Shown here piece after piece: positions 1-64,000 of a DNA stretch of 64,000 bases; the first letter of the stretch is position 1, and every line of letters begins with the position of its first letter. Position numbers and translations under genes: made by a program. Origin of the DNA: Halorubrum rubrum (GTDB lineage Archaea; Halobacteriota; Halobacteria; Halobacteriales; Haloferacaceae); the NCBI RefSeq assembly GCF_024494685.1, contig NZ_JANHDM010000003.1, positions 1 to 64,000 on the forward strand. The letters are read 5' to 3'. The notes under the pieces were generated by a model. It did no database searches. It was not told the DNA's origin and saw only the letters and a program-made list of their open reading frames with translations.

Positions 1-1266
1 GTTCTTGAGGCGCGAATGCGCCAGTTTCCGTGTCAAACAGGAACGCCGATGGCTGTGCCAACCAGCCGTTACTCCTATTCACCGAGAGATTCGGTGAACT
101 CGGAGATACTTTCTGCCGAATGTTTTCTGCACCGTTTACGTCCGCGTTCGCCACTGTACCGCACTCATCGCAGACATACAGTCCGCGTTCAACACGGTTC
201 GCGTCACGCTTTCGACCACAGCACGAGCACGACTTCGAGGTATCCCGCTCAGACACCTTTTCAACCGTGATGCCTTCCATCTCGGCTTTGTATTCGAGGA
301 GGTCGGTGAACCGGTCGAACGCCCACGAGTGGAGGTCAAGATTGCCATGCTTGCCCCAGTTCTTCGCCTCGGCGTTCTCTTCATCCTCACGGATGCCGGA
401 GAGATCACCCACCACGATCGTTCCAATTTTCTCGTCAACACACTGCTGGATGATGTGCTTGGAGAGGGTGTGAAAGTAGTGAGTACGGCGGGCCGACTTC
501 TTTTCGTTCAGTCGCGTGGCCGCTCGGAGTCCGAGTCGTCACACCGAGCGATTCGCTTGCTGAAGTAGTAGTCGTCCTGTTTCAAGCAGTTCAGCGGGTA
601 TAGCTCGCTGTGACCGTCTTCATACGCGAGTGCAGCGAAGTTGTTGATCCCGAGATCAACACCGACCGTCTTCTCACCGGGGGCTTCGTTCACGTCGATC
701 TTGACCTTACAGACGAAGTGGAGTTCCCATTCCTCACCCGTCCAGGCAATTTTGACTTGTTGGACGCTCTCCACGGTGGAGAGGTCAACATTCGGGCGAG
801 TCTGGTACTTACACAGGACAAAGTCCGACCAGTACTCCTTCAGGTTCGATCCGTTTGAGAGCCGAACGCGGTTGTACTGGGTGTCGAGTTTGAAGCCTTT
901 CTGCTTGAATGTGACCGTGGAACGCGGGTGGTCGTCACCGTGTTTGCGGTATCCGGGCGGGTTCGCTCGCGTGTCTCCGTTGCGTCGCTTGCCGTACCAA
1001 CCGTTGAACGCCTCAGCGAGTTCTTGAAGGACTCGCTGACTTGACTGCGAATGCAAGTCATCATAGCGTTCGTGATTCTTGAGATACGTGGTGAGTTCGT
1101 TGTGGTTGGGAATGTGATCGATTTCATCCCAGATCCGACTACACGTCCACCGACCGACGTTCCAGAGCTTACTGGCTGCGAACCCGAGCGAATCAAGGTC
1201 GCCTTGCACCCGAGACTGATTCCTGATGGAAGCAGTGTAGGTGCGAGTAACGACCTGTTTCGCCAT
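1..1266 (-). pseudogene. tnpB: IS1341/IS200-IS605-type TnpB, frameshifted, 3' end off the window
   Basis: RNA-guided nuclease-type transposon protein. The first 252 codons (1266 to 508) read MAKQVVTRTYTASI and carry the RuvC-I stretch VGVDLGIN, then stop at a TGA at 508-510. The rest of the protein continues in another minus-strand frame to base 1, with a zinc finger (CSCC...CDEC) and the RuvC-III stretch NADVNGAENI. Restoring a single lost base near 517-524 would join the halves into a protein of about 420 residues, normal for the family. The extreme C-terminus lies outside the window. No tnpA is visible, so it would depend on a TnpA in trans. The frame break makes it probably non-functional unless it is a sequencing error. 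Confidence 0.88.
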
Positions 1267-1638
1267 ATGTAACCTATGTAGATAAAATTACTTGAAAGTA
1301 TGTATTGGCGCAGCGTGGAATATCCAGCCGTGCCATCGAACGGTGGACTGCGAAGGGTAGTGTCGGATTCATCCCCGCGCTAAAGCGCGAGGCTTTCTCC
1401 TCGATTCTCCGTAACTCCGCACGAAACAGGTGGTTGCTGAGGGATGCGAATACTACGAAATCGTCGCCAGTGCGGTGACGACCGCCAAAGCCCCAGCACC
1501 GCACCTCACGCCTCCCCAGCCTCGCGGTCGAGTTCGCGCCCTCCGGGCGCTCACCGGCGCAGGGCGAGAGCGAAGCTCTCGCGTGAAGCCGGCGGCAGAG
1601 CCGCCGCCGACGCCACCGCGATCGGTCGCTGTTTCACC
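1267..1638. other. Non-coding stretch between tnpB and the CoA-binding gene
   Basis: No believable gene is seen in these 372 bases. A stem (CGCGC 1376-1380, GCGCG 1385-1389) with loop TAAA resembles the hairpins found at IS200/IS605-type ends and lies about 110 bases upstream of tnpB. Further right are three back-to-back GC hairpins: 1536-1541/1545-1550, 1564-1571/1575-1582 and 1591-1596/1600-1605. Confidence 0.55.
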
Positions 1639-2061
1639 TCACCCGACCAGCCGTCCGTGTTCCACCTTCATACACCGGTCCTGGATCACGTCGATCCCGT
1701 CGGCCTCCGCCTCGGCGGCCGCCTCGTCGTGACTGATCCCGAGTTGGAGCCACGCGGTCCCCGCATCGCCCCGCTCGGCGTGTCGCTCGCGGACCGCCTC
1801 GAGTATCCCCGGCACCTCCTCGCTCGGCCGGAACACGTTCACCACGTCGACGTCCTCCTTTACGTCCGCGAGTTCGTCGTAGGCGGGCTCGCCGAGCACC
1901 TCGTCGGCGAACGGGTTCACCGGGATCACCCGATAGCCGTGCCGCTGGAGGTACGCCGGCACGTCGTGAGCCGCCTTTCCCCCCGTCGTCGAACAGCCGA
2001 TCACGGCGATCGTCTCGGCCGAGAGCGCACGCTCGAGTCCCGCGTCGTCGGTGATGGGCAT
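1639..2061 (-). CDS. CoA-binding domain protein (YccU-like)
   Basis: A 140-residue single-domain Rossmann protein of the CoA_binding_2 family. The N-terminal strand-turn-helix is IAVIGCSTTGGKAAHDVP, followed by VIPVNPFADEVLGEPAYDEL, DVVNVFRP and a C-terminal VIQDRCMKVEH, the usual order for the family. It probably binds a CoA thioester or a nucleotide; the cellular role of these stand-alone domains is not known. The length matches the family. It lies 41 bases downstream of the RecA-like ATPase gene on the same strand and may be co-transcribed with it. Confidence 0.88.
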   Translation of the reverse strand: MPITDDAGLERALSAETIAVIGCSTTGGKAAHDVPAYLQRHGYRVIPVNPFADEVLGEPAYDELADVKEDVDVVNVFRPSEEVPGILEAVRERHAERGDAGTAWLQLGISHDEAAAEAEADGIDVIQDRCMKVEHGRLVG

Positions 2062-2102
2062 ACGCGAAGGTCGGTCGGCGAGGATGGTAAACCTTGGCCG
2101 CG

Positions 2103-2702
2103 TCAGGCCAGCCGGATCCCGATCTCCTCGTCCTCGGAGATCGTCACGATCCCGTCGAACAACTGTTTGAGGGTGTTCAGGCTCTGGTCGTCGTGGGCGG
2201 TCGAGTCGATGCTGAACAGCCCGAGGCCGTCGACGCTCTGAACGCGGCCGGTGAAGACGTGGAGAAACCGGAAGACCGTCTGGAGGTCCGAGTACATCAG
2301 AAGCGTCGACAGCGAGTGGACCATGATCCGGTTGCGGTCGAACCCGCGGTCGCCGAACGCCTGGAGGAACTCCGAGAGCTTGATCCCGATCCCCGTCATG
2401 TCGACCGGCGAGGAGGCGTACTTGATCCGGTCGGAGTCGCGAACGTCCGACCCCTGCTGTCGGGTCACGCAGTCGACGACGGCGACGGGTTTTCCCTCGT
2501 AGGAGACCCGCTTCTCGTAGTCTTTCAAGACCCGATCCGCGCCGTCCTTCGTCGTGACGACGATGGCACCGTCGCCCCGTTCGGTCCCGTCCGCGAGAAC
2601 GTCCATCGCGAGCGAGCGTTTCCCGGTGAGCGGGGGTCCGATGAGAAGCAGGTTCGTCCCCGGCTCCACCTCCGCATCGAGGTGGGGAGTCAGATCATAC
2701 AT
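2103..2702 (-). CDS. RecA-superfamily ATPase, haloarchaeal KaiC/RAD55-like
   Basis: A 199-residue single-domain P-loop protein. Walker A is LLIGPPLTGKRS (about residues 19-30). A Walker B-like strand (RIMVHSLSTLLMY, about 126-138) and a final beta strand DGIVTISEDEEIGIRL complete a RecA-like core. Proteins of this size are widespread in Halobacteria, often beside signalling genes, and their role is unknown; regulatory ATPase is an inference. No second KaiC domain is present. The 263 bases upstream contain AT-rich DNA near 2804-2815 but no well-placed TATA box. Confidence 0.75.
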   Translation of the reverse strand: MYDLTPHLDAEVEPGTNLLLIGPPLTGKRSLAMDVLADGTERGDGAIVVTTKDGADRVLKDYEKRVSYEGKPVAVVDCVTRQQGSDVRDSDRIKYASSPVDMTGIGIKLSEFLQAFGDRGFDRNRIMVHSLSTLLMYSDLQTVFRFLHVFTGRVQSVDGLGLFSIDSTAHDDQSLNTLKQLFDGIVTISEDEEIGIRLA

Positions 2703-2933
2703 GAGTGTACCTCGATCGCGGGGGGATCGACGCGGACCGCTCGTTCGACGACCGTCTCCGACCGGGATACATCGACTACGGAAAACATCTCCAGTCCCGA
2801 TAATATTCTTTTTGATCGGTGGTCGATCCGTCGAGTTCGGATCGAACCGCTCGAAACGACTACCCTTTCGATGACGGGAAAGTAAGAGGTTCGACGACGA
2901 TGGTTCCGGAGCCGATCAATTCGGATCGCGGGA

Positions 2934-2940
2934 CTTAAAA
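2934..2940 (+). promoter_or_regulatory. TATA box for tRNA-Arg(TCG)
   Basis: The sequence CTTAAAA lies 26-32 bases before the first base of the mature tRNA, the normal position for an archaeal box A. Confidence 0.6.
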
Positions 2941-2965
2941 CCGTCAGCGGGATAGCGGGAGGTAC

Positions 2966-3040
2966 GGGCGCTTAGCTCAGTCTGGATAGAGTGCTTGGCT
3001 TCGGACCAAGTTGTCGCGGGTTCAAATCCTGCAGCGCCCA
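2966..3040 (+). tRNA. tRNA-Arg(TCG)
   Basis: A 75-base cloverleaf. The acceptor GGGCGCT (2966-2972) pairs with AGCGCCC (3033-3039), with discriminator A at 3040. The anticodon stem CTTGG/CCAAG encloses the loop CTTCGGA, giving anticodon TCG at 3001-3003 (codon CGA). The T arm is CGGG/TTCAAAT/CCTG-like. No intron and no encoded CCA. Confidence 0.95.
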
Positions 3041-3206
3041 TCCTTCTTCACCACACTTCAGATTCACACGACGGCAGGGGGTTCTATATAAAACATCCCG
3101 TAAACCCCGTCAACACGGCTGAGTTCGCCTTGGCTGCCGTTCCGGGCCTCGAGATCGGAGCCCTCGTCGGGCGTCTGACCGCTGCGTACCTCTCGGAGCC
3201 CCTTGG

Positions 3207-4424
3207 TTACCAGTCGTACTCCTCTCCGGGGTCGACGGCGTCGCGCTCGCGGTCGAAGACGTGCTCGCCGTCGACGAAGACGTGTCGCGTTCGGGTCCCG
3301 TTCTCGTGGAAGACGCCGTCCCAGACCGCCACGTCGGCGTCGGTACCGACCTCCAGGGTGCCGACGCGGTCGTCGATCCCGAGGATCTCAGCGGGATGGC
3401 GCGTGACTGCCTCCAGCGCCTCGGACTCGGGGAACCCCTCGCGGACCGCGAGTCCGACGCAGACGTCGAGGTGCTGTTGGGGCAACACGGGCGCGTCGGT
3501 CTGGATCGCGACCTTCACGCCGGCCTCGTGGAGGATCGCCGGCGTCTCGAAGGTGATGTTGCGAAGCTCGTACTTCGCGCCCGAGTACAGCGACGGCCCG
3601 ACGACCGCGGGCACGTCCCGCTTCGCGAACTCCTCGGCGATCAGGTGGCCCTCGGTCGCGTGCTCGATGGAGATCTCGTCGATCCCGAACTCCGCCGCGA
3701 TCCGGAAGACGGTCATGATGTCGTCGGCGCGGTGGGCGTGGACCCGGAGCGGGAGGCCCTCGGTGAGCACGCGAGAGAGGTTCTCCATGCCGAGGTCGCG
3801 CTCGAACGGCTCGCCCTCGGTCCGGGCGTGCTCGCGCCGGTCGACGTAGTCTTCCGCCTCCATCAGCGCCGCGCGGAGGGTGGCCGCGACGCCGGGGCGC
3901 GTCGACGGCTGGCGGCCCTGCTCATCGCCGTGGAAGCGCTTCGGGTTCTCGCCCATCGCGGCCTTCATGCCGTCCTCGCGGATCAGCATGTCGTCGGCGG
4001 TTAGCCCGTGGGTCTTCATCGAGCAGATGATCCCGCCGATCACGTTCCCGGAGCCCATTCGCGCCGAGACGGAGGTCACGCCGTTCTGGAACGCGTGTTT
4101 CAGCTCCTCGTCACGGGGGTGGAAGCCGTCGAGCGCGGTGACGTGCGGGGTGACCGCGGCGGTCCCCTCGTTGTAGTCGCGGTCCTCCGGCTCGCCCCAC
4201 TCGGCGATCCCGGCGTGGCTGTGGGCGTCGACGAGCCCCGGCGTGACGTGGAGCCCCTCCACGTCGAGGACGGTCGCCCCCTCCGGCGGTTCGACGTCGC
4301 CGACGGCGACGATCTCTCCATGGTCGATGACGACGGTTCCCGCGATCGTTCCCCGCTCCGTTGCCGTGTGGACGGTCCCGCCGTCGAGCGCGTACATGGG
4401 TCGGAGTTCGACGTCCCGGTACAT
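3207..4424 (-). CDS. Amidohydrolase (imidazolonepropionase-like)
   Basis: Metal-dependent hydrolase of the amidohydrolase superfamily, 405 residues from the chosen ATG at 4422-4424. An N-terminal beta-sandwich (VVIDHGEIVAVGDV) precedes the TIM-barrel metal motif VDAHSHAG (His68, His70). Later ligands sit in RVHAHRADD and ISIEHATEG, and the catalytic Asp in IQTDAPVLPQQH. The C-terminus returns to the sandwich (LEVGTDADVAVWDG). The frame is open back to 4565, but that extension is Arg-rich and unlike the family, so the internal start is preferred. The substrate cannot be told; a cyclic amide or peptide bond is likely. It is divergent from the YchF gene. Confidence 0.85.
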   Translation of the reverse strand: MYRDVELRPMYALDGGTVHTATERGTIAGTVVIDHGEIVAVGDVEPPEGATVLDVEGLHVTPGLVDAHSHAGIAEWGEPEDRDYNEGTAAVTPHVTALDGFHPRDEELKHAFQNGVTSVSARMGSGNVIGGIICSMKTHGLTADDMLIREDGMKAAMGENPKRFHGDEQGRQPSTRPGVAATLRAALMEAEDYVDRREHARTEGEPFERDLGMENLSRVLTEGLPLRVHAHRADDIMTVFRIAAEFGIDEISIEHATEGHLIAEEFAKRDVPAVVGPSLYSGAKYELRNITFETPAILHEAGVKVAIQTDAPVLPQQHLDVCVGLAVREGFPESEALEAVTRHPAEILGIDDRVGTLEVGTDADVAVWDGVFHENGTRTRHVFVDGEHVFDRERDAVDPGEEYDW

Positions 4425-4597
4425 AAGCGGTTCAGGACGGGGCTCGTCTTCCGCGACTCGCGGCCGCGTCTGTGTCCGATCGCCTCGTGGCTCGTCAGCG
4501 CGCCCGCGTCCGAGCGCTCGTTCGTGTGTCATCAGTGCTCTCGCATGCGCTCTCTCCTCTCGCATCGCTTTTCACCTCGGACGGCGGAATCCGGGTA

Positions 4598-5800
4598 ATG
4601 AGTTACCGGATCGGCCTCGTCGGTAAGCCCTCGGTGGGCAAATCGACGTTCTTCAACGCGGCGACGATGAACGACGTGCCCGAGGGAGCCTATCCCTTCA
4701 CGACGATCGACCCCAGCGTGGGCGAGGCGTACGTCCGCGTCGAGTGTGCGGCCCCGGAGTTCGACGAGACGTGTACGCCGAGCGTCGGAGTCTGCCGCGA
4801 CGGCACGCGGTTCGTCCCGATCGAACTCGTCGACGTGGCCGGACTGGTGCCGGGCGCACACGAGGGGCGCGGGCTCGGCAACCAGTTCCTCACCGACCTC
4901 AACGAGACGGACGCGCTTGTCCACGTCGTCGACTTCTCGGGGACGACGGACGTCGAGGGCGAGCGGACCGAGGGCCACGACCCGCGCGAGGACATCGACT
5001 TCCTCGAGGAGGAGCTCGACGCCTGGTACCTCGACGTGCTCACGAAGGGGCTCGAGAAGTACGCGACGCGCTATCAGGGATCCGAAGCCGCCATCGAGGA
5101 GGAGCTCGCCGAACAGATGTCCGCGTTCGGGATCACCAAAGACGAGACGAAACGGGTCATCCTCGCTCAGGGGCTCGAACTCGACCCCGAGACGTGGGAC
5201 GGGGAGGACCGCGAGGAGCTCGCCCGCGAGATCAGAAAGCGCACCAAGCCGATGGTCGTCGCGGCCAACAAGACCGACACGCCCGAAGCGCGGGAGAACT
5301 GGGCGGAGATCACCGCCGACCCCGACTACGACCACCTCTCGTTCGTCCCCGTGAGCGCCCACGCCGAGAAGGCGCTCAAGAACGCGGACGAGGCGGGCGT
5401 CGTCGATTACACCGCCGGCGACGACGACTTCGAGGTCGTCGGCGACGTCTCCGGCGAGCAGGCGGCGGGCCTCGAGGCGATCCGCGACCACGTGGGCGAG
5501 TACGGCGGCACCGGCGTCCAGGCGGCGCTGGAGGCCGCCGTCTTCGACGTGCTCGGCTGTATCGCGGTGTTTCCGGGCTCGGCGAACGGCTCGACCGACG
5601 AGAAGGGCGTCTTCCGCGACTGCTTTCTCCTGCCCGAGGGCGCGACGACGGAGGACTTCGCGTACCACATCCACTCCGACATCGGCGAGGGGCTGCTCCA
5701 CGGCACCGACTGCCGGAGCGGCCGACAGGTCGGGGCCGACCGCGAGCTCTCCCACCGGGACGTGATCGAGCTGATCTCGACGAAGCAGGTCGCTCCCTAG
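4598..5800 (+). CDS. ychF: OBG-type GTPase/ATPase YchF
   Basis: A 400-residue P-loop protein of the Obg family, acting on ribosomes or stress responses. From the ATG at 4598 the product starts MSYRIGLVGKPSVGKS, with Walker A at residues 9-16, the G3 motif DVAG at 79-82 and NKTD at 224-227. A helical insertion (about 125-215) and a C-terminal TGS-like region (GVFRDCFLLPEG to ISTKQV) follow, as in archaeal members. Family members often prefer ATP over GTP because G4 is altered, but here NKTD looks canonical. The frame is open further upstream, but the conserved N-terminus fixes the start. Confidence 0.93.
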   Translation: MSYRIGLVGKPSVGKSTFFNAATMNDVPEGAYPFTTIDPSVGEAYVRVECAAPEFDETCTPSVGVCRDGTRFVPIELVDVAGLVPGAHEGRGLGNQFLTDLNETDALVHVVDFSGTTDVEGERTEGHDPREDIDFLEEELDAWYLDVLTKGLEKYATRYQGSEAAIEEELAEQMSAFGITKDETKRVILAQGLELDPETWDGEDREELAREIRKRTKPMVVAANKTDTPEARENWAEITADPDYDHLSFVPVSAHAEKALKNADEAGVVDYTAGDDDFEVVGDVSGEQAAGLEAIRDHVGEYGGTGVQAALEAAVFDVLGCIAVFPGSANGSTDEKGVFRDCFLLPEGATTEDFAYHIHSDIGEGLLHGTDCRSGRQVGADRELSHRDVIELISTKQVAP

Positions 5801-5850
5801 GTCCTGGCATCGCCATCGACCGCCTCGGTGATCGTCGTTCCCGCCAGTCG

Positions 5851-7797
5851 TCACTCCGTCTCTGTCGTCGTCGTGTCCGCCGCCGCCTCCTCGTCGACGA
5901 GGCGGGCGAGCCCGAGCCGATCGAGGAGGGAGTCGGTCGGCCGCCCGTTCTCGTCCCACTCGCGGACCGCGTAGTAGCGGTCGAGGAGCTCGTCGAACGC
6001 CTCGGGGTCGAGCGCGTCCGAGCGTTCCGAGTCGTCCTCGTCGCCTCCGCCGCTTTCACCTCCGCCCTCGTCGCTCCCCGCGTCACGTCCGGCCCCTGCG
6101 ATCGCCGGCGGCAGGGCGTCGTCGTCGCGGTCGAACCCCTCGCGGACGTTGTACAGCCGCGTGAGCGTCCACACCCGCTCGCCGAGGGCGGCCAGGTCCG
6201 CGGGGTCGTGGTCGTACCCGCGGGCGGCGAGCCACTCGGCGGCGACCGCCGGGTCGAACACGTCCTCGAGGAAGTCGTCGCCGATCAGACACCACAGCGC
6301 GGCCCGGCGGTCCTGCTCGGCCGCGACCGCGGCGGCGACCTCCTCGGGCTCGCGCGAGCGCGGCGCCATCGCGTCCACCTCCACCGGCCGGGCCCGGCGG
6401 TGACAGGCCCCGCGGTCGCTCGTGGCGTACGCCAGCGCCATCGACGTCGCTCCCCGAGGGTCGTACGAGGAGAGCTCCATCCCCTTCACCGTCGGGATCA
6501 GGTCCCCGCCCCCGAACCGCGACGCGGCGGCCGCGACGCCGTCGGCGAGGGCGTCGCCGAGCGGCGTCTCCCGCCCCGCGATCTCCTCGATCGTCGATCG
6601 CGCGGCCGCCTCGTCGCCGAAGGCGACCTCGCGGTCGATCAACCCTTCGTCGCCGGCGCGGACCGCCCAGGCGACCGCGTTTCCCGCGGAGATGACGTCC
6701 ATCCCGAGCCGGTCGCAGACGCCACCCAGCGCGGCGACGGCGTCGAAGTCGTCGATGCCGAGCCCCGCCCCGAGGACGATCGGCGTCGCGCCGCGCGGGA
6801 CGCTGTCGCCGCCGACCGCGTTGCCGGACGCACCGCGGCCATCGTCGTCGCCGTCGGTCCCGTTCTCTGCCGTCTCTTCGACCGTCTCGCCGTCACGGTC
6901 GCCGCCGCCCTCGGCGTCGTCGACGTCGGCGGCGGGGATCCGGAACCCGCCGGGGACCGGGTCGCCCTCACGCTCGCGGCCGGTCGCGCGCTCGGCGGCG
7001 CGCTCGATCCCGATCCCCTCCGCGCCGTCGAACCGGGACTCCTGCCAGCCGCGGGTCGGGAGGACGCCCGCCTCGTTCGCGAAGTCGACCGTCTCCAGGG
7101 TGTCGCCCGCGGCCAGCCAGCGCCCCGCGTCGCTGTCGGCGAACGCCGCCTCCTCGCGCGCTCTGAGGGCCGCGAGCCGGCCGGACGGCTCCGGCGGCGG
7201 GTCGCGGGCGACGACCGCCTTCAGGCGTTTCGATCCCATCACCGCGCCCGCGCCCCCTCGACCGGCGTGGTGGTCGCCGCCGTCCGAGGCGATCGTCGCG
7301 TACCGAACCCCGTTCTCGCCCGCCGGACCGATACAGGCGACGGCCGCGTCGGGGAACTGATCGTCCGTTTCCACGGTATCGAGCCCCCAGAGGTCGCCCG
7401 CCGGCTCGACGGTTGCCTCCCCGTCCGACAGCGAGAGGGCGACCGGCTCGTCGGCCGCGCCGGTGACGATCACGCCGAGGTGCGAGCCGAGCGACCCGGC
7501 GAGTCGGGCGGGAACGGTGCCGCCGCCGTAGGAGTCGAGGAACGCGCCCGTGAGCGGCGACTTCGTGATCGCCGCGTACCGCTGTTCGCCGGGGGTGTAC
7601 CCGGTCAGCGGTCCGGTCATGAACGCGAGGGGGTTCGCGGGCGACTCCGGATCGATCCCGCCGCCGGCCGCGTAGAGGTAGCGCGCGCCGAGCCCCTTCC
7701 CGCCGACGTAGGTCGCGAGCCACTCCTCTGGAACCGGCTCGCTGTCGACCCGGCGGGTCGAGAGGTCGACGCGGAGGATCCGGTCCGGTGGGTCCAT
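5851..7797 (-). CDS. Aldehyde:ferredoxin oxidoreductase family protein lacking the Fe-S cysteines
   Basis: A 648-residue homologue of tungsten-pterin aldehyde oxidoreductases. The N-terminal domain is clear (ILRVDLSTRRVDSEPVP, YVGGKGLGARYLY, GPLTGYTPGEQRYAAITKSP), as are C-terminal pterin-contact regions (VKGMELSSYDPRGATSMAL, YATSDRGACH). Characterised enzymes have CxxCxxxC plus one distant cysteine for a 4Fe-4S cluster. Here the first three are absent: that place (about residues 275-330) is filled by a Gly/Asp/Glu-rich linker, and only four cysteines remain in the whole protein. Activity with ferredoxin is therefore doubtful. It is divergent from yqeC, with 134 bases between the starts. Confidence 0.85.
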   Translation of the reverse strand: MDPPDRILRVDLSTRRVDSEPVPEEWLATYVGGKGLGARYLYAAGGGIDPESPANPLAFMTGPLTGYTPGEQRYAAITKSPLTGAFLDSYGGGTVPARLAGSLGSHLGVIVTGAADEPVALSLSDGEATVEPAGDLWGLDTVETDDQFPDAAVACIGPAGENGVRYATIASDGGDHHAGRGGAGAVMGSKRLKAVVARDPPPEPSGRLAALRAREEAAFADSDAGRWLAAGDTLETVDFANEAGVLPTRGWQESRFDGAEGIGIERAAERATGREREGDPVPGGFRIPAADVDDAEGGGDRDGETVEETAENGTDGDDDGRGASGNAVGGDSVPRGATPIVLGAGLGIDDFDAVAALGGVCDRLGMDVISAGNAVAWAVRAGDEGLIDREVAFGDEAAARSTIEEIAGRETPLGDALADGVAAAASRFGGGDLIPTVKGMELSSYDPRGATSMALAYATSDRGACHRRARPVEVDAMAPRSREPEEVAAAVAAEQDRRAALWCLIGDDFLEDVFDPAVAAEWLAARGYDHDPADLAALGERVWTLTRLYNVREGFDRDDDALPPAIAGAGRDAGSDEGGGESGGGDEDDSERSDALDPEAFDELLDRYYAVREWDENGRPTDSLLDRLGLARLVDEEAAADTTTTETE

Positions 7798-7931
7798 CGT
7801 CCCCGTTAGCCGTCGAAACGGGATTAAACCCCACGGTGCCGGCGAGCGGCGGGAGCCTCCTTCGGGTCGAGCGCGCGCTGCCGGGACCGACGCGCTTTCG
7901 ACGCGGGAGCGCGATCGTCGAACGGACCCAC

Positions 7932-8687
7932 ATGAACGTCGTCGACGCGCTCGACGCGGCGGAGGGAACCACCTGTCTCGTCGGGGCCGGCGGGAAGAAG
8001 ACGACGCTGTACGCGCTCGCCGCGCGGCTCGACCGGGCGGTGCTCACCGCGACGGTGCGGATCCCGATCTTCGACCGACAGGTCGCGGCGGTGCGCACGG
8101 CGGAGGACCCGGTCTCCGAACTCGCCGCAGTCCACGAGGCGTCCCGCGAGAGCGACGAGACGGCACCGTTCCCGCTCGGACTCGTCCCGGAGCGGGAGCG
8201 CGACGATCGGTATCGCGGATACGATCCCGAGACGGTCGACCGGCTCTCGACGGCCCACGACGGACCCGTGCTGGTGAAAGCCGACGGCGCGCGGACGCGG
8301 CTGCTCAAGGCCCCGAACGACCGCGAGCCGCAGGTCCCCGCCGGAGCCGACACGGTCGTCCCGGTGGCGAGCGCCCACGCGGTGGGCGAGCCGCTCTCGG
8401 AGGCGGTCGTTCACCGCCCCGAGCGCGTCGCCGAGCTCGCCGCCGACGTCGAGCTCGGCGACGAGATCACGCCGGAACTGGTCGGCCGCGTCGTGGCTCA
8501 CGGGGAGGGAGGACTGAAGGGCGTCCCCGCGGACGCGACCGCGATCCCGCTCGTCAACATGGTCGACGACGAGGCGGACGAGGCGATCGCGCGCGATGTC
8601 GCGGCGGCGATCCACGAGCACGCCGACGTGCCCCGGGTCGTCCTCGCGCGGATGCGGGAGCCGGCGGTCGTCGCGGTCGTGGAGTAG
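7932..8687 (+). CDS. yqeC: Selenium cofactor biosynthesis protein YqeC
   Basis: A 251-residue protein of the YqeC family, often found beside molybdenum or tungsten hydroxylase genes and implicated in maturing a selenium-containing Mo cofactor. The N-terminus has a P-loop-like turn (CLVGAGGKKTTLYALA). It continues with GPVLVKADGARTRLLKAP and PVASAHAVGEPLSEAVVHRP, both family hallmarks. The ATG at 7932 puts the family motif near residue 15; the frame is open upstream to 7788 but that part overlaps the divergent gene and looks non-coding. Its position opposite the AOR homologue suggests a cofactor role, which is inference. Confidence 0.82.
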   Translation: MNVVDALDAAEGTTCLVGAGGKKTTLYALAARLDRAVLTATVRIPIFDRQVAAVRTAEDPVSELAAVHEASRESDETAPFPLGLVPERERDDRYRGYDPETVDRLSTAHDGPVLVKADGARTRLLKAPNDREPQVPAGADTVVPVASAHAVGEPLSEAVVHRPERVAELAADVELGDEITPELVGRVVAHGEGGLKGVPADATAIPLVNMVDDEADEAIARDVAAAIHEHADVPRVVLARMREPAVVAVVE

Positions 8688-8747
8688 CGAGCTTGGCCGC
8701 AGAGCGCCCGCGACCGCGGCGCCGCCCTGCCCGCGACCCCGGCGTCG

Positions 8748-10250
8748 TCAGGTCCCCGGCGGTCCGTGGACCCCCGATCCCTCGGTCCCGGAATCGCCGG
8801 ACGCGTCCGCGGTCCCGTCCGACTCATTCCCGTCCGAGTCGGCCGTCGACACCACGCCGACCGCGTCGGTCATCCAGCAGCCGTCGTAGCCGCCGCCGTA
8901 CCCGGTGAGCGACGCGTCCGTCCCGTTCACCTTCCGCATCCGGAACTCGTAGCTCCCGGTCGCGGAGCCGTTCTCGTAGGTGACGACCCCGACGGTGGCG
9001 CGATCGTCGTCGATCTCGAGCGGGGCGTACAGCGCGGCGTCGTGGTCGAGCATCGGCGCGTAGTTCGATCCCTCGAAGAGGTCGACGAACTGCGAGAAGG
9101 TGCTCACTGCCCGGCGGTTCTGCGGCGACGCGAACCGCCTCGTCGCCCGGATCCCGTCGTTGGTCGTCGGGTCGTTGTACCGTAGCGCGTTCAGCTGGAT
9201 CTGGACGACGTGGAGCGGCGCGCGCTCGCAAGTCGGCTCGAGCGTGGTCGCCCGTGCGGCCGCGGTCCCGTTGTGGTCGGTTCCGTTCCCGTCACCCCCC
9301 TCCGCGAGTTCGATCGATCCGCCGGGGTCGATCACGCCGGTGTACGTCCCGGAGTCGCCCGGATCGATCGATTCCGTCGAGCCGGTCGCGGACGAGTCGT
9401 CCGGCTCCTCATCTCCGTCGACGGGGTCCTCGCCGCTCGCCGTCGAGTCGGTGCCCGGATCGAGCCGATCGCTGACACCGTCGGTGAGCGACGGGCCGGC
9501 CAGCGACGCGGCACCCGCGACCGACGCGAGCAGGACCACGACGACCGCGACCGCGACCCGGTTTCGGGACGCGTCGCGGTCGCTGCCTCGAGATCCCGTG
9601 AGGCGATCGTCGGACCCCCCGCCCGCGAACTCCCCGCCGTCGTCGTTCGACCCGTCGCCCGCCAGGTCGTCCGGGACCGTCCGACCCGCCGGGACGCCCG
9701 GACGCGAACCGGGACCAGACGGCGACGATCCGGAACCGATCGTGGGTCCCCCGATCGACGGCGTTCCGGTCTGCGTCTCCCCGACCGGCGGCGTTTCCGT
9801 CGCCGTTTCCGTCGCCGATCCCGCCGTCGGCGGGTCGCGGGGGTACGACTCCGAGCGGGCGGCGGTCCCGAGAAATCGCTCGCTCACCGAATCGGCGTCC
9901 GCCGCGGGAAGGGCGTAGAGGAGGCGGCGGCGGAGGTCCGCTGCGCTGACGGACTCGACGCCGAGCGCTTCAGGCCTCGAACCGTCGGCAGCGTCCGGAT
10001 CCCTCCCGGCGAGCACGACCGCGTTCACGTCGCCGTCGACCTCGTCGAGTTCCGTCTCCGACCCCGATCGGGCGACGACGAGGTCGGTCCGGGCGTCGCC
10101 GTCGCGAACCGTGATCCTCGGCGGATCGACCGCGACCTCGTCGGCGGTCGCCGCCCACAGCTCGGCGACGAACGCCGCGAGGTCGTCCGGGTCGAGCGCG
10201 TCGAGGGCGGTCTCGAACTCGTCGGGCGGGATCGGCGCGGGACCGGTCAC
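8748..10250 (-). CDS. Membrane-anchored haloarchaeal hypothetical protein
   Basis: A 500-residue protein without a recognised catalytic motif. The N-terminal 130 residues form a soluble domain (FETALDALDPDDLAAFVAEL; ITVRDGDARTDLVVARS), perhaps related to Mrr-like N-terminal folds. A Pro/Ser/Gly-rich linker follows, then one transmembrane helix near residues 230-253 (VAVAVVVVLLASVAGAASL). After an acidic Ser/Thr-rich spacer comes a likely extracellular domain containing THNGTAAARATTLEPTCERA and ending YDGCWMTDAVGVVSTADSDG. The topology suggests a cytoplasmic head and an external C-terminal sensor or binding domain. Function unknown. Confidence 0.8.
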   Translation of the reverse strand: MTGPAPIPPDEFETALDALDPDDLAAFVAELWAATADEVAVDPPRITVRDGDARTDLVVARSGSETELDEVDGDVNAVVLAGRDPDAADGSRPEALGVESVSAADLRRRLLYALPAADADSVSERFLGTAARSESYPRDPPTAGSATETATETPPVGETQTGTPSIGGPTIGSGSSPSGPGSRPGVPAGRTVPDDLAGDGSNDDGGEFAGGGSDDRLTGSRGSDRDASRNRVAVAVVVVLLASVAGAASLAGPSLTDGVSDRLDPGTDSTASGEDPVDGDEEPDDSSATGSTESIDPGDSGTYTGVIDPGGSIELAEGGDGNGTDHNGTAAARATTLEPTCERAPLHVVQIQLNALRYNDPTTNDGIRATRRFASPQNRRAVSTFSQFVDLFEGSNYAPMLDHDAALYAPLEIDDDRATVGVVTYENGSATGSYEFRMRKVNGTDASLTGYGGGYDGCWMTDAVGVVSTADSDGNESDGTADASGDSGTEGSGVHGPPGT

Positions 10251-10362
10251 TGGCGGACCTCCATGCGATACCGATCGTACGTCCCGTGTTCACTTGCCAC
10301 TTCCGGCGGGGCGAGCGAGACGCGCGAAACGCGGGAGTGCGGACCTGGCGTCCGAGTCGCCG

Positions 10363-11508
10363 TCAGAGTCGGTCGATCGAGTGCGTCGAGACGTCGACGT
10401 CGGTCTCGCCCTCGGTCGCGAAGTCCGCGAGGACCTCGCCGGTCGCGCTCGCGAACTTGAAGCCGTGGCCGGTGAAGCCGGTACCGACCGTGACGGAATC
10501 GTAGTCGGGCACCCGCCCGAGCACGAAGTCCTCGTCGCCCGAGTACGACTGGAGACACGTCCGCAACGCGACGGTGGGGCCGGCTCCCTCGGGGAAGAAC
10601 CGCTCGGCGAAGCGCCGGTGAAGCTCCTCCTCGGCGGCGGTCGGCTCGCGGTCCATCCGGTCCGGGTCGACGACCTCTCGCTGATCGCCGGAGTAGCCGA
10701 ACTTGAAGCCCGGCACGTCGTGGACCGGGAAGCCGTACCCGCCACCCTCCTCGTCCCGGAGCACGAACACCGGGAAGCGATCCGGCGAGAACAGCTCCGG
10801 CTCCTCCGGCTGGAGCCAGGCCATGAGCGCGCGGACCGGGACCGCGTCGTCCGCGACCGAGGGGAGGAGCTCGGCGGTCCACGGCCCCGCCGTCACCACG
10901 AGCTCGTCCGCCTCGTAGCGCCCCTTGTCCGTGCGGACGCGGACGCCGTCGCCCGTCTCCGACCAGTCGATGGCGCGCTCGCGGGCGCGGACCGTCGCCC
11001 CCTCGGCGTGGGCCGCCTCGACGTGGGCGGTCACGCAGCGCTCGCAGTCGAGGTACCCGCCTTCCGGCTGGAACATCGCCTCGTACTCCGCCGGCAGGTC
11101 GTAGCCGGGGAAGCGCTCGTTGACCTCGGCCGCCGAGAGCTCCTCGTAGTCGATTCCGTGGGCGTCACACGCCTCGCGAGCGTTCGCGACCACGTCGGTC
11201 CCCGGCGCGCCCGCGTGGACCGACCCGGTGACGGTGAGGAGGTCGCGGCCGGTTCGCTCCTCCAGCTCGCGCCAGCGCTCGTAGGCGCGCTCGACGAGCG
11301 GCACGTACTCCGGCCCCTCCTGTTGGGCCTTCCGGATGATCCGGGTGCTGCCGTGCGAGGAGCCCATCGCGTGAGGCACGTCGTACCGCTCGATCCCGAG
11401 CACGTCGAGCCCGCGCTTCGCCAGCTGGTAGGCCGTCGCGCTGCCGACGCCGCCGACGCCGACGACGATCGCGTCGTATCGGTCGTTCCCGCTCCGCGTC
11501 TTGCTCAT
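10363..11508 (-). CDS. FAD-dependent amine oxidase, sarcosine oxidase/N-methyltryptophan oxidase type
   Basis: A 381-residue DAO-family flavoprotein. The dinucleotide-binding motif VVGVGGVGSATAYQLAKRG is near the N-terminus. It is followed by IERYDVPHAMGSSHGSTRII, the conserved flavin and substrate contact region of monomeric sarcosine oxidases. The C-terminal motif GTGFTGHGFKFASATGEVLA matches the family, and CLQSYSGDEDFVLG holds the position of the flavin-linking cysteine. It probably oxidises an N-methyl amino acid with O2 or an acceptor. It is on the same strand as the preceding hypothetical gene with a 112-base gap. Confidence 0.85.
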   Translation of the reverse strand: MSKTRSGNDRYDAIVVGVGGVGSATAYQLAKRGLDVLGIERYDVPHAMGSSHGSTRIIRKAQQEGPEYVPLVERAYERWRELEERTGRDLLTVTGSVHAGAPGTDVVANAREACDAHGIDYEELSAAEVNERFPGYDLPAEYEAMFQPEGGYLDCERCVTAHVEAAHAEGATVRARERAIDWSETGDGVRVRTDKGRYEADELVVTAGPWTAELLPSVADDAVPVRALMAWLQPEEPELFSPDRFPVFVLRDEEGGGYGFPVHDVPGFKFGYSGDQREVVDPDRMDREPTAAEEELHRRFAERFFPEGAGPTVALRTCLQSYSGDEDFVLGRVPDYDSVTVGTGFTGHGFKFASATGEVLADFATEGETDVDVSTHSIDRL

Positions 11509-11617
11509 GGCTCCGCCAGGCGGGCGGGGAGCAAAGTCCCCCGAGATCCGGCGGTTCCATCCGGAATCGATCGCCGAGGGTCGCGATCGGATCGAACGGA
11601 ACGACCGACCGAACCAG

Positions 11618-11626
11618 GGTATAAGA
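11618..11626 (+). promoter_or_regulatory. TATA box for ptsH-ptsI
   Basis: GGTATAAGA lies 24-32 bases upstream of the HPr start codon, predicting a leaderless or near-leaderless transcript. A GGAGG at 11643-11647 touches the start and may be fortuitous. Confidence 0.6.
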
Positions 11627-11649
11627 CCGCTCCCGACCCATCGGAGGAT

Positions 11650-11988
11650 ATGGAACAGATCGTCGAGGTGGTGCCGGCGGCGGGATTACACGCGAGACCG
11701 GCCTCGAAGCTCGTGAAGACGGCGAACCGGTTCGACGCCGACCTGTCGATCGGCCGCCCCGACGACGGCGACGACGGACTGGTCCGCGCCGACAGCATGC
11801 TCGCGGTCACCGGGCTCAACGTCGCACACGGCGAGTCAGTCCGGGTCGTCGCCGAGGGACCGGAGGCGACGGCGGCACTCGACGCGATCGAGGCGCTGTT
11901 GACGAACCCGGTCGAAAACGGGGATGGGGAAGCGGGGAACGGGGAGGACGGGAATACGGAAGCGGGGAACGGGGAGGACGGGAAGTGA
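11650..11988 (+). CDS. ptsH: HPr-family phosphocarrier protein
   Basis: A 112-residue phosphocarrier. The active-site motif GLHARPASKLV places His14 as the phosphorylated residue. The fold continues through ADSMLAVTGLNVAHGESVRV and ATAALDAIEALL, the usual end near residue 88. Beyond this is a 23-residue acidic Gly/Asn/Glu tail encoded by a 26-base direct repeat (11928-11953 and 11958-11983). The HPr frame is open far upstream in GC-rich DNA, but homology sets the ATG at 11650. It overlaps enzyme I by GTGA and should receive phosphate from it and hand it to DhaM. Confidence 0.92.
   Translation: MEQIVEVVPAAGLHARPASKLVKTANRFDADLSIGRPDDGDDGLVRADSMLAVTGLNVAHGESVRVVAEGPEATAALDAIEALLTNPVENGDGEAGNGEDGNTEAGNGEDGK
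11928..11983 (+). repeat. 26-base direct repeat in the HPr C-terminal tail
   Basis: Two identical 26-base copies (11928-11953 and 11958-11983) with a 30-base period add ten codons each of Gly/Asn/Glu/Asp. Confidence 0.85.
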
Positions 11989-13733
11989 CCGGGTCCAGGA
12001 CGCTGACCGGGATCGGGAGCACTCCCCGAACCGGGGTCGGGACCGCGCGGTGGTACCGGTCAGCGGCGGACCTGGCCCTCCCGGAGCGTCCGGACCCCGC
12101 CACGGTCGATCCCGAGACCGAGCGCGATCGGTTCGCGTCCGCACGCGAGGCGGCCCGCGAGGGGATCCGCCGGGCGCGCGATCGGGCCGCGGAGCGCGTC
12201 GGCGAGGAGGAGGCCGCCGTCTTCGACGCCCACGAGGCGTTCCTCGACGATCCGGGGCTCGTCGACGACGTCGAGGGCGACATCGACGACGGAACCCCCG
12301 CCGAACACGCCGTCGACGACCGGTTCGCGGACGCGATAGAGCGGTTCGAGGGGATGGACGGCCGGATGGCCGAGCGCGCGGACGACCTCCGGGACGTGCG
12401 TGACCGCCTGCTGCGCGCGCTGCTCGACGCCCCGGCGGCGGCCGACCTCTCCGCGCTCCCGGCGGGTACCGTCCTGCTGGCCGACCGGCTCACCCCGAGC
12501 GACACGGCCGAACTGGACCCGTCGGCGGTCGCGGGGATCGCGACCGTCGCCGGCGGCCGGACCTCCCACGCCGCCATCATCGCGCGCTCGCTGTCGATCC
12601 CGGCGGTCGTCGGGGTCGGCGAGCCGCTCCGGGAGGTCCCCGACGGCGCCGAGGTCCTCGTCGACGGCGAGGCGGGCGAGGTCGTCGTCGACCCCGACGA
12701 GGACCGCCGGAGCGCGGCGCTCGCCGGCGAGGAGGCGTCGGTCGTTCCCGAGCCCGTCTCGACCGCGGACGGCCGGCCGATCGAGGTCGCCGCCAACGTC
12801 GGGAGCGCGGCGGAGCTTCCCCCCGCGATCGACCGCGGCGCGGACGGAGTCGGGCTGTTCCGAACCGAGTTCCTCTTTCTCGACCGCGAATCGCCGCCGG
12901 ACGAGACGGAGCAGTACGAGGCGGTCGTCGCCGCGCTCGAGGCGTTCCCGAAGGATCGAATCGTCGTCCGAACGCTCGACGTCGGCGGGGACAAGCGGGT
13001 CCCGTACCTCGACCTCCCCGAGGAGCCGAACCCGTTCCTGGGGCGGCGGGGGATCCGGCTGTCGCTCGAGGAACACGCCGACCTCTTCGAGACGCAGTTG
13101 CGCGCGCTGTTGCGGGCGGCCGCCCGCGGAGGCGGCGGTGACGGCGACCGTGACCGCGGCGGCGATGGCGACGCCGGCGACCTCGCGGTCATGTTCCCGA
13201 TGGTCTCGCGGGTCGAGGAGGTCGACGCCGCGCTCGATCGGGTCGAGTCGGTGGCCGCCGACCTCGCGGACGAGGGGGCAGCGTACGCGGTCCCGGAGCT
13301 CGGCGCGATGATCGAGACGCCGGCCGCGTCGTACATGGCGGACGCGCTCGCCGGCCGGCTCGACTTCCTCAGCGTCGGGACGAACGACCTGGCCGGCTAC
13401 GTGATGGCCGCCGACCGCGAGAACGACGGGGTCGCCGACTACCACGATCCGCTCCACCCGGCGGTGTTGCGGGCGATAGACCGGACGACGAGGGGCGCGG
13501 AGGAGACCGACGCCTGGGTCGGGATGTGCGGCGAGATGGCCGGCGACCCCGCCCTGACGGAGCTGTTGGTCGGGCTCGGACTCGACGAACTCAGCATGAG
13601 CGCGGTGACCGTCCCGGCGGTCAAAACCCGCGTCCGGGAGGTCGACGCGGCGGCCGCACGCGACCTGGCCGAGGCGGCCCTGGCGTGCGAGACGCGCGCG
13701 GAGGTTCGCGACGTGCTGAGCCTCGACGGCTGA
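11985..13733 (+). CDS. ptsI: PTS enzyme I (phosphoenolpyruvate-protein phosphotransferase)
   Basis: A 582-residue enzyme that moves phosphate from PEP to HPr. An N-terminal HPr-binding helical region (about 40-150) is followed by the phospho-histidine motif VAGGRTSHAAIIARS with His195. The PEP-binding TIM barrel carries GVGLFRTEFLFLDRESPP, FPMVSRVEEVDAAL, GAMIETPAAS, FLSVGTNDLAGYVMAADREN and GMCGEMAGDPALTELLVGLG. The start is GTG at 11985-11987, overlapping the HPr stop. An Asp/Gly-rich insertion lies near residue 385. With HPr it is the general part of the phosphorelay serving the adjacent dihydroxyacetone kinase genes. Confidence 0.95.
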   Translation: MTGSRTLTGIGSTPRTGVGTARWYRSAADLALPERPDPATVDPETERDRFASAREAAREGIRRARDRAAERVGEEEAAVFDAHEAFLDDPGLVDDVEGDIDDGTPAEHAVDDRFADAIERFEGMDGRMAERADDLRDVRDRLLRALLDAPAAADLSALPAGTVLLADRLTPSDTAELDPSAVAGIATVAGGRTSHAAIIARSLSIPAVVGVGEPLREVPDGAEVLVDGEAGEVVVDPDEDRRSAALAGEEASVVPEPVSTADGRPIEVAANVGSAAELPPAIDRGADGVGLFRTEFLFLDRESPPDETEQYEAVVAALEAFPKDRIVVRTLDVGGDKRVPYLDLPEEPNPFLGRRGIRLSLEEHADLFETQLRALLRAAARGGGGDGDRDRGGDGDAGDLAVMFPMVSRVEEVDAALDRVESVAADLADEGAAYAVPELGAMIETPAASYMADALAGRLDFLSVGTNDLAGYVMAADRENDGVADYHDPLHPAVLRAIDRTTRGAEETDAWVGMCGEMAGDPALTELLVGLGLDELSMSAVTVPAVKTRVREVDAAAARDLAEAALACETRAEVRDVLSLDG

Positions 13734-13751
13734 GGCGTCCGATCCGCCCGG

Positions 13752-14171
13752 TCAGACCTTCGAGATCTCCGCCGCCGCCTCGGCCTGCTCGCGGACCGAC
13801 TCGAGCGTGGCGCTCGGGTCGGTGGCGGCGACGGCGGCGTTGACCGCGCCCTCGAGCACGGGCGCGTCCGCGATGACCGCGTCGACGTCGGAGAGTTCGA
13901 TGGCGACCTCGGCGTTCATCACCGCGCTCCCGAGGTCGACGAGGACGACGACGCCGTCGGCGGGGGGTTCGTCCGCTTCGGCGCCGCCGGCCGCCTCGCC
14001 GGCGACGGCCGCGAGCGCCTCTCCGATGTCGTCGGGGACGGTCCCGATCCCGCCCTGACCGTCGCCGCCGACCGCCTCGATCCGCGTCTCGCCCGCCATC
14101 TCGGCGGCGATCTCGACTATCCCCTCCGCGGCCCGCTCGCTGTGCGAGACCACGACGAGCCCGACCGTCAC
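13752..14171 (-). CDS. dhaM: Dihydroxyacetone kinase phosphotransfer subunit DhaM
   Basis: A 139-residue PTS EIIA-mannose-like domain. The active histidine is in GLVVVSHSERAAEG (His10). A glycine-rich loop (GGDGQGGIGT) and VVVLVDLGSAVMNAEVAIE complete the fold. It takes phosphate from HPr and regenerates ATP from ADP on DhaL. A Gly/Ala/Glu insertion near residues 55-70 is unlike bacterial members. It is last in the minus-strand dhaK-dhaL-dhaM order and overlaps dhaL by 4 bases (ATGA). Its 3' end faces ptsI across 18 bases. Confidence 0.93.
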   Translation of the reverse strand: MTVGLVVVSHSERAAEGIVEIAAEMAGETRIEAVGGDGQGGIGTVPDDIGEALAAVAGEAAGGAEADEPPADGVVVLVDLGSAVMNAEVAIELSDVDAVIADAPVLEGAVNAAVAATDPSATLESVREQAEAAAEISKV

Positions 14172-14893
14172 CGCCCTTCCTCCGCCTCTGCGTCGTCAGG
14201 GATCGTCGGCGAGGTCGCGTCGGCGTCCGGAACCTCGCGGTCGAGCCGGTCGGCCGAAACCGCGAGCACCTCCTCGAGGATGAACAGCGTGCTCGTCGCG
14301 CCTGGGTCCTGGTGGCCGACCGACCGCCAGCCGAGATAGGAGGCGCGCCCCTTCCGCGCCCGGACGGGGACCGTGAACGCGACGCCGCGCCCGGCCGCGT
14401 CGACCGCCTTCGCGAGCGCTTCCAGTGGCGGGAGGTCGTCGACCTCGATCGACTTCTTGAACGTGTGGACCGCGGGCGTCAGCGCGTCGACCATCGTCGC
14501 GTCGCCGATCCGCGCGTCGCCGCGGTCCTGGACCTTCTCGAGGTACGTCTCCGCGAACGCGACGGCGGTCTCGGCCGTGATCCCGCCGTCGAGTTCGGCT
14601 GCCGCGAAGACGAGCGAGCCGCCGAACAGCGGCCCCGACGCGCCGCCGACCTCGGACATGAGCGTCTTGCCGACGGTCTTCGCGACGGTCTCCGGGTCGG
14701 GGTCCTCCAGGTCGCTCGCCGCGTCCGCGGCCTTCGCCCACCCGCGGGCCATGTTGCCGCCGTGGTCGGCGTCGCCGATGGCGGAGTCGAGGTCGGTCAG
14801 GTGCTCGCGTTCCGCCTCGATCCGCTCGGCGACGGCCGCGACCGCCGCGACGACCGCCTCCCCCTCCTCGGTCACCTCTCTCTCCCCGCTCAT
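14168..14893 (-). CDS. dhaL: Dihydroxyacetone kinase ADP-binding subunit DhaL
   Basis: A 241-residue helical-barrel nucleotide-binding subunit. The Mg-ADP ligand motif is TDLDSAIGDADHGGNM (about residues 33-48). GASGPLFGGSLVF, DATMVDALTPAVHTF and RASYLGWRSVGHQDPGATST are further nucleotide-site hallmarks. The start at 14893 is set by the family N-terminus and the 4-base overlap with dhaK; the frame is open further into dhaK. DhaL holds ADP tightly and is rephosphorylated by DhaM. Confidence 0.94.
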   Translation of the reverse strand: MSGEREVTEEGEAVVAAVAAVAERIEAEREHLTDLDSAIGDADHGGNMARGWAKAADAASDLEDPDPETVAKTVGKTLMSEVGGASGPLFGGSLVFAAAELDGGITAETAVAFAETYLEKVQDRGDARIGDATMVDALTPAVHTFKKSIEVDDLPPLEALAKAVDAAGRGVAFTVPVRARKGRASYLGWRSVGHQDPGATSTLFILEEVLAVSADRLDREVPDADATSPTIPDDAEAEEGR

Positions 14894-15888
14894 CGGACGG
14901 TGAGCGCGGGGGTGTCGGCCGCCGCGTCGAACAGCTCCTTCAGCTCGTCGTCGACGGCACAGACGGTGATCGAGACGCCGGCCATGTCGAGCGAGGTCAT
15001 GTAGTCGCCGACCCACGCGTCGTGGACCGACAGATCGCGCTCGCCGAGCAGCTCCTGGAGCCGGCGGTTGACGACGAACAGCTCCATCTCCGGGGTCCCG
15101 CCCATCCCGTTGACGATCGTGACGACCTCCTCGCCCGCGTCGAGATCGAGGTCGGAGAGGACCGACTCGGTCAGCGCCTCGGTCACCTCGTCCGCCGGCA
15201 TCGCGTCGGTCCGCTCGGTCCCCGGCTCGCCGTGGATCCCGATACCGAGTTCGATCTCGTCGTCGCCCAGGTCGAAGGTGGGCTCGCCCTTCTCGGGGGT
15301 GACACACGAGGTGAGCGCCATCCCCATCGTGGCGACGTTGTCGACGACCTTCTCCGCGACCCGCGAGACCTCGGAGAGGTCCGCGCCCGCCGCGGCCTTC
15401 GCGCCCGCGGCCTTGTGGACGAGGATCGTCCCGCAGACCCCGCGCCGGCCGGAGGTGTACAGCGAGTCCTCGACGGCGACGTCGTCGTCGACGACGACGC
15501 TGTCGACGGTCGCGCCCTCCATCTCGGCGAGCTCGATGGCGGTCTCGAAGTTCATCACGTCGCCCTCGTAGTTCTTGATGACACAGAGGACGCCCGCGTC
15601 GCCGTCGCAGGCGGCGATCAGCTCCTCGAACTCGTCGGCGGTCGGCGAGGAGAAGACGCCGCCCGCGGCCGCCCCGTCGAGCATGCCGTCGCCGATGTAT
15701 CCCGCGTGGGTCGGTTCGTGCCCGCTTCCGCCGCCGGTGACTATCGCGACCTTTCCGTCGACCGGCGCGTCCTCTCGCACGAGGACCTGCGTGTCCGGGA
15801 GCCTGCGGAGCCTGTCGGGGTGTGCCGCGGTCATCCCGTCGAGCATCTCGTCGACCACGTCGTCCGGATCGTTGATGAGTTTCTTCAT
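14890..15888 (-). CDS. dhaK: Dihydroxyacetone kinase substrate-binding subunit DhaK
   Basis: A 332-residue subunit that binds dihydroxyacetone covalently and accepts phosphate from DhaL-ATP, feeding DHAP to central metabolism. The family motif TGGGSGHEPTHAGYIGDGML is near residues 51-70, and the hemiaminal histidine is His219 in GIGIHGEPG. NYEGDVMNFETA and VNGMGGTPEMELFV are also typical. A TATA box lies at 15915-15923. Haloarchaea use this PTS-coupled kinase for glycerol overflow products, which is known for the family; regulation here was not seen. Confidence 0.95.
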   Translation of the reverse strand: MKKLINDPDDVVDEMLDGMTAAHPDRLRRLPDTQVLVREDAPVDGKVAIVTGGGSGHEPTHAGYIGDGMLDGAAAGGVFSSPTADEFEELIAACDGDAGVLCVIKNYEGDVMNFETAIELAEMEGATVDSVVVDDDVAVEDSLYTSGRRGVCGTILVHKAAGAKAAAGADLSEVSRVAEKVVDNVATMGMALTSCVTPEKGEPTFDLGDDEIELGIGIHGEPGTERTDAMPADEVTEALTESVLSDLDLDAGEEVVTIVNGMGGTPEMELFVVNRRLQELLGERDLSVHDAWVGDYMTSLDMAGVSITVCAVDDELKELFDAAADTPALTVR

Positions 15889-15914
15889 GATCGATTAGAA
15901 TGTCACTCCGTGAT

Positions 15915-15923
15915 CAATTAAAG
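15915..15923 (-). promoter_or_regulatory. TATA box for dhaKLM
   Basis: CTTTAATTG on the minus strand lies 27-35 bases upstream of the dhaK ATG, a good archaeal promoter position. Confidence 0.55.
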
Positions 15924-16008
15924 ATAGTGGCGAGATCGGGATCCGATCGGCGTATGCGGGCGTTTCATGCCGGTCTGCGCCGATAATTAAACGGTTTGAC
16001 AGTATGAA

Positions 16009-16200
16009 CGGACCCCGACGGACCCGTCGGACGACTCCCCGACCGAGGTCGCGTACCGCTCCGACACCGGCGGCGGGTCCGGGGGCGCGTGCCCGTCGCC
16101 CGACGAACTCTCGGTCGAGAACGCGGACTGGGCGATCGACCTCCGGGTTCGCGGCGACGGCGGCAACGAGGTTCTCGTGACGCTGCCGCGCCGGACGTGA
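16009..16200 (+). pseudogene. Headless coding-like fragment, unknown family
   Basis: This frame reads like an acidic haloarchaeal protein (RTPTDPSDDSPTEVAY; ENADWAIDLRVRGDGGNEVL) and ends in TGA at 16198-16200. No ATG, GTG or TTG exists in frame before the upstream TGA at 15997-15999. An ATG at 16004 in the neighbouring frame, preceded by TAATTAAAC at about 15984-15992, would start it if one base were restored near 16010. It is the only coding-like part of the 414 bases between dhaK and the stress-protein gene. It may be a frameshifted small gene or a remnant; I do not recognise the family. Confidence 0.35.
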
Positions 16201-16268
16201 CCCTCGCCGATGCCCGACCGACGCCCGGCCGACACCCGAGTCGATCCCGTCGTCGGGATCACGGGGAG

Positions 16269-16276
16269 ATATATAT
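16269..16276 (+). promoter_or_regulatory. TATA box for the universal stress protein gene
   Basis: ATATATAT lies 27-34 bases before the ATG at 16303, supporting that start and a leaderless mRNA. Confidence 0.6.
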
Positions 16277-16302
16277 CCTCCGAGCGAATGGGTCACGGTA
16301 AC

Positions 16303-16788
16303 ATGGCCCTATACGACCGGATCCTGGTTCCGACCGACGGCTCCCCGAAGGGGAACCGCGCCGTCGAGCACGCGCTCGCGCTCGCGGCGGTCCACGACGC
16401 GGACGTTCACGCGTTGTACGTGGTCGATACTGCGAGCTACGCCGGGACCGGCATGGAGGCCACCTGGGCGGGGATCGACGACCTGCTCCGCGAGGACGCC
16501 GACGAAGCGGTCGCGACGGTCGCGGCGCTCGCGGAGGGGACCGACGTCGCCGTCGAAACGACCGTCGCGGAGGGCGCGCCGGGCCGGGAGATCGTCCGCT
16601 ACGCGACCGACGCCGGCTGCGACCTGATCGTGATGGGTACCCACGGTCGCGGCGGGATCGACCGACTGCTGCTCGGCAGCGTCGCCGAGCGTGTCGTGCG
16701 CCGCTCGCCGGTTCCGGTGTTGACGGTTCGGTTGGGCGAGGAGGCGGAGGGGTCGACGGTCGACGACGCTGAAACGACGGAGCCCTGA
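16303..16788 (+). CDS. Universal stress protein (UspA family)
   Basis: A 161-residue UspA-fold protein, cytoplasmic and probably ATP-binding. It begins MALYDRILVPTDGSPKGNRA and ends with the nucleotide motif GTHGRGGIDRLLLGSVAERV (G-2x-G-9x-G-S pattern), then VPVLTVR and a short acidic tail. An ATG at 16288 is possible but would place the TATA box too close. The partner and signal are unknown. It converges with birA. Confidence 0.92.
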   Translation: MALYDRILVPTDGSPKGNRAVEHALALAAVHDADVHALYVVDTASYAGTGMEATWAGIDDLLREDADEAVATVAALAEGTDVAVETTVAEGAPGREIVRYATDAGCDLIVMGTHGRGGIDRLLLGSVAERVVRRSPVPVLTVRLGEEAEGSTVDDAETTEP

Positions 16789-17826
16789 CTACCCGGCGTC
16801 CCGCAGGTGCTCGCAGTCGCCGGCGTGGATCCGCCTCCGGCCGTCGTCGGTCTCGACGACGAGCGCGCCGGGCGGCTCGACGTCGACCGCCCTCCCGACG
16901 ACGGTCCCGCCTGGCGTCTCGACGCGGACCCGCCGCCCGAGCGTGCTCGTCCGCTCGCGCCACGAGGGAAGGATCGCGTCTGGGTCGGCGGTCAGGTCGG
17001 CGTACCGTTCGAGGAGCCGGGCGAGGAACCGACGGCGGTCGACGTCCCCGCCGCGCTCGGCCCGCAGCGAGGTCGCGCCGGCCGGCAGCGTCTCCGGGTC
17101 GAGGTTCGCGTTGACCCCGATCCCGACGACGAGCCAGGAGACGCGGTCCGCCTCGCCCTCCATCTCGGTGAGGATCCCGGCGAGCTTGCGGCCGCCGCGG
17201 TCGACGGGGTCGGCGCGGCCCTCGTCGTTCCCGCCGTCCCTCCCGTTCCCGCCGTCCCTCCCGTTCCCGCCGTCCCTCCCATTCCCGCCGTCCCCCCCGT
17301 CCGAGTCACCCACCAGCACGTCGTTCGGCCACTTGATCGTCGCGTCCACGCCGACCTCGCGGCAGGCGTCGGCGACCGCCACCGCCCCCGCGAGCGTGAA
17401 GAGCGGCGCGCGGGCCGGGGACACGGCGGGACGGGTCAGAACCGAGACCCAGACGCCGCCGCTCGGCGCGACCCACTCGCGCTCCAGCCGCCCGCGCCCG
17501 CCGGTCTGCGCGTCCGCGACGACGGCGACGTCGGCGCCTCTCTCGGCCGCCAGCGCCCGCGCCCGGTCGTTCGTCGAGGGGAGGTCCTCGTGGTACTCGA
17601 CGGCGTACGGGGCGTCGAGCCCGAACTCGATGCCCGCCGCACAGTACGCGGGGTCCGCCGGCGCGACGTAGCCGTCGTCGCCGGACTCGACCGCGAACCC
17701 CTCCTCGCGGAGCGCCTCGACCGCCTTCCAGACGGCCGCGCGGGAGACGCCGAGTTCGTCCGCGAGCGACGGCCCCGACACCGGTCCCGACTCGAGCGCG
17801 GAGAGGAGCGCGCGACGCGTGTCCAT
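16789..17826 (-). CDS. birA: Biotin-protein ligase with N-terminal HTH
   Basis: A 345-residue bifunctional BirA. The N-terminal winged helix (residues 1-60: LLSALESGPVSGPSLADEL, VSRAAVWKAVEALREEGFAV) is followed by the ligase core with PSTNDRARALAAERGADVAV, ADAQTGGRGRLEREW and IKWPNDVLVG. The C-terminal SH3-like domain ends IHAGDCEHLRDAG. Between KWPNDV and GRKLAGILTE there is an extra Gly/Asn/Asp linker made by a tandem 18-base repeat, in a surface loop by family structure. The ATG at 17826 is set by the HTH; the frame runs open to 17979 through repetitive DNA. It activates biotin for acyl-CoA carboxylases and may self-repress. Confidence 0.9.
   Translation of the reverse strand: MDTRRALLSALESGPVSGPSLADELGVSRAAVWKAVEALREEGFAVESGDDGYVAPADPAYCAAGIEFGLDAPYAVEYHEDLPSTNDRARALAAERGADVAVVADAQTGGRGRLEREWVAPSGGVWVSVLTRPAVSPARAPLFTLAGAVAVADACREVGVDATIKWPNDVLVGDSDGGDGGNGRDGGNGRDGGNGRDGGNDEGRADPVDRGGRKLAGILTEMEGEADRVSWLVVGIGVNANLDPETLPAGATSLRAERGGDVDRRRFLARLLERYADLTADPDAILPSWRERTSTLGRRVRVETPGGTVVGRAVDVEPPGALVVETDDGRRRIHAGDCEHLRDAG
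17228..17297 (+). repeat. Tandem 18-base repeat inside birA
   Basis: About 3.7 near-perfect copies of TTCCCGCCGTCCCTCCCG (plus strand) encode the GGNGRD linker of the ligase. Confidence 0.8.
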
Positions 17827-17869
17827 GTCGTCCGAATGCGGTCGGCTCCGGAAAGCCGTTCCGAGTCGC

Positions 17870-17933
17870 TGTCGGGTCGTCGTCGAATCGCCGCCGAGCC
17901 ATTGTCGGGTCGTCGTCGAATCGCCGCCGAGCC
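17870..17933 (+). repeat. 31-base direct repeat between birA and cobB
   Basis: Two identical 31-base copies (17870-17900 and 17903-17933, period 33) lie in the divergent birA/cobB promoter interval. It may be slippage or paired operator sites. Confidence 0.7.
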
Positions 17934-17977
17934 GACCGGACGAACGGCTTTTCTCCGGGGGGCCGCTACCGGGTCGC

Positions 17978-19462
17978 ATGTACGGACTCGTCCTCGGCGG
18001 AACCGCCTCGGGGGTCGGGAAGACGGTCGCGGCGCTCGCCGCCTCCCGCGCGCTCTCCGACGCCGGCTACGACCCGGTCCCGGCGAAGGCGGGCCCGGAT
18101 TACATCGACCCGAGCCACCACGCCGCCGCGCTCGGCCGCCCCTCCCGGACGCTCGACACGTGGATGCAGGGCGTCGAGGGCGTCCGGCGGAACCTCCATC
18201 GGGCGGAAGGTAACGGTCGGAACGGGTCCGAGATAGCCCCCGGAACCGGCGGCAGCGCCGACGCCGACGCGGACTCCGACGCCGTCGCCGTCGTCGAGGG
18301 GATGATGGGACTGTACGACGGCTCCGCGACGTCGACGGCGGCGACCGCGGCGGCGCTCGACGTCCCGGTCGTCCTCGTCGTCGACGCGGGCGCGGGGATG
18401 CAAAGCGTCGGCGCGACCGCCCTCGGGTTCCGCGAGTACGCGGCCCACGCCGATCTGCCGGCCCACGTGCGGGAGCACGTCAACGACCCGCGCGTCGACG
18501 TGGTCGGGGTGATCGCCCAGAAGGCACACACGGGGCGTCACGCCGACGGGATCCGCGAGGCGCTTCCCGACGGGATCGCCTGGCTGGGCCACGTCCCGCC
18601 GGCGGACGATCTGGAGATACCCGACCGCCACCTCGGACTGGAGATGGGCGACGAGGCACCGATCCCCGAGGCCGCGCTCGCAGAGGCGGCGGAGACGATC
18701 GACGGCGAGGCGGTGGCGCGGGTCGCCGAGGCGGTCGCACTCCCGACACCGAGGAGCGGAGCCGCTCGACCGGACCACGGAAGCGGCGGGCTCGACGGCG
18801 ACGACCGCCCGACCGTCGCGGTCGCCGCGGACGACGCGTTTCGCTTCGTCTATCCCGCCACCCGCGAGCGGCTCCGCGAGCTGGCGACCGTCGAGCCGTT
18901 CGCGCCGGTCGCCGGCGACGACCTCCCCGACTGCGACGCGGTCTACCTCCCCGGCGGCTATCCCGAGAACCACGCCGCCGCGCTCTCGTCGTCGCCGGCG
19001 CTGTCGACGCTCGCCGATCGAGCCGCGGACGGGCTTCCGATCCTCGGCGAGTGCGGCGGGCTGATGGCGCTGTCGGCGTCGCTGACGACGACCGACGGCG
19101 AGACTCACGCGATGGTCGGCGTCCTCCCCGGCGGCGTCCGGATGCACGACCGGTACCGCGCGCTCGACCACGCCGAGCTCCGCGCGACCGGCGACGGCGT
19201 CACCGCGGCCGCGGGCGAGCGCCACCGCGGCCACGAGTTCCACTACTCGAGCCACGCTGTGGGGGAGGGCGGCGATGCGAGCGTCTCGCCCGACGCGGAC
19301 GCCCGGTTCGCCTTCGAGGTGGAGCGCGGCGAGGGGATCGACGGCGACCGGGACGGGCTCGTCGCCCATCGGACCGTCGGGACCTACGCGCACCGTCACC
19401 CCGCGAGCGGCGCGTTCGACCGGCTCGTGGCGGCGGCGGCGGAGTACGCGAGGGGACCGTAG
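17978..19462 (+). CDS. cobB: Cobyrinate a,c-diamide synthase
   Basis: A 494-residue ATP- and glutamine-dependent amidase that amidates cobyrinate side chains a and c in cobalamin synthesis. The dethiobiotin synthetase-like half has the P-loop LGGTASGVGKTVAALA, KAGPDYIDPSHHAAALG and VVEGMMGLYDG. The glutaminase half has LPGGYPENHAAAL, the nucleophile Cys in ILGECGGLMALS and a late GHEFHYSS. An acidic insertion (GTGGSADADADSD) precedes VAVVEGMMG. The ATG at 17978 precedes the P-loop directly. The gene for the downstream 2Fe-2S ferredoxin begins 3 bases after the stop. Confidence 0.93.
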   Translation: MYGLVLGGTASGVGKTVAALAASRALSDAGYDPVPAKAGPDYIDPSHHAAALGRPSRTLDTWMQGVEGVRRNLHRAEGNGRNGSEIAPGTGGSADADADSDAVAVVEGMMGLYDGSATSTAATAAALDVPVVLVVDAGAGMQSVGATALGFREYAAHADLPAHVREHVNDPRVDVVGVIAQKAHTGRHADGIREALPDGIAWLGHVPPADDLEIPDRHLGLEMGDEAPIPEAALAEAAETIDGEAVARVAEAVALPTPRSGAARPDHGSGGLDGDDRPTVAVAADDAFRFVYPATRERLRELATVEPFAPVAGDDLPDCDAVYLPGGYPENHAAALSSSPALSTLADRAADGLPILGECGGLMALSASLTTTDGETHAMVGVLPGGVRMHDRYRALDHAELRATGDGVTAAAGERHRGHEFHYSSHAVGEGGDASVSPDADARFAFEVERGEGIDGDRDGLVAHRTVGTYAHRHPASGAFDRLVAAAAEYARGP

Positions 19463-19465
19463 GCC

Positions 19466-19858
19466 ATGGCGCAGAGGAGCGGCGATCCGACCGGGACCGG
19501 CGATCCCGGCGACGACACGGTCCGGGTCGTCGTGATCGGCCCCGACGCCGACGCGGCGGACGAGCCCGATCGAACCGAACTCGCCGTCGAGCGGGGACGG
19601 ACGCTCCGCGACGTACTGCTCGAAGCGGACCGCTCGCCGTACGCGGCCGCCACGGAGCGACTCAACTGCGGCGGCCGCGGCCTCTGTGCGACCTGCGGCG
19701 TGCGGATCCGGGACGGACCCGCGCCGAGCCACTGGCACGACCGGCTCGCCGACCGGTTCGGCTACCCGCGGCTCTCCTGTCAGGTGGTCGTCGACCGACC
19801 GATGACCGTCGAACTCGTCGACAAGCGGATCTGGGGCGGTCGCGAGCGCTCCCCGTGA
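19466..19858 (+). CDS. 2Fe-2S ferredoxin
   Basis: A 130-residue plant-type ferredoxin domain. Cluster ligands are seen as C-x5-C-x2-C in NCGGRGLCATC, with the fourth cysteine in YPRLSCQVVVDR. The acidic N-terminus is typical for halophiles. Being tightly behind cobB suggests it donates electrons for cobalamin work such as cobalt reduction, but this is inference; the family serves many reductases. Confidence 0.88.
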   Translation: MAQRSGDPTGTGDPGDDTVRVVVIGPDADAADEPDRTELAVERGRTLRDVLLEADRSPYAAATERLNCGGRGLCATCGVRIRDGPAPSHWHDRLADRFGYPRLSCQVVVDRPMTVELVDKRIWGGRERSP

Positions 19859-20049
19859 CCGGGCTTCCGCCGAACGGGATCGTCGACCGATCCGACGCCG
19901 ACAACACCGCGTTTCCGGTGAATCCGACCGCCCGGCAGCGTCGCCGTTTCCGAGCGTGCGCTCGCTTCGATCGGGCGGCGCGCCCGCTCCGACCGGAGTT
20001 CGATCGCGTGGGCACAAGACACAAGGCGCCGCGGGCTGGATCTGCGGGT

Positions 20050-20652
20050 ATGCAACCCTCCAAGGAGCGGGACGCCGGAGAGACCGGGGACGCCCCCGAC
20101 GGCGACCCGCTCGAGGACCTCGACGACCTCCTCGACGACGACCTCGCCGGCGGGGGAGCCGGCGTCGAGGACGGCGCGGTCGACGCCGGCGAGGCGACCG
20201 CTCCCGGACCGCCGACCGCCGACGCGACCGCCGGTTCCGGGTCCGGCGACTCCGGCCGAGTCGGCCTCGACGGCCGGTGGTTCTCGCTCAAGGCCTTCGC
20301 GATCGCCGTCGTCGCCGTCGCCGTCGGCACCGTCCTCGTCGGAATGGTCCCGCTCGTCGGCGGGACGATCGGCGCCGTGGCCGGCGTGCTGCTCGGGACG
20401 TTCCTCGTCGGGGTGCTCTCCGCCTCGCCCAACTACGTCGAGACGGGTCTCGCCGGCTCGCTCGCGGGGGCCGGAACCGCCGTCTCGAGCGTTCTCGGCG
20501 TCGGATTCCTCCCGATCGGGATCGACTACCTCGGGCAGTGGGGGCTCCCGCTGCTCGCCGTCGGCGGCGGGGTAGGCCTCCTCTGCGGGCTCGTCGGTCA
20601 CTACTTCGGGCGCGACCTCCGGGCCGGCGTCACCGGCGAACTCCCGGAGTGA
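20050..20652 (+). CDS. Small polytopic membrane protein, unknown
   Basis: A 200-residue protein. The first 75 residues are acidic and Gly/Ala/Asp-rich (cytoplasmic, disordered). The rest holds about four hydrophobic segments (FAIAVVAVAVGTVLVGMVPL, IGAVAGVLLGTFLVGVLSA, a glycine-rich VSSVLGVGFLPIGI and LLAVGGGVGLLCGLVGHYFG). No family is recognised; haloarchaeal DUF456-like glycine-rich membrane proteins are similar in look. The start at 20050 is the first ATG of the haloarchaeal-type acidic region. Confidence 0.72.
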   Translation: MQPSKERDAGETGDAPDGDPLEDLDDLLDDDLAGGGAGVEDGAVDAGEATAPGPPTADATAGSGSGDSGRVGLDGRWFSLKAFAIAVVAVAVGTVLVGMVPLVGGTIGAVAGVLLGTFLVGVLSASPNYVETGLAGSLAGAGTAVSSVLGVGFLPIGIDYLGQWGLPLLAVGGGVGLLCGLVGHYFGRDLRAGVTGELPE

Positions 20653-20730
20653 GACGAATCGACTCCCTCGATCCCGCCCCCGGCAAAGCGAAGGGGAGGC
20701 CCGGAGCCGGACGAGACGCGGATCGCTCGG

Positions 20731-21645
20731 TTACTGGAGGTCGAACTCGAAGACCAGTGCCGAACACTCCTCGCAGGCCAACACCGGCAGGTTCGGGTCG
20801 CGTCGGACGCCTCCGGGGCCGCCACAGCAGTCCCGTCTGACCGTCTCGGAGACGTCGCCGCCGCAGACCGGACAGGTCCGGACGAAGGTCCGGAGCGGTC
20901 GTGCGGCGGCCGCGCGGATTTCGGGGGGAACGTCGAACCCGGCGAGCGTCTCCGCCGCCGCGGCCTCGGCGATCGCCACCGGCCGGGAGAGCCAGACGGG
21001 GCGGTCGCCCCCGATCCGGATCCGTTCGCCGTGTACCTCTCCCTCGAGGTCGTCGCCGGCGGCCGCGGCGGCCCGGTCGGCCAACTCGGCGTCGTCGAGC
21101 GCTCGAAGCGCGGCCATGCGCTCTTCGAACGCCTCGCGATAGTCGTCCGCGAGCCGGAGTTCCTCGCCCGCCACGACGAGGACGCCGGCCTCCGAAAGCG
21201 CCGCGAGCAGCGCCTCGGGGTCGGCGGTGCCGTCGGAGCCGGCGGCGAGGTGATCGGAGCCGGCGTCGGCGGCGGCGTCGGAGTCCTCCTCGGCCGGGAC
21301 GCCGGACCCGTCGGCCGCGGGTTCGCCGGCACCGTCGGCGGCCGGTTCGCGACCGACGCCGTCCGCGATCGAGCCGCTCTCGACCCGATCGCGTTTCCCC
21401 GGGCCGACGTCGAACGGGAGCGGCTCGACGAGACGCGGCGCGAACCGCGGCGTTCCGGGCACGACGTATCCCCGGAGGTAGACGAGCACGCCGCCGCCGA
21501 GCAGGACGAGCGGGGCGATCGGGGCGAACGCTATCCCCGCGAGCGCCGAGACGGCGACGACGGCCGCGAGGTTCACCGCGGTACACGGCCAACAGCGATT
21601 CTCGCCGGTGTGTTCGGGTCGGCGGAGCGTGTCGAATGCTGTCAC
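20731..21645 (-). CDS. Membrane protein with C-terminal zinc ribbon, unknown
   Basis: A 304-residue protein. The N-terminus has a CxxC (ENRCWPCTAVN, Cys18 and Cys21) just before two membrane helices (LAAVVAVSALAGIAFAPIAP, LVLLGGGVLVYLRGYVV). A soluble middle region includes a helical segment (LRLADDYREAFEERMAALRA). The C-terminus has paired cysteines for metal (TCPVCGGDVSE, CCGGPGG, VLACEECSALVFEF). A membrane-tethered metal-binding or regulatory role is plausible. It ends opposite the preceding plus-strand gene. Confidence 0.75.
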   Translation of the reverse strand: MTAFDTLRRPEHTGENRCWPCTAVNLAAVVAVSALAGIAFAPIAPLVLLGGGVLVYLRGYVVPGTPRFAPRLVEPLPFDVGPGKRDRVESGSIADGVGREPAADGAGEPAADGSGVPAEEDSDAAADAGSDHLAAGSDGTADPEALLAALSEAGVLVVAGEELRLADDYREAFEERMAALRALDDAELADRAAAAAGDDLEGEVHGERIRIGGDRPVWLSRPVAIAEAAAAETLAGFDVPPEIRAAAARPLRTFVRTCPVCGGDVSETVRRDCCGGPGGVRRDPNLPVLACEECSALVFEFDLQ

Positions 21646-21714
21646 GTCGGCCCGTGGGCGCTCCGGCCCTAAGGGCGTTCCGGGGAAGGCGGCGTCCCCG
21701 TCCGAACCGCGGCG

Positions 21715-22686
21715 TTACGACCGGAACTCACGGTGTGTCGCGACGTAGGCGGCGATCTCGCGGCGTTCCAGCGCGGCGAAGCCGGCGAGGATGGCGACGA
21801 ACCCGAGGATCGCCTCTCCGCCGATCAGGTGGCCGAGCACGACCCAGCTCCCGACGGCGGCGACGACGGGCTCGACGTAGCTCACGAGGTGGAGCTGCGT
21901 CGGGCCGACGGCGTCCAGAAGCGCGAAGTAGAGGAGGAACCCGACGATCCCCGAGAGGACGGTGAGGTACGCCAACGAGACGATCGACGTGGCGTTCCAC
22001 GCGATCCCCGCCGGTGACTCGCCGGTCACCGCCGCCCCGCCGAAGAGCAGTCCCGCGCCGACCACCATCGCCCACCCCTGGAGGGCGGCGATCGGAAGAT
22101 CGGTTCGAAGCGGACGCAGGAGGACGGCTCCGATCGAGAAGGAGACCGCGGCGAGAAACACCAGCGCGACGCCCAGAAGCTCCGGCGAGACGAACCCGAG
22201 CGGGCCCGCTCCGCGCCCGGCCGCGAGCCCCGCGCCCCCCGGATCGGCGATCACGGCGACGCCGACCACGCCGAGGGCGAACCCGGCGATCTCGAGGGGA
22301 CCGAGCCGCTCGCTCGGCAACAGGAGCGCGGCGAACGCGGCGGTCAACACCGGCGAGAGGCTGACGACCACGGCCGCGATCGCACCCGAGACGTGAAGCT
22401 CGCCGACGTACAGGAGTCCGTGGTACGCCGCGATCACGAAGCCGCCGGCGACCCCGACCCCGAGCCACTCCTCGCGCCCGCGAGGGATCCAGCGGTCGGA
22501 GACGACGGTTGCGTACGCCAGCACGGCGGCTCCGGCGAGCGCGTACCGAACCCCGGCGAAGAGCAGCGGCGGGAAGTACGCCAGCCCGGCCTCGATCGCG
22601 ACGAACGAGCTTCCCCACAGTACCGCGAGCAACAGGAACGCGCCGACCGCGGCGGTGGGAGACGAACGGAGAGATCCCGAGTACAT
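21715..22686 (-). CDS. DMT-superfamily (EamA) transporter
   Basis: A 323-residue integral membrane protein with about ten hydrophobic segments arranged as two EamA repeats. Typical pieces are LWGSSFVAIEAGLAYFPPLL, LHVSGAIAAVVVSLSPVLTA and LDAVGPTQLHLVSYVEPVVA. Such proteins export amino acids, drugs or metabolites; the substrate cannot be told. It is divergent from an Lrp regulator across an AT-rich promoter region, a common exporter/regulator layout. Confidence 0.88.
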   Translation of the reverse strand: MYSGSLRSSPTAAVGAFLLLAVLWGSSFVAIEAGLAYFPPLLFAGVRYALAGAAVLAYATVVSDRWIPRGREEWLGVGVAGGFVIAAYHGLLYVGELHVSGAIAAVVVSLSPVLTAAFAALLLPSERLGPLEIAGFALGVVGVAVIADPGGAGLAAGRGAGPLGFVSPELLGVALVFLAAVSFSIGAVLLRPLRTDLPIAALQGWAMVVGAGLLFGGAAVTGESPAGIAWNATSIVSLAYLTVLSGIVGFLLYFALLDAVGPTQLHLVSYVEPVVAAVGSWVVLGHLIGGEAILGFVAILAGFAALERREIAAYVATHREFRS

Positions 22687-22712
22687 TGGATACCGTATCG
22701 ACGTTTTCCCAT

Positions 22713-22722
22713 CTATTTAAAT
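22713..22722 (-). promoter_or_regulatory. TATA box for the DMT transporter gene
   Basis: CTATTTAAAT (plus-strand reading; ATTTAAATAG on the coding strand) lies 27-36 bases upstream of the start at 22686. Confidence 0.6.
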
Positions 22723-22835
22723 TAATCTCTCATAAATCTCAGAATCTTTGATTATTTGATACACATATGATTCTAATCCGGTATCCATTCGAATTAGATA
22801 GTGGATGTTGGATTTGACTCCGAGTATATCGGTCG

Positions 22836-22844
22836 AAATATATA
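22836..22844 (+). promoter_or_regulatory. TATA box for the Lrp regulator gene
   Basis: AAATATATA lies 26-34 bases before the ATG at 22870. The 22687-22869 interval is markedly AT-rich and likely holds binding sites for the regulator itself. Confidence 0.6.
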
Positions 22845-22869
22845 CGGATTCCTAAGATGAACTCGGGCC

Positions 22870-23352
22870 ATGGACGAGCGCGACGTGCGACTGTTGAAGG
22901 CGATCGCGGACCTCGGAACCGGTAGCCCCGAGGCGCTTCACGAGACGACCGACATTCCGGTGTCGACCATCCACTACCGGTTGAACAACCTCCGAGAGGC
23001 AGGCGTGATCGAAAACGACCTCTACGACTTCGATCACGAGGCGCTCGGGCTCGGCGTCACCGTCATCGTGGAGGTGCTCGCCCGCTACGAGGACTCCCAC
23101 GAGGAGTTCGGGCAACGTCTCCTCGATATCGAGGGCGTCACGGAGGCATTCTTCACGATGGGCGAGACGGACTTCGTCGTCATCGCGCGGCTCTCCTCGT
23201 CGGACAGCGTCGAGCGGCTCATCAGCGAGTTCGAGGCGATAGAGGGCGTCGAACGCACTAACTCGACGTTCACGATCTCGACCCTGCGCGACGAGTCGCG
23301 CGCGCCGGCGACCTACGAACTCGACACGCTGATCGACGAGCTGACCGAGTGA
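22870..23352 (+). CDS. Lrp/AsnC-family transcriptional regulator
   Basis: A 160-residue DNA-binding protein. The N-terminal helix-turn-helix is recognisable as RLLKAIADLGTGSPEALHET and VSTIHYRLNNLREAGVI. The C-terminal RAM/effector domain has LGVTVIVEVLARYEDSHEEF, EAFFTMGETDFVVIARL and VERTNSTFTISTLRD. It should form oligomers and sense an amino acid. Divergent placement suggests control of the adjacent DMT transporter and of itself. Confidence 0.92.
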   Translation: MDERDVRLLKAIADLGTGSPEALHETTDIPVSTIHYRLNNLREAGVIENDLYDFDHEALGLGVTVIVEVLARYEDSHEEFGQRLLDIEGVTEAFFTMGETDFVVIARLSSSDSVERLISEFEAIEGVERTNSTFTISTLRDESRAPATYELDTLIDELTE

Positions 23353-23371
23353 CCGCCACGGCGATCGCCGG

Positions 23372-24250
23372 TCAGCGCTCGGTCAGTAACCCGTCGACGG
23401 TTCCCTCGATCCGCTCCGCTTCGCGGAACTGGTCGGGCGCGATCCCGCTGAGTTCGGAGAGCCGTTCTTCCAGCTCGGTCAGCTCGCCGACCGCCTCGTC
23501 GACGGTGGCGACCACCTCCTCCGTGCTCGCCGCGTGGTCGTCGGTCGCGCGGGCGACCTCGTCAACTCCCCTGGCCGTCTCCTCCACCGCCTCACGGATC
23601 TCCCGGAGTGAGTCGACGGTCCCGCCGACCGCCTCGGTCGCCGCGTCGAGGTCGTCCGTCGTCTCCTCGAGTTCGCTTGCGGTCCGTCGGGTGGTCGAGA
23701 CCACGTCGCCGACTGGTCCGACGCCTCGTTCGCGACCCGTTCCATCCGTTCCCGTTGCGTCTCGGAGAACGACTCCGTCGCCTCCGTGAACGCGACCACT
23801 CGATCGATCGTGTCCGAGAGGTCGATCAGTTGCGTCCTGACGGTTCCGCTGACCTCCCGCTGGAGCGACTCGAGTTCGCGCTGGCGATCGACGTGTTCGG
23901 AGACGGCGGAGGCGATCTCGAACGGCCCGGCGACGGTCCCGTCGGGCCCGCGGAGCGGGACGCCGTAGTTCTGGAACGTGGCGTCCGTCGTCGGGCCCTC
24001 CCGGATCTCGACCTCCTCAATGGCGATCGCCTCCCATGCGATCGTCTCGGCCAGTGTCTCGTCTTCGTTTTCGGTCCCGATCACGTCGTAGGCGTGCTCG
24101 CCTATCGCCTCCGACCCGTCGATGGTGAGTGGGCGGCCAGCGTCCGATTCCAGTGGGTGAGCTCCCCGTCGGCCTCCGTCACCAGTACGGCCTCCGGAAA
24201 TTCGCCCACCAGTTGGTCGAACATCGATCGCCAGAAGTCGCGCTCGTGAG
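23372..24250 (-). pseudogene. Decayed PAS-domain chemoreceptor-like sensor
   Basis: Three minus-strand frames carry successive parts of one protein: MFDQLVGEFPEAVLVTEADG with ELTHWNRTLA (about 24223-24140), then a PAS core (TIDGSEAIGEHAYDVIGTE, FQNYGVPLRGPDGTVAGPFE, about 24135-23715), then a helical methyl-accepting-type signalling stretch (STTRRTASELEETTDDLDAA to the stop at 23372). Frame breaks lie near 24140 and near 23710; each could be repaired by one or two bases. No transmembrane segment is visible. The 5' end stops close to tRNA-Arg(CCT). Confidence 0.7.
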
Positions 24251-24267
24251 TGAGCGAAGCGAGCGAA

Positions 24268-24340
24268 CGGGCACGGCGGGATTCGAACCCGCGATCGAGG
24301 GGTTAGGAACCCCTCGCCCTATCCGCTAGGCCACGCGCCC
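24268..24340 (-). tRNA. tRNA-Arg(CCT)
   Basis: A 73-base cloverleaf on the minus strand. The acceptor GGGCGCG pairs with CGTGCCC (one G-U), with discriminator G at 24268. The anticodon stem AGGGG/CCCCT encloses the loop TTCCTAA, giving CCT (codon AGG). The T arm is GCGGG/TTCGAAT/CCCGC. No intron is seen. Confidence 0.95.
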
Positions 24341-24406
24341 GAGATGAAGAAGCGGGACGATCGAACGGGGACCGCGGAGAGAGACGTCCGCTACGCGTTC
24401 TGCCGG

Positions 24407-24721
24407 TTACGCGCTCGATTCTTTCTCGGTTTCGGTCTCGGTCTCGAGATCGTCGTCGGTCGGGGTCTCCGTCGTCGTCTCGGTCGGAGTCTCCGTCGTC
24501 GTCTCGGCCGACGCGTCCGTGTCCAGGTCGCCCTCCTGCATCTTCTGTAGCTCCTCTTCGACCTCCTCGCGGCCCTTCTTGAACTCGCCCATCGCCTGTC
24601 CGGTCGACCGGGCGAGCTTCGGGATCTTGTTCGCGCCGAACAGCAGGACCAACACGAGCAGGATTATGAGGAGCTCCGGACCCGCCGGAATGCCGCCGAT
24701 CAGTGGAATCGCGCTTGTCAT
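24407..24721 (-). CDS. tatA: Sec-independent translocase protein TatA
   Basis: A 104-residue Tat pore component for export of folded RR-signal proteins, the main secretion route in haloarchaea. A short N-terminal membrane helix (GPELLIILLVLVLLFGANKI) is followed by the amphipathic helix (IPKLARSTGQAMGEFKKGRE). A Thr/Glu/Pro-rich acidic tail ends ETETETEKESSA. The canonical FG hinge is present. It is the last clear host gene before the provirus. Confidence 0.93.
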   Translation of the reverse strand: MTSAIPLIGGIPAGPELLIILLVLVLLFGANKIPKLARSTGQAMGEFKKGREEVEEELQKMQEGDLDTDASAETTTETPTETTTETPTDDDLETETETEKESSA

Positions 24722-24747
24722 CTCTACCCGGTCGTAACCCTGTAGCG

Positions 24748-24753
24748 ATTATA
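24748..24753 (-). promoter_or_regulatory. TATA box for tatA
   Basis: TATAAT on the coding strand lies 27-32 bases upstream of the tatA ATG at 24721. Confidence 0.55.
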
Positions 24754-24884
24754 GTCTTTTTGGACGCGCAGGGTTCTCGGAAAGGGCTCAGAAGGACGCT
24801 CAAGAAGACACGAAACCCGATCTAGACCCTTCTTTCGAGCCGACGACTGTAGGGTTTGCGGCTGGAATGGAGGTGTCCGCGTAG

Positions 24885-25022
24885 ATGGCGGTCGCATCCG
24901 GGCCGTTCTGCGGCGCACTCGGCTGTCGCGACGAGGCCGACCACGTCATCCGCGACGGCAACGGCGAGTACTTCGTCTGCGACGAGCACGCCGACGCCGG
25001 CGAGGTGGTCGGCGATGTCTGA
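24885..25022 (+). CDS. Small cysteine-pair protein (provirus)
   Basis: A 45-residue ORF starting MAVASGPFCGALGCRDEADH and containing a later YFVCDEHADAG. Three cysteines and two or three histidines fit one zinc site. Its TGA overlaps the ATG of the next gene by eight bases (ATGTCTGA), the style of the whole early viral operon. It is the first recognisable viral-type gene from the left, so the provirus left end lies between tatA (24721) and here. Function unknown. Confidence 0.55.
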   Translation: MAVASGPFCGALGCRDEADHVIRDGNGEYFVCDEHADAGEVVGDV

Positions 25023-25488
25023 GGACGACGTCTCCGCCCGTGACGCCCTCGCCATCGCCCAGCGAGCACTCGCGAAGGCCAACGGCCTCGAGGACGATCT
25101 CGACGAAGCGCACACCGAGCTCGAAGAGCTCCAAGAGAACATCACGTCGCTCGAGCTCCGCCTCTCCGAGCACGACGACGAGCGCGACTACGCGGACCTC
25201 ACCCGTGACGACAAGGTCGGGATGGTCCGCGAACACGCCTTCGAGAAGGCGACGCGTGGCTCCGGTGTCGCCGCGCTCGACTACGACGACATCATGTGGG
25301 AGGTCTTCGACGGCGAGCCCTCGGCCGACCACTGCTACACGCTGATGAAACTCGCCGCGAACATCCGCGGCTTCGAGGTGAAGACGCCGCCGAGCGGCAA
25401 CCGGAGTCTCACCGTCACCGCTCGCGAGGCGAAGCGCGGGGCTGCGTTTTCGTCCGCGAATAAAACCAACTCGGAGGAGGTGCGCTAG
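25015..25488 (+). CDS. Provirus hypothetical protein with coiled coil
   Basis: A 157-residue acidic protein from the ATG at 25015. Residues 10-60 form a predicted coiled coil (LAKANGLEDDLDEAHTELEE, LQENITSLELRLSEHDDE). The rest looks like a winged-helix or PadR-like fold (DKVGMVREHAFEKATRGSG, YTLMKLAANIRGFEVKTPP, GNRSLTVTAREAKRG). The coiled coil/DNA-binding layout and position just before the MCM gene suggest a replication or regulatory partner. Its 3' end contains one arm of a 19-base inverted repeat. Confidence 0.65.
   Translation: MSEDDVSARDALAIAQRALAKANGLEDDLDEAHTELEELQENITSLELRLSEHDDERDYADLTRDDKVGMVREHAFEKATRGSGVAALDYDDIMWEVFDGEPSADHCYTLMKLAANIRGFEVKTPPSGNRSLTVTAREAKRGAAFSSANKTNSEEVR
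25446..25464 (+). repeat. Left arm of a 19-base perfect inverted repeat
   Basis: GTTTTCGTCCGCGAATAAA is the exact reverse complement of 25646-25664. This arm sits inside the last codons of the preceding gene. Confidence 0.95.
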
Positions 25489-25645
25489 CGATGGCGGCCT
25501 TCTCTCGTGGGATTCCACCTCCGCTTGTACTCGCTGTAGATCAACGCAAGCGTAGCTGTGTAAGCAAGTGTCCGTTAGCTGCGAGGCCGTCGTTCTGGCC
25601 GGCGTCTGGCCGGCGTCGTCCGACGGTCCGAGCGGTTCGACGGGC

Positions 25646-25664
25646 TTTATTCGCGGACGAAAAC
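25646..25664 (-). repeat. Right arm of the inverted repeat, overlapping the MCM promoter
   Basis: TTTATTCGCGGACGAAAAC is complementary to 25446-25464. Its TTTATT also lies 19-24 bases before the MCM ATG at 25670, so the arm overlaps the likely TATA box. The 181 bases between the arms contain no convincing gene. Confidence 0.95.
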
Positions 25665-25669
25665 CCACG

Positions 25670-27766
25670 ATGTCCACCACCCACGACCGACGAACGGAGA
25701 ACGAGACGCTGACCGAGACGCTGATCCGCTTCATGCGGGAGCGGTACCGCGACGAGATCGGAACGCTGGCCCAGCGGTATCCGAACGAGCAGCTGTCGCT
25801 CGTCATCGACTACGACGAGCTCTACGAGTTCGACCGCGGCCTCGCCGAGGACTGCCTCGAGAAGCCCGCGGAGATGCGCGAGTATCTCGAGGAGGCACTT
25901 CGGCTGTACGACCTCCCGGCGGACGTCGACCTCGCGAACGCCCACGTACGCGTGTCGAACCTGCCGCCCGAGCACACGTACTATCCCGGTGGGTTCAGCC
26001 CGACCGACCAGGCGGGATCCTACCGGGCGATCACGGGCGAGGTGAGCAAAGCCACCGACCAGTACTCGAAGATCGTTGAAGCGGCCTTCGAGTGCCAGCG
26101 CTGCGGAATGTTCACCTACATCCCGGAGAGCGACTCGGGATTCCAGGAACCGCACGAGTGCCAGGGGTGTGAGCGACAGGGCCCCTTCCGCGTCAACATC
26201 GACCAGTCTGAGTTCATCGACGCCCAACAGTTCCGGCTCACGACGCCGCCGGAGATCGCGGAGGGCGGCGGCACCGAGATCGACGTCTTCGTTGAGGACG
26301 ACCTCGCCGATGTCGTTACCGCGGGCGATCGCGTCACCGTCGCCGGGACGATTCACCTCGATCAGCAGACGCAGGGCAACCAGAAGACGGGGAAGTTCGA
26401 GCCGTACGTCGACGCCGGTGCGCTCGCCGTCGACGAGACGGACCACACCGAGGTCGACACCACGCCCGAGGAGCGCGAGCGCATCCAGGAGCTCGCCGCC
26501 GGCGAGGAGGGTGACCCACTCGATCTCGCAGCGGCCTCACTCGCACCGAAGATCCACGGTTACGACGACATCAAGCGCGCGCTGATCCTCGCGATGGTCG
26601 GCGGCTCCAAAACGGTGTACGGACCCGACGACCACGACCGCGGCGAGTTCCACGTCCTGCTGCTGGGTGACCCCGGAACGGCGAAGTCGAAGCTGATCGA
26701 CCGCGTCGAGGACCTCGGCTGGCGGTCGGTCGGCGTCTCGGGGAAGGGCGCGACCGTCGCGGGCGTCACCGCGAGCGCCGTCCAGGACGACTTCGGCGAC
26801 GGCGGGTCCGCCCTCGAGGCCGGCGCGTTCGTGAAGGCGCACAAGGGCGCGGTGTGTATCGACGAGCTCGACGACATGCCGGCGGACGTCCGCGCGGCGA
26901 TGCTCGATCCGATGAGCAAACAGAAGATCCACGTCAACAAGTGGGGGATCAACGCCACGCTCCGGACGGAGACGGCGGTCGTCGCGGCCGGCAACCCGAA
27001 GTACGGCCGGTTCGACCCGTACGAACCCGTCCAGGAGCAGTTCGACCTCGAGAGCAACCTCCTCTCGCGGTTCGACCTGGTGTTCACGCTCACCGACCAG
27101 CCCGAGCCCGACCGAGACAGCGACATCACGAGCCACATCCTCGATGCTCGGGATGCGGCCAAGCGGCAGATGGCCGGGCTCGACGTCGACGACGAGATCG
27201 CCGAGACCATCGCGACGCCGGTCGACCGCGACCTGCTCCGGAAGTGGATCGCCCTCGCCAAACAGCAGCCTGAGCCGGTGTTCGCGAACGACGAGGTGAA
27301 AGCGTGGCTCGAGGAGAGTTTCACGAACCTCCGCGGGATGAACGGCTACGACAACGAGTCGCCCGTGCCGGTGACGTTCCGGAAGCTCGAGGGGATCGTT
27401 CGGATCGCGGAGGCGGCCGCGAAGTTCGAGTTCTCCGAGACGATCGAGATGGAGCACGTCGAGTTCGCGACGAACGCGGTCGGCCAGTCGATGAAGGACT
27501 ACGGCATCGATGAGGACGGCACCTACGACGCCGACGTCCAGGAGACGGGCACGTCGAAGAGCCAGCAGCAGAAGATGAAGATCCTCGGAGCAGTCATCGA
27601 GGAGCTCCAGCCCGACGGGACAGGCGGCGCCGAGACTGAGGCAGTCGTCGAGAAGCTCGAGGAGGAAGGCATCGACACCGGCTGGGGGCTGATCGACAAG
27701 GCGAAAGAGCAAGGTCTCGCCTACGAGCCGCAGGGAGAGGGCATCCGCTGGGTCGGGGGTGCGTAA
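25670..27766 (+). CDS. mcm: Proviral MCM replicative helicase
   Basis: A 698-residue AAA+ helicase that unwinds viral DNA. The N-terminal domain has a zinc site (CQRC 142-145, CQGC 164-167) and an OB fold. Walker A is GDPGTAKS (333-340), Walker B is CIDELDD (396-402) and the arginine finger region is SRFDL (466-470). The C-terminal winged helix is residues 620-698. The ATG at 25670 has a TTTATT element upstream and aligns with the family. It is divergent from host MCMs in linkers, as other proviral MCMs are. It is the only replication enzyme visible; a polymerase and primase would come from the host. Confidence 0.93.
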   Translation: MSTTHDRRTENETLTETLIRFMRERYRDEIGTLAQRYPNEQLSLVIDYDELYEFDRGLAEDCLEKPAEMREYLEEALRLYDLPADVDLANAHVRVSNLPPEHTYYPGGFSPTDQAGSYRAITGEVSKATDQYSKIVEAAFECQRCGMFTYIPESDSGFQEPHECQGCERQGPFRVNIDQSEFIDAQQFRLTTPPEIAEGGGTEIDVFVEDDLADVVTAGDRVTVAGTIHLDQQTQGNQKTGKFEPYVDAGALAVDETDHTEVDTTPEERERIQELAAGEEGDPLDLAAASLAPKIHGYDDIKRALILAMVGGSKTVYGPDDHDRGEFHVLLLGDPGTAKSKLIDRVEDLGWRSVGVSGKGATVAGVTASAVQDDFGDGGSALEAGAFVKAHKGAVCIDELDDMPADVRAAMLDPMSKQKIHVNKWGINATLRTETAVVAAGNPKYGRFDPYEPVQEQFDLESNLLSRFDLVFTLTDQPEPDRDSDITSHILDARDAAKRQMAGLDVDDEIAETIATPVDRDLLRKWIALAKQQPEPVFANDEVKAWLEESFTNLRGMNGYDNESPVPVTFRKLEGIVRIAEAAAKFEFSETIEMEHVEFATNAVGQSMKDYGIDEDGTYDADVQETGTSKSQQQKMKILGAVIEELQPDGTGGAETEAVVEKLEEEGIDTGWGLIDKAKEQGLAYEPQGEGIRWVGGA

Positions 27767-27768
27767 CC

Positions 27769-28221
27769 ATGCCCTCGGACACTCAACCCGCCCAGACGGG
27801 CGACGCGATCCCGAACCCGATGCCGGAGTCCGCGGCGAAGCACGCCGAGAACCCGGCGCGGTTCCTCGTCGACGAACTCCACATCGACACCGGCGACGGC
27901 ACCACCGGAGAACTGATCCTCGCACGGATCCGTGGGATCCAGACGGTCGAGCTGTGTCGGTTCTGGCTCGGCGTCGAACGGTGGCTCGCTCGCGTGCAGG
28001 ATCGTGAGCCGCGGGACGACGTCGTCGACGCCCTCGAGGAGCGCGAGGAAACCCTCCGGAAGCGAGGTGAAGGGCTCGCGCAGGCCGGGCTCACCCCGGA
28101 GGAGCGTCGCGAACGCGCTGCCGAGCGCGACAGCGAGTCCGTGGCGGTGCTCCTGGACGAGGACGGAGAGGAGCGGCCGTGGTCATCACAGCGTGGTGCT
28201 GTCGTGGGGGCGAGTCGATGA
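27769..28221 (+). CDS. Provirus hypothetical protein
   Basis: A 150-residue acidic protein starting 2 bases after the MCM stop. A helical core (LARIRGIQTVELCRFWLGVE, RWLARVQDREPRDDVVDALE) is followed by a charged coiled-coil-like stretch (EREETLRKRGEGLAQAGLTP). No family is recognised. Tight linkage to MCM suggests a replication accessory role. Its stop overlaps the next start (ATGA). Confidence 0.65.
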   Translation: MPSDTQPAQTGDAIPNPMPESAAKHAENPARFLVDELHIDTGDGTTGELILARIRGIQTVELCRFWLGVERWLARVQDREPRDDVVDALEEREETLRKRGEGLAQAGLTPEERRERAAERDSESVAVLLDEDGEERPWSSQRGAVVGASR

Positions 28222-28682
28222 CAGGCCGCCAGCCTAAGATCCCGGAAGAGTACCCTGGCGTCGCACAGAGCGACCGGGGAGAGAAGGTCACCGACATCGA
28301 CACGACGCAACTCGACGGCGGTGAATCCCTACTCCGTGTGTGGACCACCGAGCGTGACGAGCCGCTCGAACTTGCGCTCACGCCGACGCAGGTGCGACAG
28401 TGGGACGCGCTGTTCAACATCGAAGCGTGGCGGGTCGATGTCGGCCTGATCCGTGACCGACCGGATCTCGACGATACTGTCTTTGTGAGCACGATCGGGA
28501 AGTCGTTCCACGATCCGCGAGCCGAGTCGTGCGCGGCGGTCAACGCGTACGACACCGCGATCGACCACGAGACTACCGTCGCCGAGGCCGTCGATGACGG
28601 CTACCGACCCTGTCGGCACTGCTACGAGATGGACGACTGGAGCCCTGACGAGCTCATAAACGAGGTGCGTTTCCGTGAGTGA
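28218..28682 (+). CDS. Provirus protein with a C-terminal metal-binding motif
   Basis: A 154-residue protein. The N-terminal half is beta-rich (SLLRVWTTERDEPLELALTP). The C-terminal half has His/Cys positions in SFHDPRAESCAAVN and GYRPCRHCYEMDD, resembling the Ada-like treble-clef metal site (H-x4-5-C ... CxxC). A DNA-binding role is possible. The ATG at 28218 overlaps the previous TGA; an upstream ATG at 28179 would lie inside the preceding gene. Confidence 0.65.
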   Translation: MTGRQPKIPEEYPGVAQSDRGEKVTDIDTTQLDGGESLLRVWTTERDEPLELALTPTQVRQWDALFNIEAWRVDVGLIRDRPDLDDTVFVSTIGKSFHDPRAESCAAVNAYDTAIDHETTVAEAVDDGYRPCRHCYEMDDWSPDELINEVRFRE

Positions 28683-28785
28683 TACCGAGCGCAAGGTCGC
28701 GTACCTCGCCAAGAAGTGGCGGATCCCTCGAGAGGAGGCGCGCCGCCTGCTCAACATCCAGCGTGCGGAGGGCAACGATGACTGA
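28675..28785 (+). CDS. Very small provirus protein
   Basis: A 36-residue ORF with a GTG start (VSDTERKVAYLAKKWRIPRE) that overlaps the previous stop and whose stop overlaps the next ATG (ATGACTGA). It looks like a single helix-turn-helix (YLAKKWRIPREEARRLLNIQ), reminiscent of small ribbon or HTH viral regulators. Spacing in the operon supports it; there is no homologue knowledge. Confidence 0.5.
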   Translation: MSDTERKVAYLAKKWRIPREEARRLLNIQRAEGNDD

Positions 28786-29077
28786 ACCCTGTCCGAACTG
28801 CGAGACGGACCTCCTCGTCGGGGGCGGACAGGGTCCGTACTACCGCTGGCAGTGTCACGGATGTGGCGAGCAGTTCGGCGCGGTCGACACCGAGCCGATC
28901 GCCTACGACGACGTCGACGAGTGGTACGAGTCGGCCTCTCCGGATGGGGTGCGCCTCCACACCGAACGCGGCTGTATCCCTGTGGACAGGCCTGTCGTTA
29001 CCCACACGCCCGAGGAAGCGGAGGACTCGCGTCACGGTCGCTGTATCACGTGCGGCCACGAGGTGGTCGAGTCGTGA
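28778..29077 (+). CDS. Provirus zinc-finger protein
   Basis: A 99-residue protein with two metal sites: N-terminal CPNC...CHGC (MTEPCPNCETDLLVGGGQGP; YYRWQCHGCGEQFGA) and a C-terminal pair with histidines (LHTERGCIPVDRPVVTH; RCITCGHEVVES). The C-terminal part resembles a histidine/cysteine treble clef. Function unknown, probably nucleic-acid binding. Confidence 0.65.
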   Translation: MTEPCPNCETDLLVGGGQGPYYRWQCHGCGEQFGAVDTEPIAYDDVDEWYESASPDGVRLHTERGCIPVDRPVVTHTPEEAEDSRHGRCITCGHEVVES

Positions 29078-29340
29078 GTGAGACCGTCGACGTCGCAGAC
29101 CTCCCCCGGTCCAAGCGCGAACACCTCGCCGAACTCCCGCCGACGGCGACCGTCGTCTACCTCCACCTCCGCAACGAAGGCGGGCCACGGACGCTTCGGC
29201 AGATCGCCTACGAGACGGTCCGTCCACGCAAGTCAGTCCACCGCGCCCTCCGAAAACTCCACGACGAAGACCTCGTCACGTGCTCGCCACGCCACACCGA
29301 GCCGCCGGCCTCAGAATGGACGATCGCCGGGATGTCATAA
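29074..29340 (+). CDS. Provirus winged-helix DNA-binding protein
   Basis: An 88-residue single wHTH domain: a helix with ATVVYLHLRNEGGPRTLRQI, then AYETVRPRKSVHRALRKLHD as the recognition helix and wing (DLVTCSPRH). It resembles MarR/TrmB-type haloarchaeal regulators. The start is GTG at 29074, overlapping the previous TGA. A role in controlling viral transcription is likely. Confidence 0.68.
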   Translation: MSETVDVADLPRSKREHLAELPPTATVVYLHLRNEGGPRTLRQIAYETVRPRKSVHRALRKLHDEDLVTCSPRHTEPPASEWTIAGMS

Positions 29341-29498
29341 TGACACAGTACGGTCGATATAAGCGTTGGGCCAAGCAACACACGGGTGACGACAGCCCGG
29401 CGACGGGTGACCTCACGCCTCGCACGCGGAGGTCGATACGACAGGGCCGGAGAGACGGTCGCCCTGGACCCTTCTGTACGTTGATAGCGCATGAGTAG
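29340..29498 (+). CDS. Small basic provirus protein
   Basis: A 52-residue Arg-rich protein (MTQYGRYKRWAKQHTGDDSP; TPRTRRSIRQGRRDGR). The ATG uses the last A of the previous stop TAA. Unusually basic for a halophile, so nucleic-acid contact is likely. Unknown family. Confidence 0.45.
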   Translation: MTQYGRYKRWAKQHTGDDSPATGDLTPRTRRSIRQGRRDGRPGPFCTLIAHE

Positions 29499-29592
29499 TT
29501 ATTACACCCACAACCAGGCTGGTGAGCGGACAGAGTGGTGCCCTCACTGCCAGCGGCACGTTCGAAGACCTCACCTACAACACGATGCCTGA
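29491..29592 (+). CDS. Mini zinc-finger ORF
   Basis: A 33-residue ORF (MSSYYTHNQAGERTEWCPHC, ending QRHVRRPHLQHDA) with one CxxC and several histidines. It overlaps the preceding and following genes by eight bases each, in keeping with this operon. Too short for certainty. Confidence 0.4.
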   Translation: MSSYYTHNQAGERTEWCPHCQRHVRRPHLQHDA

Positions 29593-30157
29593 GCAACCCG
29601 CCTATCACGAGCACGTCCTGGACGCCTCGGACGTGTGCCTGAGCTGCCACCGCATCGTCCGCGTCGAGCGGCAGGACCCGACACGCGGCGGGCTCACCCG
29701 CGAGTACGAGACGCACCACGAGCGCCATCGCGACCACACCGTGATCGACTATGGACCTGCCGACTCGGTTGGCGACCAGCAGGGGACGTTCTGTGAGCGC
29801 TGCGGAACCGAGTCACCCTGGGACCGTTACTGGGACGACCACCGGACTGACACCCACGAGATCGCGACGGCTTTCGGCTGGCTCGACGACGTCGACGACC
29901 CCGCGACGACCCCGTGCCAGGAGCGCGAAGTCTCCACGGCGAAGTTCCGCGAGCTGCTCAAGGCGACCATCCGCACGCTCGAGGAGAAGGGCGTCACTCT
30001 CGACCGGCAGACGCTCGCTCGGGAGGCGCTGGATCGCCGTCGCGACGGCGAGCACGTCGACGACTGTCTCGGCGAGGCGACCGGGGCCGCGATCACCAGG
30101 GCCGTCATCCGGAGTGATGCCGACCGGACTGACGCCCGGCGCGAGGTGCCGGCATGA
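29585..30157 (+). CDS. Provirus protein with two cysteine pairs
   Basis: A 190-residue protein from the ATG at 29585 (MPEQPAYHEHVLDASDVCLS). CLSCHR and FCERCGTESPW can form a zinc ribbon in the N-terminal 85 residues. The C-terminal part is helical (TAKFRELLKATIRTLEEKGV, LDRQTLAREALDRRRDGEHV). The role is unknown. Its TGA overlaps the next ATG. Confidence 0.6.
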   Translation: MPEQPAYHEHVLDASDVCLSCHRIVRVERQDPTRGGLTREYETHHERHRDHTVIDYGPADSVGDQQGTFCERCGTESPWDRYWDDHRTDTHEIATAFGWLDDVDDPATTPCQEREVSTAKFRELLKATIRTLEEKGVTLDRQTLAREALDRRRDGEHVDDCLGEATGAAITRAVIRSDADRTDARREVPA

Positions 30158-30333
30158 GCACGTCGCAGTACGACCGCGTGACCTTCGACTTCGCCGGTCG
30201 AGAGCTCGTCGGCGACGTCATCGACTATCTCGCCGCCGGTGACGTCTCCGGGCCTGATGGCTTCCTGGTTGTCGACGTCGACGGACAGACGTACCGCGTC
30301 GAAGAGTCGAACGCAGAGCGGCTGGATCGATAG
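30154..30333 (+). CDS. Small provirus protein ending inside tRNA-Phe
   Basis: A 59-residue acidic beta-rich protein (MSTSQYDRVTFDFAGRELVG; DGFLVVDVDGQTYRVEESNA). It starts with an ATGA overlap. The last three sense codons and the TAG stop lie in the acceptor stem and positions 8-10 of the tRNA gene that begins at 30324. Function unknown. Confidence 0.6.
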   Translation: MSTSQYDRVTFDFAGRELVGDVIDYLAAGDVSGPDGFLVVDVDGQTYRVEESNAERLDR

Positions 30334-30395
30334 CTCAGTGGGAGAGCACGACCCTGAAACGGTCGCGTGCCTCGGTTCGAATCCGAGTCGATCCA
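30324..30395 (+). tRNA. Provirus-encoded tRNA-Phe(GAA)
   Basis: A complete 72-base cloverleaf. The acceptor GGATCGA pairs with TCGATCC with discriminator A. The D arm is GCTC/AGTGGGA/GAGC, the anticodon arm CGACC/CTGAAAC/GGTCG with anticodon GAA, the variable loop CGTGC and the T arm CTCGG/TTCGAAT/CCGAG. All stems are perfect and invariant T8, T33 and TTC are present. Loop position 38 is C rather than the common A. It overlaps the 3' end of the preceding ORF. Confidence 0.92.
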
Positions 30396-30715
30396 TCTCC
30401 CGACGGCGCGATCTCCCGGCTTTTCTCCGGAAGGTCAGGTCAGCGCCCGAGGGAGCGTACTGACCCACGAGCGGCCGGCAGCCACGAGACGGCACCGTGA
30501 CATGCTCGTCCGAACGCGAGGAGATTCACGTCGATCGTTCCATATCGGCTTAAAACTGCCAAGTCCGGTCGCCTTGCTGTGCCCGTGGTCGGGTGACGAG
30601 CGCGCCTATTGGGAGTGGCGAGACCCAAGCCCTCTACGGCGCTACCTCGTCGGCGGTTCGAAACCGCCCGCAGCGTTTCGAGACGCACTGACAGACCCCA
30701 CCGCTTCCACTCCAG
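30396..30715 (+). other. Gene-free interval with a TATA box and a tRNA-like fold
   Basis: No believable protein gene is seen in these 320 bases. A TATA-like CTTAAAAC is at about 30549-30556. From 30575 to 30675 the bases can form an acceptor (TGCTGTG/CGCAGCG with two G-T pairs), a weak D arm, an anticodon stem AGCGC/GCGCT with a 35-base loop and a perfect T arm (GGCGG/TTCGAAA/CCGCC). It may be an intron-bearing or decayed tRNA, or an RNA leader for the next gene. Confidence 0.4.
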
Positions 30716-32179
30716 ATGGACGACAACACCCCTGAGTTCACAGAGCGGCAACGCGAGTTGATCGCGATGCTCCCGGCGACGACGTCGGAGATCGCCGAGG
30801 AGTTCGACGTCGCGCCGACCACAGTAGAGAGCCACCGAAACGCGCTCAAGGACAAGGGCGTCCCGCTGGAGTACGACCGCGAGACGAACGAGTGGTACGT
30901 CGACGGCTCGCCCGGGTGGCAGGCGATGGCCACCGAAGAAGACCCGGAGGGCACCAACGAGGTGGATCTCCCCGACCTCGAGGACGTCGACGTCGATCCC
31001 GAGGCGGAGGCAAACCCGAACGACCTAACCGACCGCGAGCGGGTCGTCGTCTCCGAGCTGGAGACGGGCGCCACGGTCGACGAACTCGCGGAGCGGCTCG
31101 ACGAGCGCGAGTCGATCGTCACGGAGCACATCCGCGACCTGAAGCGGTCGGGATGGCACGTCTATATCGACGAGTCAGCGGAGATGGTCGCCATCGAGGG
31201 CGACCAGCCGCTCCGGTCGTCGGAGCACAAAGGCACGCGGACGCGGAAAGCGAACCGCTGGTGGGAACTCCGGCACAACGAGCTCGTCCGCGAGTTCCGC
31301 GGGCTGGAGACACCAGAAGCGAAGTATCACGACACGTCGGGCGAGGAGGACTGGGTGACTCACGTCACGGACCTCCACGCCGGCGACCTCGTCCGTGACG
31401 ACGACGGCGAAGTCGTATACTCGACGGAGTCGATCCCCGACATCGTCGACTACATCACGTCGCAGTCGCTCGGGCTCGCGGAGAAGCACGCGAGCACGTA
31501 CGAGACCGCCCACCTGCTGTGGGGCGGCGACATGGTCACGAACGAGGGCATCTACGAGGGGCAGTGGGAAGATCTCGACGCGTGGCTCGACGAACAGCAC
31601 GAGAGCCTCATCGACCCACTCGTTCGGCAGATCAAGGCGTTCGCCGAGCGATTCCCCCACGTGGATGTCGTCTGCCAGGTGGGAAACCACGGCAAGAGCC
31701 GTGCGAGCGGGACGTCGTCGCAGGCGAATGCGGACCTCATCTTGTACAAGTCGATCCGGAACGTCATCGCGCAGCTCCAGGACCACGCGGACATCCTCGA
31801 TAACGTGTCCTTCGACATCGGCGAGGCGCGGGCGTACAAGAACTTCGAGATGCGCGGCGGGGAGATCGCGGGCCACCTTCGACACGGCCAGCACCGACGG
31901 CCGCAGGCGGAGACGTCGGCGCGCGACAAGGAGTGGACGAAGACGCTGCTCGACCACGACTTCGACGTCGCGTACATGGGCCACTATCACGTCAGCGGGC
32001 GCATCCCGTGGGACGGCCCGCCGATCCTCGCGAGTCCGAGTCCAAAGCCCGCCGGCGAGTTCGTCGAGGCGATCGGCGCGCGGACGCCGTCGGAGCACCA
32101 GGGCGTCGCGACAGCACACGGAGTGAGCGACGACGGCGTGACTGGAGTGTTCCCGATCGACATGAGGAAGTACGCATGA
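30716..32179 (+). CDS. Metallophosphoesterase with N-terminal HTH domains (provirus)
   Basis: A 487-residue protein. Residues 5-50 and 103-150 are two helix-turn-helix units (ATTSEIAEEFDVAPTTVESH; ATVDELAERLDERESIVTEH). Residues about 212-480 are a calcineurin-like phosphoesterase with metal ligands in VTDLHAGD (Asp219, His221), WGGDMV (Asp272), VGNHGKSR (Asn324, His325) and YMGHYHVSG. It should hydrolyse a phosphodiester, probably nucleic acid. The HTH modules could target DNA. It is the last large early gene before the structural block. Confidence 0.85.
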   Translation: MDDNTPEFTERQRELIAMLPATTSEIAEEFDVAPTTVESHRNALKDKGVPLEYDRETNEWYVDGSPGWQAMATEEDPEGTNEVDLPDLEDVDVDPEAEANPNDLTDRERVVVSELETGATVDELAERLDERESIVTEHIRDLKRSGWHVYIDESAEMVAIEGDQPLRSSEHKGTRTRKANRWWELRHNELVREFRGLETPEAKYHDTSGEEDWVTHVTDLHAGDLVRDDDGEVVYSTESIPDIVDYITSQSLGLAEKHASTYETAHLLWGGDMVTNEGIYEGQWEDLDAWLDEQHESLIDPLVRQIKAFAERFPHVDVVCQVGNHGKSRASGTSSQANADLILYKSIRNVIAQLQDHADILDNVSFDIGEARAYKNFEMRGGEIAGHLRHGQHRRPQAETSARDKEWTKTLLDHDFDVAYMGHYHVSGRIPWDGPPILASPSPKPAGEFVEAIGARTPSEHQGVATAHGVSDDGVTGVFPIDMRKYA

Positions 32180-32346
32180 TGCACCAGAACCCAACCGCCT
32201 CGAGACAGTTCGATACTCCATCCGTCTCAGTGATGGCCGTCGACGGTGTCGGTGATGCCCCCGACCGACTCGCCTTCTACGATGGCACCTCGACGCGGTC
32301 GTGGCTCTCGATGGACGATCCGCTCGACCTCCGCGACTACCGCTAG
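32176..32346 (+). CDS. Small provirus protein
   Basis: A 56-residue ORF starting ATGATG over the previous TGA (MMHQNPTASRQFDTPSVSVM; LSMDDPLDLRDYR). No motif. Accepted on the ATGA coupling and codon usage. Confidence 0.45.
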   Translation: MMHQNPTASRQFDTPSVSVMAVDGVGDAPDRLAFYDGTSTRSWLSMDDPLDLRDYR

Positions 32347-32350
32347 GACC

Positions 32351-32473
32351 ATGAGTACCCGACCGAACCCACCACGACCGTCGACGTACCGCCCGGACCG
32401 CTGCTCGGAGTGTGGCTGCCTGTTCAGTTCCGAGAACCCATGCGACTGCCAGCCCTTGATGGATGTCTCATGA
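32351..32473 (+). CDS. Mini zinc-finger protein
   Basis: A 40-residue ORF with RCSECGCLFSSENPCDCQPL, giving five cysteines suited to one zinc site. It overlaps the next ATG (ATGA). Confidence 0.5.
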   Translation: MSTRPNPPRPSTYRPDRCSECGCLFSSENPCDCQPLMDVS

Positions 32474-32784
32474 GCGTCCCGCAACCTGCCCGGCCGTGGT
32501 ACTGCCGCGATCGGTTCGTCGACGAGTACAAGACCACGCTCAAAGAGGACGATGAGAAGCTACCGATGCTGAAGACGCTGAAGATCCTCCGGTCGATCAT
32601 CGTCAACGTCGGCATCTTCGGGATCGGTGGGTACGGGATGTACATCGGGAACGACCCGACGCTTCTTGCCGTCGCGACGCTCGCCGTCGCCGGCGCCTAC
32701 AACGGGCTCGAACTCGGCGACTACCTCGCTCTCGTCCAGGCGTACAACGAGATTCAGACCGAGAGCAGCGACGGCGAGGACTGA
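32470..32784 (+). CDS. Small membrane protein, holin-like in topology
   Basis: A 104-residue protein with a basic N-terminal region (TLKEDDEKLPMLKTLKILRS) and two hydrophobic helices (IIVNVGIFGIGGYGMYIG; LLAVATLAVAGAYNGLELGD) in a hairpin, both ends inside. The size and topology fit a holin or a membrane-remodelling viral protein, but no endolysin is adjacent and the role is not shown. The ATG overlaps the previous stop. Confidence 0.6.
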   Translation: MSVPQPARPWYCRDRFVDEYKTTLKEDDEKLPMLKTLKILRSIIVNVGIFGIGGYGMYIGNDPTLLAVATLAVAGAYNGLELGDYLALVQAYNEIQTESSDGED

Positions 32785-32945
32785 TGCCGACCTGCGAGGA
32801 GTGCGGTGACGAGCTCCAAGAGACGAACCCCGGCGGCCGGTACCGAGACAAGTGTATGGACTGTATCGAGGAAATCGCCGAGGACATCCCGAGCCACCGC
32901 GAGCAGTGTGACGACCCTGACTGCTTGACCTGTACTACACCATGA
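32784..32945 (+). CDS. Mini zinc-finger protein
   Basis: A 53-residue ORF (MPTCEECGDELQETNPGGRY; KCMDCIEEIAED; QCDDPDCLTCTTP). Two N-terminal CxxC pairs form a zinc ribbon. Its ATG shares a base with the preceding TGA. Confidence 0.55.
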   Translation: MPTCEECGDELQETNPGGRYRDKCMDCIEEIAEDIPSHREQCDDPDCLTCTTP

Positions 32946-32966
32946 CCGAGGGCCTCGAGTAACCCC

Positions 32967-33521
32967 ATGGAGGACACAGTCGCTGTCGAGTACGAGCGCG
33001 ACGGTCGTGACGTCGTCGGCACTGCTGCGTGGCGCATCCTCGAGCACTACGCGGAGCACGCTGACGACGACGTCCTCGAGACGATCACTCGACGACTCCC
33101 GATCGCGCTTCCGGACTTCTCGGCGCTCGCTCACGAGACGATCAACGTCGGGATCCTCTACGAGAACGCCGACGCCGCGGCCCAGGCGTTCGGATACAAC
33201 CGACTACTGTGTTTCCCACCCGAGACGTACATCTCGAACGTCACACTCTGGCACGAGCTCGGACACGTCGCGATCCGCGTTCGCCACGAGCGCGGCGAGG
33301 ATGTCTCGAAGACGAGCGAGGAGTACTGCTCGATCTTCTCGGTCGCCCGGATGCCGCCCGAAGCCATCGACGAGGATCGCATCCCGTATCTCGGTGAGCC
33401 CGAGGTCGCACGCGAGGAGTGGCCGCGGATCTGCCGAGACGCGCTTGACTACCGCGACGAGCGAGGCGCGAACAGCCACTACATCAAAGAGGCTGAGACG
33501 CGGCTCGGAATCGCGGATTAA
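32967..33521 (+). CDS. Zincin-like metallopeptidase (provirus)
   Basis: A 184-residue protein with the gluzincin/metzincin signature LWHELGHVAIRVRHERGED (HExxH form HELGH) followed by a downstream acidic helix (TSEEYCSIFSVARMPPEAID) that could give the third ligand. It resembles the ImmA/IrrE-type and haloviral small zincins. ImmA-like proteases cleave repressors, so a role in the viral switch is possible, but the substrate is unknown. Confidence 0.68.
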   Translation: MEDTVAVEYERDGRDVVGTAAWRILEHYAEHADDDVLETITRRLPIALPDFSALAHETINVGILYENADAAAQAFGYNRLLCFPPETYISNVTLWHELGHVAIRVRHERGEDVSKTSEEYCSIFSVARMPPEAIDEDRIPYLGEPEVAREEWPRICRDALDYRDERGANSHYIKEAETRLGIAD

Positions 33522-33577
33522 CACGCGAACGCGCATTACCAGCGGGCTTCGACCCGCCTGTGAAACAACACAACCAC

Positions 33578-34327
33578 ATGGCACACCGAGAGGACTTCCA
33601 CGAAAACGCCCATCTCGAGGCCACCGAGATCACTGGTGATCGGGACTACGGCGAGTGGGGACAGTGTATCGTCGACCCTGCGAGCTCGACCGGCGAGCGC
33701 TGTACCCAGCCGGCGAAGGGCAGCCATGGGAAGTGTCACAGCCACGGCGGCTCTTCGTCCGGAGCTCCTGAAGGCAACAACAACGCCGAGGGCAACGACG
33801 GTGGAGCTCCCGAGGACAACACGAACGCGGTGACCCACGCGCTGTACGTCGAGAGCAACCGCTTCTACCAGGAGGTCATCGGCGACGCGCTCCGAGATCT
33901 CTGTGACGAGATCTACCAGAGCTACGTCGAGAAGTTCCACGACGTCAACGGTGAGCCGATCGTCGGCGAGAAAGCACGACTCTCGGAGATCGCGGTCAAC
34001 CACATCAAGGTCATCCACGCGGACAACTGGGCAATCAATCGCCCCGACGATCTCGACACAGGGAACGCCCTGGTCGATCGCGAGACGCGGGTGAAGGCCT
34101 CCCAGAGCGAGTTCCGTGAGGAGGTCCGCTACAAGGAGTCGGTCGTCGTGAAGACCCAGCAGCGACTCCGGAAGGAGGACCGGAAGTGGCTGAAGGAGAT
34201 GGGCCTGCTCGGCGCGGATGAACTCGACGTCAACGTCGACGGACAGGTCGACCACGACCACAGTCACGGCCTCGACGAGGACACCCGCGAGATGATCGAC
34301 GACCTCGAGGAGGACCTGAAGGCATGA
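33578..34327 (+). CDS. Putative small terminase subunit
   Basis: A 249-residue protein opening the late operon. The N-terminal 50 residues hold Cys/His ligands (GQCIVDPASSTGERCTQPAK; KCHSHGGSSSG). A helical centre (FYQEVIGDALRDLCDEIYQS, VNHIKVIHADNWAIN) and a charged C-terminus (DDLEEDLKA) follow. Position two genes before the large terminase and the helical DNA-binding look suggest the small packaging subunit; archaeal viral homologues often carry such an N-terminal zinc motif. A GTG at 33560 is an alternative start. Confidence 0.55.
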   Translation: MAHREDFHENAHLEATEITGDRDYGEWGQCIVDPASSTGERCTQPAKGSHGKCHSHGGSSSGAPEGNNNAEGNDGGAPEDNTNAVTHALYVESNRFYQEVIGDALRDLCDEIYQSYVEKFHDVNGEPIVGEKARLSEIAVNHIKVIHADNWAINRPDDLDTGNALVDRETRVKASQSEFREEVRYKESVVVKTQQRLRKEDRKWLKEMGLLGADELDVNVDGQVDHDHSHGLDEDTREMIDDLEEDLKA

Positions 34328-34947
34328 CGCCGCTCGCTCTCCACGTCGCGGCCCGTCTCTACGATCCCGACGACGTCGACGTCCCGGACACCGTCGACCA
34401 CAAGGCTCGGTTCGGCCGCTACGAGAACGAGCAGCCGGAGTTCGCCCGCTCGCAGAACATGCCGGACCTCGTCCGGGACAACATCGTCGACGTCGCCCGT
34501 CGCGAGTTCGCGCTCGAGCCGCCGGCGACGCCGGACGATCAGGAGGCGATCCGGCAGAGCGACTACCGCGAGTTCTGGATCGACCAGCTCGACACCGAGC
34601 CGTGGGACATCTACTCGATCGCGGAGTCGATGGCGGCTCGGTTCGACATCAATCCGGGCTGGGCGTTCAAGACCGCTCGCCAGCACCTCAACCAGCTCGT
34701 CCTCCAGGCGCGGATGCGTGGCTACCGTCAGGAGCGACTCGCCGGTCGGCGCTTCCGCTGGGCGGGCCCCGAGGCAGACCACCCGGCGTGTCAGTGGATC
34801 CGCCAGCAGATCCCTGAGGAGGGGCTGCCCTATCACGAGGTCGTCGACCTGATGCAAGAGGCGAAGAAGCGGTTCGTCGAGGACCCACCGTCGAGCGCGC
34901 ACGTCGTTCACGACTGGTGCCGCCACGAGATGCGCGAGGTCCTGTGA
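34324..34947 (+). CDS. Putative head morphogenesis/packaging accessory protein
   Basis: A 207-residue helical protein. The C-terminal part (RRFRWAGPEADHPACQWIRQ; GLPYHEVVDLMQEAKKRFVE; HDWCRHEMREVL) recalls the Mu gpF/SPP1 gp7 minor-head motif with D-x3-C-x2 and late His/Cys residues. The N-terminus contains a DTVDHKARFG motif like those seen in the protease and scaffold. It lies between the two presumed terminase subunits. The minor-head assignment is tentative. Confidence 0.5.
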   Translation: MTPLALHVAARLYDPDDVDVPDTVDHKARFGRYENEQPEFARSQNMPDLVRDNIVDVARREFALEPPATPDDQEAIRQSDYREFWIDQLDTEPWDIYSIAESMAARFDINPGWAFKTARQHLNQLVLQARMRGYRQERLAGRRFRWAGPEADHPACQWIRQQIPEEGLPYHEVVDLMQEAKKRFVEDPPSSAHVVHDWCRHEMREVL

Positions 34948-34949
34948 CC

Positions 34950-36593
34950 ATGTCGACGAACACGGCTACCGACACGACCGCGTCGACGTCGTCGGGGTCG
35001 ATCGCCCAGCTGGTCGAGGAGCGACCGACGTCACACCCGCTGCCCTTCTCGATCCGACACCTCGGCACGGACGGGATCCTCGCACCGCCCCGGCACCTGC
35101 GCGACTGGTACCAGCACATCTGGGAGGCGGTGTACAAGCCACACGCGCCGACGAACCTCGCGCTACTGGGGCCGCGCAACTACGCGAAGACCGTCTCGAC
35201 GATCGACGTCGCGCCGGCGTGGCTCGCCGTCAACTTCCCGGAGATCCGGATCGCGATCGTCTCGCACAAGAAGACGCACGCCGACAAGCGGGCGAAGACG
35301 GCGGTCGCGTCCATCGAGGAGGCCTGCGAGCGGTACGGCGTCCCGGTGTACGACTCCTCGAAGACAACGCTCCAGCTGGAGGCCGGTACGCACAACATCG
35401 AGCCGACGCTCGAGCCGCTCTCCATCCGGACGTCGGACACGGGGTCGCACTACGATGTCATCATCTACGACGACATCGCGACGCTCACGAACCAGACGAC
35501 GGCGCTTCGGGACTCCATCTCGGAGAACTTCGAGGAGTTCTACGATAACGTCGCGGCGAAGGCCGGCGCGACCTGTCTCCCGCACAAGTCGCTGAACATC
35601 GTCATCGGGACGCGCAAAACCCCGGAGGACGTTTACCGCGAGCACGCCCTGTCGACGAACACCCCGGAGTGGGACGGCTGTATCGCCCGTGGCGTCTCCC
35701 GACCGGGATGGGCGGCCCGCGTCTGGCGGGCGACGCCGGACTGGCACGTCATCGAGAACGAGGCCTACGAGATCCACGCGACGGACGGCGAGATCTACGA
35801 CACCATCCGGGACGTCCCGGCGGAGGTCGAGATCATCGACGACGGGATCCGCTCGGAGTCGGACACCGAGTTCCGCACGCTGTGGCCCGAGTTCGAGGCG
35901 CCCGAGACCCTGCTGACGAAGGTCGTCTCGAAGGAGGGCAGTGCGGGCCTGTGGCGCGCGGAGAACCAGCAGAATCCCGAGGCGGCGATCGGGCGCGTCC
36001 TCGACCTCGACTGGCTGCGCTTCGTCGACCCGATCCCGCGGGACGACTGGTCGGCGCTGGAGTGGTACGCCGGGCTCGACTTCGCCAACCCGAACAACCT
36101 CGCCGCCGAGCAGCGCGGGGAGACGGACTACTGGGCGCTCGCGGTGTACGCGTACGACCGGGAGAACGACCAGGAGTACGCCGTCGACCTCTGGCGCGAC
36201 CGCGGCTACATGTGGGAGGAGGCGGCGACGGACTTCGTCGACGTCCACCTTGCGGACTACCCGGTCGGCGAGCTCCTCGTCGAGAGCAACTTCGACGGCA
36301 AGGAGATCGCCGACGTGATCGAGGACAACGTCGACGTCCGCGTGACGCCGAGCAACTCCGAGGGCGAGAAGGAGCAGCGTCTCCACCGGCTCGCGAACCG
36401 CTTCCAGCAGGGCAAGGTGAAGGTCGCGAGCGCGGAGAACGAGCGCTGGGAGTCGTTCATCCGCGAGGAGTGGCTGCCGTTCCCGGATGCTCCGCACGAC
36501 GACCGCTTCGACGCGCTCGAGATCGCGTCACGTGGTCCCGACGGCTCGGTCGACCACGTTTCGAGTGACGACTTCGAGCACCTCGACTGGTGA
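34950..36593 (+). CDS. terL: Terminase large subunit
   Basis: A 547-residue packaging motor. The ATPase domain has a variant Walker A, ALLGPRNYAKTV (residues 71-82), and Walker B, YDVIIYDDIATL (Asp174/175). A coupling motif region is SLNIVIGTRKTPEDVYREHA. The nuclease domain begins YAGLDFANP (Asp377), with LLVESNFDGKEIADVI and a late DDRFDALEIA carrying the other acidic residues. It is the clearest proof of tailed-virus ancestry here. The ATG at 34950 follows the previous stop closely. Confidence 0.93.
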   Translation: MSTNTATDTTASTSSGSIAQLVEERPTSHPLPFSIRHLGTDGILAPPRHLRDWYQHIWEAVYKPHAPTNLALLGPRNYAKTVSTIDVAPAWLAVNFPEIRIAIVSHKKTHADKRAKTAVASIEEACERYGVPVYDSSKTTLQLEAGTHNIEPTLEPLSIRTSDTGSHYDVIIYDDIATLTNQTTALRDSISENFEEFYDNVAAKAGATCLPHKSLNIVIGTRKTPEDVYREHALSTNTPEWDGCIARGVSRPGWAARVWRATPDWHVIENEAYEIHATDGEIYDTIRDVPAEVEIIDDGIRSESDTEFRTLWPEFEAPETLLTKVVSKEGSAGLWRAENQQNPEAAIGRVLDLDWLRFVDPIPRDDWSALEWYAGLDFANPNNLAAEQRGETDYWALAVYAYDRENDQEYAVDLWRDRGYMWEEAATDFVDVHLADYPVGELLVESNFDGKEIADVIEDNVDVRVTPSNSEGEKEQRLHRLANRFQQGKVKVASAENERWESFIREEWLPFPDAPHDDRFDALEIASRGPDGSVDHVSSDDFEHLDW

Positions 36594-36604
36594 TTCACTC
36601 ATTC

Positions 36605-36853
36605 ATGACTCCAACTTCACCCCGTCCCGAGCACCGCACACTCGATCCCGAGACAGACGACGTCGAGCCCGTCGGCGAGCGTATCCCGACGCCTGGCTTC
36701 GCGTACAAGCTCCAGTGTACCGCGTGCCGGCCGTTCTACACGCGCCCGGTGCGGAAGGCAGACGACCCGCCGACGGTCGCCCGGTGCGCACAGTGCGGGC
36801 GCAAGCACTCGATGGACAGCGTCGAGATCACCAAACACGATCGCTATGAGTGA
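36605..36853 (+). CDS. Small zinc-ribbon protein
   Basis: An 82-residue protein (ATG 36605; a GTG at 36590 overlapping the terL stop is possible). The ribbon is KLQCTACRPFYTRPVRKADD then RCAQCGRKHSMD. It overlaps the portal start by 8 bases. It may work with the portal, which has its own ribbons. Confidence 0.6.
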   Translation: MTPTSPRPEHRTLDPETDDVEPVGERIPTPGFAYKLQCTACRPFYTRPVRKADDPPTVARCAQCGRKHSMDSVEITKHDRYE

Positions 36854-38567
36854 CGACGAGATCCGCACGACGACGCTCGGCGAGGACGATGGTGGCGAGC
36901 TGGTCGCGATCGACTGGCCCGGCGGCGACGTCGAGCAGATGCTCCAGGGGCAGATCACGGCGACGCCCCAGGCGTCTGGCGGCCGGTCGAACACGCACAC
37001 CGACGACGTCGGGCCTGTCTCTCGCATCTCGGATCGCGGCGGGATCTGGAGCAAGATGGACCTTCAGTCGTTCACGCTCAACTCGACGGAGCTCGCGACG
37101 ACGGTCAAGCGCTTTCGCGACGAGATGTACCGGAACCAGTTCCCGGTGCTCACGCCCGGGTTCGCCGTCCGCTGTACCACGTGCGGGACGTCGTACGACG
37201 AGGAGCGCGACGTCTGTGAGGTCTGCGGCGAGAGTGACTTCGAGACGCCGTCGCGCGCCCAGAAGGAACGACTCGCCGGCCTCTTCGCGTCCGTCAACGA
37301 CGACGGCCAGTCGCTGGCGTCGCTGATGAAGTTCGAGGAGGATTACCAGTCCTACTACGGGATCTCGACCATCCTCGCCCGCCTCCGCTACCAGCACGTC
37401 GACCACGAGACGCAGGTCGCGGGGCGCACCCTCGAGTCGGCCAGTCGCTGGGAGGCGACCGAGATCGAGGAGCTCGTCCACGCGGACCCGCTGCGTGTCC
37501 GGCCGGTCCTCAACAAGCGGAACCGCCACGGTGGCTGGTGGACCTGCCCCGCCCATCGCGAGGAGTACTGGGAGCGCGACGACCTCACGTTCGAGGGCGA
37601 CACCGACCACCCGGTCGAGATCTGTCCGGAGTGTCACGCCCAGCTCGAGGAGGTCGGCTACGCCGAGGTGAAGCACCGCGGCGACGACGTCAAGCGCCTC
37701 TTCCTCAAGCACGAGGTCATCGACTGGGCGCGGCACTTCCCTATCCTGAACGGGCTCGACGGCCGGTCAGCGATCCTCCCCCTGATCAAGCTCCAGGCCA
37801 TCCTCCAGTGGTCGCGCAACTACGAGCTCCAGTACCTCAACCCACAGAACGACCAGCAACTCCCCGACAAGTTCCTCGTGGCCTACGGGAAGAACGTCCG
37901 CGAGAGCCTGCGCGCCTCGCTGACCGAAGAGGAAGGCAAGAACCCGTGGGAGGAGGGCCGGCTCATGTACGAGGGCAGCCCCGACGACGTCGAGATCGAG
38001 ATCCTCGACCTGTCGACATCGGCCGGGATCAACGGTCGCGAACCGATGGTCGAGCGGCTCATGTCGCAGATCCGGGCGATGTTCGGGGTCACCGACGCCT
38101 TCGAGAACGAGCTCTCGGACGCGGGCGGGCTCAACGCCGAGGGGACGCAGGTCGAGATCACGAACGGCGCCATCGCGAGCGCGCACCAAGACACCCAGGA
38201 CAAGGCGCTCGACACGCTCTGTCAGCTCATCGAGCGCGTCGACGGCCACTGCGACTGGGAGCTCGCGTACGTCAACCCTGAGAGTGAGGAGGCGTCGCTG
38301 ACGCCGCTCGAAGTGCTCCAGGGGATCGAGAAGGCCCAGCAGACCGGCACCGCGGTGGCTGTCGAAGATGGCCAGCTCCAGATCCCGGACCAGGAGATCA
38401 CGCCGATGGACCCGAGTACTGCGTCGCCGGCTGATGAACCGCCCCCCGAAGGCGACCAGCCCGACGGTGGCGGCGACGCCGGCGCTGCGGGCCCGCCTGA
38501 TGACGCCGCCGCGAATCGCTCCGATCCCGACCAACCCGCTTCCGACGCCCCTGACTCCCAGACATGA
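36846..38567 (+). CDS. Portal protein with two zinc-binding insertions
   Basis: A 573-residue protein forming the DNA gate of the capsid. The portal core is inferred from position and from ILPLIKLQAILQWSRNYELQ, PDKFLVAYGKN, STSAGINGREPMVERLMSQI and AFENELSDAGGLNAEGTQVE, which match portal stem/clip features. Two metal sites interrupt it: Cys110/113/124/127 (CTTCGTSY; CEVCGE) and Cys234/His237/Cys260/Cys263 (CPAHREEY; CPECH). The C-terminal 90 residues are Pro/Asp/Gly-rich and likely disordered. Confidence 0.85.
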   Translation: MSDDEIRTTTLGEDDGGELVAIDWPGGDVEQMLQGQITATPQASGGRSNTHTDDVGPVSRISDRGGIWSKMDLQSFTLNSTELATTVKRFRDEMYRNQFPVLTPGFAVRCTTCGTSYDEERDVCEVCGESDFETPSRAQKERLAGLFASVNDDGQSLASLMKFEEDYQSYYGISTILARLRYQHVDHETQVAGRTLESASRWEATEIEELVHADPLRVRPVLNKRNRHGGWWTCPAHREEYWERDDLTFEGDTDHPVEICPECHAQLEEVGYAEVKHRGDDVKRLFLKHEVIDWARHFPILNGLDGRSAILPLIKLQAILQWSRNYELQYLNPQNDQQLPDKFLVAYGKNVRESLRASLTEEEGKNPWEEGRLMYEGSPDDVEIEILDLSTSAGINGREPMVERLMSQIRAMFGVTDAFENELSDAGGLNAEGTQVEITNGAIASAHQDTQDKALDTLCQLIERVDGHCDWELAYVNPESEEASLTPLEVLQGIEKAQQTGTAVAVEDGQLQIPDQEITPMDPSTASPADEPPPEGDQPDGGGDAGAAGPPDDAAANRSDPDQPASDAPDSQT

Positions 38568-38977
38568 CTGACACACTCGCACCCGTCGAGAATAGCGCGC
38601 TCCCACTGTCCACGCTCATCCGCGTCGTTGCTGACGACGTCGAGCAGGCCTCGAGCACTGACGACCTTCAACGCCACTCGCCGACCGAGGGTCGCGTTGC
38701 GGAGGTCACCGCCGGCGACCGTCCGTACGATGTCTACATCGGCACGGGCGACGCGTGGATCCTCGCCGCTTCGGAGCTCGGCCTCGAGGCCACAGTACTC
38801 CGAGCGACGCCCCAGGACCTGACCGCCGGCGACGCCCCAGCCCCGACCGCCACCGGCGTCCAAGCCACCCACGACGGGACGGGCACGCCGCCGGCGGGTA
38901 CGTACACGTCGGATCCGACGAACAACCAGTGGGTCGGCGCTGGCGACACCACGAGCGGCACGACGATCGCGTACTGA
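38564..38977 (+). CDS. Small structural protein, unknown
   Basis: A 137-residue protein, helix-poor, with a beta-rich middle (GDRPYDVYIGTGDAWILAAS) and a Gly/Thr-rich end (GTYTSDPTNNQWVGAGDTTS) resembling virion decoration or spike tips. ATGA overlap with the portal gene and position before the protease support a capsid role. Confidence 0.55.
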   Translation: MTDTLAPVENSALPLSTLIRVVADDVEQASSTDDLQRHSPTEGRVAEVTAGDRPYDVYIGTGDAWILAASELGLEATVLRATPQDLTAGDAPAPTATGVQATHDGTGTPPAGTYTSDPTNNQWVGAGDTTSGTTIAY

Positions 38978-39312
38978 TGCCCGATCCTGATCTAGACGGC
39001 GAAGTCGACCTCAAGACGGTAGTCCAACAGCACATGGCGACGAGCAACGACACAGGGTTCGCGTTGGACGCCTATCGCGTACTCGCTCCCGACGATGGTG
39101 AGTTCGTCGAGCCGGTCCTCGGGATCGCCGTCGAGTTTCCGAACGGCGGTGTGTACGCTGACTGGAACGTCAACGCGTGGCCGGAGGGCGAGCGTCTTCG
39201 CTACCCACATGTCAGCATCTACGGCTCGCTCGAGGACTTCCGACAGGTCAGCGAGGGCACGATCGAACACATCGACTCCGTTGATGCCGCCAAGAGCGGT
39301 GATCCACGATGA
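38977..39312 (+). CDS. Provirus hypothetical protein
   Basis: A 111-residue protein (VVQQHMATSNDTGFALDAYR; GVYADWNVNAWPEGERLRYP). No motif. Translationally coupled on both sides (TGATG and ATGA), so part of the head operon. Confidence 0.6.
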   Translation: MPDPDLDGEVDLKTVVQQHMATSNDTGFALDAYRVLAPDDGEFVEPVLGIAVEFPNGGVYADWNVNAWPEGERLRYPHVSIYGSLEDFRQVSEGTIEHIDSVDAAKSGDPR

Positions 39313-39998
39313 GCATCCGCGTTCTCAACCAGCCCGCGACAGACGTCGACCACAAGGCGGCGGTCGGACAGTCCGTCGATCCCGACGGCCCGATCCACGA
39401 CCGCCGGATCACCCGCGAGGACGTCCCGGACGAGTGGGAGCACGCCGTCTTCGGGGCGGAGAATTTCATCATCGAAGGCCCGGCGTCGGTCGAGATCGTC
39501 GACCGGAGCGGCCAGCAGATCCAGATGGACGCCGTCGCGGATAGCCTCGAGCGCTACCTCGAGAGCACGCGCGAGCCGGGTATCATCTCGACGAGACACG
39601 ACGACGTCCCTGTGGGCGTCCCAGTGTGGGAGTGGACCACCGACGATGGCACGCACTACGAGACGACCGTCGACGACGAGGAGTTCACGCTCGTCGCGAA
39701 CCTCGGCAACGAGACAACGAAGAGCAAGATGGCGCGACTCCGCTGTCTCAGCGGTGACTACGGCGGCTACTCGGTCACCGTCTACTCTAACCAGGAGCAT
39801 CGGCGCAACGACGGCACGCGGGTGACCGTCGACTGCGACCTCCACGCCGTCACGCTCGGTCATCCGAGCCAGGTGATGAACCCCGCGGCGGACTTCGACG
39901 TCGTCGACTTCAAACACGGCGGCGTGCTCGAGGCGGCGATCCGCCGGCGGCTCCGTCGACGGCAGAGCCTCGCCGGCCGGATCGAGGACCGCCTCTAA
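39309..39998 (+). CDS. HK97-type prohead maturation protease
   Basis: A 229-residue serine protease with a herpesvirus-assemblin-like fold that trims head proteins. The catalytic pair can be read as His97 in GIISTRHDDVPVG and Ser155 in GDYGGYSVTVYS. The N-terminal FGAENFIIEGPASVEIVDRS resembles the XkdF-type opening. Position between portal and scaffold fits. A VDHKAAVG motif near residue 14 resembles the VDQK repeats of the scaffold and may be a self-cleavage site. Confidence 0.75.
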   Translation: MSIRVLNQPATDVDHKAAVGQSVDPDGPIHDRRITREDVPDEWEHAVFGAENFIIEGPASVEIVDRSGQQIQMDAVADSLERYLESTREPGIISTRHDDVPVGVPVWEWTTDDGTHYETTVDDEEFTLVANLGNETTKSKMARLRCLSGDYGGYSVTVYSNQEHRRNDGTRVTVDCDLHAVTLGHPSQVMNPAADFDVVDFKHGGVLEAAIRRRLRRRQSLAGRIEDRL

Positions 39999-40096
39999 CC
40001 GACTGACATCGCAGAAAGACGTGCCGCGCCGACGGGGCGCGAGACAGCGGCCGACCGCCGCCATCCGGAAACTGGTCATCGATTCTGACAGCACAC

Positions 40097-41131
40097 ATGG
40101 ACATATTCGGGAGAAACCCGACCGTCGACGGCAAAGCCCGTACGGTCCTGGGTGACCTTTCGGAGGACGCCTCACCGTTCGAGATCCTCCAGACGGTCGA
40201 CCAGAAGGCGGGCGACGACGTCGACCGAGACGCAGTTGTACAGAAGATACGCGCCCTGGACGAGTCGGTCGACCAGAAGCTCGCCGCCCTCGAGGACGGC
40301 AACGACGTCGACCAGAAGGACATGCGGGAAGCTGCCGGCGCGGTCGCCGCCCGGACACCCCTCTCGCAGGCCGGCGCGATGGAACTTCTCTCGGCTACGA
40401 TCGACGCGGCCGAGCAAATGGATCCCTCGGTGTTCGTCGACGAGTTCGGCGCCGTCGCCGAGGACCAGCACGTCGACGAAGACGAGCTCGACCAGCGAGC
40501 GCAGACCAACGACAACACATCAGACATGGACGACAACGACAACGACAACACGACCCCGGACGACCCGGACGTCGACCAGAAGCAGGAAAACGACAACGAC
40601 CAGATGGACCCGATCGACCTCGTCGAGGAGATCGGCGGCTCGGATGCCCGAGACACCGTCGAGAACTACGCCGAGTCGGTCGGCAAGGATCCGCAGGAGG
40701 CCGCCGCCGAGTGGGTCTCCGAGAACGTCCCCGGCGTCACCGTCGAGGGCCACGGCAGCGACGCCGGTGCCAACGGTGACGGCGGCGACGTCGACACCGC
40801 GGGCAACGGCCCCGCGAATCCGGACCCCAACGCCCAGCCGGACCAGCCGGTCGACCAGATGCTCGAGGAGAAGGTCGACCAGAAGCTCGGCGACCTCAAC
40901 ATCAACGAGCGCGTCGCGGACGCCGTCACGGCCGACGAGGTCCTCTCGGAGATGGCCGGCGCGGTCGCCCAGAAGCTGGCGACTGACGACGACCTGGCCG
41001 ACCAGCTCGTCGACACGGTCGACCAGAAGGGCGACTTCGCGACGACCGACGACACCGTCATCCCGGCCCCGGGCGACGACTCGCAGACCGTCGGTGAGGC
41101 CGGCGCGGTCACTGGAGGTGATGACGCATGA
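40097..41131 (+). CDS. Scaffold protein with repeated VDQK motifs
   Basis: A 344-residue, very acidic, low-complexity protein between the protease and the capsid gene, the normal place for a scaffold. VDQK occurs at residues 34-37, 58-61, 71-74, 159-162, 260-263 and 308-311, with a VDQM at 252-255. The centre is an Asp/Asn-rich linker (DMDDNDNDNTTPDDPD). It should nucleate the capsid and be degraded by the protease; the repeats may be cut sites. It overlaps the capsid gene by ATGA. Confidence 0.72.
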   Translation: MDIFGRNPTVDGKARTVLGDLSEDASPFEILQTVDQKAGDDVDRDAVVQKIRALDESVDQKLAALEDGNDVDQKDMREAAGAVAARTPLSQAGAMELLSATIDAAEQMDPSVFVDEFGAVAEDQHVDEDELDQRAQTNDNTSDMDDNDNDNTTPDDPDVDQKQENDNDQMDPIDLVEEIGGSDARDTVENYAESVGKDPQEAAAEWVSENVPGVTVEGHGSDAGANGDGGDVDTAGNGPANPDPNAQPDQPVDQMLEEKVDQKLGDLNINERVADAVTADEVLSEMAGAVAQKLATDDDLADQLVDTVDQKGDFATTDDTVIPAPGDDSQTVGEAGAVTGGDDA

Positions 41132-42363
41132 GCACTGCTGAGACGCATCCGTTCATGAACTACGCCGGCGGGAACAGCCCCAGCCGGTTCATCGAGCAGA
41201 ATCTCGCCGGCGACGTCCCGCTCGACTGGGACGACGGCCTGCTCCAGCGGGCACAGTACGACACCTCGACCGAGGCGCACGTCAACGCCATCTTCACGGC
41301 GACGCTGTACGCGCAGTACAACCAGGAACACGAGTGGATCAACGCCCTCACGCAGGTCGACCGATTCAACGCCTCGCTCGAGGGGCCGGTCACCGCGAAG
41401 GCGTACCGTGCGGCCACTGACCCGGTCGACCTCCAGTCCCACACCGAGGGTGGACAGGTCCCCGACGGCCAGACGATGGGCGTCGAGGAGGTCGAGTTCG
41501 ACCCCAAGCGGTCCGACTCCGTCATCGAGGTGTCGGACCTCCAGGAGATCTACGCGGCCATCGAGGACGCGGTCGGCTTCGAGGAGTTCTGGCAGCTCCA
41601 GCAGGAGCAGCTGGACCTCGCGATCGACCGGGACGGGATCGCCCAGGCTGTCATGGCCGGGGACACCCAGTACGGCAGCACCGACGAGATCACCACCCTC
41701 GACCGCGTCATCGCCTCCAGCGACGAGGAGGCGCAGGCGCAGGACCCCAACGGGACCGCCTACAACCCTGGCGATCTCGACTACGGGAACATCGAGCGGG
41801 CGAGTGACGACTGGGCGGACTCCTACGTCGACTTCGACGCGTCGAGCGTCCGCCAGCTGAACAACGACCTGTTCCCCTCGTTCCTGAACTCGATGAACGA
41901 GTTCGCCGACGTCGACGTCTTCAACGACACGGCGATCCTCACGGGCCACGACACCGCGGGCGTGCTCTCCGAGCTCGCCGCCGAGCGGAACAACGTCCGC
42001 AACCAGGCCGCGATGTCGGACTTCCGCACCGAGAGCGTCGGCGATGGCGAGACCATCAAGGGGCTCTCCGGGACGGCTCGGTACCGCGACTACGACGGCA
42101 TCCCGATCATCGGCAACCAGCACGCGATCAAGCACGGCGACATCTCGTCGATCTTCATCGTCCCGACGGACACGATCCGTGGGCAGCCGCGGCTCGCGAT
42201 CGAGCAGTTCGCCGAGCCGTACGTCGAGACGGCCGGCCGTGGCCAGTCGCAGGGCTACCTCGCGACCGGCAACTACCGGGACCAGGCGCTCATGACGCTG
42301 AACCACGAGGTCGTGAACCGCGACTTCGCTTCCGGTGGCCTGCTCCGCGACATCGGCGAGTAA
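41128..42363 (+). CDS. Major capsid protein (HK97 fold)
   Basis: A 411-residue capsid subunit. An N-terminal arm (MSTAETHPFMNYAGGNSPSR) is followed by an E-loop-like region (TQVDRFNASLEGPVTAKAYR; LQSHTEGGQVPDGQTMG), a spine helix (EFWQLQQEQLDLAIDRDGIA), then P and A domain strands (ILTGHDTAGVLSELAAERNN; GIPIIGNQHAIKHGDISSIF). Length and order fit an HK97 subunit without a delta domain, consistent with a separate scaffold gene. Confidence 0.85.
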   Translation: MSTAETHPFMNYAGGNSPSRFIEQNLAGDVPLDWDDGLLQRAQYDTSTEAHVNAIFTATLYAQYNQEHEWINALTQVDRFNASLEGPVTAKAYRAATDPVDLQSHTEGGQVPDGQTMGVEEVEFDPKRSDSVIEVSDLQEIYAAIEDAVGFEEFWQLQQEQLDLAIDRDGIAQAVMAGDTQYGSTDEITTLDRVIASSDEEAQAQDPNGTAYNPGDLDYGNIERASDDWADSYVDFDASSVRQLNNDLFPSFLNSMNEFADVDVFNDTAILTGHDTAGVLSELAAERNNVRNQAAMSDFRTESVGDGETIKGLSGTARYRDYDGIPIIGNQHAIKHGDISSIFIVPTDTIRGQPRLAIEQFAEPYVETAGRGQSQGYLATGNYRDQALMTLNHEVVNRDFASGGLLRDIGE

Positions 42364-42369
42364 CCACCC

Positions 42370-42585
42370 ATGAGCGACCGCGACACTACCACCATCACCA
42401 TCACCGTCCTCATCGACGACACGCAGTACGTCCGCCAGGTCGAGGGGACACACTGGCGCCGAGACGACGAGCGCACGGTGTACGTCTACAACGACGACAC
42501 CACGCTGCTCGAGGTCGAAGCCGAACACTTCGTCGAGGCGTTCCGCGAGGACCGCGTCGACACCATCACCACCGTTACTCAGTGA
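42370..42585 (+). CDS. Small beta-rich provirus protein
   Basis: A 71-residue protein with alternating strands (TTTITITVLIDDTQYVRQVE; TVYVYNDDTTLLEVEAEHFV), perhaps a capsid decoration or assembly factor. It starts 6 bases after the capsid stop. Confidence 0.55.
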   Translation: MSDRDTTTITITVLIDDTQYVRQVEGTHWRRDDERTVYVYNDDTTLLEVEAEHFVEAFREDRVDTITTVTQ

Positions 42586-42592
42586 CCACATC

Positions 42593-43363
42593 ATGCCCAT
42601 CAGTACACTCCCAAGCGCACGCGATTTCGAAGAGAAGGATCACGCCGAAGTCGAGTTCGTCGGCTTCCGGTACACTGGCGATCAGTCCACGAAGACCGAC
42701 CACGACATCCGACAGCGCGTCGGGTACAACGGTCCGGCCAAGTTCCAGGCCGGCCGCGTCTACCTCGCGCTGCTGCCGACGTATCTCGACCCGAACCATG
42801 TCGAGAACAACAACATCGGCGTCCACGCCCTGGAGTCTCGCAACGACTTCGAGGTGATCTACGACCCCGAGCGGCTCGCGGAAGCACTGCTCGACCGCAA
42901 CTACCTGCCGCCCGAGGTGTTCTACGAGGGCTTCGACCGGTGGAAGCGGCAGAAGGTCCTCGAGAAGCTGGACCTCGACGACGTCGGTCGGGTGTTCGAG
43001 AAGGACGACGAGGAACCCTACCGCAACCAGCTCCGCGAGATCGCCGGCGTCGAGTCCGACGACGAAGCGTCCATCTCGACGCAGCGCTCCGACGAGTACA
43101 CCGGCCGGTTCAGCCGGTCGGAAGCGTCGGACGTCGTGAAGCTGCTCCGCCAGGACAGCGATGAGATCGACCTTCGGACGGCTGGCCTCACCGACATGGC
43201 CGACTACCTCACCCGGTTCGATCCGGCGACGGTCGAGACTGCGGCCGACGTCGTCAACGGCGACGCCGACGAGTCCGACCTCGAGATCTCCCGCGCCGAT
43301 GACGGCGACAGTGACGACGAGAACGAGGACGACGCCGACGAGGACACCGACAGCGAGGGGTGA
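42593..43363 (+). CDS. Provirus head protein, unknown
   Basis: A 256-residue protein. The first half (FVGFRYTGDQSTKTDHDIRQ; PAKFQAGRVYLALLPTYL) looks beta-rich. Then two helical segments follow (LLRQDSDEIDLRTAGLTDMA), ending in an acidic tail (DSDDENEDDADEDTDSEG). It lies between capsid and connector genes and may be a head-completion protein. Confidence 0.6.
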   Translation: MPISTLPSARDFEEKDHAEVEFVGFRYTGDQSTKTDHDIRQRVGYNGPAKFQAGRVYLALLPTYLDPNHVENNNIGVHALESRNDFEVIYDPERLAEALLDRNYLPPEVFYEGFDRWKRQKVLEKLDLDDVGRVFEKDDEEPYRNQLREIAGVESDDEASISTQRSDEYTGRFSRSEASDVVKLLRQDSDEIDLRTAGLTDMADYLTRFDPATVETAADVVNGDADESDLEISRADDGDSDDENEDDADEDTDSEG

Positions 43364-43369
43364 CGCCCG

Positions 43370-44080
43370 ATGTCCACCTCCGGTGACCCGATCCGGTACG
43401 CTACAGCCAACGAGGTCCTCCTCGCGCTCGATCCTGATACGGACCCGGAGACGGTCCCGGAACACACTCGCGAGCGGGCGATCAAGCGCGCTGCGAGCGC
43501 GACGGAGAAGTGGATCAACCGCACCGGGCGAGCGTTCCACCCCGTCCGCGTCGGCGCCGTCGACGAGCCACGGAGCTGGGAAGTCCACGACGTCCAGGAC
43601 GCGAGCTCGTGGTCGCCAGCGACCGTCATCCTCGACAACGCCCGACCGATGCCGCTGGATCCGGCCGAGGGTGACGCCATCGAGATCCGCACCGGGCGCA
43701 GCCAGTGGGACGACGTCACCGACGAGGAGGGTGACGCGTGGGCGATGGACTACCGCCGTCGACGGCTCCGTGTGTTCGAGCGCCGGCTCGCCATCACGCC
43801 GCGTGACGATCCGAACACGAGCTTCGTCCGGATCACGTATCGCTACGGCCCGCTCGGCGAGGACGTCCAGATCAACGCGGACAACGTCGTCGAGAGTACT
43901 CCTCCGGACGTCCGTGAGGCGGTTGCGGCGAAGGCGGCGTCGATGCTCGCGCTCAGTGACGACACGAAGACTGGCATCCCCGATGACGGGCAGCTAGCCA
44001 GCCGCTCCTCGCGGAGTGAGGCGTTGAAGGCAGCCTACGAGGAGACGGCAGCCGAGTACAGCGGCTTCTCAACGGTATGA
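43370..44080 (+). CDS. Head-tail connector (gp6-like)
   Basis: A 236-residue protein. The helical N-terminus (YATANEVLLALDPDTDPETV; RERAIKRAASATEKWINRTG) and C-terminal helices (REAVAAKAASMLALSDDTKT) enclose a beta region (NTSFVRITYRYGPLG), the pattern of HK97 gp6-type adaptor proteins that ring the portal. It overlaps the next gene by ATGA. Confidence 0.7.
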   Translation: MSTSGDPIRYATANEVLLALDPDTDPETVPEHTRERAIKRAASATEKWINRTGRAFHPVRVGAVDEPRSWEVHDVQDASSWSPATVILDNARPMPLDPAEGDAIEIRTGRSQWDDVTDEEGDAWAMDYRRRRLRVFERRLAITPRDDPNTSFVRITYRYGPLGEDVQINADNVVESTPPDVREAVAAKAASMLALSDDTKTGIPDDGQLASRSSRSEALKAAYEETAAEYSGFSTV

Positions 44081-44343
44081 GTGACGAGCCTACCAACGAC
44101 GGCGACGAGTCGGCCGCCGGCACAACTGAGGCAGACTATCGGTGGCGCTGGCTGTCGACGATCTACGCGTTCGCGTACGGCCTCGGTCTCCCGGCGTGGA
44201 TCCTCACGAAGGGTACGGCCGACATCGGCGCAGTGTGGTCGTCGGCGCTCCTTCTCGCGTGGGGCTCGACCGTCGTGTACATCGTTGGGCCCGAGAACGT
44301 CCGCGCCTGGCAGGATCTTCGAGGCTCGGGAGGTAAGGGATGA
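44077..44343 (+). CDS. Two-helix membrane protein
   Basis: An 88-residue protein with two hydrophobic helices (WLSTIYAFAYGLGLPAWILT; AVWSSALLLAWGSTVVYIVG) in the head-tail region. It is not an obvious virion protein; a holin or membrane anchor is possible. Confidence 0.6.
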   Translation: MSDEPTNDGDESAAGTTEADYRWRWLSTIYAFAYGLGLPAWILTKGTADIGAVWSSALLLAWGSTVVYIVGPENVRAWQDLRGSGGKG

Positions 44344-44813
44344 CCCTCGAGAACAGCTGGGACGACAAGGCTTCCGAGGCCATCCTCGACGATGCTGCGG
44401 CGAAGTTACTCGCGAATGACGGCCCTGTGATGGACGCTATCGAGGCGGCTCACGAGCGGCTCCGCGAGTATGGGCGTGAGTTCGACTACCACGTGGAGCC
44501 GATCATCGACTCGCTCCAAGGTCCGGCGATCATCGAGCAGTCCGACCGCCACTTCACGATCCGCTGGGGGTGGGACCACGAGGCCGCACCCTATCTTGAG
44601 TGGGGTACGCCCGAGCACACGATCGAGGGCGACCCGGTTCTCTCGTTCATCTGGGAGGACCGACACAACCCGCCGGACTGGGTCGCCGAGGAGTACGAAC
44701 GCGAGGGCGGCGGCTACCGTGTGTTCCTTCCTGAGGTCGAAGTCGCCGGTATCCGTGAGACGCGCTTCGCGAGGCACGCGTTCGACTGGCTCCGGCGCGA
44801 GGTGGCGTCGTGA
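44340..44813 (+). CDS. Neck/tail-completion protein (HK97 gp10-like)
   Basis: A 157-residue protein with the gp10-like pattern of an N-terminal helix pair (DAIEAAHERLREYGREFDYH), a beta core (HFTIRWGWDHEAAPYLEWGT) and a terminal helix (ETRFARHAFDWLRREVAS). It lies between connector and tail terminator. Confidence 0.62.
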   Translation: MTLENSWDDKASEAILDDAAAKLLANDGPVMDAIEAAHERLREYGREFDYHVEPIIDSLQGPAIIEQSDRHFTIRWGWDHEAAPYLEWGTPEHTIEGDPVLSFIWEDRHNPPDWVAEEYEREGGGYRVFLPEVEVAGIRETRFARHAFDWLRREVAS

Positions 44814-45334
44814 CAGCGCCTGAGACACAGTGGGTGTTCGACACGGTCGCCGGGATCGTCGACGATACGTCGCTCGCGTGGGGGACCTCACAAGATGTCG
44901 ACACCGACGCCGGCGAGGTGCCGATCCGCCGAGTCGACCGAAACGAGTCAGAGATTTTCGATGGGAGTATCCGGACACGGAAGTCCGAGCTCCAGACGTC
45001 GAACTACATCAGCGCCGCACTCGTCGATGACGACGAGTCGCACGGCGGGTTCGGCGGCGAGTACGACGCCGAGGCGATCGTCTCGCTCCGGATCGAGGGA
45101 CTCACCCATCGAAAGCGAGGGCACATCGACCCGGACGGGCAGGAGGGGATCGACTTCACGACGCTGTACCGGCGCGTTCGCGAGGCGCTCAAGGCGGCCG
45201 ACGAGTGGCCTGGCGTCGCCGGTGCCGACTACCACACCGTCTTTCTGGAGAACGGGACGAACCGGAGCAGCGACTGGCGTGACTTCTACGACTACCGCGT
45301 CGACGTCCGCTTCGACGGCTACGCGGACAGCTGA
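44810..45334 (+). CDS. Tail terminator protein
   Basis: A 174-residue protein with a GTG start overlapping the previous TGA. A beta-alpha-beta fold (VSLRIEGLTHRKRGHI; TLYRRVREALKAADEWPGV; YDYRVDVRFDGYADS) fits lambda gpU-like terminators that cap the tail tube. Context is strong; sequence evidence is modest. Confidence 0.62.
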   Translation: MTAPETQWVFDTVAGIVDDTSLAWGTSQDVDTDAGEVPIRRVDRNESEIFDGSIRTRKSELQTSNYISAALVDDDESHGGFGGEYDAEAIVSLRIEGLTHRKRGHIDPDGQEGIDFTTLYRRVREALKAADEWPGVAGADYHTVFLENGTNRSSDWRDFYDYRVDVRFDGYADS

Positions 45335-45386
45335 TCACAGACCATGATTCCAACGACCAACACGACTGACGGAGGCGGAGGCACAG

Positions 45387-46346
45387 ATGACCAGCGGTGG
45401 TAACGTCGATGTCGCGTTCGATCACGAGCCGGTCGGCGACTACGCCGGCGATCCGACTGATTCGACGCCGAAGACACCCGGACGAAACGGGACCGTCGAG
45501 ACATCAGAGTTCGACAACGACACGACGCGACAGCGCAACTGGGGCAACGAAACCGTCGAAACGATCGAAGGCATCTTCGACGGTGCGGTCTCGTACTCGT
45601 TCGACCTCGTCGATCCCTGGTTCCTCAACCAGGTGTTCGGCCAGCCGCCGACTGCCGGTGGCGAGTCAGAGGCTCCGTACTCCTACACGTGGGAGTTCGT
45701 CTCGAACGAGATGCAGTCCGCGCGGTGGTACCTCGGTGCCGACCTTGTCAACGGGTACGCCGAGCGTGCGCTCCACGGCGTCGTCTTCACCGAGATGGAG
45801 ATCTCCATCTCCATCGGCGACCCGGTACGCGTCTCGCTGTCTGGGTTCTACGCGACCGAGGTGCCGAACACACAGTTCACGCCGAGTTCGCAGCCGACGG
45901 CTGACGGGACGCCGCTCATCTTCCACGGTGGGTCGATCGAGATCCCGACGTCAACCGAGATCGTCCGACCGCAGTCGGGGACGCTCTCGGTGTCGACCGG
46001 TGCTCGCCCGCAGCGCGAGTGGGCGCGCGAGCCGGTCGCCGCCGTGATCGGCAACCCCGAACCGACGCTCAACCTGACATCGATCGTCATGGACACCGAC
46101 CTGCTCGAGCTCGGGCTCGGTGCGAGTGACGGTCCGGCGACGAGCGTCGACGGCGCGGCCGACGGCGAGCTTGCGTTCCAGTCGCCCGGCGCGAACGCAC
46201 TGCGATTCCCGATGGAGGGGATCACCCACTCGACGTACGGTTGGAACAACATCGGGAACGCCGAGGAGGACCTCACGGACGACAACGAGCTCGTGATCGA
46301 TCGGCTGACGGCGGTCGCCGAGACGGCGTCCGCGGAGGCGAAGTGA
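45387..46346 (+). CDS. Major tail tube protein
   Basis: A 319-residue beta-rich protein (TVETIEGIFDGAVSYSFDLV; VVFTEMEISISIGDPVRVSL; TLNLTSIVMDTDLLELGLGA), the tail tube pattern of siphoviruses and myoviruses. The ATG at 45387 lies inside a 19-codon mini ORF (45344-45403) that is probably not translated. It is followed by the tail chaperone genes. No sheath gene precedes it. Confidence 0.78.
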   Translation: MTSGGNVDVAFDHEPVGDYAGDPTDSTPKTPGRNGTVETSEFDNDTTRQRNWGNETVETIEGIFDGAVSYSFDLVDPWFLNQVFGQPPTAGGESEAPYSYTWEFVSNEMQSARWYLGADLVNGYAERALHGVVFTEMEISISIGDPVRVSLSGFYATEVPNTQFTPSSQPTADGTPLIFHGGSIEIPTSTEIVRPQSGTLSVSTGARPQREWAREPVAAVIGNPEPTLNLTSIVMDTDLLELGLGASDGPATSVDGAADGELAFQSPGANALRFPMEGITHSTYGWNNIGNAEEDLTDDNELVIDRLTAVAETASAEAK

Positions 46347-46891
46347 TGCCCCGCGACATCATCGAGCTTGACCTCGACGAGGAGGCCGACCGCCTCGCCG
46401 AGCGCCTCGACTCGATCGCGGCGGCCGAGGTCGACGGCGAGATCACCTCGGAGCAGGCGAACCAACTCGCCGGCAGCGTCGAGCAGCAGATGTACGCACT
46501 CGAGGAAGCGCTCGAGGAGCATGGCTCGGATGCGACGTGGTCGATCCGCGCGTTCACTCCCGGGGAGAAGGCGGAGCTCACCGGGCTGATCAGCCGTGCG
46601 AAAAAGCAGGCCGACCGGGCTCACCGAGACGTCGATGTCGAGGCGATGCTTGACAACTACTGGGCCGGCGCCGGCCTCGTCGACGCGCCGTTCCTCGACA
46701 CCGACCCGAGCCTCCAGGAGCGCATCGCTGCCGTTCGGGACAAGCCGAACCCGTACCTGGCGGAGTTCATCGCGAACCGGGTGACCGAGGAGAACACCTT
46801 GGGAAACGGGCAGAGGCAGAGTTACTCCGAGCGTGTCGCGGCCGAGAGACAGGCCGCGTCGGACGAGCCTACCTCGGACGAGCCATCCTGA
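46346..46891 (+). CDS. Tail assembly chaperone, first part (gpG-like)
   Basis: A 181-residue helical acidic protein (DEEADRLAERLDSIAAAEVD; NQLAGSVEQQMYALEEALEE; FTPGEKAELTGLISRAKKQA). In tailed viruses the gene between tube and tape measure encodes the chaperone that coats the tape measure. It ends in TGATG, coupling it to a short downstream ORF. Confidence 0.62.
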   Translation: MPRDIIELDLDEEADRLAERLDSIAAAEVDGEITSEQANQLAGSVEQQMYALEEALEEHGSDATWSIRAFTPGEKAELTGLISRAKKQADRAHRDVDVEAMLDNYWAGAGLVDAPFLDTDPSLQERIAAVRDKPNPYLAEFIANRVTEENTLGNGQRQSYSERVAAERQAASDEPTSDEPS

Positions 46892-47007
46892 TGTACTGCG
46901 GGTTCTCACCCGCACAGTTCGACGAGTTCCGCTGGGAGGATGTCGAGCTTCTCATGAGCGCGTTCCCATACCTCCAGCACCCACCCGTCGAGGTGACCGA
47001 TGATTGA
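46891..47007 (+). CDS. Tail assembly chaperone, second part (gpT-like)
   Basis: A 38-residue ORF (MYCGFSPAQFDEFRWEDVEL, ending LLMSAFPYLQHPPVEVTDD) that starts on the last base of the previous stop and overlaps the tape measure start by 8 bases. Short helical gpT-like pieces are normally made by frameshifting; here no slippery run is evident, so re-initiation is likelier. Confidence 0.5.
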   Translation: MYCGFSPAQFDEFRWEDVELLMSAFPYLQHPPVEVTDD

Positions 47008-48301
47008 GTTCGAAACCCAGAACACCGTCGACGTCGTCGTCGACGACCGGTCACTCACCGAGGCGAAGGCTGACATCGAGGACGCGCTCTCCTCGGTCCC
47101 GCTCGACGTTCAGGCCGAAGTGACTGGCGCCGGCGGCGGGGGCGGCGAGGTCGCCGCTCGCGATCGGGCGCGACAGCGGCAGCTGCTCACGAAGCAGACT
47201 GACTCGATCGAAGGGCTGCGCGAAGAGCTCGCCGAGGGTGACGTCAGTAGCGAGTGGCAAGAGCAGCACTCGCTCTCCCGAGAGCGGAACCGACTGCTCC
47301 GCGAGATCGCCGAGCGAATCGACGAGGGCAACTTCGATCGGGCGGCTCGGTCGGGCGGCGGCCTCCTCGGCGGCGGCGCTGCGATCCTCGGCGGCGGCGC
47401 ACTGCTCGGCGTCGGCGCGCTGTCGAGCGTGCTCTCGAGCTTCTCGTGGCCGTCGCTCCCGGAGTTCTCCTGGCCCGAGCTGCCGGACCTCGACCCACCC
47501 GCGGAGCCGGACTGGCACCCGCTCGACGTCGTCGAGCCGGATCCCGCTCCGGTGGAAGAACCGAGCGAGGCTCCGGTAGAGAAACCGAGCGAGGCTCCGG
47601 TAGAGGAGCCGGGCGAAGCGACCGTCGCGGAGCCGGATCAGGTGGAGGTGGCGGAGCCGGACCCGATGGAGGTAGAGGATCCTGGAAAGATGGAAGTCGC
47701 CGAGCCCTCTTGGACGCCGCTTGAGGTAGCTAACCCGACGACGTCCGAGAGTGGGTCGACGAGCGGGACGGAGTCTGGCTCTGGGATCGGTCTGCCCGAA
47801 CTGCTCGCAGGTGGTATTGGTGGTGCGTTTGGGATCAAAGCGATCCAGCAGTTCGGATCCCAAGCAGCTATTCGGGGGTCATCGGCCGCATCTGGCGGTG
47901 CGTTCATGACGCCCGAAGGGCTCGGGATGACCGACTTCGAGGGCGCGAACCAGGCTCGCGGCCGATTCAACCAGTTCCTCGACAACCAGGGAGCTCCAGA
48001 GTCGTTCCGACTTCGACGTCTCGATCCAGAGAACGAGTCCCCCGGATCAGTGTTCTCGGCAGAGGGGCGTCAGGCACAGGCGGAAGGGCTCAAAAATATC
48101 GCCAGCCGCATCGAGGACGCGATCGCGAACCTCTCGGGCGGCGACGACACCCAGGGACGAACCGAGATCAACGTCGAATCGCGTGTCGAAGCAGACGGCA
48201 TGACGCGCCGGGAAGTGGAACGAGCCACTGAGCAGGCGAAGCAGGAGGCACTCCGCGAGTTCGATCGTGCGATCCGGAGCAGCGCCAGCGGACAGTACTA
48301 G
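47000..48301 (+). CDS. Tape measure protein, short
   Basis: A 433-residue protein. The N-terminal coiled coil (ARQRQLLTKQTDSIEGLREE; NRLLREIAERIDEGN) leads to a hydrophobic glycine-rich segment (residues 119-148). A Pro/Glu repeat block (about 170-245: VEEPSEAPVEKPSEAP) follows, then a second glycine-rich stretch (LPELLAGGIGGAFGIKAIQQ) and a C-terminal helix (VERATEQAKQEALREFDRAI). Tape measures scale at about 0.15 nm per residue, so the tail would be only about 65 nm if it is the sole tape measure. Confidence 0.68.
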   Translation: MIEFETQNTVDVVVDDRSLTEAKADIEDALSSVPLDVQAEVTGAGGGGGEVAARDRARQRQLLTKQTDSIEGLREELAEGDVSSEWQEQHSLSRERNRLLREIAERIDEGNFDRAARSGGGLLGGGAAILGGGALLGVGALSSVLSSFSWPSLPEFSWPELPDLDPPAEPDWHPLDVVEPDPAPVEEPSEAPVEKPSEAPVEEPGEATVAEPDQVEVAEPDPMEVEDPGKMEVAEPSWTPLEVANPTTSESGSTSGTESGSGIGLPELLAGGIGGAFGIKAIQQFGSQAAIRGSSAASGGAFMTPEGLGMTDFEGANQARGRFNQFLDNQGAPESFRLRRLDPENESPGSVFSAEGRQAQAEGLKNIASRIEDAIANLSGGDDTQGRTEINVESRVEADGMTRREVERATEQAKQEALREFDRAIRSSASGQY

Positions 48302-48483
48302 GTGACGCTGTGGTCGTATGCCCGTCTAAGTTGGAATATCGAGAATATAGAGATTGCTAGCGACGCAGACACGACAACCACGATGAAGTCACCTAGAGCC
48401 CACCCGTGGTAGATTCCACCGAGAGCTATCAGCGCCCCTAGAATCTCCATGATCCACTCTCGCGGGTCCTTCCCGATCGCCAT
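48298..48483 (-). CDS. Small membrane protein on the opposite strand
   Basis: A 61-residue protein with two hydrophobic helices (WIMEILGALIALGGIYHGWA; FIVVVVSASLAISIFSIFQL) and a basic tail. It is the only reversed gene in the late operon. A TATA-like element lies 21-28 bases upstream (48504-48511, reading TTTACTAA), so it has its own promoter and could be expressed in the lysogen. Its composition is more AT-rich than its neighbours. A superinfection-exclusion role is inferred from placement only. Confidence 0.58.
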   Translation of the reverse strand: MAIGKDPREWIMEILGALIALGGIYHGWALGDFIVVVVSASLAISIFSIFQLRRAYDHSVT

Positions 48484-48552
48484 ACTCGCGACGTCTCACC
48501 CAGTTAGTAAAGAGGTTCGGGCAGTCCACGACGCAGTTTCCATTCATACCAC

Positions 48553-49218
48553 ATGACATCACTACCAACAGCTGACCGCGTCGCCTCGATCTCGATCGAG
48601 GGCGACCCAGACGGACAGGGGCGTCGGACGGCCACCTTCGAGCTGTTCACCGGCGGCGAGCAGGGGCTCCAGATCCATCCCGAACAACGTACCCAGGTCC
48701 GGGCGACACCGGGGGCTGGGCTCCTCGCGCTCGTCGACGGGACGATCAGCGAGTTCGTCGACGTGCCGATCAACAAGGATCTCTTCATCAACCTCGGCGG
48801 GTCGCAGTTCGCCGTCACGCTCGACTTCAACAGCTGGGAGGGCGCGACCGGACCCGATGGCAACCCGCTCCAGTGGGGCGACACGGGCGACCCGAGCGAG
48901 CACACGAAGAGCGACGCCACGGGCGAGCACCCGATCAACCAGGTGTCGTGTCTCTTCTGGTGGCTCCGCAACACGCGCGTCTCCTCGGTGAGCGGCGAGC
49001 TCTTCCCCGGCGCAGGGATCGCCGGCGACGGCCCGGCGACGCTTCGCTACGGGCAGCATCGCGAGGACGGCGTGTACGACCCACTCGACGTCGTCTTCGA
49101 GAACCCGGGCTCGGACTTCCCCGGTGAGTCGATGTCGACGTACAGCGGGTCGATCACTTGTATCGAGGCGATCGACGCCGGCGAGCCGATCGACGCAACT
49201 GCGAGGTCGACACGATGA
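48553..49218 (+). CDS. Tail protein downstream of the tape measure (distal-tail candidate)
   Basis: A 221-residue beta-rich protein (DRVASISIEGDPDGQGRRTA; LFINLGGSQFAVTLDFNSWE; SMSTYSGSITCIEAIDAGEP). The position immediately after the tape measure is where distal tail proteins lie. Sequence-level identity not recognised. ATGA overlap with the next gene. Confidence 0.55.
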   Translation: MTSLPTADRVASISIEGDPDGQGRRTATFELFTGGEQGLQIHPEQRTQVRATPGAGLLALVDGTISEFVDVPINKDLFINLGGSQFAVTLDFNSWEGATGPDGNPLQWGDTGDPSEHTKSDATGEHPINQVSCLFWWLRNTRVSSVSGELFPGAGIAGDGPATLRYGQHREDGVYDPLDVVFENPGSDFPGESMSTYSGSITCIEAIDAGEPIDATARSTR

Positions 49219-50399
49219 CCCGTCGCTACTACCGGTCGGAAGTCCCCGAGAGCAGCCTCGCGAGCAACCGGCTCGATGCCGCTCGCTCGCGGCTCTCTCG
49301 CCAGGGCGCTCTCGGCGGGAGTGGCCGTGTCGACCGCGTCTCGGGTGAGTCGCCGGACATCCGCCTGGATGTCGACTACCGCGGCCGCTACGCCGAGCGG
49401 ATCGCACGGGAACTCCGTGAGGTGCTCTCCGCACCTGGCATCGAGAAAGCGCCGTTCGCGACGGTCGAGGCGAAGCAGGACGCGGATGCGTACTACACGG
49501 CCGAGCTCGTCGACGACGAGCCGGCGATGGTCCAGGCGCCGGGCGCGATCTCGGTCGGGGCAAACCTCGTCGAGGTCGGCACCCGCAACACGCACTGGGT
49601 CGGCGTGGACACCGCACCGAGCCAACCCGATCCAGGGCATCCGTTCGGGAACGGCACTGACGCGCTCGTCGGCATCCCTGCCGACGCCCGCCGCGTCCAG
49701 ATCGTCGACTCGACGAGTGAGCCGACCCAGCGCGACCAGCCCATTCCGGTCGCGACCGTCACCGCCGAGCACGGCGACGTCGACCTGTACGACGCGAGTG
49801 CCGAGTCGATCGACGAGCCGATCTACCTATTCGACCTGGAATACGATCCGCAGGGCGACGTCGATCCGGGCGTGTGGGACACCTACGGGAACGCGAGCAT
49901 CCTCGATTCGGACGACGTCGTCGCGTGGGGGCGCGTGTTCGACACGGGCCACGACTTCGGGGACGGTGAGCTCGTCATCGAGAACGGCCTGCTCCGCCTC
50001 CGAATCGACGAGCCCACCAACGCGGACGCCACCGCGACCCTCGAGGCCGAGACGTACGACGCCGGCGCGGACAGCTGGACCGCGGTTGATCTCCCCGCCT
50101 ACCAGGACGGCGATCTCGACACGGACTGGCAGCCGGCCGACGTCGACCTCACCCGCATCAGCCAGGCACGTGTCGCCGCGCAGATCGAGTTCTCGGCCGA
50201 GGCCGGCACGAACGCGGGCGACACCTACGCGGCGGACGCCCAGCTGGACCGCGGGCGCGAGGCGCTGTTCGTGACGGAGACGAGCGACGGCGAGCTCCCG
50301 CCGGACCTGGAGGCGTTGCTCGCGCCGATCGCGGCGACATCAGTCGTGGATCCGGGCGTCGAGCAGGCGCTCGTTGCGCGTGAGGAGGTGCGTCGCTGA
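49215..50399 (+). CDS. Tail-tip or baseplate protein, unknown
   Basis: A 394-residue protein from the ATG at 49215 that overlaps the previous stop. The N-terminal domain ends near residue 70 (RIARELREVLSAPGIEKAPF). Beta-strand regions follow (TAELVDDEPAMVQAPGAISV; EPIYLFDLEYDPQGDVDPGV; GELVIENGLLRLRIDEPTNA). A C-terminal helix (LEALLAPIAATSVVDPGVEQ) ends it. Shares TGATG with the adhesin gene. Confidence 0.6.
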   Translation: MTRRYYRSEVPESSLASNRLDAARSRLSRQGALGGSGRVDRVSGESPDIRLDVDYRGRYAERIARELREVLSAPGIEKAPFATVEAKQDADAYYTAELVDDEPAMVQAPGAISVGANLVEVGTRNTHWVGVDTAPSQPDPGHPFGNGTDALVGIPADARRVQIVDSTSEPTQRDQPIPVATVTAEHGDVDLYDASAESIDEPIYLFDLEYDPQGDVDPGVWDTYGNASILDSDDVVAWGRVFDTGHDFGDGELVIENGLLRLRIDEPTNADATATLEAETYDAGADSWTAVDLPAYQDGDLDTDWQPADVDLTRISQARVAAQIEFSAEAGTNAGDTYAADAQLDRGREALFVTETSDGELPPDLEALLAPIAATSVVDPGVEQALVAREEVRR

Positions 50400-52867
50400 T
50401 GGTCACCGAGAGTTGGTCGAGCCCAGGTGAGTACACGTGGACGGTTCCGGGCGACGTGCCGGGGCAAGTAACTGTTGAACTGTGGGGCGCGCAGGGTGGC
50501 GACGGTGACGGTGGAGCCACCGGAGGCGAAGGCGGATATGTCCATGCCACCATCCCTGTTTCGACCGGCGAGGATCTGGTAATCAACGTCGGTGGCGCTG
50601 GTGCGACCCCTTCAAACATCGATAGTGAAACCAGAAGCGGGGGCGGGCACAACGGCGGGGGCGATGCCTATCGTGTCGATAGCATAGTTGGTGGTGCGGG
50701 CGGTGGTGCGTCCGACATTCGGCAGGGTGGGTCAACACTCTCAGATCGGCTTGTAGTTGCGGCTGGCGGTGGTGGTGGAGGCCATGGCTGGGACTACAGC
50801 GAAAACGGCGGTGCTGGTGGTGCGAACGAGGGTGAATCGGGCGACGATACGTTCGAGTCGTACGGCGGAGGGGGTGGTACACAGGTTGATGGTGGCTCCG
50901 GCGGCGGGCTTCAGTACAACGGGAGCGATGGACTTGACGGGTCGTTGGGACAGGGGGGAGACGGCGTCCATTACTATACTAGTTCAGCCAGCGGAGCGGG
51001 CGGCGGCGGCTACTACGGCGGCGGGTCTGGCGCTTGTTCGGACCGTGGCGATGGGGACGCTGCTGGCGGTGGCGGCGGCTCGAACTACACCGGGGGCGCG
51101 ACGGCCGTCACGACCAACCAGCGCGGCGGCTCGACCGGTGACGGCGAGGTCGTCATTACATACGAGACGCTTACGATCCCCTCGGTGTCAGCATCGTACG
51201 TCGCGGATGACCAGATCGACGTGACGATCACGGACTCGTCGGCCGACGAATACGACGTCCAGATGCGTCGGGACGGCGGGTCGTGGGAGTCGCCGGCCGG
51301 CGGCCCGTCGTCGCCCTCGTCGACGGGGACGTACAGTTATGGCCCTGCGGGCGACACGGCGTACGGCCGGCAGGTCGGGGTCGACTCGTCGTTCGAGTTC
51401 CGGGTGCGGTGGGTCTCGGGCGGCACGACGGGCGACTGGGCGTACTCCGGGACGGTGAAAACGAGCCCTCTTCCGCCGCACGATCCGAGCGTGAGTCGGC
51501 CGGACGCGTCGACGATTCAGATACACGGGACAGTACAGTCCGACATCAGTTCGAAGATCCGCGTCGAATTCCGCGAAGACATCGGGAACGGGTACAACGA
51601 TTGGAGCGGCTTCGATTTGGTCGCCGAAGGAGATACAGATCAATTGACATCGGGGTCTGTTGAATCCAAAGGATCCGATTTCACGTTCACCTACGAGACA
51701 GGAGAGAGTTATCCCGGATACAGCGGAGACCCGCTCAACGACAACGCTCGGTACCAGTTCCGGCTCCGCACGTGGAACGACCCCAACGGTACGGAACGGA
51801 AGGTGTCCAAGTGGGTCTACGCCGACTACGGCAACGAGGGCAACGTGTTCCTCGATACTCAATTCGATACAGAAAGTTGGGATTACGAGGCTGGTTCACC
51901 GGAACTTTGGTCAAGCGAGATAACTGATATTGCCGGTGGTGGACCACAGTACGGCAGCAACTCCGCCTTGATACGCGGTGGCGAAGACATAGAGTTCGAT
52001 TTGGCGGGCCTCGACAGCAGCCCGACCGATGACGTGGTCGTCCTTGCGTGGGTCGGTGTCGGGTCGATGGACGCCGCCAGTGAGGACGGGATCGTCGAGT
52101 GGTACGACGGCAGCAGTTGGCAGCAGATAAGCGGCCCGTACGGATGGGAGTACAACAAGCAGGGGTGGTTTCAGGTCCACGCAACCGTGCCCGCATCCTA
52201 CATCGAGGGCGGCAACAACAACCTCCGAATAGGGAACGTGGCCGGTTCGGCGGACGACTATCTCGCCGTCGATCGTGTCGTCGTCTCGGACATCCTCCAC
52301 GAGTACACGGAGCCCGCTACGCCGTCGAACCTGTCGCTGGACGTGTCGACGCAGCGAGAGATAACCGGGACGTGGGACCTGAACGCGTCGGTCGCCGACA
52401 CGGCCGTCCGTGACACCGAAACGTGGTTCGCCCCCACCGACGAATCGCTCAACGGCGCGAACCGTGCCGGCGGGCTGGAGTCGTACACGTTCGACGGGCT
52501 GCTCGACGGCGAACGCTACCGACTGGAGGTGAACGACTCTATCATCCAGTACCGCCGCGGATCGGCGGGTCTCGAGATGGACACCGACCGCATCGGTACG
52601 GAAGCGACGACCATCCTTCCCGCGCCGACCGGCTTCGCCGTCTCGAACGTCACCGACTCGACCGCCGACTACGCGTGGCAGTCGAACCACAACTACGGGG
52701 ACGTGCTCGTCCAGTTCAAGCCGACGGACGCGGGATCGTGGACGACCGTCGCGACGCGCGACCTGAACGCGACCACTGAGACGGTCACCGGGCTGCGGAA
52801 CGGCGAGGCGTACGACGCCCGCGTGGTCGCGAACACGGAGCACGCCCAGACGGAGGACGATTCCTGA
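50399..52867 (+). CDS. Glycine-rich tail adhesin with Fn3-like and jelly-roll-like domains
   Basis: An 822-residue protein. Residues 5-30 (SWSSPGEYTWTVPGDVPGQV) and 31-245 match the Gly_rich (PF12810-type) architecture: long runs of glycines separated by short polar pieces (RLVVAAGGGGGGHGWDYSEN). Fn3-like repeats follow (ISVSASYVADDQIDVTITDS-like strands near 255-360), a probable jelly-roll near 505-640 (VFLDTQFDTESWDYEAGSPE) and two more Fn3-like units. The first two thirds are less GC-rich than flanking genes, suggesting exchange. Likely the receptor-binding fibre. Confidence 0.68.
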   Translation: MVTESWSSPGEYTWTVPGDVPGQVTVELWGAQGGDGDGGATGGEGGYVHATIPVSTGEDLVINVGGAGATPSNIDSETRSGGGHNGGGDAYRVDSIVGGAGGGASDIRQGGSTLSDRLVVAAGGGGGGHGWDYSENGGAGGANEGESGDDTFESYGGGGGTQVDGGSGGGLQYNGSDGLDGSLGQGGDGVHYYTSSASGAGGGGYYGGGSGACSDRGDGDAAGGGGGSNYTGGATAVTTNQRGGSTGDGEVVITYETLTIPSVSASYVADDQIDVTITDSSADEYDVQMRRDGGSWESPAGGPSSPSSTGTYSYGPAGDTAYGRQVGVDSSFEFRVRWVSGGTTGDWAYSGTVKTSPLPPHDPSVSRPDASTIQIHGTVQSDISSKIRVEFREDIGNGYNDWSGFDLVAEGDTDQLTSGSVESKGSDFTFTYETGESYPGYSGDPLNDNARYQFRLRTWNDPNGTERKVSKWVYADYGNEGNVFLDTQFDTESWDYEAGSPELWSSEITDIAGGGPQYGSNSALIRGGEDIEFDLAGLDSSPTDDVVVLAWVGVGSMDAASEDGIVEWYDGSSWQQISGPYGWEYNKQGWFQVHATVPASYIEGGNNNLRIGNVAGSADDYLAVDRVVVSDILHEYTEPATPSNLSLDVSTQREITGTWDLNASVADTAVRDTETWFAPTDESLNGANRAGGLESYTFDGLLDGERYRLEVNDSIIQYRRGSAGLEMDTDRIGTEATTILPAPTGFAVSNVTDSTADYAWQSNHNYGDVLVQFKPTDAGSWTTVATRDLNATTETVTGLRNGEAYDARVVANTEHAQTEDDS

Positions 52868-55650
52868 TGCCCCGACAGTTCACCACCGGCCTCCCGGACG
52901 AGGACCAGCCGCTGCTCGGCAACGGCGTCGAGGACGAGATCGCCGTCGACCGCGAGAGCGCACCCACGAACTACGGCGATGTCCGCATCCAGATCCGCGA
53001 GACTGGGGCGTCGTCGTGGGACGGATCGGCCGCCGGCTTCGGGGAGTTCATCGGCGCGTTCGACACGATCACGATGGAATTCGTCGGCCGCGAGGACGGC
53101 GAGAGGTACGAGGTCCGCGCCCGCACCGAGACCGAGCACGTCACGGGGGGATGGACCGAGCCGGTCGCGATCACCACGCAGTTCCCCGGCGCAACGGCGC
53201 TGACAATGACAGCCGCCGGGACGACGACTGTCGACCTCGCATGGACGGACAACGCCGACAACGAGACGGGCCAGCGCGTCATCCGCGAGCGACAGCGTGC
53301 GGACGGCACCTGGCGTCGGCAGCGGGTGGTGGCCGACGCCGGCGTCGACGCCGAGACGTTCACCGACGACACGGCCCAGCCCGACCGGACGTACCGCTAC
53401 CGGGTCGAGCCGTACACCGAGCACACGAGCGCGCAGTCCGACACGGTCACGGCGACGACCGACGCCCTCGCCGGCGTGCGCGACCGCCGCGTCGCCGCCC
53501 GGGGCTGGACCGTCGAGGTCGACCACCCGTCGGGCGACACGCTCCGGCCGACCGTCCTCGAGGGCGCGGAGTGGCGACCGCGACTCAAGGCCAAGCCCCA
53601 GGTCCGCATCCCCGTCCCGAAGTCCGACACCTGGGAGGCCGAGGGCGTCGAAGGCTCCACGATCCGCGCCTGGAAGCACGGCACGCGTCTGCCGATCGGC
53701 GAGGTCCGCAGCGTCGAGCGCGAGGAGGGCCAGGGTGGCACGCGGGACGTCATCATCGCGGCCGGCGGCGTGGCGCTGGATGACGACGTCGAGGGCATCG
53801 AGTACCCCGAGGAAGACGCGCACATCGCCGCCGAGGAAGTCATCACCGACGAGCTCGGCTGGGTTGCGAACGTCGACGACCCGCAGACGAGCGCTCGCGA
53901 GGACGTCCGCATCTACCAGGCGAGCGACAGCGCGGACTTCAGCGGCGGTATCGAGGGCGAGAGCGGCGGCGACCCGTTCCCGGCGACGTCGCCGCTCACC
54001 GTCCAGGACAACGAGGTCTATGCCGAGGCCACGGGGTGGTTCCAGGAGGCCGAGGACGCTGACGGTGGTGGCGTCACGAACACCACGCAGGGCGGCGAGT
54101 GGTCGGACGGACAGGCCGTCGAGCTCCGGTCAGGCGACAGCCGGACGTTCGACCTCGACACTGAGCACACCATCCCGCAAGGAGAGCTCTACCTGACGCT
54201 CGTCTACGCGATCCCGAGTGATACGGGCCCGGGGCTCGAAGTGACCGTCGACGTCGACGGCGGCAGTGAGATCGTCGTCGAGTCGTTCGGCGAGGGCGGG
54301 CTCAACCCGACCGGTGGCGACTTCGATCTCGCGGCCTTCGAGGTGCTGCTGACGGACGGGGACGTCGGCGATCTCCCGCCCGGGAACCACAGCGTCGAGG
54401 TCGGCATTCCCGTCACGTCCGGCGGGGAGATGCTTCTGGACTTCGTCCACCAACGCGACGACCGCTTCAGCTACGATCTGGGCGACACCACGCCCGTCGA
54501 CGGCGTGGTCACTGGCTGGCAGCAGCACCCGGCGGACGTCGACGTCGTGTTCGAGCCGATCTCCTCGGTCGAGCAGGTGGTCGCCGGCCAGCTGGACGTC
54601 GAGATGGCGACCGACCAGGGCCCGGTCGCGCTCGGCCTCCGGAACGACACGACCGCGTCGTGGACGGAGGGATCGGGCACGTCGTTCGCGACCGACTTCG
54701 CGTCGCCGAGCCAGCTGCTCCAAGCACGCGTCACGCTCGGCCGTGAGGACTCCGGCTCGCAGTCCGGGCAGTTCGGCGACGTTCCGCATCGGTTGGACTT
54801 CCTCAACCTCTACGCCGATCTCGTGAACACGCCCGTCCTCATCGACTTCGTCCATCGCGGGTCGATCCTCGATCTGCTCAACCGGATCGCCGACGCTGGA
54901 AACTTCATCTGGGAGCTCCGTCGCGCGAGCGAGAGTGCCGACGCGGAGTACCGCATCGAGTGGACGCAGCCCGGCCAGCGGGTCGCCGACCGGGAGCCGA
55001 CGCTCGTCTCCTATCAGGGCCGGCGGACGATCGAGGGGAGCTATCAGCGCGTCATCGCGGAGGGCAAGACCGCGCGCGTCGAGGCCGAGACGGTCACGAC
55101 CAACGACTACGGGCTCAACGTCGGCCTCGACGAGGGGCCGGTCGACGCCGGCTCGGAGACCGTCTACGACGTCGGTGATCGCTCGAGCACCTACGAGCGC
55201 AACATCGACTACACCATCGGCCACTCCGAGGGGACGCTCACCATCCTCGAGGGCGGGTCGATGTCACCCGATACGGACTACCAGATCGATTACGAGTGGC
55301 GCTACGAGGGGCGGTACGCACAGCCCGGCGTCGCCGACCCGAACACGCTTCGCGAGCAGTTCCCCGACGCGACGTCGGACCGAGAGTGCGAGCAGCTCGC
55401 GCTCGCCGTCGTTCGCGAGGTCGCGGCGCCGCTTGAGGAGGCCGAGGTGACCATCCGCGAGGACGACCCCGACCGGCCGCTCGTCGCGTCGATCCCGGCC
55501 GACCGGCTGCCGTTCGAGGGCCCGCTCAAGGTGCGCGAGGTGAGCGCCGATGCTCGCGAGGTGACGCTGACGCTCGGGAGTCGAGAGAGTGCGGGCGACG
55601 TCGTCGACAACTTCAACGACCGGCTCTCGGCGGTCGCGCGGAACGTCTGA
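52867..55650 (+). CDS. Tail hub/tip protein with Fn3-like domains
   Basis: A 927-residue protein. Residues 1-200 are two Fn3-like domains (TNYGDVRIQIRETGASSWDG; TTVDLAWTDNADNETGQRVI). From about 205 the pattern is of a tail-hub protein (RRVAARGWTVEVDHPSGDTL; FLNLYADLVNTPVLIDFVHR; RIADAGNFIWELRRASESAD), with a possible carbohydrate-binding insert (about 345-540). The C-terminus (REVSADAREVTLTLGSRESA) resembles the siphovirus Tal/gp44 end. ATGA-type coupling to the adhesin gene suggests they assemble together. Confidence 0.65.
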   Translation: MPRQFTTGLPDEDQPLLGNGVEDEIAVDRESAPTNYGDVRIQIRETGASSWDGSAAGFGEFIGAFDTITMEFVGREDGERYEVRARTETEHVTGGWTEPVAITTQFPGATALTMTAAGTTTVDLAWTDNADNETGQRVIRERQRADGTWRRQRVVADAGVDAETFTDDTAQPDRTYRYRVEPYTEHTSAQSDTVTATTDALAGVRDRRVAARGWTVEVDHPSGDTLRPTVLEGAEWRPRLKAKPQVRIPVPKSDTWEAEGVEGSTIRAWKHGTRLPIGEVRSVEREEGQGGTRDVIIAAGGVALDDDVEGIEYPEEDAHIAAEEVITDELGWVANVDDPQTSAREDVRIYQASDSADFSGGIEGESGGDPFPATSPLTVQDNEVYAEATGWFQEAEDADGGGVTNTTQGGEWSDGQAVELRSGDSRTFDLDTEHTIPQGELYLTLVYAIPSDTGPGLEVTVDVDGGSEIVVESFGEGGLNPTGGDFDLAAFEVLLTDGDVGDLPPGNHSVEVGIPVTSGGEMLLDFVHQRDDRFSYDLGDTTPVDGVVTGWQQHPADVDVVFEPISSVEQVVAGQLDVEMATDQGPVALGLRNDTTASWTEGSGTSFATDFASPSQLLQARVTLGREDSGSQSGQFGDVPHRLDFLNLYADLVNTPVLIDFVHRGSILDLLNRIADAGNFIWELRRASESADAEYRIEWTQPGQRVADREPTLVSYQGRRTIEGSYQRVIAEGKTARVEAETVTTNDYGLNVGLDEGPVDAGSETVYDVGDRSSTYERNIDYTIGHSEGTLTILEGGSMSPDTDYQIDYEWRYEGRYAQPGVADPNTLREQFPDATSDRECEQLALAVVREVAAPLEEAEVTIREDDPDRPLVASIPADRLPFEGPLKVREVSADAREVTLTLGSRESAGDVVDNFNDRLSAVARNV

Positions 55651-55755
55651 GGCGCGGCGCCGAGGCAGTCGGGGCCGCGACGCACGGCAGGACATGGTTA
55701 GGGAGGAGGACAAGAAGGCGGATGGGATGGGGAGGGAAACCGTCTTGCCTCCAAC

Positions 55756-55772
55756 AGGGACCAACGGTCCCT
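55756..55772 (+). terminator. Hairpin at the end of the late operon
   Basis: AGGGACC and GGTCCCT form a perfect 7-base stem with loop AAC, 106 bases after the tail hub stop. There is no T-run after it, so terminator is tentative. A 26-codon ORF at 55694-55774 overlaps it and is probably not a gene. Confidence 0.4.
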
Positions 55773-55799
55773 AAGAAATGCTGGGGAGTCAGGAAGTGA

Positions 55800-56501
55800 A
55801 TGCCTTTCGGTGGTTCCGATATCGCGAGAAACAGTATGTTCGACACAGTCACACCGTCAGCTAGTCGTATCGTTCTCGAACACGCGACCCTGATCGCGCC
55901 GGTCGTCGGCCTTCTGTTGCTGCTGGCCGCGCGTCACTACCTTGGTCGGTGGCCCGATCTGTGGCGCTTCCGGCGCGCGGTCCTCCCGGTCGTCGACCGG
56001 CTCGCCGACGGTGACTACGACGAGGAGCTCGATGTCGTCGAGGGACACACCGCTATCGATGTGTCCGCGGCGACCGACGCGCTCCCGGAGAAGACCGGGC
56101 TGCCGCTCCAGGCGAGTGAGTACGTCGGCGTCCTGGACGCGCCGCCCGGCGACGTTCGCGAGGAGCTCCGTGGGATGCCGCGAGTGTGGCCGAACACGCT
56201 CGCGTCGATCCAGTTCGACGTCGTCGACGGCGAGCGCGTGTGGGAGGTCGGCAGCTACGCCTACAGGCCGCAGGGGTTCTTGGGCTCGTGGCAGTATCAC
56301 GTCCGGCTCACGCCCGCCGACGGCGGGCAGAAGACTGCGCTCTGGGCGCACTACGAGAAGTCGGCCTGGCGGCATCCGGTGGATCACTACAACGCCGTGG
56401 GATGGGATGCCGACGAGGGCGTCCGTGAGATCGCGTCGATGTTCACGAGCGACCAGCGGTTCGCTACGAGCGACCGGGCTGTAGAACTGACAGTGAAGTA
56501 A
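55800..56501 (+). CDS. Membrane-anchored provirus protein, unknown
   Basis: A 233-residue protein (a second ATG at 55836 is possible). One N-terminal transmembrane helix (LIAPVVGLLLLLAARHYLGR) is followed by a soluble domain with FRRAVLPVVDRLADGDYDEE, EYVGVLDAPPGDVREELRGM, SWQYHVRLTPADGG and YEKSAWRHPVDHYNAVGWDA. The C-terminal DEGVREIASMFTSDQRFATS is repeated as a remnant at 59290-59370, so the family has duplicated in this zone. Function unknown; I associate it with haloviral late regions. Confidence 0.68.
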   Translation: MPFGGSDIARNSMFDTVTPSASRIVLEHATLIAPVVGLLLLLAARHYLGRWPDLWRFRRAVLPVVDRLADGDYDEELDVVEGHTAIDVSAATDALPEKTGLPLQASEYVGVLDAPPGDVREELRGMPRVWPNTLASIQFDVVDGERVWEVGSYAYRPQGFLGSWQYHVRLTPADGGQKTALWAHYEKSAWRHPVDHYNAVGWDADEGVREIASMFTSDQRFATSDRAVELTVK

Positions 56502-56562
56502 GGACCCTTATGGGTTTGTATGCGAAGATTACATTACAAGGGTACCATAATGTACTGTCGTA

Positions 56563-56829
56563 ATGGTGCCTCACATCCACCCCGACGTTGAGGAGGTGCG
56601 TGCGAACCCGACTAGTGGTGAGCACATGACTCTCGTGCTTGTGGTGGATGAAGAGAAATCCCTCGAGATCGTAAACCGAATCTCTGAGACAACGGGAGTC
56701 GAATTGACTCGTGAGCTAGACGAAGGTGTACTCATACTCAATAGTCTAGAAGAACAGGTTGAGACCGTTGTGGCTCTTCCAGGAGTCCGCTCAGTTTCCC
56801 CTGACGGGGAAGCCGAAATCCTCCAGTAA
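56563..56829 (+). CDS. Stand-alone inhibitor I9/subtilisin-propeptide-like protein
   Basis: An 88-residue protein whose residues 20-88 fit the I9 propeptide fold: beta (MTLVLVVDEEKSLEIVNRIS), helix, beta (VELTRELDEGVLILNSLEEQ), helix, beta (VVALPGVRSVSPDGEAEILQ). In extracellular subtilisins this unit is the fused foldase and inhibitor of the protease. Here it is a separate gene 5 bases before a subtilisin gene. The pair is visibly AT-rich relative to neighbours. Its expected role is to hold the protease inactive. Confidence 0.68.
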   Translation: MVPHIHPDVEEVRANPTSGEHMTLVLVVDEEKSLEIVNRISETTGVELTRELDEGVLILNSLEEQVETVVALPGVRSVSPDGEAEILQ

Positions 56830-56834
56830 CGTCC

Positions 56835-57881
56835 GTGTTGCCTGAATGGGTTTCATCGGCAGAAGAATATCGCGAATTTATTTTCCGTGCTCATCGAGAG
56901 AGCACAAATGCACTCTCTGTTGGAGAGGGTGGCTTTGGTGTTCATGTAGGGATCCTTGATTCAGCTCGAACACTACCGAATGCCGACGGCACATCCACGC
57001 AGATCAAGCACGAACGACGCTTTATCGACACGGATCAAGACCTCACGACACCACACGCAACCCGTGTGTTCGATCTTATCCAGCAGTATGCTCCTCATAT
57101 CACAGTCAGCCTCTATCAGGTGATCAATTCAAACGGGGATCTGGAGGTGGCTGGATATCATGACGCAATTGATGCGGCTATCTCCGATGAGGTAGACATT
57201 CTCAATATTTCAATCGGGGATCCGTGGGACATTCCTGTGTACGCTCACCCCCTCTACAGTAAAACACAGAAGGCGGTGGATTCAGGCATAACAGTTGTCG
57301 CAGCAGCGGGGAACAATAAAGGTGACCAGCCGAAGCCACCAGTACACATTCCGGCTGTAGTTGATGACGTAATCGCGGTGAACGGGTTCGTCACACGCTG
57401 TCCTCAGTCAAAATCGGATACGCACGAACGACGGGAGTCTGGACCATACTACCTTGATGTGGAGACCTCTAATACAGAAACACAACTCGCAGAGGGTGTG
57501 TACTGTGGGTACAATGGTTGTGATGGCCGTAGCTGTATAAAAAAACAGACAGAAACTGGATGGTGGGGTAACCCAAGTGTCAAGAACGACAAACCCGATG
57601 TCTCAGCACCAGTTATTTACCCCTATGGATCTGGGGATAAGGTGGACTTTTTTGAGGGATCAAGCTACGCAGCACCGATAGTCACAGGCATCTTAGCAGA
57701 GGCTTACGGAGAAATTAAACACAGTGTACAAAATCTGCCAACTCCAGCAGAGGTGAGATCACTAGTTCGAGAGACAGCAACACCCGTTAGAGAGAGTGAG
57801 ATTAGGAAAATAAACGGCTTCAAGATCCACGAAGAGATCTCGAAGAGATACGGAAGTGGCGAGGCGCCTCTCAGTCACTAA
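56835..57881 (+). CDS. Subtilisin-like serine protease (S8), cytoplasmic type
   Basis: A 348-residue protease with the S8 triad: Asp42 in VGILDSART, His74 in LTTPHATRVFD and Ser277 in EGSSYAAPIVTGILAEA, with oxyanion Asn160 in VAAAGNNKG. A Cys-containing insertion (CPQSK at 189; GVYCGYNGCDGRSCIKK at 222-237) may bind a metal. No signal peptide or fused propeptide, so it should act inside the cell. Start is GTG at 56835 (TTG at 56838 possible). Paired with the I9-like gene before it; composition differs from the provirus. Confidence 0.85.
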   Translation: MLPEWVSSAEEYREFIFRAHRESTNALSVGEGGFGVHVGILDSARTLPNADGTSTQIKHERRFIDTDQDLTTPHATRVFDLIQQYAPHITVSLYQVINSNGDLEVAGYHDAIDAAISDEVDILNISIGDPWDIPVYAHPLYSKTQKAVDSGITVVAAAGNNKGDQPKPPVHIPAVVDDVIAVNGFVTRCPQSKSDTHERRESGPYYLDVETSNTETQLAEGVYCGYNGCDGRSCIKKQTETGWWGNPSVKNDKPDVSAPVIYPYGSGDKVDFFEGSSYAAPIVTGILAEAYGEIKHSVQNLPTPAEVRSLVRETATPVRESEIRKINGFKIHEEISKRYGSGEAPLSH

Positions 57882-57938
57882 TTAGTCACAGGCTCCAAAG
57901 GCTCTTCACCACCCTGCTGACAGGTGACCACGCGCTCG

Positions 57939-58076
57939 TCAGTCGTCTCGTTTGCCCGCGGCTCGATACAGCTGGAGTGCCTGGCGGATGTGATAGTTCT
58001 TTTCCGCGCTATCGACCGTCTCAAGTGCGTCGTAGAGATGCTGGGCAGCGTCGCCGTCCTGGAGGGAAGGGGACAT
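57939..58076 (-). CDS. Small haloarchaeal/viral protein
   Basis: A 45-residue helical protein (MSPSLQDGDAAQHLYDALET; VDSAEKNYHIRQALQLYRAA) with a clear TATA box (58097-58106) 21-30 bases upstream, so it has a leaderless transcript. The frame is open upstream to 58286 but that part is another reading of decayed DNA. Function unknown. Confidence 0.6.
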   Translation of the reverse strand: MSPSLQDGDAAQHLYDALETVDSAEKNYHIRQALQLYRAAGKRDD

Positions 58077-58096
58077 ACCCGGCGGTGCGTGCTCGC

Positions 58097-58106
58097 CATA
58101 ATAAAG
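58097..58106 (-). promoter_or_regulatory. TATA box for the 45-residue protein gene
   Basis: CTTTATTATG on the minus strand, well placed for the ATG at 58076. Confidence 0.6.
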
Positions 58107-58137
58107 ATGACTTTTTGTGATGTTTCTGATTAGCGAG

Positions 58138-58216
58138 AGGTTACGCGAAGTCGCCGGCGATCGTCGTGTGCTTGGTCGCCATCCCGCAGCGACGTACGGA
58201 CGCTTTGATACGACCG
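58138..58216 (-). pseudogene. Fragment related to the zinc-ribbon gene at 63045-63275
   Basis: The minus strand reads RRCGMATKHTTIAGDFA before a stop, like RCGTETEATTIAGDFLCSEC of the intact gene at 63045-63275. No start or first zinc pair remains. Confidence 0.4.
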
Positions 58217-58270
58217 CCTCTTCACCCCTCGTGACATCACGTGTGAACCCTGTACTCGCGGTGGGATCAA

Positions 58271-58426
58271 CTAGCGCTCCCACCACTAGTCGATGTCGCG
58301 CGCCTCAATGTCGACGCTGAACGTCACGCCGCACGAGCAGTGGACACCGACTTGGATCGCTTCGACCGAGATCGGCGACCGCTCTTTTCAGCAGTTCGGA
58401 CACGCGGCAGTGAAGGTCTCAGTCAT
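58271..58426 (-). pseudogene. Dead copy of the small zinc-ribbon gene
   Basis: It has the same 51 codons as the intact gene at 59638-59793, read MTETFTAACPNC, then TGA, then GVHCSCGVTFSVDIEARDID, then TAG, then WWER. Thus it shares GVHCSCGV-SFSVDIEARD but has two in-frame nonsense codons at positions 13 and 47. Length and frame are kept, so decay is recent or the copy is a non-coding relic. Confidence 0.75.
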
Positions 58427-58671
58427 GGTCACCGAGACAGACAGCGCACGCAACTGTAAGTCCAAGGCGTAGGCACTGAGCACACCGAGAACCGCCGTTG
58501 GAGACACCGTCGCTAGAGCATCGAGAACTGTCGCAACGATATAGGCTATCAGTCAAAATAGTACTTGAGAAAAACTGTCTCGCCTGAGTTGTGGGCAGTC
58601 GCTCTCGCGGTGTCGTCGTTGACGGGATGCCCTCCGCAGCACGAGTCACTCGTTGGGAACGCACAGAAGAG

Positions 58672-58678
58672 CTATACC
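58672..58678 (+). promoter_or_regulatory. TATA box for the lipoprotein gene at 58706
   Basis: CTATACC lies 28-34 bases upstream of the ATG at 58706. Confidence 0.5.
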
Positions 58679-58705
58679 TCGGAAAGGGACGATGGTACAC
58701 GAGCA

Positions 58706-59269
58706 ATGACAGATGGGACAAATCGCCGATCCTTCCTCGCCGTAACTGGGACGAGTACCGCTGCGGCCCTCGCCGGCTGCTCCGGAGGGTCGCCGTTCCA
58801 AACCGATGATGGTAACGAGACGACGGAGGATGGCGACGATTCCGAGACAGAAGCGACAGAAGCGACAGAAGCGACGGAAGCGACACTAACGCTCCAGGTC
58901 CAACCGGACCAGGACGCACTGACGACCGCCCAAGAGGACCTCCAAGAAGCGATCGACGAGGGGGAGATCACCCGACAGGAGGCGCAAGAAGAGTACCAAA
59001 GCACACAAACGGAATTGACGGCAGAAGCGGTGAGCGCCTACGAAGAAACCGCGGCGGACACCGACGGCGTCTCGGTCGAGGACGCGGAACCAGAGGACGG
59101 CCTTCTCCGTGTCAGCGCACCCGCTGCGACGTTCGTCAGCGGGCTTCAAGACGGCGATGTTAGGGCGGTTCTGCCCAGTGAGTACTACGATCAGTATCTC
59201 CAGCAGCAGCAGATTCAAGAGCAGATCGCCAACCAGCAGGAAGACGACGGGAACACGACCGACGAGTGA
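58706..59269 (+). CDS. Tat-exported lipoprotein, unknown
   Basis: A 187-residue secreted lipoprotein. The signal has a twin-arginine (NRRSFLAVTGTSTAAALAGC) with a lipobox cysteine. An acidic Thr/Glu linker follows with repeats of ATEATEATE, then a helical coiled region (DALTTAQEDLQEAIDEGEIT, RQEAQEEYQSTQTELTAEAV) and a C-terminal helix (YYDQYLQQQQIQEQIANQQE). Cell-surface anchored; function unknown. The ATG at 58706 is set by the Tat signal. Confidence 0.75.
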   Translation: MTDGTNRRSFLAVTGTSTAAALAGCSGGSPFQTDDGNETTEDGDDSETEATEATEATEATLTLQVQPDQDALTTAQEDLQEAIDEGEITRQEAQEEYQSTQTELTAEAVSAYEETAADTDGVSVEDAEPEDGLLRVSAPAATFVSGLQDGDVRAVLPSEYYDQYLQQQQIQEQIANQQEDDGNTTDE

Positions 59270-59289
59270 AGTTGTCGAGCGGTCGCACG

Positions 59290-59370
59290 ATCGTCGACGA
59301 GGGCGTTCGGGAGGTGGCGTCGTGGTTTGCGAGTGACGAGTGGTTCAGGTTGTTTCGTACCAAGAAATAA
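59290..59370 (+). pseudogene. C-terminal remnant of a paralogue of the 55800 gene
   Basis: The frame ending at TAA 59368-59370 reads VDEGVREVASWFASDEWFRL, matching DEGVREIASMFTSDQRFATS of the intact gene at 55800-56501. No upstream part remains; the lipoprotein stop precedes it by about 20 bases. Confidence 0.55.
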
Positions 59371-59408
59371 ATAGGAGCCATCGAAAGCACTGGTATCCAC
59401 CAGCGCTT

Positions 59409-59504
59409 TCAATAGAGGACCGTCACAACCTGGGACAGAACCCAGATCCCGACGATCGCAACGAAAGCTGCTCTGAACAGCTCATTCACGATTTCGGCGT
59501 TCAT
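59409..59504 (-). CDS. Mini membrane peptide
   Basis: A 31-residue ORF (MNAEIVNELFRAAFVAIVGI, ending WVLSQVVTVLY) with one hydrophobic helix. It lies in an AT-rich stretch of 267 bases with no other gene. Single-helix peptides like this occur in haloviruses; confidence is limited by size. Confidence 0.35.
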   Translation of the reverse strand: MNAEIVNELFRAAFVAIVGIWVLSQVVTVLY

Positions 59505-59637
59505 TTGTCTTGTGTCGCTGGTGGATTCATTACCGTCCAGCGACATCTCGAAGCACATTCTCGTGGTATAAAAACACCCATGTGCCGGGTAAGGACAGTT
59601 GGGATACTCTTATCCCTGTATGCTTTTTCGGACTCCG

Positions 59638-59793
59638 CTATCGCTCCCACCACTCGTTGACATCCCGCGCCTCAATGTCGACACTGAAGCTCACGCCACA
59701 CGAGCAGTGGACGCCGATCTGCCCGGCGTGGTCGGTCATGTGCTTTTTTTCCTCGCCGCAACCAGGGCAGGCGACGCTGAAGTGCTCGGCCAT
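59638..59793 (-). CDS. Small zinc-ribbon protein
   Basis: A 51-residue protein (MAEHFSVACPGCGEEKKHMT; GVHCSCGVSFSVDIEARDVN; ending EWWER) with CxxC and CxC pairs for one zinc. A decayed copy of identical length is at 58271-58426. Function unknown; may bind nucleic acid. Confidence 0.65.
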   Translation of the reverse strand: MAEHFSVACPGCGEEKKHMTDHAGQIGVHCSCGVSFSVDIEARDVNEWWER

Positions 59794-59871
59794 ACTGGAC
59801 AGTCGCTCGCGAGAGCTAAAAGAGCGTGCGGCTAGGGTTCGTCGAGCAGCTCGTCGCGCGCCTGCTTCAAC

Positions 59872-60099
59872 TCATGATATCGGATGGTCGTACTCGTGGA
59901 ACGCGTACTCGCCTTTCCGCATCACCCAGTAGTGACCGCCCGCCTGGACGACATCGCCCCGCTCGAGGGCGGTCGCGAGCAGCTCCCGAGCGTGGTCGTC
60001 GTCGACGTCGAGCTCGTCGTTCGCGAGGTCGCCGATCTCGTCTTCATCGAGTGCTGGATTCTCGGCGACGAGTCGGACGATCGCGTCGTATGCCGTCAT
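59872..60099 (-). CDS. Small winged-helix protein
   Basis: A 75-residue protein (MTAYDAIVRLVAENPALDED; DDDHARELLATALERGDVVQ; HYWVMRKGEYAFHEYDHP). The ATG is one base after the lipoprotein TGA. A coding-like extension (RYHELKQARDELLDEP) continues in the next frame to a TAG at 59833-59835, so the original C-terminus may have been lost by a frameshift near 59880. Possible transcriptional regulator. Confidence 0.58.
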   Translation of the reverse strand: MTAYDAIVRLVAENPALDEDEIGDLANDELDVDDDHARELLATALERGDVVQAGGHYWVMRKGEYAFHEYDHPIS

Positions 60100-60100
60100 T

Positions 60101-61138
60101 TCATACCCAACAGCTGCGGTTCCGCGCGTCAACAGCCTTATTCTCCGATTCACGTGCGTTCTCGTAGTTGCCACCCTCGGCCGCAGCGGAAGCATCATTC
60201 ATGTGGGTCGCGGAATCCAGCATCGCTCCCGCAGCGCAGGTTCGCTCGATGAATACGTCTCGGATGGAGGCCGGGACTTCGGATTCGGCTTGTAGATACT
60301 GTGTCTGAGCAGTACTTAGATGCTGGCTCGCCTCGAGGAACGTTTCCTCGGCGTCCGCGTACTCCTCTTCATCTTCGTACGTCTCCATGGCGGCCCAGTA
60401 CAACTCCAGACCGGTGTAGAAGGGGATCGTCGCATCCGTGTAGATGAGATACGCATCTGTAAGTTCAGCCAGTTCGTCGAACGCCTCGGTTGTGCGCGTT
60501 CGACTGATCGCATCCGTGTCGACGACGTCGATCTCGATTCCATCGAGACGTTCGCGGGCCGATGTGATCGGTTCAGATCCATCCGAAAACAGCCCACCTG
60601 CCTCATCCAATTTCTCGATCGAATCCTCATATCGTTGCGTGTTCCGATACGCCTCCGCCGTCGAGAGCGTGTTGAGTGCCTCGCCGATCGTCTCAAGCCC
60701 GGTTGTGAACTCACGGAGCACTGAGACGTAGTCGCGGTAGGCCTGGAGTTCCTCTTCAGAAATCACGTCGGTAGGCGACTCGATCCGGTCAAGTGCTTCA
60801 TCGGCCTGATCAAGCGCGAGATGGATCGCATCCGTCGAGACCGAGGCATCTGGTCCAATCGAAAACGAGAACGTCGTCTCCTGCTCGATGAGCCGAACCG
60901 CGCGGTCGATGTTGTCCTCCGCGTCCTCGAGCGCTTCCTCGACATCGACATCTGACTCCCCGCTGTCCGACCCATCGCTCGTGTTGCCTGATGCTTCCGT
61001 CGACGAGTCAGCACTTGTGTTGTTCGACGACTCTGGTGACGAGTCGTCAGTGGCGGGAGGCTGGCCGTCCGATACGCAGCCGGCCACTGCGATCGTCCCC
61101 GTACTCCCGAGTAGCTTGAGTGCCCCCCTCCGATTCAT
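60101..61138 (-). CDS. Tat-exported helical lipoprotein
   Basis: A 345-residue secreted lipoprotein. Signal MNRRGALKLLGSTGTIAVAG with a lipobox Cys21. A Ser/Thr/Asp-rich linker leads to a long all-helical domain (EEALEDAEDNIDRAVRLIEQ; TDAIHLALDQADEALDRIES; LEASQHLSTAQTQYLQAESE). Such helical-bundle lipoproteins with paired cysteines near the end (ERTCAAG, RNRSCWV) are common on haloarchaeal surfaces; function unknown. A TATA box is at 61161-61169. Confidence 0.78.
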   Translation of the reverse strand: MNRRGALKLLGSTGTIAVAGCVSDGQPPATDDSSPESSNNTSADSSTEASGNTSDGSDSGESDVDVEEALEDAEDNIDRAVRLIEQETTFSFSIGPDASVSTDAIHLALDQADEALDRIESPTDVISEEELQAYRDYVSVLREFTTGLETIGEALNTLSTAEAYRNTQRYEDSIEKLDEAGGLFSDGSEPITSARERLDGIEIDVVDTDAISRTRTTEAFDELAELTDAYLIYTDATIPFYTGLELYWAAMETYEDEEEYADAEETFLEASQHLSTAQTQYLQAESEVPASIRDVFIERTCAAGAMLDSATHMNDASAAAEGGNYENARESENKAVDARNRSCWV

Positions 61139-61160
61139 AGCTCGTTGTCACTTGCCGTGA

Positions 61161-61169
61161 GCAATAAAT
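61161..61169 (-). promoter_or_regulatory. TATA box for the helical lipoprotein gene
   Basis: ATTTATTGC on the minus strand lies 23-31 bases upstream of the ATG at 61138. Confidence 0.55.
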
Positions 61170-61173
61170 CCGT

Positions 61174-61198
61174 GCTTAATCTTGGTAGCTAATTAAGC
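61174..61198. promoter_or_regulatory. Palindrome upstream of the lipoprotein promoter
   Basis: GCTTAAT (61174-61180) and ATTAAGC (61192-61198) form a 7-base inverted repeat with an 11-base spacer just beyond the TATA box. It could be an operator or activator site. Confidence 0.4.
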
Positions 61199-61305
61199 AG
61201 ACTCGAGAAGTGTGTCGCCAAAGTTCATCCATCAATTCCTCCGTCTTCACCCGCAGAGCGGCCACTTATCCGACCTCATTGAGCCCGCCGGTGCCAGGTC
61301 AACGG

Positions 61306-62964
61306 TCATGAGAACTCTACCTCAAGCAGTCCAGCCGCTGCGGAGACATCGAATACATCCGACCCATAAAACACCGATAGTGGGAGCTCCCGCTCAGGGT
61401 TCGCGTATTCCTCCTGCCAGAGCAGGGCGAGCTCTTTCAGATCAGACGCCCGAACCAACCGGATATCCGTCCCGATCTGCATCTCCAATTTCATCGCATT
61501 CGTCTCCGCTTGGTCTGTGAAGTCCGGGGCGATGATGAGGAACCACTCGACATCGTGCTGCTTGCTCTTGGTGTCGATGTAGCTCTTGATCTTACTCCGG
61601 GTGTCACTCCCCAGCTTGAACTTGTTTCGACGTCGCTTGTTATCCCACAGCAGCCACTTCCCACCCTGCTCGATCTCACCGTCTGCGACCATCCCCGTTG
61701 CCTGCTGGCCTAACTGGTTCACCCCCTCGAGGTTGAACGCCTCACGGAAGATCTCTCCAGTCGCGTCTTCGAACAGGATATCGAGCTTCTCCTCAGCGTT
61801 ATCGGCGTCGACGAGGTCCTGGAGCTGCGGTGGGACCTGGTTGACTGCGCCATCGGCGATCTCCTCATAGGCACCAAGATAGAGGTCGACCGCCGGTTCG
61901 CCCTCCTCGACGGACTTCTGCGACTGCTCAAAGTACTCGATGATGGCCGAAACCATCTCGTCGGTCTTCTGCTTGTGAGCGTCGAGGCCGTACTGATCGA
62001 CGATATTCTTCAACTCGTCTTTGTCAACGACTTCTTTCAGCAGTTCGCTCGGGTAGATCCCGGCTTGGGCGATGTTCTCGCGACGGTTCTCGTTTTTACC
62101 GTAGTTTTTCCCCTCGACCCCGAACCGTTCACGAGCCTCGATCAGAACGGACTGCTGGTCGAATACATCGAGCGTCTCCAGCATCGCCAGCAGATTCTCC
62201 TCCGACATCTCATAGTACAACCAATCGCGTACGACCTCGATGTAGTCCTCCGGGATCCCGACGAGTTCCTTGGTATGCTCTCCGTTCACCTCATACACGA
62301 GCGCCTGCTCCTGAAGCGACCAGAGTCCCTTTTCGATCGTATCGAGTGCGTGCTCGGGACTATCCGACCGGGAGACCTTCGGGAACCGTCCGATCGACGA
62401 GAGACGTCTGAAAAAGTCCAGCCAGGTGTAGTACTCGTGTTTGCTCTCCTGGGCCCGGTTGTGGAGTTCGAAGTAGCTGTACACCATGTGGAGCTCCGAG
62501 TCGTCGACTTGGTTCTGATAGTCGACGGCCGCCTGGGAGAGATGGAGGAGATCGTCCGTGTCGTCAAACGACTCTTCGTCGTACTTCTCGATAAATGAGC
62601 GCTGCCAGTCCTGGACTGCGTCGAGGAGATCTCCTTTCTCCATGTTGTAGTCGGGCTGTTGGATGAGCTGACGCAGAATCCCGTATCGAATGACGAGCGC
62701 CTGGTATGGAGAATCGTTGATCGCAGTCACCCGCGGCGGAGTAAAGTCATTCAGTTCGGTCCGGAGGCGCTCCGGATCGGCGAGTGCCGGAACATACGTC
62801 TTCAGGTACTTCTCCCGGTCATCAAACCCGTCATGTTTGAACGACTCCGGGTCAAAGTCGTCCGTTTGAGCCTTCGTGTCGTCTTTCACGAAGCGCTTCC
62901 GTTCGTAACTGTTCCAATCTCTATCGATGAGATCGATTAGCTCCATGGGATAAGCTGTCATCAT
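61306..62964 (-). CDS. Large protein with C-terminal FokI-like PD-(D/E)xK nuclease domain
   Basis: A 552-residue protein. The N-terminal 400 residues are mainly helical (YFELHNRAQESKHEYYTWLD; SEENLLAMLETLDVFDQQSV) with no known domain recognised. The end reads VADGEIEQGGKWLLWDNKRR: Asp428, Asp441 and Lys443 form the D-x12-DxK nuclease core as in FokI, followed by SDTRSKIKSYIDTKSKQHDV and EWFLIIAPDFTDQAETNAMK. Start at 62964 or 62946 (MELIDLIDRD). No methyltransferase gene is beside it. A DNA-degrading defence or restriction role is inferred from the fold and the accessory location. Confidence 0.72.
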   Translation of the reverse strand: MMTAYPMELIDLIDRDWNSYERKRFVKDDTKAQTDDFDPESFKHDGFDDREKYLKTYVPALADPERLRTELNDFTPPRVTAINDSPYQALVIRYGILRQLIQQPDYNMEKGDLLDAVQDWQRSFIEKYDEESFDDTDDLLHLSQAAVDYQNQVDDSELHMVYSYFELHNRAQESKHEYYTWLDFFRRLSSIGRFPKVSRSDSPEHALDTIEKGLWSLQEQALVYEVNGEHTKELVGIPEDYIEVVRDWLYYEMSEENLLAMLETLDVFDQQSVLIEARERFGVEGKNYGKNENRRENIAQAGIYPSELLKEVVDKDELKNIVDQYGLDAHKQKTDEMVSAIIEYFEQSQKSVEEGEPAVDLYLGAYEEIADGAVNQVPPQLQDLVDADNAEEKLDILFEDATGEIFREAFNLEGVNQLGQQATGMVADGEIEQGGKWLLWDNKRRRNKFKLGSDTRSKIKSYIDTKSKQHDVEWFLIIAPDFTDQAETNAMKLEMQIGTDIRLVRASDLKELALLWQEEYANPERELPLSVFYGSDVFDVSAAAGLLEVEFS

Positions 62965-63044
62965 TACCGTTACACTTCAATCTGAGTGATCGTTAGGATT
63001 CGTGAGATCTGCCTGTTGGAATGATCCGCAGTCGAAAGTGGGAG

Positions 63045-63275
63045 TTACACGAAGTCGCCAAGTGCACCCTGCCCGTCTTCCCGTGTCGTCTCTTGTCCCC
63101 GTTGGACCTCCTGACACTCCGAGCAGAGGAAGTCACCCGCGATCGTTGTCGCCTCGGTCTCGGTCCCGCAGCGTTCGCAGTGACCGTCCGCGCAACTCGT
63201 ACAGAGCGTCTCGCCGTCGACATCGACGAGGACCGCGCCGTTCGAGGCGACGCCGCAGTCGGTACACTCACTCAT
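63045..63275 (-). CDS. Small zinc-ribbon protein
   Basis: A 76-residue protein with four CxxC-type pairs (MSECTDCGVASNGAVLVDVD; TLCTSCADGHCERCGTET; FLCSECQE), able to bind two zincs. A fragment of a relative is at 58138-58216. Its start lies 2 bases after the stop of the downstream-facing coiled-coil gene, so the two are co-transcribed. Confidence 0.65.
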   Translation of the reverse strand: MSECTDCGVASNGAVLVDVDGETLCTSCADGHCERCGTETEATTIAGDFLCSECQEVQRGQETTREDGQGALGDFV

Positions 63276-63277
63276 GA

Positions 63278-64000
63278 TCAGTTCGACGCCAGCTCTGCCA
63301 GCACCTGCTCGTACGTCTCTTCGATCGTCGCGTCGTCGACATCGTAGTTCCCGAGCTCGGCCTCGACCTTCTCACGGATGTTCGGCGCGATGGAGCCGTT
63401 CTTGTTCTTCCGGACGAAACCGTGGTCGATCACTGTGCTCATGTCCTCGTAGTGCGAGCTGCTCGGGTTGCTTTGTAGGCCGAACGTCCGCTGAGCCCAC
63501 TCTTTCTGGCTGCTGACCGTCTTGCCGTGCGCCTCGATGTACTTCAGAAGGCGACGCTGGCGCTCGTTCAGGTTCTCGATTGTCGAGACGATCCGGTCGA
63601 CGGCGTCCTGCTGGAACTCCGCCATGATCGAGCTCTCAACCGTCGACGACGTCGGGGATTCGGGGGCGGCGTCATCGGTCGTGGTCTCGGGCTCGGCCGG
63701 CGGTGCTAGGTCGACATCAACCTCGAACGTCTCGACGAGCGCGGCGACGTCCTCACGCGCGCCCTCGAACGCCGACCGGAACTCTTGGACGTCCGCTTCG
63801 AGGTCGGCCACCGCCTCCTGTAGAGCCTCGTTCTGCTCGGCGAACTCGTCGCGCTCGTCCTGGACGTCATCGAGTTGGTCCTGGATCCGGTCGCGCTCCT
63901 GCTTCAGCTCGTCGACGCGGCCTTGGAGCTCCTGGACGCCCTCGCCGACCTCCGCCGCAGCGCCGGCGCCAGCGCCGCCGTTCCCCGAGCCGACGAGGCG
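63278..64000 (-). CDS. Coiled-coil plus winged-helix DNA-binding protein, 5' end off the window
   Basis: The frame is open to the window edge; 240 residues are visible. The N-terminal part is Gly/Ala-rich then a coiled coil (LQGRVDELKQERDRIQDQLD; DERDEFAEQNEALQEAVADL). After an acidic linker a winged helix is seen (LNERQRRLLKYIEAHGKTVS; SQKEWAQRTFGLQSNPSSSH). The C-terminus is acidic. Layout suggests a regulator or a partition/replication protein of the provirus. It heads the minus-strand pair with the zinc-ribbon gene. Confidence 0.7.
   Translation of the reverse strand, partial: RLVGSGNGGAGAGAAAEVGEGVQELQGRVDELKQERDRIQDQLDDVQDERDEFAEQNEALQEAVADLEADVQEFRSAFEGAREDVAALVETFEVDVDLAPPAEPETTTDDAAPESPTSSTVESSIMAEFQQDAVDRIVSTIENLNERQRRLLKYIEAHGKTVSSQKEWAQRTFGLQSNPSSSHYEDMSTVIDHGFVRKNKNGSIAPNIREKVEAELGNYDVDDATIEETYEQVLAELASN

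What the first reader, a model, noticed from the sequence alone, without database searches (positions are those of the whole stretch)
61306..62964. Orphan large protein with FokI-like nuclease end in the accessory zone
Seen: D-x12-D-x-K core (Asp428, Asp441, Lys443) and following helix resembling FokI, after about 400 residues without known domain, with no methylase in view. The gene sits among lipoproteins, zinc-ribbon proteins and decayed copies typical of a cargo region. Inference: a single-gene defence effector or a modification-dependent restriction enzyme, possibly with a new sensing domain.
Basis: partly seen in the sequence, partly recalled or inferred. Interest (0 to 1): 0.75.

Follow-up and report, generated by a model that had tools for sequence, protein, structure and literature searches.

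The report
Solitary FokI-type nuclease in archaeal provirus
A salt-loving archaeon carries, inside an integrated virus, a gene for a DNA-cutting protein whose cutting end is built like the restriction enzyme FokI but which has no protective methylase beside it and an unknown 380-residue front part; the gene moves between viruses, plasmids and chromosomes with its own promoter and is probably a one-gene weapon against competing DNA.

Summary
The ORF encodes a 546-residue protein (start at 62946, not 62964) whose last ~165 residues are a FokI-type cleavage domain. D422-x12-D435-N-K437 is invariant in 23 homologues. A profile of FokI and five FokI relatives ranks every homologue above several hundred unrelated proteins. 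Foldseek's only significant PDB matches are FokI and Nt.BspD6I. Residues 1-380 match nothing, yet are as conserved as the nuclease. The family is confined to Halobacteria, patchy (23/391 genomes), usually solitary, and moves between families. The window copy lies in a Graaviviridae-type provirus; the induced provirus Humcor1 carries a homologue at the same place. Five chromosomal copies sit beside one tRNA-Met, the kind of insertion site Humcor1 uses. A gene-specific promoter element (TTGAAGT, 32-35 bases before the start) travels with the gene. Only one of about 20 loci has an adjacent methylase (all four annotated FokI relatives do). Carriers avoid no 4-6-base word specifically, so it is not an unprotected enzyme cutting a short unmodified site. 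Best reading: mobile-element-borne, single-gene, FokI-type defence or exclusion nuclease, triggered by modified or otherwise foreign DNA (trigger inferred). New variant of a known kind.

The parts
61306..62946 (-). Complete gene, 546 aa, corrected start (M7 of the ORF given)
   Evidence: Homologues begin at this Met; dN/dS 0.04-0.08; promoter spacing
61309..61800 (-). FokI-type PD-(D/E)XK cleavage domain, residues 383-546
   Evidence: AlphaFold pLDDT mostly above 86 in this part; Foldseek FokI/Nt.BspD6I; HMM and hhalign
61636..61683 (-). Catalytic core D422 ...
   Evidence: Invariant in 23 homologues; aligned with PD..D-x-K of the FokI relatives
61801..62946 (-). N-terminal region, residues 1-382, predicted mostly helical, no known family; presumed sensor/DNA-recognition part
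   Evidence: No Pfam/NCBIfam/PADLOC/PDB match; cropped model has mean pLDDT 53 and no fold match; N-terminal omega similar to or lower than the C-terminal one
62974..62980 (-). Promoter element TTGAAGT, 34 bases before the start codon
   Evidence: Exact in 13 of 22 loci, at most 1 mismatch in 17, always 32-35 bases before ATG in those; exact in 0 of 356 other genes of the same loci
25003..64000 (.). Host provirus of Humcor1/Graaviviridae type (continues beyond the window to about 76.5 kb of the contig)
   Evidence: tblastn of Humcor1 proteins: MCM 25643-27763, tail genes 49356-55647, this gene 61309-62946, Orc1 69490-70464, integrase-like 75161-75952
52867..55650 (+). Tail-module protein flanking the accessory zone on the left
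   Evidence: 69% identical to the Humcor1 922-aa protein QRG24132

Best explanation
A stand-alone DNA endonuclease carried as cargo by haloarchaeal temperate tailed viruses and by islands at tRNA-Met. The C-terminal FokI-type domain cuts DNA, probably after pairing of two copies as in FokI (inferred from the family). The ~380-residue N-terminal region senses the target. Because there is usually no methylase partner, carriers avoid no 4-6-base word, and the sensor does not diversify, the sensor most likely recognises something conserved that the host's own DNA lacks (a DNA modification, structure or state of an invading virus or plasmid) rather than a short plain sequence. It then destroys the invader, or the infected cell's DNA, to the benefit of the resident provirus or host. 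Shown: nuclease fold and residues, solitary mobile gene, own promoter, purifying selection, provirus setting. Inferred: cleavage activity, trigger, defence role.
For: Nuclease fold and catalytic residues. Solitary and mobile: no conserved neighbour, homologue in the induced provirus Humcor1 (PMC7911831) and on plasmid pNVE500, Humcor1's copy groups with another family with 97/98 support, empty site in G016 versus a 3.3-kb insert in G050, tRNA-Met hot spot in five genomes. Own promoter. Patchy with decayed copies. Mrr-type (type IV) nuclease next door in G050 and G099, defence cluster in G408. No D12 methylase association: 10/20 carriers versus 49/116 in a class sample. No avoided short word specific to carriers. 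N-terminus under strong purifying selection.
Against: No functional data. Most loci have no recognisable defence neighbour, and a control set of random genes also gave a few PADLOC hits. No known modification-sensing domain was detected, but the N-terminal model is too poor to exclude one. The k-mer test covers only contiguous 4-6-base words in samples of about 40 kb per genome.
Confidence: 0.55

Rival explanations
1. Classical FokI-like type IIS enzyme whose site is protected by an unlinked methylase, for example the widely conserved haloarchaeal orphan CTAG methylase or a Dam-type enzyme elsewhere in the genome.
For: FokI relatives on plasmids sit beside methylases (same arrangement visible in the unannotated L077); G099 has a D12 methylase directly next to the gene. 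CTAG orphan methylases are conserved and CTAG is under-represented in Halobacteria (PMC6471742; observed/expected 0.28 in carriers, 0.40 in non-carriers).
Against: D12 methylases are no commoner in carriers (10/20) than in the class sample (49/116). The virus Humcor1 has no annotated methylase (64 of its 68 features seen). The N-terminus shows no similarity to the FokI recognition domain. CTAG is depleted in non-carriers too.
Confidence: 0.2
2. A nuclease serving the virus itself (host chromosome degradation, recombination, packaging), secondarily stranded in chromosomes.
For: Present in Humcor1 and the window's provirus at corresponding positions; haloviral nucleases are proposed to degrade host or competitor DNA (PMC8651126).
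Against: Intact, selected copies outside viruses in many genomes and on a plasmid; only two relatives found in viral collections, both Humcor1-like; the gene has its own promoter and lies against the direction of the neighbouring viral genes.
Confidence: 0.13
3. A free-standing homing-type selfish endonuclease cutting a long site to spread its own gene.
For: Solitary, mobile, precise insert into an otherwise conserved chromosomal slot; a long site would escape the k-mer test.
Against: Found at unrelated places with no shared flanking DNA in most pairs; in G050 the insert holds two genes and the second differs in G037; tRNA-Met placement fits integrase-borne elements.
Confidence: 0.07
4. Half of a nuclease/ion-channel module in which the sensor protein triggers membrane depolarisation (RexAB-like logic).
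For: A voltage-gated-channel-like gene is convergent with the nuclease gene in G168 and Saliphagus (adjacent) and in Humcor1 (one gene between), and 1.3 kb downstream in G286; 3 of 6 close channel homologues in 20 carrier genomes lie beside the gene.
Against: Most copies lack the channel; the association was picked after seeing the data.
Confidence: 0.05

Closest known systems
R.FokI cleavage domain (Pfam PF09254, PDB 2fok)
   Same: Fold and PD..D-x-K catalytic residues; domain at the C-terminus; similar total length (546 against 579)
   Different: N-terminal 380 residues without detectable similarity; no adjacent methylase in nearly all loci; sequence below Pfam's cut-off
Nt.BspD6I nicking endonuclease (PDB 5liq, 2ewf)
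   Same: Best Foldseek match (E 9e-5), same order of helical N-terminus and nuclease C-terminus
   Different: Belongs to a restriction-modification system (own knowledge); alignment over the N-terminus rests on a low-confidence model
FokI-like proteins on lactic-acid-bacterial plasmids (WP_081528907, WP_347450078, WP_101854090, WP_164699199)
   Same: Same cleavage domain, comparable length
   Different: Each lies beside a Dam-family adenine methylase; no profile match in the N-terminus
Mrr-type type IV restriction enzymes of haloarchaea
   Same: Solitary PD-(D/E)XK nucleases without methylase; direct neighbours in two genomes
   Different: Nuclease domain of another family (Mrr_cat), not FokI-type

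Membership tests
FokI-type cleavage domain (fold and mechanism class) | PD..D-x-K catalytic residues in the FokI spacing context | tested here: met
   D422, D435, K437 invariant in 23 and aligned with the FokI relatives
FokI-type cleavage domain (fold and mechanism class) | Profile and fold similarity beyond chance | tested here: met
FokI-type cleavage domain (fold and mechanism class) | Score above Pfam's gathering cut-off for PF09254 | tested here: not met
   No hit for the window protein; best member E 0.013; no genome hit over the cut-off in the phylum. A library threshold, not a biological feature
FokI-type cleavage domain (fold and mechanism class) | DNA cleavage after domain dimerisation | not testable with these tools
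   Needs biochemistry
Type IIS restriction-modification system | Cognate methylase beside the nuclease | tested here: not met
   Directly adjacent only in G099; no methylase annotated in Humcor1's listed genes; 4 of 4 annotated FokI relatives have one
Type IIS restriction-modification system | FokI-type recognition domain | tested here: not met
   hhalign of full lengths aligns only the C-terminus; the N-terminal model is too weak for a fold test
Type IV / modification-dependent restriction | Known modification-reading domain | tested here: inconclusive
   No Pfam or PADLOC hit, but the fold of residues 1-250 is unresolved
Type IV / modification-dependent restriction | Cleaves modified and spares unmodified DNA | not testable with these tools
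   -
Known anti-phage system in PADLOC 2.0.0 | Match to a system profile | tested here: not met
   0 of 5027 models at E <= 10
Homing endonuclease | Same target site in all carriers | tested here: not met
   Five copies share the tRNA-Met slot, the rest lie elsewhere without shared flanks

The most novel reading that the evidence does not exclude
A new single-gene haloarchaeal immunity enzyme: a FokI-type nuclease fused to an unknown, slowly evolving sensor of a conserved mark of foreign DNA, used by temperate viruses against competitors, in some elements paired with an ion channel.
Probability: 0.4. Interest if true: 0.8.

Novelty: new variant of a known kind. Interest (0 to 1): 0.6.

Why it matters
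Archaeal single-gene defences are poorly known, and the defence library used here misses this family entirely. If right, it adds a FokI-type effector that works without a methylase, carried by viruses that infect archaea. A 380-residue sensor conserved across distant hosts would point to a common mark of invading haloarchaeal DNA, and a FokI-type domain with a new natural targeting part is also of practical interest.

Tried and rejected
N-terminal identity: Pfam, NCBIfam, PHROGs, PADLOC, PDB sequence search, profile search and Foldseek of a separate N-terminal model all gave nothing usable; alignment depth is too low (Neff about 1.8) for a good model. A wHTH around residues 149-245 and a SAP-like segment around 305-340 look plausible by eye but could not be shown. 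Unprotected short-site restriction: argued against by the k-mer comparison of 10 carriers plus the window with 10 non-carriers. Dam dependence: no association. Weak hits in G002 and G006 (38% over 90 residues) and the 33-residue match in G142 were not taken as family members. Distant relatives outside Halobacteria: none at phylum level with the family profile; PF09254 gave three sub-threshold archaeal proteins of other architecture. Viral collections: only Humcor1 and one IMG/VR contig with a Humcor1-like locus.

Full report
Observation. The ORF is real and the motif is at the stated place. The start codon is better placed at 62946: homologues begin there and a promoter element lies 34 bases upstream of it. 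The protein then has 546 residues and the triad is D422, D435, K437.

Family. A sequence search found close homologues (61-96% identity over most or all of the length) only in Halobacteria: 23 of 391 class genomes match, counting fragments, 6 of 393 in a phylum sample, all of the same order, one of these only a 33-residue weak match, plus plasmid pNVE500 of Natrinema versiforme, Halorubrum virus Humcor1 and one IMG/VR contig. Fragments with stops or partial copies occur in several genomes, as expected for a gene gained and lost often. In G036 the gene is split only by contig ends.

Nuclease domain. Residues 383-546 are predicted with high confidence. Foldseek against the PDB returns Nt.BspD6I and FokI as the only matches below E 0.01. 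Pfam's FokI cleavage domain is hit by 4 of 23 members, best E 0.013, none for the window protein. I therefore built an independent test: a profile of the FokI cleavage domain (FokI sequence written from memory and verified against 1fok/2fok) and five FokI-like plasmid proteins found by tblastn. It ranks every one of the 23 homologues above all unrelated proteins of the neighbourhoods (worst homologue E 0.038, best unrelated E 3); hhalign scores 36.9 against a maximum of 24.7 in 200 column shuffles and 12.4 reversed. hhalign aligns D435-N-K437 with D-T-K of the FokI relatives.

N-terminal region. No sequence or fold match; PHROGs hits were weak and of unknown function. Full-length profile comparison with FokI relatives aligns only the C-terminus. 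It is nevertheless as constrained as the nuclease: N-terminal omega 0.03-0.11. Recognition parts of restriction enzymes usually diverge to change specificity (own knowledge); this one does not, suggesting a common, conserved target. That is inference.

No methylase partner. The four annotated plasmid FokI relatives each lie beside a Dam-family methylase, and the unannotated fifth has a similar 644-aa ORF nearby. Among the haloarchaeal loci a methylase is directly adjacent only in G099; a type IIG enzyme lies three genes away in G408 and a methylase about 5 kb away on pNVE500. D12 methylases anywhere in the genome are as common in carriers (10/20) as in a class sample (49/116). If the enzyme cut a short unmodified site without protection, carriers should lack that word. 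In about 460 kb from 11 carriers and 400 kb from 10 non-carriers no contiguous 4-, 5- or 6-base word is eliminated; the smallest maximum observed/expected over carrier genomes is 0.48 (CTAG, also low in non-carriers and known to be rare in haloarchaea, PMC6471742) and 0.79 or more for 5- and 6-base words. Gapped, degenerate or longer sites were not tested.

Setting and mobility. Humcor1 proteins map across the window from 25003 and on to about 76 kb of the contig: MCM, tail genes, this gene, Orc1, an integrase-like ORF. The gene sits between the tail and replication modules, as in Humcor1. Humcor1 was assembled from an archival virus stock as an induced provirus (PMC7911831). In G050 and G037 the gene lies in a chromosomal slot; the close non-carrier G016 has about 70 bp where G050 has 3.3 kb. 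That insert holds this gene and an Mrr-type nuclease; in G037 similarity stops at the end of this gene and the neighbour is a different, PIN-like gene with no Pfam hit. The slot abuts the 3' end of an intron-containing tRNA-Met; five carriers (G050, G037, G327, G286, G191; two families) have the gene 0.3-2.2 kb from this tRNA, with a related flanking gene. Humcor1's attP matches the 3' end of a tRNA-Met gene. The gene tree places the Halorubrum/Humcor1 copy with those of another family (97/98 support), so transfer between families occurred.

Promoter. TTGAAGT stands 32-35 bases before the start in 13 of 22 loci exactly, in 17 with at most one mismatch, and in 0 of 356 other genes exactly. The spacing suits the core promoter of a leaderless haloarchaeal transcript (own knowledge). 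Gene plus promoter thus travel as a unit.

Function. Purifying selection outside viruses, patchiness, element-borne spread, lack of methylase and occasional type IV and other defence neighbours favour a one-gene defence or exclusion nuclease; the control set of random genes shows that the neighbourhood signal is modest. A trigger other than a short plain sequence is preferred because the host's own DNA must be spared. Modification-dependent cleavage is the simplest form; haloviral DNA modifications such as 7-deazaguanines exist (PMC8651126). An unlinked methylase, a viral function, homing, or pairing with the ion channel remain possible and are weighed above.

Comparison. It works like a FokI-type nuclease at its C-terminus but is not a member of the FokI type IIS restriction-modification class: methylase and recognition domain were tested and not met. 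No PADLOC profile covers it, and neither the haloviral survey (PMC8651126), the provirus survey (PMC11705971) nor the archaeal defence survey (PMC12988326) mentioned it in the passages searched; supplements were not read.

Noticed in passing
L018:22148-22978, L058:7677-8504, L003:9729-10265, L055:11204-12022: Voltage-gated-channel-like protein (Ion_trans, with a C-terminal CxxC motif in Humcor1) next to or near the nuclease gene in four independent loci, convergent in three; close homologues are present in only 5 of 20 carrier genomes.
   Followed up: partly
window 56563-57881: Small protein followed by a subtilisin-like protease in the provirus accessory zone; possibly inhibitor/propeptide and protease.
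   Followed up: no
window 25000-64000 and Humcor1 (L018): TGCA strongly under-represented in both proviruses (20 of 136 and 26 of 117 expected), not in host chromosomes.
   Followed up: no
L047:8297-11562, L048:10055-11362: Variable slot at the 3' end of an intron-containing tRNA-Met, holding this gene plus an exchangeable second gene (Mrr-like or PIN-like); a candidate haloarchaeal defence hot spot.
   Followed up: partly
L070:1459-2481: Unrelated haloarchaeal protein shares a short SAP-like segment with residues 305-337 of the nuclease (E 0.03).
   Followed up: no
L061 (G265:C5:33548-35321): Copy split into two frames by about 118 bp between codons 183 and 179; looks like a disrupted gene.
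   Followed up: no
L067, L068, L069: Sub-threshold FokI-cleavage-domain matches in proteins of other architecture in distant members of the phylum.
   Followed up: no
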